Shown here: positions 1 to 64,000 of the stretch, piece by piece
How positions within the stretch are numbered: position 1 is the stretch's first letter
How the letters are laid out: every line of letters begins with the position of its first letter
The notes under the pieces: generated by a model
Database searches by the model: none
Seen by the model: the letters and a program-made list of their open reading frames with translations, nothing else
Told to the model about the DNA's origin: nothing
Made by a program: the position numbers and the translations under genes
From: Serripes groenlandicus
Lineage: Eukaryota > Mollusca > Bivalvia > Cardiida > Cardiidae
Assembly (NCBI GenBank): GCA_031761405.1
Contig: JASEVX010000010.1
Coordinates: 35,006,753-35,070,752 of the forward strand
DNA: 64,000 nt
Direction: 5' to 3'

Positions 1-1317
1 TGTATTTGTAATGCATCTTTGGCGAGCATGAATTATTTGCACTTATTCATTTTGAGGAGAAATATCATGATATTTACTGATGATTTAAGTTCTGCTGTCA
101 ATTAGCCTTAAGTGATTTGGAACTAATTGTCATTGGGGTATGTTTTACGTGTGATACGGTAACCTATTGGAAGTGTTCGGGTCGGAACTGTTTCGCACAG
201 ACTTGTGACCAGCTTTCTATCAATAGGTTACCTTGTGCCGGACTCAATCACATCGGCCAATTTCTTGTCAATTTCCCCCCTAGTTATCCTTATTTTCGAA
301 GTCTTCACATGTTTTTCATAAGCGTCTGACGGGTTCCACTTAATATTTCTTGCTCTTGTGCACATATACTGAGAGTCGACAATTTCAGATCGTCGTATCT
401 AATTCGTTTATCATCAGAAAGAATTATAAGAAATCAATAAATATGTGCGAATAGCGAAACTCATCTCGTCAATATGTGCACATTTGTATTCATTAATGCT
501 GCATAATCAGCTCTTGATTTCCCTGAAACTGCCGATGCAAGTTGTTATCTTTGTCATGCCTTACATCCGAGTAAATCGCCCTCCTCTGTGCAATACCATG
601 ATGTAACACAGCAATGTTGTAACTCAGTATTATCTATATTGCGCAGTTGGTCCATGGGGCCGTTTTATCAAAGGTCCTAAGGCCGGTCTTAGTTAGGACC
701 AGATTGATAAAACGGGGCCCTGGTTTGCATGACTGTTCATCGTTCAATCCTGCGATTCGCAGATTGTGGATTTGTTCCTTCTCCGCATGGGTGTTTAAGA
801 TACATAATGCACATATAATTACTACGAGTCAGGCATCCAATTCAATCAAAAATCATAATTAATTAAAGTAAAATAAAGTGAATTTATTCATTCATTTTCA
901 TTCATATCTTAGCTTATTTAAGGGCATCATCAAAACATAAATGGAGATTATCATTTTAATTATCATACTAGCAAAACATGTCTTTATTTGGTATAAGGCT
1001 TGATCGGTTCATATACTGCCATGCAAGGCCGATACATATAACATTAACTACAAAGTCAATGTGCAATACATACCCTAGTAATCAACATAATCTTACTATA
1101 AATTTATGAATTCGTGCGATAACAATAATTACCTGCGAGTTGTATTAGGGCGAGTTTTAATAGGGGCGAGTTGTATTTTGGCGTGTTTTACTTAGTGCAG
1201 ATAGATTTATATATAAGTGTGATAACAAACCGTATGCGCGAGGTGTATTAGAACAAGTTTAATTTTGAGTGAGTTATCTTCGTGGCGAGTTGTCGAGTTA
1301 TTCATGTTATATTACAG
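1..1317. other. 5' flank or intron of sulfotransferase copy 1, no exon seen
   Basis: No exon is supported here. From about position 80 the sequence aligns by eye with 31590-32604, so this is the left end of copy 1 of the duplicated block. The first coding exon, seen for copy 2 at 30624, would lie upstream of the window for copy 1. The short open frame at 117-329 has no recognisable protein content, and its counterpart in copy 2 is not preserved as a frame. A palindromic repeat sits at 656-720. Confidence 0.6.
656..720. repeat. 65-bp palindromic repeat (MITE-like hairpin)
   Basis: The ends are inverted: GGGGCCGTTTTATCA on the left and TGATAAAACGGGGCCC on the right. A second inner inverted pair, GGTCCTAA and TTAGGACC, flanks the centre. 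The same hairpin is present at the equivalent place in copy 2 (32045-32110), so it predates the duplication. Confidence 0.75.
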
Positions 1318-1513
1318 GTACCATGGACGTATGATGAACGTTTCAAGAACCCTTGTTGGTATGAGAAAGATGTTCTTCACTGCCTACCATACGTTTTCAT
1401 CATCGGAGTGAGGAAATGTGGAACTACAGCCTTATATAACTATCTGATTAAACACCCCGAATCGATACGTCGTCATAATAAGGAGCCGCAATTCTTTTCC
1501 GGAAGCGGAAATA
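1318..1513 (+). CDS. Copy 1 exon with 5'-PAPS-binding loop
   Basis: Acceptor ATTACAG, donor GTAAGT. It enters in phase 0 with VPWTYDERFKNPCW and leaves in phase 1. It contains the PAPS loop GVRKCGTTAL and the segment EPQFFSG, a position conserved in this sulfotransferase group. It differs from copy 2 at 9 of 65 residues. Confidence 0.9.
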
Positions 1514-4500
1514 GTAAGTTTATTTAAGACCTGCCCTTACATGTTTTGCATATATATAGACAAGATATTTATATAGATTATAGAATTTACCGGATATGCG
1601 ATGAATAATTGAATAATTGGAGTGTTTAGTGCCGGTAGTGATGGGATTTAAGATATATCACGACCAGTTCACCTATGGTGGCGTTTCAGGTGTTTTGGGG
1701 AGTGGATAACACGAGAAGTTGTTACAACAATCTTCGCAGGTAACGGGCTATTTTTCCGAATAGACCATTTAGCTCACTGTTTAATGGCTAACTAGCCACA
1801 ATGCCTTTTATAAATCATCGGAAGATATGAACGGCCGAGCCTGGGTTCAAACCTACGATATAAACATAGTGTACTTTTTATGGCAAGAGCTTTTAATTTC
1901 GAATGAAATGTCAGTTTAGATCAAAATAAGTTATTAATGCAATCTCAATAAATTATATTTCCGGTTTTATTTCAAAGATGGCGGATAAAATATTTGATAA
2001 AGCCTAATTTTGCTTCTGCAGACACTATTAGCCTCATATATATGTCAATAACAGTTCTTCGTATCCTGGTTAAAGGAAAGTATATTTTATAAACAAAAAC
2101 CTCATAAGCTTTTATTGCAAAAATCGTCACTCCCTGTTATGATTGAGGAGATTTAGATATGAGCCATCCCACGGGAAATCCAACATTTTGCACTCTGCGT
2201 AAAGTATCGACCCGGATCAGCCGAAGCATGCTGCGCAGGCTAATCCAGGCAGACACTTTTCGATCCCTGTGGATGTTCTGTTTTAGGAATCATTACTCTA
2301 TACCTCTATAACCATGAGACGGAATGTGTCGGCCCGGAATAGCATGCGCGGACTGTGCAGGCCGATCTGGGTCGATACATTACGCAGAGTCCATAATGTT
2401 GGTTTCCTCATGGAACGGCTCATATACAAAATAATAACGTACCTCCATAACACACGGGTAGCAAAGAAGATTAGCAGAAAATCCATGCACTTTGTGATGA
2501 AAACATTACAGCTGCTATGAATGGTTGTCAGCTCATTAGCCATTTGAAAATTGAAAATGGTGATTATTTCTCAAGTTGGCTACCATCTCTGGTTTTCAAT
2601 TACATTTGTTCATTAATACTGTTCCTAGCTGATCGAAGAAAAACAGTATTAAAATCAAATAATGTTTTGTGTTAATTACAACATCTTTCTTTATGCAAAT
2701 GTAAGATGTTCATCATATCCGGTTTTGAATGCACTTTCCTCACTTATGCTCGTCAAAATTGATCGAATATGACCAGTATCGAAATCAAATCATGTTTGTG
2801 TGAAATCTCAAACATATTTCTTTAAGAAAAAAACATAACATGCTATCAACCCTTGAATACTATGATGTGGCCTCTTCTATCCTAGTTGCAATGACAGTAT
2901 GTTCTATATAGATCCCAATAATTGTGTCAGTCAAATGTTGAAGTGACCAGTCATGCTGTTATTGTCCATCAAGAAACTCCATAACTTTGAGGGAAGTTTT
3001 TAGTGCTGTCCAAGATTTTGTGTTGAGTGCATTGTCATCAAAATCTTCAAGTTTCTTTATCAGAATATATTTTCCCCATTCTGGTAAATAAAACATATAG
3101 TTTGTATTTAATGATAACTTCTAATATTTATTGTTTTCACCAAATGGCACAGTTGCAGTGGGTACACCAAAGCTAAACCGTTGAATTTTCTGTGTCTGTT
3201 TGGCGAGAATAAATTGATACTAATTCTGATTTCTGAGAAATACACTGTTTTCATTGTCACTTAAAGCAGCCAATATTTATGGCGCAAAAGAGAAGGTCAC
3301 AATATCGACCGATCTTTGCGAACCTGTGTCTTATCGTCTTCATCAAAACTTCTGTTTTTGATCCAAGCGAAGATTGACTCAATTTCTGTTCAAAGAAATG
3401 TAATTGTTTTGTCTCTTTTTGTTACCAAAGCTTTGTTAGATAATTGTTAAAAATGTAACAAAGTGTATCCACACAATAGTTATTACCTTAAACAGAGGCA
3501 GGTTTCAACCTCGGACGAGTGGTTATCGTCAGGGTTTTGGAACCAGTTGTCCCGGGTACGATCCCTGGTTGCGGTGCGACTGTTATATTGGAGTGCCCTT
3601 TTGTTTACCCAGAGATCATAAATATATGAACTGTCGTCGATATGAATGAAATAATGTAAAACGCAAATACATGCATTGAACATGGTCGAGAAACAAAGAG
3701 TGCTAGAGATTCAAGAACGTATCGCTCTCGACCGACAGTACTTATACCTTAACAAACACAATTGCCCTGGCACGGGTATTATTATTAGTATAACACTCTT
3801 GAATCGATAGATGTTCACAGTCTTTTCAAGGAGGATTTTTTAACTATGACCAGAGTATTGCCGAGTAAAATGTAAGCGAAATATACATTCGATAATTGAT
3901 CATTACGTTGATGGAAATAGGAACCGGAAATAGAATAACTGACACCGAAAGTTTTTCATTTTGTATCTATCAATAGGTAGTTTGTGGATAGAAACTGTGT
4001 TTAGAATCGTATTCAGAGCATCATTGAAATATCAGTCTGCAGACTGTTGGTCGTTGATTACCTAGGTACATGTAAGACATATTGGAATATTAACGGGAGT
4101 TGATCGTATTAAGCTTGCATCCATTTCAATCCAAAAAATAGTGTCAAGTCAATCAGGATATATGGACCAAAGTTCATGCTTTCATCACGAAAGGCACACA
4201 TTTTAAAAAAGAACTTATTAATCTGCTGGACTAAAACACGAATAGTACTTTTAATTATTTAGATACAACACAACTATTAAAACAATTGAAGTAACATGTG
4301 TTGATGTATTGATCAAGTCACGAATGTCGAATAGACATGCTGGCAAGTTGTTGTCAATTTACGAGGTCGAGCTGCGATAGCTCAGTCAGTAACGACGAGG
4401 ACGCGTTTTGTGTGGCCATAATTTCCGTCCTTTTAGTCATGTGCATGGATTAGTGTCGATCCTTTCAGTGATTGATTAGTGAATTACCTATATATGTACA

Positions 4501-7500
4501 TGTATGCCTTTACTTACTGATTGCTTACGTTTTACGTAGTCAACACGCGACAGTTAAATATGCAAATACTATATCTTCTATCCGAACCTTTAATCTCATG
4601 GATCAAATCACTGCTGTTTTGCTTTAGGGTTATTTCCATACCACACATTTGTACACAATCACTCCTCGGTTAGTATATATGAAACATGCATGAAATCAAT
4701 GTTCTGTACCCAAAGATAGTTAAAGACAGTATAAGACGTTTAACTTTCACTGAAAGATTTAACTAAACAACATAACTAATGCATTTGTGCCGTTATAGAT
4801 GTATACCAATGTGTGGTATCTTGTTTCTTTACAGTAAATAAAACGGATGATATATATTCTTACGTAAGAATGTTTTCCGATGCCTCAAAGGAAATTGAAC
4901 AACATTCATATGATGACAAATCAACGAGATACGTAAACAAATTTATCTTCTGTAAGTATTCCGATCATTTAAGACATTATAACACGATGATGCAGGTACA
5001 ATTCCATAAAAGCAAGTCAGGAGTAAGATTTGCATAATAAGAAATTACTCCATCAATTATGTATCATCAGACCAGTGAAATACGTAACATGATCGGATTA
5101 AAAAAAATGATATAACAGAATCTAGTAAACAAAAACAACAGATTGCCGAATAGAAGGGAAACAATACATATGGTGCATACAATACTGTTTGTTTCAGATG
5201 TTTCGTTTTCATTGTTCAGATGATTTCGACGCTCCTTTCCGTGGCCAGTTTCGGCAAGAAACAGTTACTAGCTAAGTACTGGTTTGTTTACCCAGATATC
5301 ATAAATAAATCCTGCCGCCATGATAACACTAACATAATTTTGAAAACCGCGTAAAACAAACTACGAAACTACATTTTGAGCGAAGTTAGCTATGCTCAGT
5401 CACTCGAAGTTACAAAGTTTCTCGAGACAAAATAAACAAACAAACTTGAAGCAATTGAAAAGATCGGAGAGAATGATAGACTATGGCGGTACTGATATGT
5501 TAAACTTGACGCGATTTTAAAGATCGGAGAGAATGGTGGACTATGATGTATCTAGAACGTAAAGCTAAACGTAATTATAAAGATCGGAGAGATTGGTGGA
5601 CTGTGAAGGTACTGCATGGTATGTACAACTGAACGCGATTATAACGATCGGAGAGAATAGTGGACTGTGACGTACTGGTATGTAAAAATTGACTCGATTA
5701 TAAAGATCGGAGAGAATGGTGGACTGTGAAGGTACTGGTATATAAAACTTGACGTGATTGTAAAGATCGGAGAAAATGGTGGACTATGATGTATCTAGAA
5801 CGTAAAGCTAAACGTAATTATAAAGATCGGAGAGATTGGTGGACTCTGAAGGTACTGCATGGTATGTACAACTGAACGCGATTATAACGATCGGAGAGAA
5901 TAGTGGACTGTGACGTACTGGTATGTAAAAATTGACTCGATTATAAAGATCGGAGAGAATGGTGGACTGTGAAGGTACTGGTATATAAAACTTGACGTGA
6001 TTGTAAAGATCGGAGAAAATGGTTGACTATGACGGTACTGGTAAGTAAAATTTAACGCGATTGTAAATATCGGAGATTATAGTGACCTATGACGTTACTG
6101 GTATGTAAAACTTGACGCGAGTGTTAAGATCGGAGAGAATGGTGGACTGTGACGGTATTGTTATGTAAAACTTGACGCGATTGTAAAGATAGGAGAGAAT
6201 GTTGGACTATGACGGTACTGGTATGTAAAACGTGATGCGAGTGTAAATATCGGAGAGAATGGTGGACTATGACGGTACTGGTATTTAAAACGTGACGCGA
6301 TTGTAGAGATAGGAGAGAATAGTGAACTATGACGGTACTGGTGTATAAAACTTAACTCGATTGTTAAGATCGAAGAGAATTGTTGAAGAGAGTGGAGGAC
6401 TGTGACTTTACTAGTGTGTACATCTTAAATTAGGCAACAATTGGAGAGATTAATGGATTATGTCGGTACTGGTATGTAAAACATGACGCGATTGCAAAGA
6501 TCGGAGAGATTGATGGACTGTGACGGTTATGGTATGTTAAACTTTACGCGTTTGTAAAGATCGGAGAAAATTGTGGACTGTGACGGTACTGGTATGTTAA
6601 ATTCGACGCGTTTGGAAAGTTCGGAGAGAATGTTGGACTGTGACGGTACTGTTATGTTAAACTTGACGCGATTGTAAAGATCGGAGAGATTGGTGGACTT
6701 TGACGGTATTGGTATGTAAAACTACTTGACGCGATTGTAAAGATCGGAGAGAATGGTAGACTATCATGGTACGTGTGACGAAACTGTTATGTAAAACTTG
6801 ACGCGATTGTAAAGTTTTGAGAGAATGGTTGACTGTGACGGTACTGTTATGTTAAACTTGACGCGATTGTAAAGATCGGAGAGATTGGTGGACTGTGACG
6901 GTATTGGTATGTAAAACTACTTGACGCGATTGTAAAGATCGGAGAGAATGGCAGACTATCATGTTACGTGTGACGGAACTGTTATGTAAAACTTGACGCG
7001 ACTGTAAAGGTCGGAGAGAATGGTTGACTGGTATCTAAAACTTGTCGTAATTGTAAATATCGGAGAGAATGGTGAACTGTGATTTTACTGGTATTCACAA
7101 CTTGACTCGATTGTAAAGATCGGAGAGAATAGTGGACTATGACGGTATTGGTATGTAAAACTTGACGCAATTTTAAAGATCTGCGAGAATGGTGGACTTT
7201 GACGTTACTGGCATGTACAATTTGACGCAATAGTAAAGAAAGGTGAGAATGGTGGACTGTGACGTTACTGGCATGTAAAACTTGACGTGAGTGTAAATAT
7301 TGGAGAGTGGTTGACTGTAACAGTACTGGAATGTAAAACTTGTCGCGATTGTAAATATTAGTGAGTATGGTGGACTGTGACCGTACTGGTATCTAAATAG
7401 GGATAGGATAAATAGAAATTTACGTTATTGTTTGTGTTGTAATTCTAATGACATTGAGGACTGCTTTCATTTTATATGTGTATGCTTAACTTTTAACAAT

Positions 7501-10500
7501 TTACGTAAACAATATATCCCTAAACACTATTATAAAAAGCCGTCAACGTTCAAATTTCTCGATTTGCTCAAATGTAAAAACAAAGTTACAGTATGCAACG
7601 TAGCTAAGTTTATAAAAGAAGCCTTAAAACAAAGATCGTTAACATTGCCATAATTGGATTTCACACTGAACTATATTTGAAATTATTTTATTTTCTTCTC
7701 TCTAAAAAGTAATGTGAATTGTTTGTCCTCTAAGTCTTGTAGTAAACTCTTTTTTTTTCTCCTTTCGTTTTTTCTTTTTTCTTTTTGTATTTCTATTCCG
7801 TTCGTGTTCATGTTTTCATGTGACGTAATGTGTATATTTTGTACTTTGTGTGTGATTGTATGACGATGTACTATGTATAAGTCAAAAGAAAATAAACTCT
7901 GTTCTGTTCTGTTCTGTTCTGTTCTAAAACTTGAAGCGATTGTAATGATCGGAGAGAATGGTGGACTGTGACTGTACTGGTATTTAAAACTTGACGCGAT
8001 TGTAATGATCTGAGAGAATGGTGGACTGTGACGGTACTGGCATGTAAAACTTGACGCGATTGTAAATATCGGAGAGAATGGTGCACTGTGACGATACTGG
8101 TATGTACAAATTGAAGCAAGTGTAAAGATTGGAGAGAATGGTGGACTGTGACGTTACTGGTATGTAAAACTTTACATGATTGTAAAGATGGGAGAGAATG
8201 GTGGACTGTGATGGTACTGGCATGTACAACTTGACGCGAGTGTACATATTGGAGAGGATGGTGGCCTATGACGGTACTGGTATGTAAAACTTGACGCGAT
8301 TGCAAAGATCGAAGAAAATGGTGGATGTGACAGTACTGGTATGTAAAACTGTGCTTGCTGCTGTTCCAGGAGATTGTGCACAACGCTCGAAGCTACTATT
8401 TTTTTTATTCTAGACAAGCAAACTCGACTTCATTCTAGTACATTCTAGTTATATTAAATACTTCGATATGAAACAAAAACATTATAAAAGATATATATAT
8501 TCATGAATAAGGGCAATCCACCGTGACCGACGGAAAACCCCGAATTAGCAAACGAGGTTCATGTTCATTCGGAATGATGGAATGTTTGTGAAGAAGTATA
8601 TTCCCTGGTACACATCTCTGTCTCTGGCCAGATACAGTGACTCGGACGATTATTACTACCTGTAAACCTCATAGGTAAGACTTCAACTACTTGACAACGA
8701 TCACTGTTCATTCACTGTTCAGAAGAGCCGACCCAATAATGAAATTATTTATTTGTGAAATCATCGCATTTGAATAATCAATGATTTAAAAGTGCGTTTT
8801 AACAATAATTAATTGTAATCACGACGACTGTACACTTAAGCGTGACTTATCAATTATAGGCTTGTACATTGATTTCCGAGACACGAATTGTCATACTGCA
8901 AAGAACTTAAATTCAATAAGAACTTCTCAAAGAATGTCCCTATGGGAAATTCATCGTGACAGTCACGAGTGCTTCAAAACCCAGGATAACCAAATTCAAA
9001 TCTTCTTGAAAACAACTCAGCTACGGCGGATACCTTAAATGGAATCACATACAATTTATTCTAAATATATGAGTCAATCCAAGAGAAAAACAACAAATTG
9101 GACTCCGCACAGAGTAATCTATTCCGACAAATTCCGTCTCAGGGGGAATAGAGGATTAGAATACAGATTCCTGAAACAGAAAATCCACATGAGGCGAAAA
9201 GTGTATGTTCGGGTTAGCCTGCTTAGCATGCTTAGGCTGATCCGGTTCGATGCTTTACGCATATTTAATAGTGCTAGTTGTCACGTGGAACGGCCAATAT
9301 ACATTTACCATAACAGGTGATGGCAGTACGACTTATTTAAATTTGAACCACGGTTGGTATAGGATGCCAGGGAATGTTGGTTTAAAGGAACCCAAATACG
9401 TTATCCTGGATTATATCCACAAGTTTTTACCAAAAGCCAAACTCATAATGGCTATCAGGGATCCTGTGGATAGGTGAGCTGTTTATTAATTAGTATGTGT
9501 GTATACTTTTTTATGTTCGTATACATTTGCAAACATTCTAGATCCCGATCATCAAGCACACACCCACAATATGATCTAGCTCTTCACTGCTCGCCAAATA
9601 TTCGCAGAAGGTTTCAAGACCCTTCTCTAAATCGGTATATATTTGGGTCCATTTGGATCTTTAGCATGGAAGTACAGGCATATTTTCCCCTCTTGTACTA
9701 ATAACTTAAAAGTTGGTTTTCCTGAAGCAAAGTTTATTTACACTTGACATAAATACGTGAAGATTGACTTTCCTTTAGAACTGCTTTGGTCATTAATGTT
9801 TTCAAAAAAGATCCATAATTCGAAGTTCTTCATACTCACTCCCGCTTCACGCAACCACATGGGTAGGCTTTAGTTATTACCATGCCCGTACGTCTGTATG
9901 TCTGTCCGTCCGGTCTATATGATCAGCATTGAAACATCAAACACGCATACTTTTCATAAGCGTTTCTCATGATTTGAGAATATGGCATTGGCTCAAGTAT
10001 AAGAAATACACAGTTTGAATACGTGCAACCGTGTGCCACGTCATGTTAAATAATTGAAGTTTAACGCCATTTTCAAAGGTATTACGGTTATATCTGCAGC
10101 ACCCAGTTTACTAAACATGAGTTTTCTGACGTCCCCGAGCCTGTTCTCCGCGCAGCATTCTTAACATGCTATATGCTATCGTCCAACATAGACTTTTTGC
10201 TAGTCAAAATGACTTGCGAATGCCCGGAAAGAATGAAAGACCGAGCTAAGATTCCACCCTAAGACCACTGCTTTAATAGCTTACATCGCTACCTACTGAA
10301 CTTTAGTGGCTTGATCTAAGCTGTTAGGAAAAGTATAGTTGTGTATAGTTTATCCTTAGATGTTTTCATTTATTTACTCATTATTTCAACATTGGGTCAT
10401 TAGTGTCAACATTTGGTCATTAATTTCAACATTGGGTCATTAATTTTAACATTGGGTCATAAGTTTCAATATTGGGTCATTAGTTTCAAGATCGTGTCAT

Positions 10501-13500
10501 TGTGTCGTTTCAGATTGTATTCCGACTATTATTTCACATTTAAAAGAGATGAGGATGTCAAAGATAAGGCGAGTCCGCAGCATTTTCATGAGGTTGTTGT
10601 GAAAACAATACAAGATTACCGACTGTGTTTGAACGCCCATTCATTGCGCTTTTGCGTTTACAACAAGGACCTGTTTAATCATGATGAACCCTTGTTCAGA
10701 TACGGGGTAACTACATATAAGTTTATTACAATATTTTACAATATTTTACAATATACAATATACCACGAAAATATATGTTTCGATGCTGAGTATGTACATA
10801 ATACATAAATGACAGCTCTGCAATATATCATACAACCTGATCAGAGGGCAACAAAAGGCGTAGCAATTAAATCAATATGAGAGAGAAATTGAGAATAAGA
10901 GAAAAAGAATGAAGTATATAGAGGAAAATGAGACATTTGTTAAATAATAACGATTCAGATATAGTAATTATGTTAATGTTTTACCAATGTGCCTAGCAGT
11001 TCATAAAATAATTTTAGATACCATACCGATGGGTATTTGCTGTTGGTACCAAAAGCACACATCAAACAACTGTTCACAAACTACTTTGGTTTATAGACGC
11101 TTCTGTCTACTTGGTTAGATTCTGATATAAGGGGTACCAATGTGTTCCTTGTCTCCTTGGTTAGATTCTGATAAGGGGTACCAATGTGTACCTTGTCTAT
11201 TTGAGTAGATTCTGATAAGGGGAACCAGTTTAAACTTTGTTTACTTGGTTATATTCTGATAAATTGTTCCAATTTGTTCCTTGTCAATATGTACTTGTTA
11301 ATATAAGGGGTGTTCCTTGTTTACGTGTGTAGAATTTGATAGGGAGTACCAGTGTGTACCTTGTCTACATGTGTAGCGTCTGATAAGGGGTACCAATGTG
11401 TACATTGTCTACTTGTGTAGAGTCTGATAAGGGGTACCAATGTGTACATTGTCTACGTGTGTAGAGTCTGATCAGGGGTACCAATGTGTACATTGTCTAC
11501 TTGTGTAGAGTCTGATAAGGGGTACCAATGTGTACATTGTCTACTTGTGTAGAGTCTGATAAGGTGTACCAATGTGTACCTCGTCTACTTGTGTAGAGTC
11601 TGATAAGGTGTACCAATGTGTACCTTGTCTACTTGTGTAGAGTCTGATTAGGGGTACCAATTTGTTCATTGTCTACTTTTGTAGAGTCTGATAAGGGGTA
11701 CCAATTTGTTCATTGTCTACGTTTGTAGAGTCTGATAAGAGATACCAATGTGTACATTGTTTACTTGTGTAGCGTCTAATAAGAGATACCAATGTGTACA
11801 TTGTCTACTTGTGTAGAGTCTGATAAGGGGTACCAATGTGTTCCTTATCTACTTGTGTAGAGTATGATAAGGAGTACCAATGTGTACCTTGTCTACTTGG
11901 GTAGAGTCTGATAAGGGGTACCAATTTGTTCATTTGGTAGAGTCTTATAAGGGGAACCAATTTGTTCATTGTCTACTTTTGTAGAGTCTGATAAGGGATA
12001 CCAATGTGTACCTTGTCTACTTGCGTATATTCTGATAAGGGGTACCAATGTGTACCTTGTCTACTTGTGTAGCGTCTGATAAGGGGAACCAATGTGTACC
12101 TTGTCTACTTGTGTAGAGTCTGATAAGGGGTACCAATGTGTACCTTATCTACTTGTCTATAGTCTGATAAGGGGTACCAATGTGTACATTGTCTACTTGG
12201 GTAGAGTCTGATAAGGGGTACCAATGTGTTCATTGTCTACTTGGATAGAGTCTGATAAGGGGTACCAATTTGTACCTTGTCTACATTTGTAGAGTCTGAT
12301 AAGGGGTACCAATTTGTTACTTGTCTACTTTTGTAGAGTCTGATAAGGGGAACCAATGTGTTCCTTGTCTACTTGTGAAGATACTGTTAATGGGTGCCAA
12401 TATGTGCATTGTCTACTTGTGTAGAGTCTGATAAGGGATACCAATGTGTACCTTGTCTACTTGTATATATTCTGATAAGGGGTACCAATGTGTACATTGT
12501 CTACTTGTGTAGAGTTTGATAAGGGATACCAATGTGTACCTTGTCTACTTGTATAGATTCTGATAAGGGGTACCAATGTGTACATTGTCTACTTGTGAAG
12601 ATACTGATAAGGAGTACCAGTGTGTACCTTGTCTACTTGTGTAGCGTCTGATAAGGGATTCCAATTTGTTCATTGTCTACTTGTGTAGAGTCTGATAAGG
12701 GATACCAATGTGTACCGTGTCTACTTGCGTAGATTCTGATAAGGGGTATCAATGTGTACCTTGTCTACTTGGGTAGAATCTGATAAAGGGTACCAATTTG
12801 TTCATTGGGTAGAGTCTTATAAGGGGTACCAATTTGTTCATTGTCTACTTTTGTAGAGTCTGATAATGTATCAATGTGTTCCTTGTCTACTTGTGTAGAG
12901 TCTGATAAGGGGTACCAATGTGTGCATTGTCTAATTTTGTAGAGTCTGATAAGCGGTACCAATGTGTACCTTGTCTACTTGTGTAGAGTCTGATAAGGGG
13001 TACCAATGTGTGCATTGTCTATTTGTGTAGAGTCTAATAAGGGGTACCGATGTGTACATTGTCTAATTGTGTAGAGTCTGATAAGGGGTACCAATGTGTA
13101 CATTGTCTACTTGTGTAGAGTCGGATAAGCGGTACCAATGTGTACCATTTTTACTTGAGTAGAGTCTGATAAGGGGTACCAATTTGTTCATTATCTACTT
13201 GCGTAGATTATAATAAGGGGTATCAATGTGTACCTTGTCTACTTGGGTAGAGTCTGATAAGGGGTACCAATTTGTTCATTGGGTAGAGTCTTATAAGGGG
13301 TACCAATTTGTTCATTGTCTACTTTTGTAGAGTCTGATAATGTACCAATGTGTTCCTTGTCTACTTGTGAAGATTCTGATAAGGGGTACCAAGGTGTACA
13401 TTTTCTAATTGCGTATAGTCTGATAAGGGGTACCAATGTGTACATTGTCTACTTGTGTAGAGTCTTATAAGGGGTACCGATGTGTACTTTGTCTAATTGT

Positions 13501-16500
13501 GTCGAGTCTCATAAGCGGTACCAATGTGAACAGTGTCTACTTGTGTAGAGTCTGATAAGGGGTACCAATGTGTACATTGTCTACGTGTGTATAGTCGGAT
13601 AAGGGGTACCAATGTGTTCCTTATCTACTTGTGTAGAGTCTGATAAGCGGTACCAATGTGTACATTGTCTACTTGTGTAGAGTCTGATAAGGTGTACCAA
13701 TGTGTACCTTGTTTACTTGGGTAGAGTCTGATAAGAGGTACCAATGTGTAGCTGGTCCTAAGGAATATTTAAACATGTTATTCATATCAAGGCATATAAT
13801 TTACATGTGATAACAACATGTTCAAACAATAATGAAATAGTAAATCCTAACAAATTAAAACAAATAGTTGAGATCAGTATAAAATGAAACTCTAGGTTCA
13901 TGCAGTCAAATGGCAGCAATTCAGATCATCTATAATATAAGTAATGTTGTGTATTCGAGAATGATTATTAATTAAACTTTTATAAAATGGTTTTACAAAT
14001 TAAAGATAACTTGACAGGTGTATCTTTACAGGTTATAATATCTTTAGGTTTGTTAAAGTTAGGATGTTTATAATATTATTTCGGAAAATATTTTATTAAT
14101 TCCTTATAGAAATTATCTCACTCGAACAAATAATGAAAATGAAATTCTTCACCAACTATATTCTTATTACATAAGTACATAATCGTTGCTTACTTTCAAT
14201 TCCAAAATGGCTGGTTTCGTGCATAATATACCAGATTCTTGAAAGTCAAACCAATCTTAAATGTCCAGTATGGAATGCCGACTCTGCCTTTTGTAGTGAT
14301 GAAACTCTATTATTATGTTTGATTTTTATCACAGTATGTACCAAGTTCTTAACATGTTGTTGTAAACATATTTATCTTTTGTCAGTATATGGTTATGTGT
14401 TGTGGTTTTGTTCTTATATTCTGACAGTTTGTATTTTATCATGTAGATACATCTTTATATTATATAGGTACATCTTTATATTATGTAGATATATCTTTAT
14501 ATTATGTAGATACATATTTATATGATGTAGATACAAGTTTATATTACGTGGACACTTTATTCTATTATGTGAACACTTTATTATATGATGTAGATACAAG
14601 TTTATAGTATGACATGATGTGCTTCCTTTATTACATTATGTCCATACTTTATAATAGTGTGTGCACAAATCATTATATCTTGTCCATACTTAATTATATT
14701 GTGTAGTTGATTATTTTTATCTTAGCCTATCTTGACGTTATTGTATCTTGTGCAAATCTTGTCATGTTATGGTAACTTAATTCTATCTTGAACAAACTTT
14801 GGTATGCAGTGAATACTTTTAGCGCGATAATATTCTTCTTCAACACCGAAAATGAAAGCGCGCATGTGATATTGATTCATATGTTATGGGTAATCATTTT
14901 GTATGAGTGTTATCTAGGAATGAAAATACCAATATATGGTGTGGTTTTTCCCCCCATATATATTATTTATTTGTTGAGTTGAGATCCATCGCAAATTTAA
15001 AAGAATGGAAAAATGTTTTTGATCAACTTTCAATACCTGACGTACTAAAAAAGGGGTTTTAAAATTTGAGGATTATGTCCGACTACTTTTTCGATCAAAC
15101 ATGACCCAGTTTTTAAACATGAACTAATCTTTTTGTAAATTAATGATCTTATAAACTTTCAAGAATATTTGAACACAAATAGAGCCTCTGAAGTGTTCAA
15201 AGGATTTTAAACTTGACCCTGTGATCTACGTGCATTTAATCGAGTTTAGAGCTTGACCGAGATTTGATTATGATGAATTTTCATGAAGATCGGAAATAAA
15301 ATATGGTCTCTAGAGTGTTCTTGAGACATTTGAGGAGAACAATTTATTTAAGAGAGATAACTCGTAATTTAAATAAAGGGGACATAACTCTTTGTGTTTT
15401 AAAGACATCTTAGTTTCACTTGCCAAGTCAATATCCCATCCATATTTGCCCATGCATGATTAACAAAATAGTATATAATGTCCATACCATTTTATATTGT
15501 TTAGTTGATTATATTCTGTCGTGACACTATTACATCTTGTTATCTTTATTACGTAGTGGTAACTTTATTATATATATGATGTGCACACTTTGTTATGTAG
15601 TGGATACTTTTAGCGGGGCGATTTTCTGCCTCGACACCGGAAATTTAATCGCGAATATGAGCCGTTAACAATGAGAGCGGGAAGTCAGCACACAACAAAA
15701 TGAATAAATGGCAGGATGTTAGATGTAATGGAAACAATGTTATAAAATATGGACATGATATAATATTTAGTGCACATACAATAATAAAGCATGCTCATGA
15801 TATAAAGATGTATCTACATAATTTAAAGTTGTATCTACATACTATAAAGATGTTTTTACATATAATAAAGGTGCATCGACATAAAATAAAGGTGTCTCAA
15901 CATAATATAATAAAAAATGTCAAAATATAAATACAAAACCGCAACATACAACGATGTACCGACATATTATAAATATGTTTTCACAACATGGCAAGAACTT
16001 CATACATAATATAATACAAAACAAAGTTGATAATAGAGTTTTATCATTACCGAAGACAGTTCCGGCGTTCCATAGTCCGGTACATGTTGTCTTTATTGTT
16101 GCATTGTATCTAGTAAGCGTAATTTATGAAAAGAGAACATATTTGAAATTAAATTTGGTTGTTCAAACTTTGTGACCAACCAATGTGATACAGTCTTCTA
16201 AAGCTGGATAGCAAATATGAACTGTTCCCCGAGAAAACCAACATGGGGGACTCTGCGTGAAGTATAGATCCGGACCAGCCTAAGAATGCCGCGCAGGCTT
16301 ATCAAGACAGACAATTTTCGCCTCCAGTGAATTTTCTGTTTCAGGAATCATTACCCTATACTATCCTATTGAGACGGAATGTGTCGGCCAGGATTAGCCT
16401 GCGCGAACCTCGCATGCTTATCTGGGTCGATACATTACGCTGAGTCCATAATGTTGGTTTACTCGTGGAAAGGCTCATATTATTAAATGTTTATTAAATT

Positions 16501-18073
16501 ATAATTAAACAAAAAAATAACGATGTATTCTATTTTCTCTAGTTATCCCTATCACACGGCATGTACCATGTGCTTATGGAAGAACTGTTACGACTGTTTC
16601 CAAGGGAACAGATACATCTGGTGAAATCAAAGGAGATTGGTTCACGTGACTCGATCAAATGTATGTTTGGATTTCTCGAAATGAGTTGAGTAACTTCTTT
16701 AAATATAGAAAGATAATGTTCTATGGTTCAAGTACTGGGGATTAGTACTCGAGTTAGTATTGAGTACTTTCTTTTGTGTGTCTATTCGAGTACGTACTGA
16801 GTACTACTTAGAATACCCACGAGTACTTTCCGAGTATAGAATTCGTTAAATTATTATTATATGTTATATCATAAATGACGTCGCCGGAGTGTAATAAAGC
16901 CATTGAATAAATTGCGTATTCAACTAGTGTAATAACAATGCTACGTAACGTGACGTCATAACGTAACGTTTAGCGTTGTAAATACGCGCGCTTTATTGCG
17001 ACGTTTATATGGATATAGCGCTGTAAATTATTAAATTAGTATTTATGATATAAAAAGAACATTACATTCGTGGTCATTCAATACGAAATTTATTAAACTC
17101 GTTTTCTAAAAGTGATAAAAACTCGCCAAGGCTCGTTCTTATCAATTTCAGAAAACTCGTTTAATAAATTCCGTATTGAATGACCACTCATGTAATATCC
17201 TCTATGTATCAAACTGTCTAAATGTAGACAATGATAGGTCGCAAATAAAAACATGAAATGTCAATTCAACTTTATGTTGAATTATCTTAAGAATTTCACA
17301 CACAAGCATGGAAATACTCATATAGTTCTCGTAAAGTACTCAAAAGTACTGGCCATTTTGCTTTAGTACAGAAGTAAGTACGAGTACATGTACTCATAAT
17401 TTACGACAAGTACTGAGTACTGCTGAGTACTTAAACAATGGTACTCAGGTAAGCAAGAGTAGCACATCCCAGACTCTATGGAATATAAAACAAAGCATTT
17501 CAATCCCTGACTGTAGGTGAACTGGCTGCCGTGATATGACTGTGAACAATTGTTATAAACGGCGTGTAACCCCATTCTATCAATAAACTATAGTTGGCCC
17601 TTTCAGGCAGGGATGACAACATGTTGACACCTTATCTATGCAAGCCAATGATCTGTTCTGTTTAACACTTTTTTATTCTTTACTGTGTCTTATCTTCAAA
17701 CTATATTCAAATAAATAACTTAAGTAACGCATCACTAATTGGTAACAAATAAAAGTGAAGATCCTGATCACAATGTTGATAAGCAGCGCAGGTTTATATG
17801 AATCTAGACTGGTCGTAAAATGACCCAACTGACCGATGGATGTTTATTCCCTTCTCTGTTATTTCAATAGGTCGGGTGTCTGATGTTGTATTGGGAAATA
17901 TAACAACAAAAAAACTAACCTCAAATAGACGGCCGAACTATTTCAAATCCAAAGGACCGATGCTGAATACGACACAAAAGCTACTGTACGAGTTTTACAG
18001 ACCATTCAACGAAAAGATGGTGGCTCTAACTGGAGACAGTGATTTTCTATTCAAAATGGTGGACTTGGAGTGA
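1318..18073 (+). CDS. Sulfotransferase copy 1 (CHST15-like), 3' six exons
   Basis: Golgi-type sulfotransferase that should move a sulfate group from PAPS to a sugar of a glycan or glycosaminoglycan. I assemble six exons: 1318-1513, 4835-4951, 9317-9473, 10514-10706, 16543-16660 and 17871-18073. Every junction has AG and GT sites, the phases (1, 1, 2, 0, 1) fit, and the joined frame is 984 nt (327 residues plus stop) with no internal stop. The first exon shows the 5'-PAPS loop FIIGVRKCGTTALYNYL. Exons 3 and 4 join to form the 3'-phosphate site RDPVDRLYSDYYF. Exon 5 holds GMYHVLMEELLRLFPREQIH, typical of the later part of this family. The first exon here begins in phase 0, so at least one exon (cytoplasmic tail and signal anchor) lies upstream of the window. 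The sulfotransferase call is firm. CHST15 as nearest relative is from memory of the family, and the true acceptor sugar cannot be told. Confidence 0.88.
2157..2425. mobile_element. Palindromic MITE, family 1, copy 1 intron only
   Basis: Terminal inverted repeat ATATGAGCC and GGCTCATAT. Two roughly mirrored halves carry 'CTCTGCGTAAAGTATCGACC' and 'TCGATACATTACGCAGAG'. The equivalent place in copy 2 (about 33430-33490) lacks it, so this insertion probably followed the duplication. Other family members are at 9067, 16215, 38088 and 60297. Confidence 0.8.
2426..4370. other. Intron of copy 1, no gene seen
   Basis: Anonymous intron sequence. About 1 kb (2661-3700) has no match at the equivalent place in copy 2, where the text jumps directly between the flanks near 33670-33700. 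The flanks on both sides align with copy 2. I cannot tell insertion in copy 1 from deletion in copy 2. Confidence 0.5.
4372..4475 (+). repeat. tRNA-derived SINE relic
   Basis: An A-box-like stretch (GCGATAGCTCAGTCAGTA) is followed about 70 nt later by a B-box-like GTGTCGATCC. It does not fold as a full tRNA by eye. A copy is at the equivalent place in copy 2 (34850-34950), so it predates the duplication. Confidence 0.5.
4835..4951 (+). CDS. Copy 1 second visible exon
   Basis: Acceptor TTTACAG, donor GTAAGT. 117 nt, phase 1 in and phase 1 out. It encodes NKTDDIYSYVRMFSDASK and continues to YVNKFIF. It differs from copy 2 at about 6 of 38 residues. The open frame runs on past the donor to 5037, but the matching 117-nt length in copy 2 and the phases support splicing at 4951. 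Confidence 0.85.
5450..7398. repeat. 60-bp tandem array, first block
   Basis: About 32 copies of a ~60-bp unit whose core is AGATCGGAGAGAATGGTGGA, followed by a control-like 'ctgtgacggtactggtatgtaaaacttgacgcg' stretch with variants. There is local higher-order structure: four variant units starting near 5521 recur 243 bp later. Copy 2 has only about one remnant unit at the same place (37018-37062). Confidence 0.92.
7399..7925 (+). mobile_element. 5'-truncated non-LTR retrotransposon 3' end
   Basis: The open frame 7402-7653 ends a reverse-transcriptase polyprotein: CLCCNSNDIEDCFHFICVC, then LRKQYIPKHYYKKPS, to a stop. This is the C-terminal CCHC-like and helical tail found after the polymerase in many invertebrate LINEs. 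A ~270-nt 3' UTR follows, with AATAAA at 7901 and a (GTTCT)n tail ending at 7925. A short target duplication, TCTAAA, is at 7392-7397 and 7923-7928. It sits inside the 60-bp array, which resumes right after the tail. The element family is not identified. Confidence 0.75.
7926..8350. repeat. 60-bp tandem array, second block
   Basis: About seven more units of the same ~60-bp repeat, separated from the first block only by the retrotransposon fragment. The 170-residue open frame on the minus strand is a by-product of the unit length being divisible by three. The sequence after the array (GTGCTTGCTGCTGTTCCAG) realigns with copy 2 near 37061. Confidence 0.9.
8351..9066. other. Intron of copy 1, no gene seen
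   Basis: Aligns with 37061-38087 of copy 2, which is longer by about 300 bp around 37440-37800. No coding content is recognised. Confidence 0.5.
9067..9300. mobile_element. Palindromic MITE, family 1, abutting exon
   Basis: Starts ATATGAGTC and ends GGCCAATAT, with the family's mirrored GC-rich core. It ends 16 bp before the splice acceptor of the third visible exon, and the equivalent MITE in copy 2 (38088-38356) has the same placement. It therefore predates the duplication and supplies nearly all of the intron's 3' end. Confidence 0.75.
9317..9473 (+). CDS. Copy 1 third visible exon, 3'-phosphate site begins
   Basis: Acceptor CATAACAG, donor GTGAGC, 157 nt. It starts DGSTTYLNLNHGW, continues through EPKYVILDYIHKFLPKAKL and ends IMAIRDPVD. 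The arginine that completes RDPVDR is split across the junction (AG plus A). The upstream intron end is a MITE that stops 16 bp before the exon. Confidence 0.9.
9474..10384. other. Intron of copy 1, no gene seen
   Basis: Aligns with 38530-39670 of copy 2, apart from a SINE that only copy 2 has. No coding content is recognised. Confidence 0.55.
10385..10500. repeat. 20-bp tandem repeat before splice acceptor
   Basis: Six copies of a ~20-bp unit, ATTGGGTCATTAGTTTCAAC with variants, ending about 13 bp before the fourth visible exon. Copy 2 has about five units at the same place (39675-39770). Confidence 0.85.
10514..10706 (+). CDS. Copy 1 fourth visible exon
   Basis: Acceptor CGTTTCAG, donor GTAACT, 193 nt, leaving in phase 0. 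It begins LYSDYYFTFKRDEDV, which with the preceding exon forms the 3'-phosphate-binding motif. It continues with SPQHFHEVVVK and CLNAHSLRFCVYNKDLF. It is the best conserved exon against copy 2 (about 6 differences in 64). Confidence 0.9.
10707..11099. other. Start of large intron of copy 1
   Basis: AT-rich intron sequence with no recognised coding content. The end (about 10940-11100) aligns with copy 2 at 41590-41735. Confidence 0.5.
11100..13752. repeat. 44-bp tandem array in copy 1
   Basis: About 60 copies of a 44-bp unit containing GATAAGGGGTACCAATGTGT and GTCTACTTGTGTAGAGTCT. The flanks on both sides match copy 2 (before 41735 and after 59650), so the two arrays are the same locus. Short open frames on the minus strand inside it are repeat artefacts. 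Confidence 0.95.
13753..14268. other. Intron of copy 1 between array and insertion
   Basis: Aligns with 59646-60140 of copy 2 at lower identity. No coding content. Confidence 0.6.
14269..16074. mobile_element. 1.8-kb DNA transposon without coding capacity
   Basis: The ends are inverted repeats of about 45 bp: TATGGAATGCCG at the left and the complement of TATGGAACGCCG at the right, then both reach AAACTCTATTAT. The flanks are GTCCAG (14263-14268) and GTCCGG (16075-16080). Copy 2 has the empty site, GTCCAGTACATG (about 60135). Read this way the target duplication is 6 bp with one change; 8 bp is possible if the TA is counted as target. Inside are 21-bp AT-rich repeats that are inverted between 14430-14620 and 15740-15910, and a duplicated ~220-bp stretch (about 14650-14870 and 15470-15660). 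No transposase frame is seen. Confidence 0.8.
16215..16479. mobile_element. Palindromic MITE, family 1
   Basis: Starts ATATGAAC and ends GGCTCATAT, with the family's mirrored core. It is matched in copy 2 at 60297-60520, which has lost part of its centre. Confidence 0.75.
16543..16660 (+). CDS. Copy 1 fifth visible exon
   Basis: Acceptor TTTCTCTAG, donor GTATGT, 118 nt, phase 0 in and phase 1 out. It encodes GMYHVLMEELLRLFPREQIH followed by KSKEIGSRDSIK. The frame continues past the donor for only about ten codons to a stop. The donor was chosen because its phase fits the terminal exon and the equivalent exon in copy 2 has the same length. Confidence 0.85.
16727..17474. mobile_element. ~750-bp insertion rich in GAGTACT motifs
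   Basis: It is flanked by TCTATGG at 16720-16726 and 17475-17481, a 6-7-bp target duplication. Related stretches without it read straight through as 'gttctatgaaatataaaac' (18450, 60757, 60958). The two ends are rich in AGTACTCGAGT-like motifs, but clean terminal inverted repeats are not obvious. It carries a nested palindrome at 17061-17196. Confidence 0.65.
17061..17196. repeat. 136-bp palindrome nested in insertion
   Basis: Arms of about 60 bp: the left arm contains GTGGTCATTCAATACG and TTTATTAAACTCG, and the right arm is its complement with several changes. A MITE-like hairpin. Confidence 0.8.
17482..17870. other. End of last intron, copy 1
   Basis: Contains a dispersed segment (about 17520-17575) around GCCGTGATATGACTG and AACGGCGT that recurs at 18485-18545, 45195-45240 and 61010-61060. 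It then aligns with the sequence before the other terminal exons. Confidence 0.5.
17871..18073 (+). CDS. Copy 1 terminal coding exon
   Basis: Acceptor TTTCAATAG, 203 nt including the TGA stop. It encodes RVSDVVLGNITTKKL, then KSKGPMLNTTQKLLYEFYRP and the carboxy end ALTGDSDFLFKMVDLE. It is the least conserved exon between copies (about 18 differences in 66). A poly(A) signal follows at 18166. Confidence 0.9.
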
Positions 18074-18165
18074 TACTCTCCCGGATACAAACGACTTTTG
18101 ATGCGTTGGCAGATTTTGTAAAAAACATTGTGGGTACATGGGAAATAACTTTTAAATTTGTGTCA

Positions 18166-18171
18166 AATAAA
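18166..18171 (+). promoter_or_regulatory. Poly(A) signal of copy 1
   Basis: AATAAA, 93 nt after the stop codon. The third, broken terminal exon keeps AATAAA at the same spacing (about 19058). Copy 2 has lost it. Confidence 0.6.
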
Positions 18172-18383
18172 TGAACCCTGACAAATAGAGTTTAGCTATG
18201 TGTTCTATGAAATGTATACATGCACGTGTACAAACATGTGTCTACAGCGAAATTGCTCATAGTCATCAACTCTTTTTAGTGAGTATGCTTTCATTCATGC
18301 AAACGTTAAATTTGTTTTTAAATTAGTTATCTACAGATTTGTTATAAGTTGGAAATAGTTAAAAAGCTTATTACTTATTATGG

Positions 18384-18560
18384 TACTTATGTTTGGATTT
18401 CTCGAAATGAGTTGAGTAACTTCTTCAAATATAGAAAGATAATGTTCTATGAAATATAAAACAAAGCAATTCCTTTCCCGACAGTAAGTGAACTGGCTGC
18501 CGTGATATGACTGCGAACAATTGTTGAAAACGGCGTTTAACCCCAATCTAACAATCAGCT
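18384..18560 (+). repeat. Duplicated tail of exon 5 region
   Basis: Repeats the sequence following the exon 5 donor ('tatgtttggatttctcgaaa' onward) and the dispersed GCCGTGATATGACTG segment, without the coding part. It begins with GGTACTTATG, as does the junction at 60897, so the two share an origin. Confidence 0.6.
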
Positions 18561-18811
18561 ACAATTGGCCTTATCAAGCAGGGATGACAACATGTTGACA
18601 CCTCTATGCAAGTCAATATTATGTTCTGTTCAACACTTTTCAATTCTTTTCTGTGTCTTATATTCAAACCATATACTTATAAATAACTAAAGTAACGCAT
18701 CACTAATTAGTAAAAACGTGCAGATCCTGATCAAAATGTTGATAAGCAGGGTAGATTAATCTGAATCTAGACTTGTCGTAAAATGATCCAACTGAATGAT
18801 GGATGTTTATT

Positions 18812-18975
18812 CTCTGATGTTGTGTTTGGACATATGACAAAAACAAAACTAACCGCAAATGGACGGCCGAACTATTACAAATCCAAAGGACCGATGCTGA
18901 ATACGACACACAAGCTACTGTACGAGTGTAACTGGAGACAGTGATTTTCTATTAAAAATGGCGGACGTGGAGTAA
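18812..18975 (+). pseudogene. Third, broken terminal sulfotransferase exon
   Basis: Aligns with the terminal exon (17871-18073), keeping SKGPMLNTT and the end DFLLKMADVE plus stop. About 20 bp covering the splice acceptor and the first codons are missing ('ttctctgatgttgtg' where copy 1 has the acceptor and RVSDV). About 40 bp around YRPFNEKM are also missing, which shifts the frame. It cannot be used as an exon. It is a remnant of a local duplication of the 3' end of copy 1. Confidence 0.85.
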
Positions 18976-19154
18976 GACTCTCACTGACACAAACGACTTC
19001 TGATGCGTTTGCAGCTTTTGTTAAACAAAGATTGTGGGAAAATGATCAATTTGTATCAAATAAATGATCCCTGACAAATATAGTTTAGCTATTTGTTCTA
19101 TGAAAAAGCATACATACACGTATACTAATGTTATTATATGTGTCCACAGAGTAT

Positions 19155-19320
19155 AACCCTTTACTCTATGTATCCGCATGTGGCCGCATCTGCAGCAGAT
19201 GACTTTTGAAAACATTGATAAAACAGGTTTTTCAGTGAGCATGCTTCCGTTAATGAAAACGTTCAATTTGTTTTTAAAGTGGTCATCTGCAGATTTGTTA
19301 TGAGTTGCAAATAGTTAAAA
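19155..19320. repeat. MITE family 2 copy, after the third terminal exon
   Basis: Contains GCATCTGCAGCAGATGACTT and, inverted, ATCTGCAGATTTG. A member of the dispersed 'GCAGCAGACGAC' family. The same copy follows the terminal exon of copy 2 (63345-63500). Confidence 0.6.
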
Positions 19321-19325
19321 AGGTT

Positions 19326-20868
19326 ATTAGTCGCCGGGCAGAAGCCCGCGACTTCTATTTTTAATAGGTTTTCGGAAATATCATGGGAGGGGGGGTTATT
19401 ATTAGATTTTTTTTTTTAAATGTCTTGAACATATATTACAATTGCGTTTGTTTAAAAACACTAAGTTATGACACATTTAAAATGAAATAAATATTCCGAT
19501 GTTTTAAGTATGTGCAGTTTCTTTATTTTGACTTGCATTTACGTTTTTGTGTTTTATTTACGAAGACAAAACAGTCCCTATTAGCTAGACTGCGATACTT
19601 TATTTTCATAAACTATGTAATCAAAAGGCGATAACTACAAACCTTTACGTCGCACAGTCTAATTTTTTTACATACGCGCACCTGCTTGCAGAAGACTATC
19701 GATATGACAATCACTTCGAATTCTCCTTTTAATAGATAAGTATCAACATAAACTGGTAACAGAAACAAAAATAAGAAATATTTTGTGAAAATATGTCTCA
19801 AATATAAGCCTGTTTATCGGTCGTGAACGTCGAAACGCCTTTTCCTCAGTTTATGACCTAGTTTCATAATGCCCAAATGTAAACAAAGCGAAGAAACCGG
19901 AAGTAAAATGTAAACTTGTGACTTGTTTATGCAGACAAAAAATGTCGCACGACGAATTGATTTCTTAAACGTCACGAAACGAGTGCATGGGTCGAATGTA
20001 GGAGAAAGAAAGATAATATAGAAATGCTTTTTTCACTCGAATGCAGTGGAATAAAACATGCACTTAAGCTTTGCCTAATTTTGTATTCACTGTCCTCGAT
20101 GTCTGACACTACGCCTCGATTTGACACACGAGGGTCAACATTTCGAAAGAATGCTCAAACACCTTATAACAGATAGATAGCTAATATTACACACTTGAAT
20201 TATTCAATATATGTGATTATAAATGTTTATTTGGCTTGAAACAAATTAAGAAAAGAACAAACTCTGATAAACAATAGATTTAGAAATAAAGAAAATCTGC
20301 TCTTTCGCACCCAATTAATTTCATACTTGCCACCTACTAAATACTAATGGGACTCGCAATTGGCATTTCTCTTGCGCCAAACATATATTGTATGCATCAA
20401 CGATTTAGATAAACAATTTAGCTGATATGTTGTTTCAAGTGTAGTCTACTTTTTAAACATATGAGGATAAATTTTAACATCTGTGAAATATTTATTATAA
20501 TTATTATTAAAAAGGAGGAAGTTCATGTCTTCAGCAATTTAACCGTTTTCTCAATGTTTTAAGCGTTTAAAGGTTTTCATTGTTGCTTCAGACATGGAAA
20601 GGGTTTAATAGCTTTTTATTGCATGAAGATTTAAATCCCAAAATGTATTAATTTGTTGTGGTTTTATTGACAAATACAAAACATCAAAAATCCTGACCAA
20701 AAGAAATCCTGAAATTTGTAGATCTATGTGGAATTTCAAAAATCCTGGAATTAGTCCTTATGAAAACATTATGTGTATCTTTAGACTAATGAAAGTCAAG
20801 AATACATGTGTGTTAAAAAATTAATCAATGCAGTCTTTTCCGGCGACATTGATGCCTTGCATCAACTT
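19326..20868. mobile_element. ~1.5-kb insertion in copy 1, no gene
   Basis: The flanks 'aaatagtta' and 'cttcctttatac' are adjacent in copy 2 (about 63505-63520), so this block is extra in copy 1. It starts with a hairpin, AGTCGCCGGGC and GCCCGCGACT, and includes a long G run (19385-19395) and a poly-T run. No coding content or clear terminal repeats are seen. Confidence 0.5.
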
Positions 20869-20984
20869 TCTCTTGTCTCTTCCTTTATACACGACAGAAC
20901 CGTGATTCTTGACAAGAATACTCTGACTTCCTCGTTGATTTAATAATATACGAGTTGCTTCCCTTTCGTTGTTTATAAAACGAC

Positions 20985-21660
20985 TCCCTTCATAACATAG
21001 AACCTTCATATTATAGGACCTTCATAACATAGAACCTTCATCACTGTATTCAATATACGTTGATCAATTCGCCGTCTCATAATATAGAAACGACATCACT
21101 GTATTAAATATACAACGTTTACCAACTCGCCTAATAACATAAAATCTACGTCACTGTTTTCAATATACAACGTTGATCAACTTGCCTCATAGCATAGCAC
21201 CTACATCAATGTATTCAATATACAACGTTGACCTACTCGCCTCAAAGCATAGAACCTACATCACTGTATTCAATATGCAACGTTGACTAACTCGCCTCAT
21301 AACATAGCACCTACATCAATGTATTCAATATACAACGTTGACCTACTCGCCTCAAAGCATATAACCTACATTACTGTATGTAATATACAACGTTGACCAA
21401 CTCGCCTCATAACATAGAACCTACATCCCTGTATTCACTGAACAACGTTGACCCTTTCGCCTCATAACATAGAACCTATATCCCTGTATTCAAGATAATA
21501 CTTTGACCAACTCGCCTCATAACATATAACCTACGTTACTGTTTTCAATATACAACGTTGACCAACTCGCCTCAAATAATAGAACTTACACTACTGTATT
21601 CAATGTACAACGTTGACTGATTCGCCTTATAACACAGAGCCTTTATTACTGTATTCAATA
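20985..21660. repeat. 55-bp satellite, block 1
   Basis: About twelve copies of a ~55-bp unit with CTCGCCTCATAACATAGAAC and CACTGTATTCAATATACAAC. The lead-in sequence (20880-20985) matches that before the array after copy 2 (63510-63625). Confidence 0.92.
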
Positions 21661-23110
21661 ATATGTTAATAGGCAAAGCCTAGGTCGTGTGAAAGCAAGA
21701 ACAATTAATTAAGTTCTGTCAGTTCAACAAGAAACAAATTAATAGGCAAATTGTAGAAAGTTACCAAACAGAATTTGAACAACATTTTGAAAAAACAAAA
21801 AACTTATCAGGCATTTAAGTTTAATTTGTACATATCTGTTTTATTTTTTATTAGGTCAGGATTGTAACAGACTAATATTTCCAAGGATGTTGATGGAAAA
21901 CAACACTTAGAAGGCATTGAAGAATGTTCTGATTTATTTTCACAAATGCCAGTTATTTGTAATATAACTAGTAATAAATATAATTAGAAACTGACTCTTA
22001 CCATGGTTGATTGAATGACTTGAGCTTAACATTACTTTCAATGGATTGGTACTTCAGTTCACCTAACATTTTCCCCTGGCTTTCTAGAATATTAAAGTAC
22101 TCCACACAACAATCATCCAAGGCACATGGCTAACTTTGCATGATCTGGATGAATGTATAATCTTGAGACAATTTAAGATGAGAACACTATGCATACAGAC
22201 TGAGAAAACTAATTTTTGACAAATATTTTCAAAAGTCCCATTTAAATGTATGTTGGAACGGGTAAAGTTTAGCCCCTTGCCTGATGTAAATTACATGATT
22301 TCTGTTACTAATCTGAATACATTGTCGGAATGGTGTAATTGATCCAAAATGAACATATCCAAAATGATCAATATATCATAATTATGTTCCTATTCAACAA
22401 CATTTCCCTTTGAACAGAACCCTTTTCTGTTTTTTAATTTGTAAAACATGAAACAGCATCAGGTTATTTGTTAATAAGTACCAGACTAAGTGTCAACAAC
22501 TAATTATGTATACATGTACATGAAATATGTTGTTTGAAAAACAAATTGGATAGTAAAAGATCTGATTAGACCGTGAACATGTACAGATTCTCAGAGTTAT
22601 CAATGTTACGCAATTATAAAAGCTTTTGAAAAGGGTACAGGGAGTAAAATATTTTCACTAGAAGTCTGGACAAAAATGTAATAAGTGTTTAATTAAGACA
22701 ACTCCCCACAACAGAATTGTTTCATGTATAAATTGTTAAGTTTAGTTGCACAACTTAATTGTTTCATGTATAAAGTTAAGTTTAGTTGCTTCTTTCAAAT
22801 CATGTACCTGCTGGGATTTGAACTCAGAACTCTTGTTAGACCAGGACTGGTGTTCTACCATTAAACTACAGTATAGGTTTTTACTTTGAGCAGCAGTTCA
22901 TGAAAATATGTGTAATTTTATTACCAGTCAGTAAAGTATAAGATTTTTTTTGTTACAATGAATGTATACTAGTTTAAATTTTACCATTTGTATTGTATAG
23001 ATTACATAGAAAAACAGAAAAGAGATACATTTCTGTGGTATTTCAGTTATATCAGAGGACAGAACACTTATGTGAGGTCACTGGGTGACTTATAAGTTAT
23101 AACTGACATT
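21661..23110. other. Between-copy region, no gene seen
   Basis: AT-rich sequence with many stops in all frames. The only structure I can name is a tRNA-like relic at 22806-22875. Confidence 0.5.
22806..22875 (-). repeat. tRNA-derived relic (SINE head)
   Basis: On the minus strand it reads TAGTTTAATGGTAGAACACC (A-box-like) and later TGAGTTCAAATCCCAGCAGG (B-box-like). The acceptor stem does not pair by eye, so I do not call a functional tRNA. Confidence 0.55.
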
Positions 23111-23160
23111 AATTATGTCTCCCCCTGTATACAAGGGAGATATATTGTTTTTGTCCTTGA

Positions 23161-23195
<35 letters not shown>

Positions 23196-23204
23196 TCGTC
23201 CCCA

Positions 23205-24300
23205 AAATCTTGTCCGATCCATATCTCCCAGACGGCTTGAAGGATTTTCATGAAACTTGGATCACATGTTCACCTCATCAAGGCGACGTGCAGAACCCAC
23301 GTCTCGACAATATAGGGTCAAGGTCAAGGTCAGGCTTGAAGGTCAAAGGTTTGAGGCTTTATTTCGTGTCCGCTCCATATCTCCGAGACGGCTTGAAGGA
23401 TTTTCATGAAACTTGGGTCACATGTTCACCTCATCAAGGCAACGTGCAGAACCCGCGTCTCGACAATATAGGGTCAAGGTCACGCTTGAATGTCAAAGGT
23501 TTGAGGCTTTATTTCGTGTCCGCGCCATATCTCCGAGACGGCTTGAAGGATTTTCATGAAACTTAGGTCACATGTTCACCTCATCAAGGCAACGTGCAGA
23601 ACCTGCGTCTCGACAATAAAGGGTCAAGGTCAAGGTCACGCTTGAAGGTCAAAGGTTTGAGGCTTTATTTCGTGTCCGCTCCATATCTCCGAGACGGCTT
23701 GGAGGATTTTCATGAAACTTGGGTCACATGTTCACCTCATCAAGGCGACGTGCAGAATCCGCGTCTCGACAATATAGGGTCAATGTCAAGGTCACGCTTG
23801 AAGGTCAAAGGTTTGAGGCTTTATTTCGTGTCCGCTCCATATCTCCCAGACGGCTTGAAGGATTTTCATGAAACTTGGGTCACATGTTCACCTCATCAAG
23901 GTGACGTGCAGAATTTGCGTCTCGACAATATAGGGTCAATGTCAAGGTCACGCTTGAAGGTCAAAGGTTTGAGGCTTTATTTTGTGTCCGCTCCATATCT
24001 CCCAGACGGCTTGAAGGATTTTAATGAAACTTTGGTCACATGTTCACCTCATCAAGGCGACGTGCAGAACTCGTGTCTCGACAATATAGGGTCAAGGTCA
24101 AGGTCACGCTTGAAGGTCAAAGGTTTGAGGCTTTATTTCGTGTCCGCTCCATATCTCCAAGACGGCTTGAAAGATTTTCATGAAACTTGGGTCACATGTT
24201 CACCTCATCAAGGCGACGTGCATAACCCGCGTCTCGACCATACCGGGTCAAGGTCAATGTCACGTTTGAAGGTCAAAGGTTTGAGGCTTTGTTTTGTATC
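23205..24300 (+). repeat. 156-bp tandem array, about seven units
   Basis: Units start at 23219, 23375, 23525, 23681, 23837, 23993 and 24149, so the period is 156 bp with one 150-bp unit. The core is TTGAAGGATTTTCATGAAAC and AGGTCAAAGGTTTGAGGCTT. Because 156 and 150 are multiples of three, it carries an open frame (SAPYLPDGLKDFHETW repeated). There is no start context, and a TAG breaks one unit, so I do not call a protein. Confidence 0.92.
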
Positions 24301-24479
24301 AATATTGACCAAGAAATATGTAAACTACACTACAAAGAAATCAATCTTTGAAGACGTTCAAATTGACAGTAATGTTTAAGGAAAAAGAAAATTTGATGTA
24401 TTCTCTGATACAATATTTATCAAAACTTTGAAAAGTTAATTGTCTGCTGCCAGAGCATCAAATGTGAATATTGTTTTTT

Positions 24480-24703
24480 TTACTTTTCCCACATATAAAC
24501 GCTTTCTGACGCTTCTGAAGCAGATGTTTTTTGGAAACATTATGACAAAAGAAAAAATTGCTCAAATTGAGCAATTTCTCCTTTTGCCACACTGTTTTCA
24601 ACTCTTTTTAATAATCAAACTTCATTTATCAAGATTGTTCACGTTTTTGTACATAGGTTTTCAAAGTCGTCTGCTGCATATTTGCTATATTCGGGAAAGG
24701 GTT
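24480..24703. mobile_element. MITE family 2 copy
   Basis: Mirrored halves: ACGCTTTCTGACGCTTCTG at the left and GTCGTCTGCTGCAT at the right, with a central hairpin AATTGCTCAAATTGAGCAATT. Ends near CTTTTCCC and GGGAAAGG. Confidence 0.7.
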
Positions 24704-25112
24704 ATCATGTATTGCTCATGCCTTCTATATAGTGTTCATTGTCAACTATAGAACCTTACCTTGGAGAAAAAACAGTGTAAAGTTAACTGTCAACTATATA
24801 ATGTATTGTCAGAGAAAAAAACCGGTGCTAAGTTAATTGTCAACAATAGAATCTTGGCCTACCTAAGAGAGAAAACCATGATAAGTTAACTGTGAACTTT
24901 ATAAAGTTTTGTCGGAGAAAAAAAACCAATGTTAAGTTAACTCTCAACTATTGTAATTAGAATGTAACTTTAGTCAGTATGCAGAACCAAGACTGGAACA
25001 GTGCAACCCCTTTACATCTGATCAGACTGATTGGAATCTCCTGTAACAAACATTTATCTACAGCACATACAAGTACATTTTGAAACATTGTACATAATAT
25101 TTCAAACCTTTT

Positions 25113-25201
25113 ACATATCGATGGCTTCATGCAAAACGGTTGTAACTACATCTTGTAACAAGATGTAGTTACAACCGTTTTGCATGAAGCCCACGATATG
25201 T
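25113..25201. repeat. 89-bp near-perfect hairpin
   Basis: Inner arms of 34 bp (25123-25156 and 25158-25191) are perfectly complementary around a single A. Outer arms ACATATCG and CGATATGT extend it to 43-44 bp, with only two mismatched pairs. Confidence 0.95.
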
Positions 25202-25929
25202 AGGTAGCCAACTTGGTATGGTTTGTGAAATATCATAATGATAATTGATGATATTTATCATAAGCAACACTTTTAGTTTTTATTTTCCATTGCTTATGTT
25301 TAGCAACAGTTGTTAACTGTTTTGAAGAATACTTCAGTCTTGAATGTTACAGCTGCAGTAAAAATATGTGTTTCTGTAAACCATTTGAAATCATGTCCAC
25401 TTTGTACCAGGTCAAGACAAAACATTAGTAATTAAAAATTGAGTACTGTCCAACTTGGTCAAATTTTTGTTTGTCTGCTTTATAGGTTGGAATGTTTTGA
25501 GAGATTTTGACAGATATTTGAGGGGGAGACATATGTTTTTGTCAAAACAATTCTAGTTATGAACTGCCTTTAAGTTTTCTTTATTTTTCAACCAAAATGT
25601 TTATACATATTTATTTGAATAAAAAGTATTTCGAGTGTTTGTTGAATTTAAAAAGAGACTGATCCTCTTTATCTGCAGATTTCAATGTTCAGTTTGTTTT
25701 TATCTTATTTTAGTTTGATATAGTTAGTGTACATTGCCCTGTTTCATAGACGGACCTAAATTGGTGACCGTAAACGGCTTTTTATTTTGCATTTGCTCTT
25801 CAATTTGAAGGGTTCTATGACATCATTGGATGTTGTGCTCCCAAGTATGAAAATAGTGCTGTCAATAGATGTTGAATCTTTTGTAAATGTGGTTTGAATA
25901 CATACATGCAGAGTATTAAAACAAGGGCA

Positions 25930-26365
25930 CCGCAAAGCGGATTCATCCCCTCAGTATTCAAGAAAATAGTCAGTCAAATTTTGACCTTGACCTTTAACAT
26001 ATGACCTTGACAATAAATAGGTTGCTAGACCTTGCAATATACTAACTGTATACCAAGTTTGGTTAAGATCGGTCGAAGGATCTTCAGTGTAGCGTGGTCA
26101 CAAGGTTGTTGATATAGGAAATAGTCAAAGTCCAATTTTGACCTTGACCTTTAACCTATGACCAAAGCGGGTGCATCCCCTCGGTATTCAAGAAAATAGT
26201 CAGTCAAATTTTGACCTTGACCTTTAACATATGACCTTGACAATAAATAGGCTGTTAGACCTTGCAATATACTAACTGTATACCAAGTTTGGTTAAGATC
26301 GGTCGAAGGATCTTCAGTGTAGAGTGGTCACAAGGTTGTTGATATTGGAAATAGTCAAAGTCCAA
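25930..26365. repeat. Two tandem copies of a ~230-bp dispersed repeat
   Basis: Each copy contains CAAGAAAATAGTCAGTCAAA, TTTGACCTTGACCTTTAAC and GATCGGTCGAAGGATCTTCA. The second copy starts near 26163. Confidence 0.8.
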
Positions 26366-26475
26366 TTTATATATAAACGTCTTAAAGTCAATACAACTAG
26401 ACAGGCGATGATATGATAGTTTAGCTATTTTCTTTAGTTGGGTTAACATTTGACAAGACGGCTTCGGCTTCAAAT

Positions 26476-26603
26476 AGATACAGACAAAAACGATACACAC
26501 GATGTGACGTCACGCGATGTGACGAAAGCACCGTGGAACAGATACAGACAAAAACAATACACACCATGTGACGTCACGCGATGTGACGAAAGCATCGTGG
26601 AAT
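26476..26603. repeat. 64-bp direct duplication
   Basis: AGATACAGACAAAAACGATA at 26476 recurs with one change at 26540. Each unit carries the palindrome TGACGTCA within GTGACGTCACGCGATGTGAC. Confidence 0.8.
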
Positions 26604-27430
26604 GGTTCCCAACAGATACTAACAAATAATTTAGAAATTAAGTTATATTCTTAAGCAAATTATTGATATAATCAATATCTTACCTTGAAATGAAGCTTTG
26701 TCGATACAAAAACAGAATTGTTCGTCCTTTTCAGTTAACATAATATCCGAGGCCAGTGTAACGAACGATAACTTCCGTTGAAATATTTACAATCATTTTC
26801 AAGTGTTTATTGCTTCTCTATATTGCCAAGATATAAAATCCATGAAATAATGATGACAGGTACAAAAGAATAGTCGGCTTACTCTTCATACAGTCCTTCC
26901 AGTTAATGAAATCCATTTGTGACGAGTCAAACTATCTTTTCCTACCATTTCTGTCGTTTTCCTTTTGTTATTTATCTATTACTTGCAATACAATGAATTC
27001 ACTTGCGTTGCAATGACGTCACATTTGGATGTGTTTACTTCCGGTTGAGAAAATATCATTTTAAAAATAGAAAACGAGTGCAATTACACGCAAATTATCA
27101 CATATCAGATTCCTTGTTTTCATTCCTTTATCGAGAAGGAATTTAATTTAATTTTTCTCGCTAGTTCTAAGTATTTTTTGATTTGTCAAAACATACGAAT
27201 ATCGTGTTTGTGGGTTTTACCGGTTACGAAATGAATAGGTTACGATAATTTGTCCGTCCAGTAAGACCGGAAGCAAAATGGCCGAAAAAAAGTGCTATGG
27301 GGTTGAGATTTGATATGTGAATAACAGTAAGATTGTACTGAATTCTCGTTGTTTTGATCTCGTATGATGTGTTCGTACGTGTAACCTATAGGCGTGCTTC
27401 GCTCGAGCCTTCGGCTCGAGCTTTCACACG
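26604..27430. other. Between-copy region, no gene seen
   Basis: No coding content. It ends with a short perfect hairpin, GCTCGAGCC-TTC-GGCTCGAGC (27401-27421), just before the satellite resumes. Confidence 0.5.
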
Positions 27431-28905
27431 TATGAAACGTTGACCAACTCGCCTCATACCATAAAATCTACGTCACTGTTTTCAATATACAACGTTGATC
27501 AACTCACCTCATAGCATAGAACCTACATCACTGTTTTCAATAAAAAACCAGTCGCCTCATAACATAGATCTTACATCACTGTATCTAATATACAACGTTT
27601 TCCGACTCGTCTCATAACATAAAACCTACACCACTGTATTCCATATAAAACGTTTACCGACTCGCCTCAAAACATAGAACCTATATGACTGTTTTCAATA
27701 TACAACGTTGACCGATTCGCCTCATAATATATCATCTACATCACTGTATTCAATATACAACGTTGACCAACTTACCGAATAATATAGAAACTACATCACT
27801 GTATTCAATGTACAACGTTGACCAACTTGCCGAATAATATAGAAACTACATCACTGTATTCAATGTACAACGTTAACCGATTAAACTTATGAAAAACCAA
27901 CAACACTATATTCAATATACAACGTTTAGCGACTCGCCTGATAACATAGAACCTACGTAACAGTATTCATTATACAACGTTCACCGACTTGCCTCATAAC
28001 ATAGAACCTACATCATTATAGTCAATATACAACGTTCACCGATTCGCTTCACGTCATATAACCTACATCACTGTTTTCAATATACAACATTGAACGACTC
28101 GCCTCATTACAGAGAACTTACGTCACTGTATTCAATATACATTGTTGACTAACTCGCCTCATAACATAGACTCTACATCAATGTATTCAATATACAACGC
28201 TGACCGACTCGCCTCATAACATAGAACCTACATCACTGATTCCAATATTCAACGTTGATCGACTCGCCTCATAACATAGAACCTACATCACTATATGCAA
28301 TATACAACGTTGACCTACTCGCCTCATAAAATAGAACCTACTTCACTATATGCAACATACAACGTTGACCGACTCGTCTCATAACATAGAACTGACATCA
28401 CTATATGCAATATACAACGTTGACCTACTCGCCTCATACCATAGAATCTACATCACTATATGCAATATACAACATTGATCGACTTGTCTCATAACATAGA
28501 ACCTAAATCACTGATTTCAATATACAACATTGATCGACTTGTCTCATAACATAGAACCTACATCACTGATTTCAATATACAACGTTGACCGACTCGTCTC
28601 ATAACATATAACTTACATCACTGTATGCAATATACAACGTTCATCGACTCGTCTCATAACATAGAACTGACATCACTGTATGCAATATACAACGTTGACC
28701 AACTCGCCTCATATCATAGAACTTATATCACTGTATTCAATATACAACGTTCATTGACTCGTCTCATAACATAGAACTTACATCACTGTATTCAATATAC
28801 AACGTTCATCGACTCGTCTCATAACATAGAACCTATATCACTGTATTCAATATACAACGTTCATTGAATCGTCTCATCGACCCGCCTTATAACATAGAAC
28901 CTATA
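27431..28905. repeat. 55-bp satellite, block 2
   Basis: About 27 units of the same ~55-bp repeat as at 20985 and 63625. Variants run in local blocks (for example CACTATATGCAATATACAAC in several neighbouring units). Confidence 0.92.
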
Positions 28906-29258
28906 TCACTCACTGAATATGAACACTGACAGTCTCCTGGTTATCAAAACAGCGACAAGGAGACCGTAGCAAAAAATTGAATGCATCTATATAGCAATCG
29001 TGCACGTATTCAAATGTCGAAAATTCCGTTTGCTTACAAACACATGCCTGTACAGTTGGTTTTAAGGAATGCTCATTCCTTTGGGGATTTTTGGGTAGTT
29101 TATACCTTTAAATGTTGAACAGGGAACATATAGGCTGGTTGATTTTCTCTTGTCTGAATGTCACAAAATATCGAGAGTATATCACCGTTTTCAAAGAATT
29201 ATTTCTTACAGCCAGATCTCGGAAACATAATTAAATTATTCATATACATATCACTGCA

Positions 29259-29334
29259 TCAATCTCCTTCGCAGAGTTGTAAGAGATACATGTATGGTGA
29301 GTGTAAGGAACGACAACTCTGCGAAGGAGATTGA
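29259..29334. repeat. 22-bp inverted repeat with 32-nt loop
   Basis: Arms 29259-29280 and 29313-29334 are perfectly complementary (core CTCCTTCGCAGAGTTGT). The bases CACTGCAT occur beside both arms. Confidence 0.9.
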
Positions 29335-29380
29335 TCACTGCATTAGACTCCATGACTCTGTACAGTTTACTTCATTAAAA

Positions 29381-29720
29381 TTATTGTCTGTAGCTTAACG
29401 TTCCCTCAGTATGTTTATCATTTAAGTTGGAAACTGTAACTTTTGCAGTCCCCTCATTCTGTGACATAATTATTCCTATCAATCGATTCAGGTTACTGGA
29501 AACATAAAAAACATTGATGATATAAACACAGAACACTATTGATAAATACACTATTGTCTTCTTTAACGTCCTCATACTTGTAAGGCGTTTCCTTGTCGTA
29601 TATTCTCATTTACATGTTCATATTGATTAATCACTTTCTGTAAAGGTGCAACCATTTTGTTGTGCACTTTGTAACCCACGTGTCGCCTGTTCAAATGTGT
29701 AAAGTACTATAGCCTAGATC
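29381..29720 (-). pseudogene. Inverted copy of sulfotransferase promoter and exon 1
   Basis: On the minus strand, ATG at 29575 opens MRTLKKTIVYLSIVFCVYI, a short basic tail and a membrane span. It matches copy 2 exon 1 (MRTFKKTIVYLAMLFCVYI) through to LSYR. The upstream 150 bp also match (for example ACACATTTGAACAG and AAATGAGAATATAC). Homology stops right after LSYR, before the donor used by copy 2, and a stop follows. I find no sulfotransferase exons further along the minus strand in the window. It is a leftover of an inverted duplication or the start of a lost head-to-head paralog. Confidence 0.7.
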
Positions 29721-30430
29721 TTTAGGTAACACTTTCAAAACACATTGGGTCTCAAAGCGATCATGTTTCTAAATAAGTATATATAGCACAGAATAGAAAA
29801 TGGCAAATCAAATTAATCAATTTTCTTCGACCATTTGACTGCAGCACATTATTGTCTGCATTCTTACTTGCAAAGAACGCATTCCCGACTCACTATATGA
29901 TTATTGTATACTTTGGTATTGGTTCTCTTATTTTCCATATAAAACAGATACAGTATCTGTATGCTAATATTGCACACCTTGATATTGCACTAAGATCCGC
30001 TAAGATCGATACTATTTCTATATACCGTTACTAAGTATTGCAGTTCAAAGACATATTTGTGTGTAGATTCGCTATAAATATTAAAAACGCTTTACATCAG
30101 AAGCTGATGTGTTTCGTTGACGTTTTACATCGTTCATCTGACTAGTAAATTACAAGTACCAACACGATCAAGAGGGATATAAGAAATCAAATGCATATAG
30201 GAAAATATCGTTTAACGCAACCAGTTATCGGTAACTTCCTATGCATTTATCATTCTACCGTCGCTATCTCCTATTGGTGCTATGTATAGTTATTCATATG
30301 TCACATATTTGGGTTTTTCTCGTCTCATGCGGAAATTCCAAATGGAAGCAAAACATTACAACAATCGCGGGCGATATTATAACAGTTAGAATGCAGTCAA
30401 TTATGTTTTGCAGTCAAATTGTCGAAAACT
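29721..30430. other. Spacer between the inverted exon 1 copies
   Basis: About 700 bp with no recognised coding content. The short open frames at 29852 and 30241 match nothing I recognise. Confidence 0.5.
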
Positions 30431-30623
30431 AGGCTATAATACGTTACACATTTGAACAGTTGACACGTAGTGCACAACAAAATGCATGCAGCTGTTATAG
30501 AAAATGAATAATCAATTTGTATATGTAAACAGAGACTAAGTTTATATTTATGTACATGGAAACACTGTGTGTATATATCTCTGATGTAAATGAGAATATA
30601 CTACCAGGGAATGCTTTACAAGT
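30431..30623 (+). promoter_or_regulatory. Candidate promoter and 5' UTR of copy 2
   Basis: The only non-coding stretch upstream of the start that is shared with the inverted copy at 29576-29720. Shared blocks include GGCTATA, ACACATTTGAACAG, GTGCACAACAAAATG and AAATGAGAATATAC. No firm TATA box or start site is called. Confidence 0.35.
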
Positions 30624-30806
30624 ATGAGGACGTTTAAGAAGACAATAGTGTATTTAGCAATGTTGTTCTGTGTTTATATCATGAATTTTTGTTATTTTAA
30701 ATTCGAATCTATGAAACGTGACAGTAACCTGAATCAATTGATACGAATTATGCCACACAATTCTGAAGGAATGTTAAGCTATAGAAACATGGAGTCTAAT
30801 GCAGTG
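30624..30806 (+). CDS. Copy 2 exon 1, signal anchor
   Basis: MRTFKKTIVYLAMLFCVYIM starts a short cytoplasmic tail and a hydrophobic span, followed by a stem-like region ending SYRNMESNAV. The donor GTATGT at 30807 is in phase 0, which fits the phase 0 entry of 32605. The start was chosen because it is the first ATG of the frame and is shared with the inverted copy. Confidence 0.8.
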
Positions 30807-33800
30807 GTATGTATATGAATCATGTCATTATTTTATATCATTAATACACTTTAATAATCGAATTTTCAACCACTTTGTCTTAATCAAGATTTAAAAAAGA
30901 TGACAACGGAAACTCAAGCGCAGTTCATTCCTGAGTCGAAAAGATCAACTTATATTTCCGAAGCCTGGCTTTAAGACATAATTCTTTGAAGACGGTGATA
31001 TGTTGTAAAAGTATAATTTAAATATTTTTTTCTAAAATCAGAGAACCCCCAAACCTCTATGCTATATAGATGCATATTTTCTTTATGTTACGGTCGCTGC
31101 TTTGACAGCAAGGTATATCACCCAGATACTGTAAGCGTTCATTTTCTTTCAGTCTTCAGAAAAACACATTCTCGATCGGAAGTTGATGTTTATACATTAA
31201 ATAAAACTTATATAGCTGTGCACATTTTAATTGTATTCATCAACGTTTTTAAACTTTGAATATTTGCAATTGAATTAGTTTAGATCATGATCATGTGGTG
31301 AGATAAGCAGATTGATTAAGAACTGTGCGTAAAACCATGCATCAACTTAAACAACAAATGCACGGGAAAATGGTGGATTGGTACGATTTTCTTAAATAAC
31401 ATGGTCAATTTGGAATATCTAACAATACCCACATAAAAAAAAACACAAAATGGGCCGATTGCCAATTGAGCAACATGGAATAGCCGTTGGACTTGCCAAG
31501 GCCGGTGTCATCTGAGGTTAGTTAAAAACAAATCCCTTATTTTTAATAATCCAAACAAATGGTTAAATAAATGTAGGCTACGAATCTAATGATTTAAGTT
31601 CTGCTGTCAAATAGCTTTGAGTGTTTTTGAACTTATCGTCGTTTGGATTGTTTTACGGTAACCTATTGGAAGTTTTCGTTTTGAAACTGTTTCGAACAGA
31701 CTTATGGCCAGCTTTCTATCAATAGGTTGCCTCGTACCGGAATCATTCACATCAGCCAATTTCTTGTCAATCTTTCCCCCCTTGTTATCCGTATTTTCGA
31801 AGTCTCCACACGTTTTTCTTAAGCGTATGGCGGGTTCCGCTTAATATCTCTTGCTCTCTTGCACATATACTGAGAGTCGACGATTTGAAAATCGTCGTAT
31901 CTAATCGCCTTATCATTGTCAGAAAGCATTTTAAGAAATCATTCAATATTATTACTAGTGCACAGTTGTTCCATTGTATTTCACTTCCTCTGTGCCATAC
32001 AATGATGCAACTCAGTACTATCTCTATTTCGCATTGTGTCGCCTGGGGGCCGTTTTATCAAAGGTCCTAAGGCCGGTCTTAGTTAGGACCATATTGATAA
32101 AACGGGGCCCTGGATTGCATGACTGTTCATAGTTCACTCCTGCGATTTGGCAGACTCTGGATATGTTCCCCTCTCCGCATGGGTTTTTAAGATACATAGC
32201 GCACATATGTTTCCTACCAGTCAGGCATCCAATTCAATTACAAATTATTATTAATTAAAGTAAAGTAAACTGAATTTATTCATTCCCTCCCACTCATATC
32301 CTAATTGGTTTAAGAGCATCATAAAAAATGAATGAAGATTATTATTTTAATCAAATCATTTCTCTATTTGGTAAAGCTTGATCGATTCATATACTGACAT
32401 GACAAACCGATACATATTACATTAAATACAACGTCAACGTTCAGTTTATACCAACTCAATCAACATAAGCTAACTATAGAAATACGTAGAGATTCATGAA
32501 ATAGCGTGATAAAAATAATTACGGGCGAGTTGTATTAGGGATAGTTTAATTTTTGGCGAGTTATCTTCGTGGTGAGTTGTCGAGTTGTTCATTTAATATT
32601 ACAGGTACCATGGACGTATGATGAACGTTTCAAGAACCCTTGTTGGTATGAGAAAGATGGTCTGCATTGTCTACCCTACTACTTCATCATCGGGGTGAAG
32701 AAATGTGGAACTACAGCCTTATATTGCTATCAGATTAAACACCCCGAATCGATACGTCTTTTTAAAAAGGAGCCGCAATTCTTTTCTGGAAACGGAAATA
32801 GTAAGTTTATGAAAGACCTATCCTTAGATGTTTTGCATATTAATAGTCTAGACTGAACAATATATATACAAGGTACATAGGTATTTAAGATTATTCAATT
32901 TACAAGATATGCGATGACTAATTGAATATTTGGTGTGTTTAGTGCCGTTTGCGATGCAATTTGAGATATATCACGGCCAGTTCACCTACTGTGGCGATTC
33001 CAGTGTTTGGGAGAGGTTAACACCAGTAGTTGTTACAGAATTCTTCCCAGGTAACTGGCTATTTTTCCAAATAGACAATTTAGCTCTCTGTTTAATGCCT
33101 AACTGTGCTAGTCACAAAACTTGTTATGAATCATCGAGCCTGACTTCGAACCTACGATAAATATATAGTGTGCCTTGTTTGGCAAAAGCTTGGAATTTCG
33201 AATATAGAATGAGAAGGTATTTCAGAACAAAATAAGTCATTGATGCAATCTCAATAAATTTTATTTGCGGTTTTATTTCAAAGATGGCGGATAGCATATC
33301 TGATCTAATTTGGTTGTACAGACTTTATTTGCCTCATATATGTATATGTCAATAACAGTTCTTCGAATCCTGGTTAAAAGATAGCAGATTTTCAAAACAA
33401 AAATCTCATAAGCGTTCATTGCAAACCCGTCACTTCGAGTTAAGTGGTGATTTACATATATACAAAAAGAGTCATGGTAGCCAATTATATTAACGGAAAA
33501 CCCATGCACTTTGTGGTGCACCTGCTACATGTATGAATGGTTGTCAGCTAATTAGACATTTAAAAATTAAAAATGATGATCATTTTTCAAGTTGACTACC
33601 ATTTCTGGTTTTCAATTACATTTGTTCAATAATACTGTTCAAAGCTGATAGGAAAAAAACAGTATCAAAATCAAATAAAAGGATGGCGAGTCAAGTACTT
33701 AGCGCTCTCGACCGACAGTTCCTATGCCTCACTAAACACAAGTACCCTGACACGGTTATTATTATAAGCATAACACTCTTTAATCGATAGAAGTTTACAG

Positions 33801-36800
33801 TCTATCCAAAGAGAAAAGTTTTAACTATGACCAGAGAGTATTGCTAAGAATTTGAGCGAAATAAATAAAGTTTAATTAACATTGCTTTCATGATACGGGA
33901 TTTAAATCCCAAGTGGAAGAGATTCTTGCGATATAAAAACGAGTGCGCCATAGCGCACGAGTTTTTATATGCAAGAATCTCTTTCACGAGGGATTTAAAT
34001 CCCAAATCATGAAAACAATGTTTATTAAACTATATATTATATACTCCATGATAATTTTCGTTTTTAAACGACAATACCCCTGTGCAGCTCATTTATTTTT
34101 AGCTCAGAAGTGGAGAGATCTGAATGACGTAATCTGACAGTTTTGCAGTGACGTCACTATATATATATATATATATACGTGACGTCACCGACAATGTGTA
34201 CATTGATTGAAATAAACGTGTGTCATGTCGATTCAAGCTCTTATTTGCGGATTTAAAAGTGTAATTGTGGATTATTTAACGGTTCATCATGGAAATAAAG
34301 TGTTAAGTAGTGAAAACGGAGCTTAAAAGTGTTTAAAAGAGATTTAAAAAAAGTAGTTCCGAAAATCCGGCTAGTGAGCTATATTGCACACTAGGCGATA
34401 TTGCTCAGTAGACAAAAAGCATGTTATAGGTTTTCTCAAGTTGGGAAATCTCTATATTTTATCATTCAGTATATGATATACATGCGATAATTGATCTCTA
34501 CGTTGATGGAGTTAGGAACCGGAAATAGAATAAATGACACCGACAGTTTTTCATTTTGTATATATCAATAGGTCGCTTGTGGATGGATAGAAACTGCGTT
34601 TAAAATCGTATTCATATTCCATATTGGAATAAAACCCAGGAGTTGGTCGTATAAAGCTTGCATCCATTGATAAAATATATTTTTATGTCAATCAGGATAT
34701 ATGGACCAAAGTTCATGTTTTTATCTTGAAGATCACACATTTTCAAAAAAATAAATATTAATTTGCTGGACTCTAAGAATTGAAAAACTAATAGTCTTTT
34801 AATTCTTTAGATACAACGCACATATAAAGACAATCGCGAGGTCGAGTTGCGATAGCTCAGTTAGTAACGACAAGGACACGTTTTGTGTGGCCATGATTTC
34901 TGTCCTTTTAGTCATGTGCATGGATCAGTGTCGATCCTCTTAGTGATAGGTCAATGAACTACCTATACATGTACATGTGTGCCTATGCTTACTGATTGCT
35001 TACGTTTTACGTAGTCAACACGCGACAGTTAAATATGCAAGTACTATATCTTCCATCCGAACCATTTAGCCCATAGATCAAATCACTGCTATTGTGTGTA
35101 AGGTTTTTTTCAGTCTGTTCTAAAAAAGAAATGACCATTGGTACACATTCCCTCTTCGGTAAGTATTTATTAAAAATACATGATATTAAAGGACATGTTC
35201 TGTACCCAAATATAGTTTAAGACAGTATAAGACATTTAACTTTCACTAAAATTCTTATCTAAACAACATAACAAATGCATATGTGCTGTTTTAAAATTAA
35301 ACCAATGAGTCCTCTCTGGTTTCCTTACAGTAAATAAAACGGGTGATATATATGCTTACGTTAGAATGTTTTCCAATGCCTCAAAGAAAATTGAACAACA
35401 TTCATATGATGACAAATCAACGAAGTATGTGAACAAGTATATCTTCTGTAAGTATTCCGATCATTTAAGACATTATACGCAGGTTCACTTCGATAAGAGC
35501 AGGTCAAGAGTAAGATTTGCTTAATATTGTGGAATTAACGTTCTTAATTACATGGCGTCCAAGTTCTGATCGGTAAGTGATTGCTTTTCTACATAGACCT
35601 ATAGCTCTTTGATTGAAGATTCATTGTGGTAATTTATATGAAGTTGTCAGTCGCCAGCCTAATTGCTGACTAGTGCCCTCGATCTAAGGTGTTGACAGAC
35701 GTTTGCGACTCAGAAAATCGGGTTTGCCTTTCAATGAGGAAAACATCTTAATTAACACTTATCCACTTGTACGCGACTTTAAATGACATTTACGTATGCC
35801 GTGATGCACTATTTTAAACTAATTTTGGGGAACGATGTAGATCCAAATAAGACTGCACGTTCGTGATGTCTTATCTCGGTCTTCATTTACCACTCCTCAG
35901 GCACCAAACATATATCGAAAGAACTACTCTTGCAAACAGACAGGATCTAAATATTTGAACAAGAAGTCCACATTTCCTTTTTATTTTAAACAAGATGACC
36001 AAGCTGTGCCTATATTGCTCACCTCTCTACCATAGTCTATAATAAAAGGTTATCAAGAGCAGAAAGGGTCAATTCTGACGTAGGGATTATACTTTTTATA
36101 TGCAAAGATCTTGGTGATATTCAGCATGTGTAGTTAATTCGTGAAGTCAAAAGAAGTCCTGAAACCGTTGGTTTACAGTTTGCTTAACATTGACTGCAAC
36201 TTTTACGTGTCAATTAAGCAGAAGTTTCGTATTTTCTACAAATAAACGATTTTAAGTCGGCTCTAATTCAATTAGATACTAAAATGTGACACAAGTTTTG
36301 GAAAAAGAAGGCGAAGACTTTTCTCCTTACAGTTTAGCAGAGGTATGATAACATTAACGGGGGTATGTTAACAAGAAATACAACTTTAAAGACATTTATT
36401 ATCAAAATTGAACATTTATGAAATTTAAAAAAGAAGTTCACATGTATAGTCAACATATAGCAAGAATACAATTGTCTGAATTAACAAACTGTATAGGGAG
36501 GAACGTTTTGAGTTTAGAAATACAATATCATTTTCTACATAGGCAAAAACATCCCTCGATTTTTTTTTCTGAGCTTTGATGAATCGGGTCGTCAGGGCCG
36601 TAAACTGAACAAATAACAAAGCGTAGCCTAGGAAGTTGTGGAAAAAGTAAACTTTTTTATATCGGGTCGTCAGGGCCGTAAACCAAACTATTAACAAAGC
36701 GTAGCCTAGGACGTTAGGGAAAGGTAATTAAGTACCCATTAAATGTGTCTAAAAGTTTGTAATAACGTATTTTGTATATTTTTGTTTTTTTAAATCAGTT

Positions 36801-39800
36801 AATACAATTTATTGATTAAAAGAAATAGTTTTTTCAAACATGTTACATAGTTTTCTTTACAAATTATAATGTTGGTTGCTCCCTATTCAATTACGCAACC
36901 CCATGGTACAACATTAAAACCTATTCAATACTGACACCGCGTTTCCACGAGGCGTCAATGATATAACGTGTTTTACATATACACATGTACGTAGTTAGCC
37001 ATGCTTAGTCACTCGAAGTTGCATAATGGTGATCTGTGAAGGTTCTGGAATATAAATATGTGCTTGCCGCTGTTCCAGTAGATTGTGCACAATGCTCGAA
37101 GCTTCCAATTATCTTATTCTAGACAAGCCAATTCGACTTCATGCTAGAAATTATAAACAATAATGTTCATGATAAGGGCAATCCACCACGACCGACGGAA
37201 CACCGAATTGGCAACCGAGGTTCATATTTATGATTTCTTCATGATACAATTCGGTTAATGACAAATCAGTGCATTGTTTGACTTTATTAAGATTGAATTC
37301 GGAATGATGAAATGTTTGTGAAGAAGTATATTCCCAGATACACATCTATGTCTCTGGCCAGATAGAAAGACTTGGACGATTAGTATTACCTATAAACCCC
37401 CTTAGGTTAGGCTTCAACCCCATGACAATGATCAATGTTCATTAACTGTTAAAGTTGCTGTATTCCAGATTTTTTTTATTATATTCAAAGTTTTAAAACT
37501 GTTCAAAAGTTGTCATGAAATAATAGAATCATAATTATAGGATAAAATTAAAGTAATAATTTCACTTTCCAATACCATAAACATCTGAATATTGAACGTG
37601 TATGCTTCACTTCATCTTTACTGGGTAGACATATCCAGTGAGCCACATTTTGTACATTTTGATAACTTTTAATTGACTGTTCTTCAACATTTACTGCCAA
37701 AATAGTTATGAACTACTTATTACTTACTTTGATTGCATATTATATATATTAAGAGAACTTTCAACATTTCAAAATTGTTATTTCCATCTGGAGTTCAGCA
37801 CTTTATGAGACGAGCCAATAATGAAATGATATATTTGTAAAATTATCACTTTTAAATAATCCATGATTTTAAAGTACGCTTTAACAATAATTAATTGTAA
37901 TCACGACGACTGTACACTTATACATGGCTTATCAGTTATTGTAAATTGATTTCCGAGACACGAATTGTCATATTGCAACGAACTTAAATTCAATAAGTAC
38001 TTAGGGAAATTCATTGTGACAGTCACGAGTGCTTCAAGACCCAGGATAAGCAAATTCAAATTGAATCGCATATAATATTTTTGAAATATATGAGTCGTTC
38101 CACGAGAGAACTAACAATATGGACTCTGCGTAACGTATTGAAAAAGATCAGTCTGCGACGTCCGCGCAGGTTAATCCGGGCCGACCCATTACGTATAAGG
38201 GGTATAGATTTATTGAATAATGGTTCCTGAAACAGAAAATCCTTCTGAGGCAAAAGGTGTCTGTCCGGGTTAGCCCGCGCGGCATGCTTAGTCTGATCCG
38301 ATTCGATACTTTACACAGAGTCCAAAATGTTGATTTTCACGTGGAATGGTTCATATACATTTACCATAACAGGTGATGGCAGTACGACTTATATAAATCT
38401 GAACCACCATTGGAAAACGATGCCAGGAAATGCTGGTTTAAATGAACCCAAATACGTTATTCTGGATTATATCCACAAGTTTTTACCAAAGGCCAAACTC
38501 ATAATGGCTGTCAGGGATCCTGTGGATAGGTGAGCTGTTTATTAATAATTATTTTATGTGTATACTGATGTATGTTTGTTAACATTTACGAACAGTCTTA
38601 GTTTAGTTCAAATTTATGTATTTTACATCGATTGCGAAACAAGCACTCACCTTATAATAATCACGCTCGATGTCTGCTTTCTAGAGACTTAACCAGTAAC
38701 TTAACTTAACTGCTCCGTTTGTGTGGAAAAATACCGAATTCAGAACCCGCTCATGATGGGACTCGAACCCGGGACCTTTGGTACGAGAAGCAGACGCTCT
38801 ACCTATGCACCACTTCTTCCACACAAACACAAGCACACCTGCAGTTTGATCTAGCTCTTCACTGCTAGCCAACTATTATCGCAGAAGGTTGCAAGTACCT
38901 TCTCTAAATCGGTGTCTAGTTAGGGCCATTTGGATCTTTAGCATAGCAGTACAGGTATATATTCCACACGTGGATTACTAACTTAAAGATTGGTTTACCT
39001 GGAGCAAAGATTATTTAAACTTGACATAAATACGTGAAGATTGACGTTCAATTTAAACCTGCTTTGGTCATTTATTTTACAAAACGAATCCAGCTCCATA
39101 TTTTTAAGTGTTTCATACTCACTCGCGCTTTACGCAACACTGTCGGTTTTAGTTATTACCATGCCCGTATGTCTGTATGTCTGTCCGTCCGGTCTATACT
39201 TTCAGCATTAAGACATCAAAAACGCAAACTTTTCACAAACGTTACTCATGATCTGAGTCTATGGCAATGGCTCAAGTATAAGATAAACACATTCTGAAAT
39301 ACGTCCACCGTGCTTGGGCTTAAGTCACGTCAAGTTGAATAATTGAAGTTTAACGCCATTTCCAACGGTATTATGGTTATATCCGCAGCACCCATTTTAC
39401 CTAACATGTGTTTTCTGACATCACCGAACCTGTTCTCCTCGCAACATTCAAAACAAGCAATATGCTACCGTCCATCATAGACTAGACGCTATTAAAAATA
39501 TCTTGCGAATTACCAGAACGAATGAATGGCTGAGATAAGTTTCCAGCCTAAGACCTCCTGCTTTACCTCTTTCTGTGCCAAAGGCAATATTGATGATTTT
39601 GCAAACAATACAGATTCAGGTGAGTCAGCTTGTGTGTATAGTTTATCCTAAGATGTATTCATGTATTTATTCATTAGTTTCAGCATTTGGGTCAATCGTT
39701 TTAGCATTGGGTCATTAGTTTCAGAATTGGGTCATTAGTTTTAGTAGTGGGTCATTAGTTTCAATAGTGGGTCGTTTCAGATTGTATTCCGACTACTACT

Positions 39801-42800
39801 TCACATTTAAACGAGATGAGGATGTCATAAACAAGGCGAGTCCGCAGCATTTCCATGAAGTTGTTGTGAAAGCAATACAAGATTACCGACTGTGTTTGAA
39901 CGCCCATTCATTGCGCTTTTGCGTTTACAACAAGGACCTGTTTAATTATAACGAACCGTTGTTCAGATTCGGGGTAACTACATATACGTTTATTAATGTT
40001 TTCCCTTAATGTACTATATATGGAATATGTACTTTCCATCATTGATCGTGTATTAGTTACTGTACATTAAGCGAAGATTTTCAGAAATGTTTCAAAGTCA
40101 TTATATAGTTTTCTGGACATCTTAATTTATTTTTTCGGAGGACTATACACTTGAGATTATTTTGATAATGTATTGAATGAGAATGAGAGAATATAATACC
40201 AGAGGACTAGATAAGAGGGATCGAACTGGTCTTTTCCCCACACTATTTATCGTATTTCTCAACAAAATCCTATGTATTGAGTACTCAAAAGAATCGTCTC
40301 ACTAAGACGGTTCTTTTGAGTACCCACAACATATGGTTTGAATATCAAATAAGGATTTGAGAACATGAAAAATGTACGTCATCTAGAACTCTGATAGTAC
40401 CATATCTCACTATACGAGTTGAAATAGTGTTGGCTCTCTCTAATCAAATTATAAAATATGTTGCTACATGACTCTGGGTTTTACTTTATATTTATCTGTT
40501 ACATGTATGTGAATAGCTGCAATTTGAGCTGAATATTGCAACTTGTTGTATTTTAATGTTATGTAAAGCCGAGTGCGAGTGCAAAAAACACAGAAAAGTT
40601 AAGTTCCTAATGTGCCCGGGACACATGTCGTCTGCTGCAGTGGCGTCAGACAGCGACTATATGTGAAAACTACCTGTTATTAATTGATTGAATGGTGCTT
40701 AACGTCGCTTTCAACAATGTTTCAGTGATATCATTGCGTACAAGTAATACTGGTCCTTTTATCCTGACACTAGTCAGTCAGTCGTAATGATAACCTGCAA
40801 CCATGAGCGCCAAGGAGGGCAGCCATTACTACCATGTATAAGTATTTGGTATGACCCGGCCGGGAATCGAACCCGTGATCTCCCGCACCCGAGGCGGATG
40901 ATCAACCATTACACCACCAAGGGGGTTCCTGTTACATGACAATAGTTAATAATTAAAAAAAGGGAGATACATACACATCTGTTGCATGTTTGTTTGGTAA
41001 CACTGTACAATGAAGATAGTATAGTTCATGTAAAAACGGCATTACGTGTAAGTCTATCCGTTAGTTTTATCAGTATGTTCAATTCCAAGTACAAGTAAGA
41101 TGATTTTCTCAATTCGATTTTTTATCTATTTCTCTATTATCTCACTTTTTTATTATGAATGCATAGAGATAATCAACAAGTATGCAACGTAGGAAACCTT
41201 CACAAAGAGGAGTAAACTGGATCTTGTGTATATCATATAGCTCAATTACAACTAATATACAGTCTAAGATGTAGGCATGATGTTACAGATATTGTGAGAA
41301 CCCGCAATACATAGGCATTGGTTCACTTGGTTGAGTGCATGAGAACATGTACAAGTTGGCATATCTGAACAGTGTAGGTTAAGATCATCGTATCCATCTG
41401 CTCACGATCTTCTAACAAGTTTGTTTTCGTATTGTGTGAACAGTGTATATCGCGATCAGAGAGTGCGGATACACACAGTTTGATAGGGATCTTTGATGTT
41501 CACAAAAGCCAGCTTGAACCCTTTTCTCTTGCATTGGCTCAATTTAATTAGGATTTGAGACCATGGAATGAGTAAACTATTTAGATATTTGTTAAATAAT
41601 AACGATTTAGATATGGTAATTATTTAAAAATAAAAAATCTAGGATAAGCATTATAGATACCGATGGGTATGTTATGTTGGTACCAAAAGCACACACACAA
41701 CAACTGTTTGCATATTACTTTCGTTTATAAACGCCTCTGTCTACTTGTGTAGATTCTGATAAGGGGTACCAATTTGTACATTGTCTACTTGTGAAGATTA
41801 TGATAAGGGGTACCAATGTGTACCTTGTCTACGCGTGTAGATTCTGATAAGGGGAACCAATTTGTTCCTTGTCTTCTTTTATATATTATGATAAGGGGTA
41901 CCACTGTGTACCTTGTCTACGTGTATAGATTATGATAAGGGGAACCAATTTGTACCTTGTCTACTTGTGCAGATTTTGATAAGGGGTACCAGTTTGTACT
42001 TTGTCTAATTGGTTATATTCTGATAAGGGGTACCAATATGTACTTGTGTATATTCCTATAAGGGTTACCAATTTGTACCGTGTCTTCCTGTGTAGATACT
42101 GATAAGGGTAACCAATGTGTACCTTGTCTAATTGGTTATATTATGTTAACGGTTACCAATTTGTACCTTGTCTACTTGTGTAGATTCTGATAATGTGTAC
42201 CATTTTGTACCTTGTCTACTTGATTATAGTCTGATAAGGGGTGCCATCTTGTTTCTTGTCTACATGTACTTGGCGAGATTCTGATCATGGGTACCCATGT
42301 GTTCCTTTTATACTTGTGTAGATCTGGGTAAGGGGTACCAATGTGTAATTATCTACTTTCGTTGGTTATATTCTGATAACGGTTACCAATTTCTACCTTG
42401 TCTACTTGTGTAGATTCTGATAATTTGTACCATTTTGTACCTTGTCTACTTGATTATAGTCTGATAGGGGGTACCATCTTGATCCTTATCTACATGTACT
42501 TTGTTAGATTCTGATAAGGGATACCAAGGTGTACATTGTCTATTCGTGTAGAGTCTGATAAGGGATACCAATGTGTACCTAGTCTGCTCGTGTAAAGTCT
42601 GATAAGGGATAACAATGTGTACCTTTTTTACTCGTGTATAATCTGATAAGGGGTACAGCTGTGTAACTTGTCTACTTGTGTCGAGTATGATGTGTTAAGA
42701 GGTACAGTTAAGAACATCATAAAATTGACAAATTTACCGTTCACGATCTGTTCCGTTCCTTTCATTTCCGCTCCGCTCACGTTCCAATCCGCTCTTAAAG

Positions 42801-45800
42801 CGTTCTGTCCTTCAAATCATTGTGATTACTTTTTTCCGTTCCGATCAAATTAAATTTTTACGCTCACTGAGAATGCTTTTGTTCGATCAAAAGTAGTTTC
42901 GTAAAATAATTATCTAGTAGATTGTTGCAACCGCTCAATGAGCGAAGCATTCATGTGTTTGGAATCTTTCATTCCGTCTGATTGTTTTGTTCAGAACGCA
43001 AAATTCCTTTCCGCTCTAAAAGCGTTCCTACTTCGTTCCAATCACGCACACGATCCAATCACGTTCTACTTAGATTGTCAATTGCATACTGTACTTAACT
43101 GTCAATCTCATTAAAATCAGACCAAAAAACTTCTATGTACGTATATATTGGATCTGACTACAGGTCATATTAGGTCGTCTCAAATTGACCCAACTCATTT
43201 AAATAATCATAAGCCGGTGCTCGTTTGTTTGTCCAATGAAATCGCACTATACAACAAACGCTCGGTTTCTGCTTCAAAATGGCTGCGTCTATAGAAACAG
43301 GAGAAACGATCGAGAATGTTTTACATCAATTCGAAGTGCAAAAGTTTAAGCCTGAACAAAAGCAGATATTTCACTGCATTTGGTTCGGTAGAGATTGCAT
43401 AGCTGTTTTGCCTACAGGATACGGAAAATCGTTACCATATCAGACAACTATTTCTGCAAAGAGCCTTGAAAATCAGTCATATATGGGAAAATTATCGTTT
43501 GTTGCCTATTGGTGTCATTGATGGAATATTAAGTGCATCGTATCAACGGATCTAAAGGCGATTTACAAAGGTATAGTGTATGTTATTATTTTTATCTTAT
43601 ATCATTACTTCATTATTAATTTACCTGTGAAGTGATAAGGTTATTACACGATATTGGTTAAAATTCTTACAAATGTGAAAGTACCTGACAAAATAAATAA
43701 GGTAGATCTAAAGAAATTTGAATAATGACTGACAATATGTAATTTCAGCAACGTATCTGTAGTTTAATTTAATATGTATTGATTCATTAAATGATCCATT
43801 GCTGCTAGTCATGTCATAATGAATGTGAAACTATTTGATATTAACATTGTCTATATTTTGATAGAAAATTTAAGACATTCATTCCATGTTCATTTTGGCT
43901 TTCACATTTGTGTCCTCTTGCAAAGAAATAGACTAAGCAAAAACTACATATGATTTGTTGAAGCAATCAAACTGCAGTGGATGGATTCCAACGTTTACAA
44001 ATCCATACAAACAGGGACTACTTGTAGTCCCAGGTACATATAACATTTTTGACACAGACTGTTGACCCTATCCAACCTAAAGACCCATTTTGACGCATCT
44101 GCAACAGATGACTTTTTGAAAACAAGCAATTTCTCATTTTGCCACAATTTTTCAACTTTTTTTCAGTAATTATACCTTTATTTCTAGAGATTTTCTATAT
44201 ATTGAGTAGATGTTTTCAAAGGAAACAGACTTAAACCTTTCCAACAAACACACGCTTTCCGACGCCTATGCAGCAGACGACTTTAGGAAACTTTAGGGGT
44301 TAAAATATAAACATAATAATGATAATTTAATATAACATAGAATGTTTACTTTGCTTCCCTAACTAGCCAAACCCATGTTGACATATCCCTATTTGAATAC
44401 TTTTCATTTATTGCAGGTGAAAGTGTTGAAGGTGATGAACAAATAAAAAATGGTGATTTTGACACTATGTTTGCTTCTCCTCAATCTGACTAAAGTACAC
44501 GATCTGACCAAATGTAAGCGTTAATAGGAGATGATTTTAATGAGATAGTCTGATTGGCTTCGCCTGAAACTTTGGTTGGGGACAAGAACTGGAGATTAGT
44601 TATACAACAGTGCAATGTATCCCTTCTGGTGATTGATGAATTCCACACAGTAACTAAATGGTTAGTATGAGCTGTATTAAACCTTTCCCACATACAACAT
44701 ATCTGCAGCAAGTAACTTTGCAAACATCAAAGTGAAATGTAAAAAATATTTAAAGATGAAGGGATTTATAACCTTTGTAAATCTAGGAGTTGTGAGTTAG
44801 AACCCCAGCTCTGTCAACATTCTTTCCAACGTTTGACATGCATCACTGAGACAAGCGTAGTTCGTCTTCCACATTATGGGCTTACTGTCTATGTTTAAAA
44901 CCAGCCAGTTACTTCAGTTTAAAACCCTTTCCCTCATACAGCAATTCTGCAGCAGACGACTTTAAACGTATTTTGTCAAAAAATAGAAAATCTCCATAAT
45001 TGAATGGATAACCTATGACAAAAAGTGGAAAACATTGTGTCAAAAGAAATAATTGCGTGTTTTGTGCAATTTTTTTCTTTTGTCACTATGTTTTCAAAAA
45101 GCCGACTGCTGGAGATGCGTCAGAAAGCGTCTATATGAGGGAAATATTAAGGGTTAAATCATTTAAGTCAGGAGACACATGTAAAGATGAACTTGTTGTC
45201 GTGATATAACTGCAATATTGTAGAAAATGGCGTTAAACCCCAAACCAATTAAGAAGAATTAAAAATGATTTGTCAAAAGTAGAAATAGCTCATCCTAAAT
45301 TTGTCTGCTGCATATATATGTGTCAGAAAGCTCTGATACGACTGGATGTCATGCAGTCTGGTTTGAATGATAAGAAACTAAGCACATAAATGTTCCTTCT
45401 GTTTTTAAGAATAGTGACATGAGCCTATCAAAGGACCATCCTCTAAAGCCATGCATGTACCTTTTAATATGAACAAGTGTATGAAAGGGTACCGTTAAGG
45501 AAGATAGCTAGTGTGTTATGGCTTCAAATTTCACTTTTAAAGTCATTCTTTTCTTCATCCAGACAACATTTGAAGCCTTTGCAGCAGATGACTTTTGAAA
45601 ACATTGTGGCAAAACATTGTGAGCAATTTCGCAGTTTGCCAAAATGTTTTCAACTCTATTCAATTAACTAATTATCATGTAGATATTTTCAATAGTTTTG
45701 CATAGTTTTGCAAAGTTGTGTTCTGCTGAGTTGCAGTTTGTCACAAAAGGTTAAAGATCAACTTTGAAAAAGCTGACTAAACCCATATCAATTTTAGAAT

Positions 45801-48800
45801 TGAAAATTATTGAAGACAAAGAAACAAATAATTAATTTCTAAACTTATCTTTCAGGGGTGAAGATGAAAGGGGAAGAGCAGCCTTCAGGAAGTGGTTTTC
45901 TAACATTGGGGAGCTTAGAGCATTGTGTACACAGAAATGTCGTCGACAAGAAGCATTGTCTTTGTTTCTTACAAAGTTCGAACTTTCACCCCTTGCTCTG
46001 ACATGTAATGTTCATAGTTGCTGTGATGTCTGTGAACTATCATGTAATTGTGGTAATTGCCAAAAGTTGCCGTTTGAAAACATCTTTCTAGATTACGATG
46101 CCAGAAATAAAGAACCTAGCGAAGAAGTTGAATCCAACTCTGATACAGTATCACATAAATCTTCCGATTCTGATAATGAGTAATTTATGTTTTTTCCACA
46201 CTATTTTCAAATTTCGCAGTTGATTAACCATACTAGGGTTTTAAGAGATTTTCCAATTTTTTCAAAGTAAAATAGTCTGATCAGACTGTGACATACTCAC
46301 AATATTATACAACCCTTTACCACATGAATAAACCTTGTTGATATCAACCAAAAGAGAGTGATTTGACTAAGTTTAACAGTATACCTCTACCACCTCAGTG
46401 CTTTGAGACAGAAATGGTAAAAAACATGATCAGTATGCGAGATATTTACAGTCTGATTGTTTTGCTGATTGTTCTTGGGTGGTAAAATACTGTAAGTATT
46501 GCATACAACATTATGGGAGAGAGCATTGATCTACAAGGTATTACATAATATGAGAATTTAATTTTTCAATATTTGGTGAAATAACAGATCTCCCTGCACA
46601 TGTAAGTTACATAATCAAAATAGACACTATTTTTCAGAATTTTAATCAAAGCTTTTATTAACAAACAGATGTCCAGATAAGGAGGGGTATTCAGCTCTTT
46701 TCCGCACAATTTCTCTTTTATTATTAAAGCAAACCCTATGTTGTAGGTACTCAAAAGAATCATCTCACTGAGACGATTCTTTTTGAGTACCCACAACATA
46801 GGGTTAGAGGGTCAAATAAGGACTTTAGAACATGCAAAACGCCCCTTATCTAAAGCTCTGGACAAACAGTGCAGATCCAGATTAGATGACATATGCGTAG
46901 GTTGATCTAAGGTGACCATTTTTGAACATTCCCTAAGGTTGCTTTTCCTAGACCAGAGATTTGCAACCTAAATTGATCACATTGCCTGAAATAGACAAGT
47001 GTTCTGACAAGCTGTGTATACCAAGATCAGTTATTGTGTACAACATAATAAAACACAGTGTTTTATACTTGGACATAAATAAATTGATACATGTATATGT
47101 TAAAACAAAATGTACAGGCTTATCTTGACATTAGTAACCAATTATGTGTCAAATGTAACCATTTCCCACTTATAGATGCAATATAGATAGATGCAATTTG
47201 ACACATCTCCAGTAGATGACTCTTGTCACATTGTGGCAAAAGAAGAAATTGTTCTTGGTGGATAATTTCTCCTTTTCCACAAGTTTCTCAAATCTATTCA
47301 ATTATCATACTTTCATTTAAAGAGATTTTCCATGATTTTTGGCCGGATTGCTCTAGCAATTCCGGTCTATAGATTGGCGATGTCCGTCTGTCCGTCAACA
47401 TTTTGGTTAAAGTTTTAGGTTGAGGCAAACTCTCAGCACTGGAAAGGGTTACAAACTTAAAACTTTGCCTGAAGGTAACCAGTAACAAGTTCTATTGATT
47501 TATATGGTTACTTTGACCTTGACCTTGGTTTGTCTATTTTCAAGGTCAAATTGCCGACAATCCGGCTTTACCGTCTTCAGCGGTTTCCTGTGTGTGTATG
47601 TTTTCAATGTATTCTGCTGCAGATTTGTTGTATGTGGAAAGGCTTAACACATTCACTAAAGTAGTCCAAGACCATTTTAAAAACATCTATGCAAAATCTC
47701 TAAAATATCATATTATAAATTTTGAATAGAGTTTTAAATCTTGTTGCAAAAGGAGGAATTGTTCATAATGATAAATTTTCTTTTTGCCACAATGTTTTCA
47801 AAATTGATCTGATGCAGATGTTTCCAAATGCGTCTTCAAAGGGGAAAGGGTTTAAGCTTGAAATGTGACTATATATGGTTATCAGCACAACATGTTCATG
47901 ATAGTCATTCATGTCTTTCCTAAGATAAGAGAAAGATTTTTATGAATCCTTTTCATAATGAGAATTTTTTAAGTGAGTAAATCTTCAGAAAACAAGTCTT
48001 AAAAATATGTACAAAGGGAAAGATTTCAATTAGATCCAATTATTACAAATTGTTATACAAAACCAGTTCAGTTGTTGTCTTATTATATATTTTTTATCTG
48101 TACATTGAAATACAAATTAATTGAAATATTATGTTATATCTAAACCCAATTGAATACATTGTGGCAAAAGTAGTGGTTTATGATGAACAAATTCTACTTT
48201 TGCCGCAATATTTTCATACAAAAAATCTTAACGCAGAAGACTGATGACCTCTTGTCAAAATGTTTGCTTATTATAAGCAATTTATCATTTTGCTACAATG
48301 CTTTTGAAATGTTGTCGGTTGCAAATTCAGCTGCTGGTTGGTGAGGGTTTATTTCTGCAAAGAGAAAAAGAATGAACTCCTATTAAGCTAGAAATGAGGA
48401 TCCTTCAAACGACGATAAGAAGTTAAAGATCTTTGTCTGTGTATCAATGTGGAAAGTCCAGATATAGTGTTTGAATATGGATTACGGGAAACATTTTTGC
48501 ATTTTACATTCCTAGTTTGATGGTGAAAGATTTCTAATTTAAATAGATCTCTTGCCACTTTGTGTGGAATTGTCAATTTAAAAACCATTAACATATAGTC
48601 CTGAAGTTCATCCTTACTTGTGACACTTGCTTTAGTATTAATCTGATAGTCATTATAACTATGTGCTTTCACTTCATGGGTTTTTAGACTTGCCACATAT
48701 GCATATGTTCTTTCACAGAAATGACATTTATAGCGTCCATTTTCAAAATTTGAGATCCAATAATTCTCAGGATTTTCACTGTCATCTATCACTTCATGCA

Positions 48801-51800
48801 AGGATGAACATATATCTGTTGAGTCTTCAAAAAACCATTGTTTTACAATACATGTGCAAACTCCATTCAACCATTCTAATTTCTCTGCATTTGTCATACC
48901 TGTGAAATTATCTGGAAACGGCACTTTTGGAAAGTTTTCCGAGTTGTCTGGAATCGTGTCAATACCTAAATGATTCAAAAACATACTTAATGTAATGGCT
49001 TCCAATACCGCATAGTACAGCATTTTATATGCTCTATACTCATTCTTAACATTTCCCTTTACATTCCTGTAATTAAGCATATTTCTGTAGAAGGGAACTT
49101 ATCCTTTATCTGCTGCATTTTCAACACCATATGTCAATTTTGTAATAGCCTGAAAAATCAACCAAAAAAAGGGAAGCAATAAAATTTCAAATTTGTGTAT
49201 GTATCTTTAATTCTATTTTAATTTGGATCAGAATTGATACATTACTTTGTATTTCATTTACTATAGAGAATATTTTTTCCATGCACACACAATATATATA
49301 TATATCAAGATTTAATAAGGTAGTACTTCTTAAATTTGAAGTTAATCAAATATCATTGAAAGCTTATATTATCCTTTTCCCACATTCAGGTTGAGACATG
49401 ATAGACCTTTCCCTCGCATAGACGCTTTCTGACGCCTCTGCAGCAGACGGTTTTTTGAAAACATAGTGACAAAATAAGAAATTGCTCAAAATGAGAAAGT
49501 TCTCCTTTTGCCACAATGTTTTCCACTTGAAGTCATAGGTTATCCTTTCAATTATAGAGACTTTCAATTTTTTGATAAAATATGTTCAAAGTCGTCTGCT
49601 GCAGAATTGTTGTATGAGGTAAAGGGATAGCTCAGTTGAAAACCATAAGATTTTTCAATCGAGAGTTGTGAGTTTAATCTCTTGCTTGGATTTTCATTCA
49701 TTCTGATGTTTGAAGAAAATGAATGAGTGAATGTAAACTATGTATGCATTGCAGTATACCTCTAGAAAATTCATCAGCCTGTGGAAATCTTCAATTTTTG
49801 ATATAAACCCTTCCAAGCGCTCACGAGGACTCTCGGCATTTTTCATAGCCATTTGTGCACACTGAACCCTTTCATCTGTCAATCTATCACCTGTATAAAA
49901 ATAAGCATGACTGTGTTTAGATGAAAAGAACATAAGTTTTTCATTATTGCTAGAATCTTGATATTTAATATATTGGTTTATCATGAATATATTACAAACC
50001 ACTATTAAATTATGCTGTTTTTAGCTCTACTGGCCAAAGGCCAGAAGAGCTTTTGTGATGGCGTTGTGTCTGTCGTCCGTGAGTGAGCGAGTCCGTCAAC
50101 AATTGCTTGTGAACACGATAAAGTCTTTTACAGTAGTTAGATATCCATGACAGCTCAGTTCCTTTTGCAAACCAGCCAGATCCACCCATGCAAGACTGGA
50201 TTATGGCCGTTGAAATTGTCAAATTTGCTATAATAGAGCTTGTGAACACAATAGAGGCTCCATTTACTATCTGATCTTCACCAAACTTAGATAGTAGTTA
50301 AATATTGATGATAGTTCGGTTCCTTTCGAAAACCAGCCAGATGTGCCCTTCCATGACTGGATTATGGCCCTTAAAATTGTCAAAATTGTAAAAATTGCTA
50401 TAATACAGCTTGTGAACACAATACTATCCAATCTTCACCATAAATACATGCTCTGGATTGAAAATGACAGTAGAGCATAGGCCCTTGTTGGCCTCTTGTT
50501 TAATAAGAAGGCTGTGTGATTGTGTGGCTGTATTGTTCACCAGCTTGACACTTACTTCAGATGAGTATAAGACCAGCAGAGTATAGCTATGTTAATTTTA
50601 CTCTATAAATGAAACCAGTGCTAAGCCATTCCCACACTCAGTCACTTTTTGATACCTATGCAGCAGGTGATTTCAAAAGAATCTGGAAAATGGAGAAATT
50701 ATTACAATGAACAATTCCTCCTTTTGCCAAAATGTCGTCATCTTTTTTCCCATTATTGTTCTAAAAGTTATAGTGAGTGTCCATTTGTTGAAGCATAATG
50801 TTTTTAAAGTTGACCGCTGCAGATGTGTTGTATTTGGGCAAGGGTAAGTGGGTTGAAAACATGATATCTTGGCTTGTTTTTTCTAATGAACCTTACCTCC
50901 AAAGAAAACCGGCTCAACAATTTCTTCATTTACCATTGGCACATACTTCTCTGTCAAATTTTTCAGTAGCTGAATGACATCTTGAGTTTTGTTTTCATTA
51001 CAGTCAATCAACCCAAGAGGAAACTGAAAGCATAAACTTTGTTGTATATAGTTAAATTATAACTTGCCCACATAAATACACCAAGCCATGTATTTTAATG
51101 AATCATCAAAGCTATAAATGATCATTCCAACTCAGGCTTGTGTTATTGGACAGAGTATTAAATAACATTATGGCTATTTAATTTAAACAAAATTAATACA
51201 TACACCATCATAGATTTAATTGAATAAAATATAATGTAATACTGAAAGAACATTGATTAAACACTCAAAGAAGTGGTATTGAATGCTGTTATTTGTTTTG
51301 AGTGTGTATAATGTAAAGTGAATAAAAGGATTAAAATATAAATTATCACACAAAAAGATTAACCCTATGCTCTCTAACATACATGATTCATCAAATCAGC
51401 AGGACAATACTGAAATAATCTATAAGAAAAATTATGAGAAAATCTCTGAATTAAATTGTTAAAGTCAAAAAAGGAGTTGACACCATTGTGGTAAAAAGAA
51501 AGACTGGTCATTTTAAAACAATGACACTCCTACTTCTCCTTGTCCAGTCTTTGTGTTGAAGATCTTTTATCAAATAGGTTTATGTGATAAATTGATCATT
51601 TAAAAGCAGTAACATTTAAGAACATTGTTTAAAATTTCAAGAGATAAAGTGAGACATAAACCAGGTGTTTAGGTCCAAGGTGTAGGCCTTGTCCAGGCTT
51701 GATCTTAATGATTGTTACACCGGCATACATTGTATTCATTTATCTGAGAAAATATAGTTTTTAGTTTGTTGAATCAACAATATATTTTATGTCAATTATG

Positions 51801-54800
51801 TGTAAAGATACATAATGTTAAAAGGTTTGTCAACTGTTTCCATATCATTTAACACCTGTTGTGTCCTATATAAAATACATAAGCATGTATTTAACATCTG
51901 TTAAACACTCCCAATATTGTGAATGTGTGGTACCAAGTCAAGAATGGTATAACTTCTTTTAAATCTTACCTTTTTTTATGTGTTGGAGAGGAGCGATTTG
52001 TACACCATGGGTTGCAGTTGTAAATTCTTTTAACTGTAAAGGATGTTTCACACTCACTGCAGGGAACCTCTTGCATGGCTGTGTATGTTGTGGGGAAGAC
52101 AACAACCTCTTCTCACTAATTGATCTGACACCCTGATTAATCTTTAAAAAAAAAAAGAGAGGTTCCTTAGATTCACAGAAATCGACCGAAATCAACTTTC
52201 ACTAACTGAAATCTACTTTTATTTTTAATGTTATGATTTATGTTGTAAACTTGAATATAAATCAATAATGATACATTTGTGTTAACATGTAGTTTCTATA
52301 TTTGTTAATTGAAATTTAAAACTTGCTGAATATTTTAACAGGGTGAGAAATTTATGATATTTTGTTATAATTCAAAGCAAAAAAACATACTGGCTCTATA
52401 GTATTCACAAATGTCAATGTCGTAATTATTTAAAGAATCGCGAAAAATCACGAATGATAAAAAGAAAACATTATCATACCTCTTTTACTTTCATTCTGTT
52501 GTCTCGAATCTCGGTTCTTATTTTTTCCATCTTTTTATCAAGCTTTAAATGGTTGTCACATTGTTTAAAACATCGAACGCAGATGGTATAATCACCTTCC
52601 TCGATGTCGCTGACAGTTGTCATTTCTCCGTGTTGCAACGCTTTGTTAATTACAACGATACGTTCTTTCGAAAGTTTTAATTTCATATGAAACAGTTTGT
52701 TTTCTTTTTTTCTACCTGAACTCGTTAAAAATATTTCCCTGGACGAAAACCCACACATAAAACACTTGTCGTTAAATAAATAAACTTTGTTTGGCGTTAG
52801 TAGAAGATTCGCCTGTTCTACGGACGAATATTCTACGGACGCCATTATTCCTTTGTTTATTCCAATACAACCGGAATACCCTATAGTTACCGCTTCGCCT
52901 TTTCGTTCTTTCTACATTAGTTACTATACTTGAATCGTACTGCCTATTTTGGTAAGCGACAATTTGATTGGCTAACGCAAAGGTCAATCTGAGACGACCC
53001 GTATAGGGAAGTCATCAGATCTATATACGAGTGTGCGAGTTAAGATCTGGTTTTAATGAGATTGCTTAACTGTGTACCATTGTGTACATTGTCTACTTGT
53101 GTAGAGTCTGATAAGGGATACCGATGTGTTCCTTATCTACTCGTGTAGAGTCTGATAATGGGTACCAATTTGTTCATTTGTGCTTGTGTAGAGTCTGATA
53201 AGGTGTACCAATTTGTACCGTATTTACTCGTGTAGATTCTGATAAGGAATACCAATGTGTACATTGTCTACTTGTGTAGAGTCTGATGCTGTGTACCAAT
53301 GTGTTCCTTGTCTACTCGTGTATAGTCTAATAAGGGATACCAATGTGTACATTGTCTACTTGTATAGATTCTGATAATGGGTACCAATGTGTTCCTTGTC
53401 TAATCGTTTATAGTCTAATAAGGGGTACCAATGTATTCCGTGTCAACTCGGGTATAGTCTAATAAGGGATACCAATGTGTTCCTTGTCTACTTGTGTATA
53501 GTCTAATAATGGGGACCAATGTGTTCCGTGTCTACTCGGGTATAGTCTAATAAGGGATACCAATGTGTTCCTTGTCTACTTGTGTATAGTCTGATAATGG
53601 GTACCAATGTGTTCCTTGTCTACTTGTGTAGAGTCTGATAATGGATACCAATGTGTTTCTTGTCTACTCGTGTATAGTCTAATAATGGGTACCAATGTGT
53701 TCCTTGTCTACTCGTGTATAGTCTAATAAGGGATAGCAATGTGTTCCTTGTCTACTCGTGTAGAGTCTGATAATGGGTACCAATGTGTTCCTTGTCTACT
53801 CGTGTATAGTCTAATAATGGGTACCAATGTGTTCCGTGTCTAATCGTTTATAGTCTAATAAGGGGTACCAATGTATTCCGTGTCTACTCGGGTATAGTTT
53901 AATAAGGGATACCAATGTGTTCCTTGTCTACTTGTGTATAGTCTAATAATGGGGACCAATGTGTTCCGTGTCTACTCGGGTATAGTCTAATAAGGGATAC
54001 CAATGTGTTCCTTGTCTACTTGTGTATAGTCTGATAATGGGTACCAATGTGTTCCTTGTCTACTTGTGTAGAGTCTGATAATGGTTACCATTGTGTTTCT
54101 TGTCTACTCGTGTATAGTCTAATAATGGGTACCAATGTGTTCCTTGTCTACTCGTGTATAGTCTAATAAGGGATAGCAATGTATTCCTTGTCTACTCGTG
54201 TAGAGTCTGATAATGGGTACCAATGTGTTCCTTGTCTACTCGTGTATAGTCTAATAATGGGTACCAATGTGTTCCCTGTCTAATCGGGTATAGTCTAATA
54301 AGGGATACCAATGTGTTCCGTCTCTACTCGGGTATAGTCTAATAAGGAATACCAATGTGTTCCTTGTCCACTCGTGTATAGTCTAATAATGGGGACCAAT
54401 GTGTACCTTGTCTACTCGTTTATAGTCTAATAATGGGTACCAATGTGTTCCGTCTCTACTCGGGTATAGTCCAATAAGGGATACCGATGTGTTCCTTGTC
54501 TACTCGTGTATAGTCTAATAAGGGATACCAATGTGTTCCTTGTCTACTCGTGTAGAGTCTAATAATTGGTACCAATGTGTTCATTGACTACTTGTGTAGA
54601 GTCTGATAAGGGATACCAATGTGTTCCTTGTCTACTTGTTTATAGTCTAATAAAGGATACCAATGTGTTCCTTGTCTACTCGTGTAGAGTCTGATAATGT
54701 ATACCAATGTGTTCCTTGTCTACTCATGTATAGTCTGATAAGGGATACCAATGTGTTCCTTGTCTACTCGTGTAGAGTCTGATAATGGGTACCAATGTGT

Positions 54801-57800
54801 TCCTTGTCTACTTGGGTAGAGTCTGATAAGGAATACCAATGTCTTCCTTGTCTACTTGTGTAGAGTCTGATAATGGGTACCAATGTGTTCCTTGTCTACT
54901 CGTGTATAGTCTAATAATGGGGATCAGTGTGTTCCTTGTCTACTCGAATATAGTCTAATAATGGGTACCAATGTGTTCCGTCTCTACTCGGGTATAGTCT
55001 AATAAGGGATACCAATGTGTTCCTTGTCTACTCGTGTATAGGCTAATAAGAGATACCAATGTGTTCCTTGTCTACTCGTGTATAGGCTAATAAGGGATAC
55101 CAATGTGTTCCTTGTCTACTCGTGTAGAGTCTGATAATGTGTACCAATGTGTTCCTTGTCTACTTGGGTAGAGTCTGATAAGGAATACCGATGTGTTCCT
55201 TGTCTACTTGTGTAGAGTCTGATAATGGGTACCAGTGTGTTCCGTGTCTACTCGTGTATAGTCTAATAATGGGGACCAATGTGTTCCTTGTCTACTCGTT
55301 TATAGTCTAATAATGGGTAACAATGTGTTCCGTCTCTACTCGGGTATAGTCTAATAAGGGATACCAATGTGTTCATTGTCTACTCGTGTATAGGCTAATA
55401 AGGGATACCAATGTGTTCCGTCTCTAATCGGGTAAAGTCTAATAAGGGATACCAATGTGTTCCTTGTCTACTTGTGTAGAGTCTGATAATGGGTATCAAT
55501 GTGTTCCTTGTCTACTTGTGTAGAGTCTGATAATGGGTACCAATGTGTTTCTTGTCTACTCATGTATAGTCTAATAATGGGTACCAATGTGTTCCTTGTC
55601 TACTCGGGTATAGTCTAATAAGGGATACCAAGGTGTTCCGTCTCTACTCGGGTATAGTCTAATAAAGGATACCAATGTGTTCCTTGTCTACTCGTGTATA
55701 GGCTAATAAGGGATACCAATGTGTTCCTTGTCTACTCGTGTATAGGCTAATAATGGGTACCAATGTGTTCCTTGTCTACTTGGGTAGAGTCTGATAATGG
55801 GTACCAATGTGTTCCTTGTCTACTTGTGTAGAGTCTAATAATGGGTACCAATGCGTTCTGTGTCTACTCGGGTATAGTCTAATAAGGGATACCAATATGC
55901 TCATTGTCTACTCGTGTATAGTCTAATAATGGGGACCAATATGTTCCTTGCCTACTCGTTTATAGTCTAATAATGGTTACCAATGTGTTCCGTCTCTACT
56001 CGGGTATAGTCTAATAAGGAATACCAATGTGTTCCTTGTCTACTCGTGTATAGTCTAATAATTGGGACCAATGTGTACCTTGTCTACTCGTTTATAGTCT
56101 AATAATGGGTACCAATGTGTTCCGTCTCTACTCGGGTATAGTCCAATAAGGGATACCGATGTGTTCCTTGTCTACTCGTGTATAGTCTAATAAGGGATAC
56201 CAATGTGTTCCTTGTCTACTCGTGTAGAGTCTAATAATTGGTACCAATGTGTTCATTGACTACTTGTGTAGAGTCTGATAAGGGATACCAATGTGTTCCT
56301 TGTCTACTTGTTTATAGTCTAATAAAGGATACCAATGTGTTCCTTGTCTACTCGTGTAGAGTCTGATAATGTATACCAATGTGTTCCTTGTCTACTCATG
56401 TATAGTCTGATAAGGGATACCAATGTGTTCCTTGTCTACTCGTGTAGAGTCTGATAATGGGTACCAATGTGTTCCTTGTCTACTTGGGTAGAGTCTGATA
56501 AGGAATACCAATGTCTTCCTTGTCTACTTGTGTAGAGTCTGATAATGGGTACCAATGTGTTCATTGTCTACTCGTGTATAGTCTAATAATGGGGATCAGT
56601 GTGTTCCTTGTCTACTCGAATATAGTCTAATAATGGGTACCAATGTGTTCCGTCTCTACTCGGGTATAGTCTAATAAGGGGTACCAATGTGTTCCTTGTC
56701 TACTCGTGTATAGGCTAATAAGAGATACCAATGTGTTCCTTGTCTACTCGTGTATAGGCTAATAAGGGATACCAATGTGTTCCTTGTCTACTCGTGTAGA
56801 GTCTGATAATGGGTACCAATGTGTTCCTTGTCTACTTGGGTAGAGTCTGATAAGGAATACCGATGTGTTCCTTGTCTACTTGTGTAGAGTCTGATAATGG
56901 GTACCAGTGTGTTCCGTGTCTACTAGTGTATAGTCTAATAATGGGGACCAATGTGTTCCTTGTCTACTCGTTTATAGTCTAATAATGGGTAACAATGTGT
57001 TCCGTCTCTACTCGGGTATAGTCTAATAAGGGATACCAATGTGTTCATTGTCTACTCGTGTATAGGCTAATAAGGGATATCAATGTGTTCCGTCTCTAAT
57101 CGGGTAAAGTCTAATAAGGGATACCAATGTGTTCCTTGTCTACTTGTGTAGAGTCTGATAATGGGTATCAATCTGTTCCTTGTCTACTTGTGTAGAGTCT
57201 GATAATGGGTACCAATGTGTTTCTTGTCTACTCATGTATAGTCTAATAATGGGTACCAATGTGTTCCTTGTCTACTCGGGTATAGTCTAATAAGGGATAC
57301 CAAGGTGTTCCGTCTCTACTCGGGTATAGTCTAATAAAGGATATCAATGTGTTCCTTGTCTACTCGTGTATAGGCTAATAAGGGATACCAATGTGTTCCT
57401 TGTCTACTCGTGTATAGGCTAATAATGGGTACCAATGTGTTCCTTGTCTACTTGGGTAGAGTCTGATAATGGGTACCAATGTGTTCCTTGTCTACTTGTG
57501 TAGAGTCTAATAATGGGTACCAATGCGTTCTGTGTCTACTCGGGTATAGTCTAATAAGGGATACCAATATGCTCATTGTCTACTCGTGTATAGTCTAATA
57601 ATGGGGACCAATATGTTCCTTGCCTACTCGTTTATAGTCTAATAATGGGTAACAATGTGTTCCGTCTCTACTCGGGTATAGTCTAATAAGGGATACCAAT
57701 GTGTTCATTGTCTACTCGTGTATAGGCTAATAAGGGATACCAATGTGTTCCGTCTCTAATCGGGTAAAGTCTAATAAGGGATACCAATGTGTTCCTTGTC

Positions 57801-60800
57801 TACTTGTGTAGAGTCTGATAATGGGTATCAATGTGTACCTTGTCTACTCGTGTAGATTCTGATAATGGGTACCAATGTGTTCCTTGTCTACTCGTGTAGA
57901 GTCTAATAATGGTACCAATGTGTTCATTGACTACTTGTGTAGAGTCTGATAAGGGATACCGATGTGTTCCTTGTCTACTTGTGTATAGTATAATAAGGGA
58001 TACCAATGTGTTTCTTATCTACTCGTGTAGAGTCTGATAATGTGTACCAATGTGTTCCTTGTCTACTCATGCATAGTCTAATATGGGATACCAACGTGTT
58101 CCTTGTCTACTCGTGTAGAGTCTGATAATGGGTACCAATGGGTGCCTTGTCTACTTGGGTAGAGTCTGATAAGGAATACCGATGTGTTCCTTGTCTACTT
58201 GTGTATAGTCTAATAAGGGATACCAAACTGTTCCTTGTCTACTCGTGTATAGTCTAATAATGGGGACCAATGTGTTCCTTGTCTACTCGTTTATAGTCTA
58301 ATAATGGGTACCAATGTGTTCCGTCTCTACTCGGGTATAGTCTAATAAGGGATACCAATGTGTTCCGTGTCTACTCGTGTATAGTCTAATAAGGGATACC
58401 AATGTGTTCCTTGTCTAATCGTGTAGATTCTAATAATGGTTACCAATGTGTTCATTGACTACTTGTGTAGAGTCTGATTAGGGATACGATGTGTTCCTTG
58501 TCTACTTGTGTATAGTCTAATAAGGGATACCAATGTGTTCCTTGTCTACTCGTGTAGAGTCTGATAATGTGTACCAATGTGTTTCTTGTCTACTCATGTA
58601 TAGTCCAATAAGGGATTCCTATGTGTTCCTTGACTACTCGTGTATAGTCTGATAATGGGTACCAATGTTTTCCTTGTCTACTTGGGTAGAGTCTGATAAG
58701 GAATACCGATGTGTTCCTTGTCTACTTGTGTATAGTCTAATAAGGGATACCAAAGTGTTCCTTGTCTACTCGTGTAGAGTCTGATAATGGGTACCAGTGT
58801 GTTCCTTGTCTACTCGTGTATTGTCTAATAAGGGGTACCAATGTGTTCCTTGTCTACTCGTGAAGAGTCTGATAATGGGTACCAATGTGTTCCTTGTCTA
58901 CTTGGGTAGATTCTGATAATGGGTACCAATGTGTACCTTGTCTACTCGTGTAGATTCTGATAATGGGTACCAATGTGTTCCGTGTCTACTCGTGTATAGT
59001 CTAATAATGGGTACCAATGTGTACCTTGTCTACTTGTGTTGAGTCTGATAATGGGTACAAATGTGTTCTTTGTCTACTCGTGTAGAGTCTGATAATGGGT
59101 ACCAATGTGTTCCGTGTCTACTCGGGTATAGTCTAATAAGGGGTACCAATGTGTTCCTTGTCAACTTGTGTAGAGTCTGATAATGGGTACCAATGTGTTC
59201 CTTGTCTACTCGTGTAGAGTCTGATAAGGGATACCAATGTGTTCCTTGTCTACCCGTGTATAGTCTAATAAGGGGTACCAATGTGTACCTTGTCAACTTG
59301 TGTAGAGTCTGATAATGGATACCAATGTGTACATTGTCTTCTTGTGTAGAGTCTGGTAAAGGGGTACCAATTTGTACCTTGTCTACTTGTGTAGAGTCTG
59401 ATAATGGCTACCAATGTGTTCCCTGTCTACTCGTGTATCGTCTAATAAGGGGTACCAATGTGTTCCTGGTCTACTTCTGTAGAGTCTGATAAGGGATACC
59501 AACGTGTACATTGTCTACTTGTGTAGAGTCTGATAACGGGTACCAATTTGTACCTTGTCTACTTGTGTAGAGTCTGGTAATGGGTACCAATGTGTTCCTT
59601 GTCTACTCGTGTATAGTTTAATAATGGATACCAATGTGTACCTTGTCCCAAGGAATATTTGAACATGTTATTCATATTAAGGCATATCATTTGCATGGGA
59701 TAACAACATATTCAAACAATAATGAACTAGTATATCATAACAAATTAAAACAAATATTTGAGATCATTATATAAGGAAACACTAGGCTCATGCAGTCGTA
59801 TGGCAAGAATTGAGATCATCTATAATATAAGGAATGTTAGGTATTCGTATATTTATTATTATTGAAACTTTTATGAAATGGTTTTACAAATTAAAGCTAA
59901 TTTGACAAGTTTTTTTTTATATCCTAACAGTTCATAATATTTTTAAGTTATAGGATGGTTATGATTATATTTCGAACAATATTTCATTAATTCCTTAATA
60001 AAATTATTTCACTCGAACAAATAATGAAACCCTTCACCACTTCTATTATTATTACACTTAGTTGCTTACGTTCAATTCCAAGATGGCGGGTTTCGTGCTA
60101 TTTACAGATTCTTGAAAATCAAGCCAATCTTAAAAGTCCAGTACATGTGGTCTTTGTTGTTGCATTGTATCTAGTAAGAATAATTTATAAAAAAAATACA
60201 TATTTAAAATGAAAAGAGAACATATCCGAAATAAATTGTGTTGTTCAAACATTGTGACCCACCAATGTGATACAGTCTTCTGAAGATGGATAGCAAATAT
60301 GAACCGTTTCGCAAGAAAACCAACATTGTGGACTCTGCTTAAGGTATCAATCCGGATCCGCCGAAGCATGCTAACCTTGATATATACTTCTCGCCTCCTG
60401 TAGATTGTCTGTTTCAAGAATCATTACTCTATACATCTATCCCACTGTTGGCCCGGCTGATATAGGTCGATTCATTATGCAGATTCCAAAATGTTGGTTT
60501 TCTCGTGGAAAAGCTAATATTATTAAATGTTTACTAAATTATAATTAAACTCTTAAATAACGATGTATTCCATTTTTTCTAGTTTTCCCTATCAGACGGC
60601 ATGTACCATGTGTTTATGGAAGAACTGTTACGGCTGTTTCCAAGGGAACAGATACATGTGATGAAATCAAAGGAGATTGGTTCACGTGACTCGATCAGAC
60701 GTTTGTTTGGATTTCTCGAAATGAGTTGAGTAACTTCTTCGAATATAGAAAGATAATGTTCTATGAAATATAAAACAAAGCATTTTATTTCTTGACAGTA

Positions 60801-63159
60801 GGTGAACATGTGTTTATGGAAGAACTGTTACGGCTGTTTCCAAGGGAACAGATACATCTGATGAAATCAAAGGAGATTGGTTCACGTGACTCGATGGTAC
60901 TTATGTTTGGATTTCTCGAAATGAGTTGAGTAACTTCTTCAAATATAGAAAGATAATGTTCTATGAAATATAAAACAAAGCATTTCATTTCCCGACAGTA
61001 AGTGAACTGGCTGCCGTGATATGACTGCGAACAATTGTTGAAAACGGCGTTTAACCCCAATCTAACAATCAGCTACAATTGGCCTTATCAAGCATGGATG
61101 ACAACATGTTGACACCTTCTCTATGCAAGTCAATGTTCTGTTCTGTTCAACACTTTTCTTTTCTTTTCTCTGTCTTAAGTTCAAACCATATTCATATAAA
61201 TAACTTAATTAACACATCACGTGTGCGTAATCAAAGCGCCGAAGGCACGTTAGTGGCGATCGTGTAGAAAATCCTGCAAAGAAACAAGCAGTATCTCGGT
61301 GTAGGCTTTGCGGTGTTAAAACCCTAAACTGTTGTATGTACTCTAAGCTAATTTTGATGGGTTATCACATGTTCATCAACAGGTCGCTCGGCTATATTAA
61401 GATAACATATATGTTATACTTTAGAGATCACATTTTCGAATTAAACATGCTGTAACCCTGTGACAGAATATTGTACGAATTGCACCACACGCCACCTCAT
61501 CATGGTGATCGTGTGTGCCCGGTAACTTGAACATCCTATTCTGCATGGTTAAGATGCGGGCCGGAGAAGTCAGTCCTATCAAACAGTACTAATTTTGACA
61601 TTTGACCTCTACGAGTGACCTATTACGCATGGTTAAAATGCTGGTCGGACAGACAGACTCATGGACGCACGGACACACTCACTGAACCGCCATTGTGACA
61701 GCTATATATCGAGCTCACCACCAACAGACTCGACAAAATGTGATTTCAGATAATAAAATGGTTATCAACAGTCAATAAACAACAGGCTACTGAACAACCC
61801 TTTCCATCATATCAAACTGAATTTTACTAATTAAGGTGATATAGCTCTGGCATAACTGGAGGAAGTTGACTTGAAAGTGAGTCTGTCCCTGAAATTATTC
61901 TCTTATACAGTCACACCTTTGCTAAAGTCACCTTTGTTTAGTAATATGCTGTCTATAGCAACCAACTTCTTATTTCCCAATTACTCATGTTCTGCACAAA
62001 TGACCCTGTAATTAACCCTTTCCCAAATACAGACGTTTTCTGACCCCTCTGCAGCAATTGAAAACAAGCAATTTCTTCTTTTGCCACAATGTTTTCAATT
62101 ATGTTTAGTAATAACCTACATTTATAGCACTTTTCCGTGTTTTTGCCTGGATATTCCAAAAAGCATCTGATGCAGATGTGTTGTATGTGGGAAATGGTTA
62201 AAGACCACCCGATTGTTCTCTGCTCATGGATAGTCTTTAGAAACAGGTCTGCTCAAGTAAAATAGGAACATGTTAAGTGGAACTTCTCATTCTTAAACCT
62301 AGGCCGGTTTATTGCTTGTGTTAGAAGGTTTAAATGTATGAGAATTTCGGCACAAGCTTGCACAGGCTTGCACAAGCAGGCGATGCCTAATGTATGGGCC
62401 GAGCATCTATTGGCATGATCTTACAAGACTCATGCGTCATACTTTGCATGGCTGATAAAACGCGCAATGATATGTATTATCTGCCTAAACATGAAGAGTG
62501 CTTATATTTACCTCTTTTATCTCAATGAAGATCGTAAGCTCGATACATCTCAAATCTTAGTATTAATCCGGTGCCAACCAAACGTCGGATGACCTAACGG
62601 GCACCTGCTTACTATGTCACTCCTCAATAGGCGTATGTCTCGCACAATAATATTCTCTGTCTCCAGACACGAAGAAGGCTAATGTTTACATTGTTTCACT
62701 TAATTACATGATAGTTCGATAATTCTTAAATCTTGGTATCAATCTTGTACCAAAATAGCACTAACAGTATTATTGTTAACCATGTCTCTGCAGAAATATG
62801 TCATAGTACAGTGGCTATTGTTACCACAATCACCACAAAAAGTGCAGATCCTGATCAAAATGTTGATAAGCGCAGGTTTATCTGAATGAATCTAGACTGG
62901 TCGTAAAATGATCGAACTGAATGATGGATGTTTATTCTTCTCTGTTGTTTCAATAGGTCGGGTGTCTGATGTTAAATTGGAATACATGACAAAAACAAAA
63001 ATAACCATAAATGAGCGGCTGAACTATTTCAAGTCCAAAGGACCGATGCTGAATACGACACAAAATATACTGTACGAGTTTTACAGACCATACAACGAAA
63101 GGATGGCGGCTCTCACTGGAGATGGTGATTTTCTATTCAAAATGGCGGACTTGGTTTAA
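30624..63159 (+). CDS. Sulfotransferase copy 2 (CHST15-like), start to stop
   Basis: Type II membrane sulfotransferase expected in the Golgi, using PAPS to sulfate a glycan. Exons: 30624-30806, 32605-32800, 35331-35447, 38373-38529, 39781-39973, 60583-60700 and 62957-63159. A 69-nt candidate exon at 31044-31112 also fits in phase. Without it the protein has 388 residues. The first exon gives six basic-rich tail residues and one membrane span (residues 7-25). The catalytic part has the PAPS loop FIIGVKKCGTTALY and the 3'-phosphate motif RDPVDRLYSDYYF. The six 3' exons have the same lengths and phases as copy 1 and no internal stop. The intron at 39974-60582 is 20.6 kb, against 5.8 kb in copy 1, through array growth and a ~10-kb transposon, so efficient splicing is not assured. 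Confidence 0.85.
31044..31112 (+). CDS. Candidate 69-nt stem exon
   Basis: Between ATCAGAG and GTATATC a 69-nt stretch (23 codons, phase 0 at both ends) would add NPQTSMLYRCIFSLCYGR and CFDSK. It fits in frame between exon 1 and VPWTYDERF. Support is only the splice sites and the phase. I have no second copy to compare with. Confidence 0.3.
31590..32604. other. Left end of duplicated block, copy 2
   Basis: Aligns with 80-1317. Within this 1-kb stretch the only named structure is the 65-bp hairpin (32045-32110). Confidence 0.65.
32045..32110. repeat. Palindromic repeat, partner of 656-720
   Basis: Same inverted ends (GGGGGCCGTTTTATCA and TGATAAAACGGGGCCC) and the same centre as in copy 1. 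Confidence 0.75.
32605..32800 (+). CDS. Copy 2 exon with 5'-PAPS-binding loop
   Basis: Same sites and length (196 nt) as copy 1. Carries GVKKCGTTALYCYQIKHPES. Compared with copy 1, the residues next to the loop change most (N to C, L to Q). Confidence 0.9.
33870..34030. mobile_element. 161-bp palindromic MITE in copy 2
   Basis: Arms of about 75 bp: GTTTAATTAACATTG, CGGGATTTAAATCCC, AAGAGATTCTTGC and GAGTGCGC on the left, mirrored on the right around CATA. Together with the following sequence to about 34470 it is absent from copy 1 (near 3880). Confidence 0.9.
34148..34188. repeat. (TA)n flanked by inverted GTGACGTCAC
   Basis: GTGACGTCAC at 34148-34157 and again at 34179-34188 enclose about 20 bp of alternating TA. 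The whole is close to a perfect palindrome. TGACGTCA is the CRE consensus, but no role can be shown here. Confidence 0.85.
34850..34950 (+). repeat. tRNA-derived SINE relic, partner of 4372
   Basis: GCGATAGCTCAGTTAGTA and GTGTCGATCC, as at 4372-4475. Confidence 0.5.
35331..35447 (+). CDS. Copy 2, 117-nt exon
   Basis: Acceptor TTCCTTACAG, donor GTAAGT. Encodes NKTGDIYAYVRMFSNASKK to YVNKYIF, phase 1 at both ends. Confidence 0.85.
35448..38087. other. Intron of copy 2, no gene seen
   Basis: Contains a ~75-bp direct duplication (about 36583-36650 and 36661-36730, core ATCGGGTCGTCAGGGCCGTA). A single remnant of the 60-bp satellite (about 37018-37062) lies where copy 1 has its 2.9-kb array. It otherwise realigns with copy 1 from 37061. 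Confidence 0.6.
38088..38356. mobile_element. Palindromic MITE, family 1, abutting exon
   Basis: ATATGAGTC at the left and GGTTCATAT at the right. Partner of 9067-9300. Confidence 0.75.
38373..38529 (+). CDS. Copy 2, 157-nt exon
   Basis: Acceptor CATAACAG, donor GTGAGC. Encodes DGSTTYINLNHHWKTMPGN to IMAVRDPVD. A family 1 MITE ends 16 bp upstream, as in copy 1. Confidence 0.9.
38647..38828 (-). mobile_element. tRNA-derived SINE, copy 2 only
   Basis: On the minus strand the head reads GTGGTGCATAGGTAGAGCGT, then GGTCCCGGGTTCGAGTCCC (A and B boxes). It is flanked by ACAAGCAC at 38639-38646 and 38829-38836. Copy 1 has the empty site near 9560. Confidence 0.75.
39675..39770. repeat. 20-bp tandem repeat before splice acceptor
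   Basis: About five units of GGGTCATTAGTTTCAGAATT type, partner of 10385-10500. Confidence 0.8.
39781..39973 (+). CDS. Copy 2, 193-nt exon
   Basis: Acceptor CGTTTCAG, donor GTAACT. Encodes LYSDYYFTFKRDEDVINK to NYNEPLFRFG. It is preceded by the same 20-bp tandem repeat as in copy 1. Confidence 0.9.
40198..40402. mobile_element. MITE family 3 copy
   Basis: Ends CCAGAGGACTAGATAAGAG and the mirrored CATCTAGAACTCTG. The centre is a hairpin, GAGTACTCAAAAGAATCGTC and its complement, which ends TTTTGAGTAC. Related to 46671-46863. Confidence 0.75.
40676..40926 (-). mobile_element. tRNA-derived SINE (~250 bp)
   Basis: On the minus strand the head reads GGTGGTGTAATGGTTGATCA, then GCCTCGGGTGCGGGAGATC and GGGTTCGATTCCCGGCCGGG, resembling a proline tRNA with a CGG anticodon loop. 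The acceptor 5' strand does not pair with the 3' strand, and a long body follows, so it is a SINE and not a tRNA gene. Confidence 0.75.
40930..41734. other. Intron of copy 2 before the 44-bp array
   Basis: No coding content. The last 150 bp align with 10940-11100 of copy 1. Confidence 0.5.
41735..42703. repeat. 44-bp array, left part in copy 2
   Basis: About 22 units, more diverged than those to the right of the transposon. The array is cut at 42703 by a small inverted-repeat element and resumes at 53074. Confidence 0.92.
42704..43102. mobile_element. ~400-bp inverted-repeat element
   Basis: The left end ACAGTTAAG (42704-42712) is mirrored by CTTAACTGT (43094-43102), and AATTGACAA follows about 12 bp inside both ends. 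The body is rich in CGTTCC and CCGCTC motifs and codes for nothing. Its 3' neighbour in the array is now at 53074 because the large element split off there. A 2-bp GT flank is the only visible target duplication. Confidence 0.7.
43103..43190. repeat. Left terminal inverted repeat
   Basis: Starts CAATCTCATTAAAATCAGA and ends GGTCGTCTCAAATTGACC. Pairs with 52982-53064 allowing gaps and changes. Confidence 0.8.
44085..44300. mobile_element. MITE family 2 copies inside helicase intron 1
   Basis: GACGCATCTGCAACAGATGA at the left, then a second partial copy with GACGCCTATGCAGCAGACGA. Part of the family seen at 24480. Confidence 0.55.
44926..45155. mobile_element. MITE family 2 copy inside helicase intron 2
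   Basis: Ends AACCCTTTCCC and AAGGGTT, with CTGCAGCAGACGACTTT mirrored by CCGACTGCTGGAGATGCG. Confidence 0.65.
45560..45755. mobile_element. MITE family 2 copy inside helicase intron 2
   Basis: GCAGCAGATGACTTTTGAAA and the central hairpin around GTGAGCAATTTCGCAG. The right end contains GTTCTGCTGAGTTGCAG. Confidence 0.6.
46671..46863. mobile_element. MITE family 3 copy
   Basis: Ends GTCCAGATAAGGAGGGG and CCCCTTATCTAAAGCTCTGG. The centre is a long hairpin, ACCCTATGTTGTAGGTACTC and its complement. Confidence 0.8.
46864..48387. other. Space between the convergent genes of the element
   Basis: No coding content. Holds family 2 MITE pieces at 47165-47345, 47595-47860 and 48165-48340. A dispersed repeat at 47340-47590 starts GGCCGGATTGCTCTAGCAAT and includes TTTGACCTTGACCTTGG. 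Confidence 0.55.
48388..49149 (-). CDS. DUF6589-like gene exon 5, C2H2 finger
   Basis: Acceptor TTTTTCAG, phase 0 entry. It begins AITKLTYGVENAADKG, then a TAA stop (49101-49099), then VPFYRNMLNYRNVKGNV in the same frame. The C2H2 finger has C-x2-C and H-x4-H spacing in CHFCERTYAYVASLKTHE and its continuation VKAH. Confidence 0.7.
49375..49627. mobile_element. MITE family 2 copy, fullest example
   Basis: CTTTCCC and GGTAAAGGG ends. GACGCTTTCTGACGCCTCTG then CAGCAGACGG on the left, and GTCGTCTGCTGCAGAATTG on the right. The centre AATTGCTC and CTTTTGCCAC is as in other copies. Confidence 0.75.
49624..49695 (+). repeat. tRNA-derived relic
   Basis: GATAGCTCAGTTGAAAACC (A-box-like) and GTTGTGAGTTTAATCTC (B-box-like). 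No clover-leaf by eye. Confidence 0.45.
49760..49890 (-). CDS. DUF6589-like gene exon 4, signature motif
   Basis: Acceptor TTATACAG, donor GTATAC. Encodes GDRLTDERVQCAQMAMK, then SPRERLEGFISKIEDFHRL. Confidence 0.75.
50024..50505. repeat. Dispersed repeat in DUF6589-like intron
   Basis: Starts AGCTCTACTGGCCAAAGGCC and has two ~185-bp units, each with AAACCAGCCAGAT and GACTGGATTATGGCC. The ends are partly inverted (AGCTCTACTGGCC and GGCCTCTTG). It falls between exons, so it is a later insertion into the element or a passenger. Confidence 0.6.
50625..50850. mobile_element. MITE family 2 copy
   Basis: CATTCCCACACTCAG at the left, TATGCAGCAGGTGATTTCAA, and GACCGCTGCAGATGTGTTGT at the right. Confidence 0.6.
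50897..51023 (-). CDS. DUF6589-like gene exon 3
   Basis: Acceptor GCTTTCAG, donor GTAAGG. Encodes FPLGLIDCNENKTQDVIQLL to EEIVEPVFFG. It joins the next exon in phase to form GGDRLTDER. Confidence 0.7.
51970..52141 (-). CDS. DUF6589-like gene exon 2
   Basis: 172 nt, acceptor TTTTAAAG, donor GTAAGA. Encodes INQGVRSISEKRLLSSPQH to LQHIKK, a basic, proline-containing linker typical after the zinc module in these proteins. It exits in phase 1, which does not match the next exon found. Confidence 0.5.
52480..52845 (-). CDS. DUF6589-like gene exon 1, zinc-binding start
   Basis: 122 codons, phase 0 exit, donor GTATGA. Cysteines at CFMCGF (about residues 29-34) and CVRCFKQC (about residues 98-105) suggest a metal-binding domain. 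The start ATG lies 137 bp inside the right terminal repeat. Confidence 0.75.
52982..53064. repeat. Right terminal inverted repeat
   Basis: On the plus strand it starts GGTCAATCTGAGACGACC and ends TCTGGTTTTAATGAGATTG, the complement of the left repeat. Confidence 0.8.
53074..59645. repeat. 44-bp array, right part in copy 2, with higher-order repeats
   Basis: About 150 units of the 44-bp repeat. Marked variants recur at exact multiples: GTCCAATAAGGGATACCG at 54469 and 56141 (1672 bp, 38 units), AATCGGGTAAAGTCT ending at 55440, 57112 and 57772 (1672 and 660 bp), and TAATCGTTTATAGTCT at 53401 and 53841 (440 bp, 10 units). The far right (58900-59640) returns to units like those of copy 1. Confidence 0.95.
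59646..60296. other. Intron of copy 2 after the array
   Basis: Aligns with 13753-14268 and then 16083-16214 of copy 1. The empty site of the 1.8-kb insertion is at about 60140. Confidence 0.7.
60297..60520. mobile_element. Palindromic MITE, family 1, shortened
   Basis: Partner of 16215-16479 with part of the middle deleted. Confidence 0.65.
60583..60700 (+). CDS. Copy 2, 118-nt exon
   Basis: Acceptor TTTTTCTAG, donor GTTTGT (weaker than GTATGT in copy 1). Encodes GMYHVFMEELLRLFPREQIH to SRDSIR. The phases fit exons 39781 and 62957. Confidence 0.85.
60804..60896 (+). pseudogene. Partial duplicate of the 118-nt exon
   Basis: Repeats the exon from HVFMEELLRLFPREQIH to SRDS but lacks the first ~24 nt and the acceptor. 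The upstream CTTGACAG would enter with an in-frame TAG. The end runs into GGTACTTATG and not the normal donor. It is therefore not a usable alternative exon. Confidence 0.75.
61221..62828. mobile_element. ~1.6-kb insertion in last intron of copy 2
   Basis: Copy 1 (17728-17760) and the third terminal exon (18700-18720) read across this place. ATCAC lies on both sides (61216-61220 and 62829-62833). Contents: no coding content seen, and a family 2 MITE at 62015-62200 (GACGTTTTCTGACCCCTCTG and CATCTGATGCAGATGTG). No terminal repeats are clear. Confidence 0.5.
62957..63159 (+). CDS. Copy 2 terminal coding exon
   Basis: Acceptor TTTCAATAG, 203 nt to the TAA stop. Encodes RVSDVKLEYMTKTKI to GDGDFLFKMADLV. 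The AATAAA found after the other two terminal exons reads ACTAAA here. Confidence 0.88.
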
Positions 63160-63344
63160 GTCTCTCACTGATAGGAACGACTTTTGATGCGTTTGCAGCT
63201 TTCGTAAAAAAGCATTGTGGGAAAACGAGAAATTACTTTTAAATCTGTATCAACTAAATTACAAATATAGTTGAGCTGTGTGTTCTATGAAAATCATACA
63301 CACACGTATACCAACTTTTGTATATGTGTTCAAAGAGTGTAACC

Positions 63345-63500
63345 CTTTCCCCTATGTTGCCGCATTTGGACGCATCTGCAGCAGATGACTTTTGAAAACA
63401 TTGATAATGAGCAACTATTTTCAGTGAGTATGCTTTCGTTCATGGAAACGTTCAATTTGTTTTTAAAGTTGTCATCAGCAGATTTGTTATAAGTTGAAAA
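63345..63500. repeat. MITE family 2 copy after copy 2
   Basis: GACGCATCTGCAGCAGATGA near the left. Partner of 19155-19320. Confidence 0.6.
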
Positions 63501-63624
63501 TAGTTATCACTTCCTTTATACTCGAGAGGATCGCGATTCTTGACAAGAAATATATATACATATGCTCTGACTTCCTTCGTAAATAATATACGAGTTGCTT
63601 CCCTTTTGTTGTTTTTAAAACGAC

Positions 63625-64000
63625 GACTTTCTTCATAGCATAGAACCTACATCACTGTGTTCAATGTACAACGTTGACCGATTCGCCTCATAACATAGAA
63701 CCCACATCACTGTATTTAATATACAACATTTACCCATTCGCCTCATAACATAGAACCTACACCACTGATTTCCATATACAACGTTGACCGATTCGCCTCA
63801 TAACATAGAACCTACATCACTGTATTTAATATACAACATTTACCGACTCGCCTCATACTATAGAACCTACACCACTGATGTTTATATACAACGTTGACCG
63901 ATTCGCCTCATAACATAGAACCTAGCACTGCACGAACATTGGGATTTAATTTAGAAGTAAATCCCAATTTTCGTGCAGTGTAGATCACTGTCTTCAATAT
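63625..64000. repeat. 55-bp satellite, block 3, runs off the window
   Basis: About six units of the same repeat as at 20985 and 27431. A 55-bp palindrome interrupts it at 63926. Confidence 0.9.
63926..63980. repeat. 55-bp hairpin inserted in satellite
   Basis: Arms of 23 bp (63926-63948 and 63958-63980), CACTGCACGAACATTGGGAT with one mismatch, around a 9-nt loop. It falls inside a satellite unit. Confidence 0.85.

Follow-up and report, generated by a model that had tools for sequence, protein, structure and literature searches.

We asked whether the DNA between positions 43103 and 53064 of a 64,000-nucleotide stretch (the window, whose coordinates are used throughout) is a single mobile element, and if so, what kind of element it is. 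An earlier note on this DNA had described it as a transposon carrying a RecQ-like helicase and a DUF6589-like protein. We found the ends of one element with remnants of both genes between them, and we think it probable (roughly 0.83) that they are what is left of an AcademH-type DNA transposon, now dead and with internal deletions, in what is probably a mollusc genome.

Ends of the element and repeats in and around it

The element is 9,962 bp long. The limits given in the earlier note held: an exact pair of the 9-mer CTTAACTGT lies directly outside the terminal inverted repeats (TIRs), as a target site duplication (TSD) would (Table 1). On the + strand of the window this 9-mer, which contains TTAA, stands at two places, the two flanks of the element, and its chance of occurring at a given place is 6.5e-6 by base composition. 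We searched the window for exact 9-bp direct repeats abutting a perfect 12-bp TIR, 0.2-30 kb apart. The sole pair found was the two ends of the element, whose termini are CA..TG.

The whole TIR is approximately 83-88 bp long and includes a second conserved block inside the first, with 46-51 bases of lower similarity between the two blocks. The outer blocks, the first 19 bases at each end, are identical in inverted orientation at 18 of 19 positions, and the inner blocks at 17 of 18. As a control for the inner blocks, we compared 400,000 pairs of random 18-mers from the window, one of each pair reversed; none reached 17 of 18, and the best reached 15. Scanning the window with a 19-base TIR pattern and allowing up to three mismatches gave three matches (0.07 were expected by chance), two of them the element ends with no mismatches and one an internal site with three. 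The scan located one copy of the element within the window.

The 19-base pattern also matched three viral contigs, where likeness to the element ends stops after approximately 20-23 bases. None of 11 query proteins matched these contigs. Given the short likeness and the lack of a protein match, we read these matches as chance and not as true relatives.

Several families of repeats are found in the window. A 44-bp tandem satellite (consensus TGTCTACTTGTGTAGAGTCTGATAAGGGGTACCAATGTGTACCT) forms three arrays, at 11104-13757, 41738-42681 and 53074-59647. The largest of these abuts the right TSD, and 412 bp separate the left TSD from the end of the array to the left of the element. A dispersed repeat of up to ~220 bp occurs many times, in both orientations, in the non-coding parts of the element (44062-44310, 44923-45144, 45567-45705, 47189-47340, 47681-47835, 49402-49643 and 50626-50860) and also outside it (24482-24704 and 62012-62201). 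Its longer matches are 67-86% alike, and the copies probably arose when a small mobile element inserted itself. Another repeat has two copies in the window, 46696-46860 and 40230-40393, that are 78% alike; the first contains a near-perfect hairpin with arms at 46732-46756 and 46781-46805. There may also be a nested insertion in an intron of the DUF6589 gene, at 50026-50500 (limits read by eye), with internal direct repeats at 50132-50253 and 50293-50423 that are 79% alike. Elsewhere in the window we found a 60-bp tandem repeat in two arrays (5442-7397 and 7925-8350), a 55-bp tandem repeat that forms three distinct arrays (21022-21660, 27436-28861 and 63633-63924), and seven copies of a 156-bp tandem repeat (23211-24294), across much of which a 270-codon reading frame (23567-24379) is open. 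A search of the window against Rfam, at the gathering threshold, was negative.

Table 1. Features of the element, in window coordinates
Feature	Position	Strand	Basis and details
Left 9-bp TSD, CTTAACTGT	43094..43102	.	exact direct repeat
Left TIR	43103..43190	+	outer block 43103-43121, inner block 43173-43190
Helicase N-terminal remnant, motif I (VLPTGYGKS)	43279..43544	+	two tblastn pieces with P0065, E 1.2e-16
Helicase remnant, motif II (VIDEFH), internal stops	44416..44661	+	tblastn with P0065, E 8.9e-10
Helicase last exon remnant	45856..46183	+	tblastn with P0065, E 0.001 and 1.9e-11; acceptor AG
DUF6589 last exon, C2H2 finger	48388..49149	-	tblastn; acceptor AG; one internal stop
DUF6589 exon with GDRLTDER and IEDFH	49760..49890	-	tblastn ~49906-49751; borders from AG and GT
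DUF6589 exon with DCNENKT motif	50897..51023	-	tblastn 51026-50895; borders from AG and GT
DUF6589 probable second exon	51973..52143	-	frames read by eye and likeness to P0055; no BLAST match
DUF6589 first exon, Cys-containing N-terminal domain	52480..52845	-	tblastn; start codon by reading
Right TIR	52982..53064	-	outer block 53046-53064, inner block 52982-52999
Right 9-bp TSD, CTTAACTGT	53065..53073	.	exact direct repeat

Remnants of two convergent genes

The two convergent, intron-containing genes reported in the earlier note are real, and AG/GT was present at every exon border inspected. The helicase gene begins on the + strand with an ATG at 43279, which is 176 bases in from the left end, and the DUF6589 gene begins on the - strand with an ATG at 52845, which is 219 bases in from the right end. 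Both genes have decayed and have lost parts by deletion. Because both hold stops and lack large parts, this copy of the element cannot be autonomous. In this single copy, the TSD, the TIRs and the way the genes are laid out support the proposal that both genes belong to one mobile unit.

The helicase remnant is, by sequence likeness, of the RecQ type. We compared the window to P0065, a 504-residue protein from Argopecten irradians that is named RecQ-like and carries the DEAD and Helicase_C domains. Among solved chains, the best matches of P0065 are WRN, RecQ and BLM (E 3.9e-32 or better). By tblastn, P0065 matched the window in pieces at 43240-43473, 43485-43544, 44416-44661, 45863-45925 and 45929-46159. 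The N-terminal remnant changes frame between the first two of these pieces and then runs into a stop. Its first 80 residues match Pfam DEAD at E 5.1e-5, which is below Pfam's own cut-off. In the last exon, a late piece of DEAD is fused directly to the C-terminal Cys-rich tail, and residues 217-414 of P0065, including Helicase_C (284-388), had no tblastn match in the window. A search for relatives with words from exon 1 alone gave 11 candidates and two matches, P0065 being one of them; the two are RecQ-like gene models in two other molluscs.

The joined exons of the second gene match PF20231 (DUF6589) with E 1.3e-19; the piece with GDRLT alone matches at E 3.2e-5, below Pfam's own cut-off. The first exon was found by tblastn with P0042 (52797-52480, E 2.6e-15) and with P0010 (52797-52489, E 2.6e-10), and P0055 was also among the relatives that matched the region 52797-52480. 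The exon with the DCNENKT motif is 73% identical to P0001 (E 8e-15), and in the last exon the stretch 49158-48559 shares 52% identity with P0001 (E 5e-64), with a further match at 48564-48391. Two parts of P0001 had no tblastn match in the window: residues 1-271, which include the conserved GDNWD motif, and residues 550-686.

We found 64 relatives of the DUF6589 protein by protein search, with 36-86% identity over the aligned parts. All 48 that came with an organism name are from molluscs, namely bivalves and the gastropod genera Haliotis and Patella; the remaining 16 are rows without an organism name. These relatives are the ground on which we place the window in a mollusc. A profile search in which the best 8,000 candidates were scored gave at least 76 relatives, and the family may be spread more widely. 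In Ostrea edulis there are six clusters at 90% identity (P0009, P0020, P0034, P0035, P0067 and P0068), and many relatives within a single mollusc species are as expected of mobile genes. By tblastn, neither P0001 nor P0065 nor the alignment A1 had a relative in the viral contigs.

We aligned 40 of the 64 relatives, all of which match DUF6589. Among the acidic residues conserved in 90% or more of letters are those of NWDKN, DCNE, GGDRLTDER, IEDFH and DEYVE. IEDFH is followed by a C2H2 finger, and this in turn by the C-terminal acidic motifs. This arrangement would suit a DDD/E core with an insert. The suggestion that the protein is a DDE transposase is plausible, given the near invariance of GDRLTDER and IEDFH among the aligned relatives.

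Kinship of the element

An element with this pair of genes had been thought to be possibly new. However, AcademH, a branch of Academ that carries a helicase and makes TSDs of 9 or 10 bp, is already in print (PMC10045372; the source reference, as cited by other papers, is Kojima 2020, Mobile DNA 11:15), and Academ with a RecQ helicase was mentioned in 2013 (PMC3627910). DEAD and Helicase_C helicases have also been traced in part to AcademH (PMC10799480), and Academ is reported to have been amplified in bivalves (PMC10294476). The element described here pairs a helicase gene with a presumed DDD/E transposase gene, and has an exact 9-bp TSD in its one copy and an inferred animal host, all as in AcademH. 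It differs in that this copy is decayed and without large parts of both proteins. Because the kind of helicase, the TSD length, the TIRs and the probable host agree with AcademH, we read the element as a dead copy of that type. AcademX, which would belong to the same superfamily as the element if the Academ reading is right, encodes a nuclease and has TSDs of 3 or 4 bp, in contrast to the 9 bp found here; the difference between the two lineages has been linked to the encoded helicase or nuclease (PMC10045372). We found no nuclease domain in the pieces of the element that were scanned. The identification of the DUF6589 protein with the Academ transposase is by association.

Several results count against AcademH. 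The element is seen in a single copy. Although it has lost parts, it measures 9,962 bp, compared to a mean of 5,565 bp for the Academ consensus elements in a survey of bivalves (PMC10294476); the inserted repeats may explain part of this excess. The same survey gives the superfamily as nearly restricted to bivalves, whereas the DUF6589 relatives include those gastropods named above. There were two relatives of the helicase and 64 of the DUF6589 protein, from searches of very unequal reach. In addition, the A1 profile had no sequence match to any solved transposase: its 11 matches to solved structures at E<=1 (best E 0.053) were zinc fingers or chance-level chains.

Alternatively, DUF6589 could be a separate, unnamed transposase superfamily that has a DDD/E core of its own, split by a zinc finger, and a two-block TIR. 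Its pairing with a RecQ helicase would then have come about without Academ, and the design of a helicase plus a 9-bp TSD would have been reached on its own. The tie between DUF6589 and Academ is not direct, and we found no mention of DUF6589 in the literature searched. It would then be a coincidence that TSD length, helicase type and (inferred) animal host all match those given for AcademH (PMC10045372, PMC3627910), and we regard such an independent origin as unlikely.

Two known groups also share features with the element. RecQ-carrying Kolobok elements exist (PMC9587614), among them KolobokH and Kolobok-1_CCri, the latter with RecQ on the complementary strand. If the element were of this type, its true duplication would be the TTAA inside CTTAACTGT. 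However, the full 9 bp repeat exactly and immediately outside the matching TIR ends, in this one insertion, and the termini are CA..TG, not the 5'-RR..YY-3' that is described, with a TTAA TSD, for Kolobok. The zinc finger that is usual in Kolobok between the second and third catalytic residues has a possible counterpart in the C2H2 finger that follows IEDFH in the relatives here, but the conserved motif is E-D-F-H and not C/DxxH, the catalytic residues here being putative. A Kolobok origin thus seems very unlikely. We give even less credence to a Mutator-like (MuDR) element that captured a RecQ gene. Its TSDs of 4-10 bp (PMC10045372) would allow 9 bp, but all 40 relatives that were scanned match DUF6589, and PF10551, used as the MULE transposase domain in PMC8290104, is absent among the 25 of 27 matched families listed (E<=0.1) for them. 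The RecQ-like models in two other molluscs that closely resemble this helicase also indicate that a capture would not be recent.

A possible mechanism and its meaning

Returning to the AcademH-type reading, we can sketch how an intact relative might move. The DUF6589 protein, acting as a DDD/E transposase, would bind both blocks of the TIRs, excise the element and join it to staggered cuts 9 bp apart in the target DNA; repair would turn this stagger into the 9-bp duplication. The convergent gene at the other end encodes the RecQ-type helicase, which could unwind or remodel DNA during excision, insertion or gap repair. It may open the ends of the element or aid gap repair, which would be consistent with AcademH having longer TSDs than AcademX. 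The steps proposed for the transposase are drawn by analogy with DDD/E transposons.

The element itself looks like a dead copy of an already described kind, in which the combination of a helicase and a likely transposase is known as AcademH. What it adds is a tie between DUF6589, a Pfam family without known function and with many mollusc gene models, and a transposon that carries a helicase and is flanked by a 9-bp duplication. Should this tie be confirmed, many models annotated as 'uncharacterized protein' in molluscs, and some annotated as 'RecQ-like helicase', would be transposon genes and not host genes.
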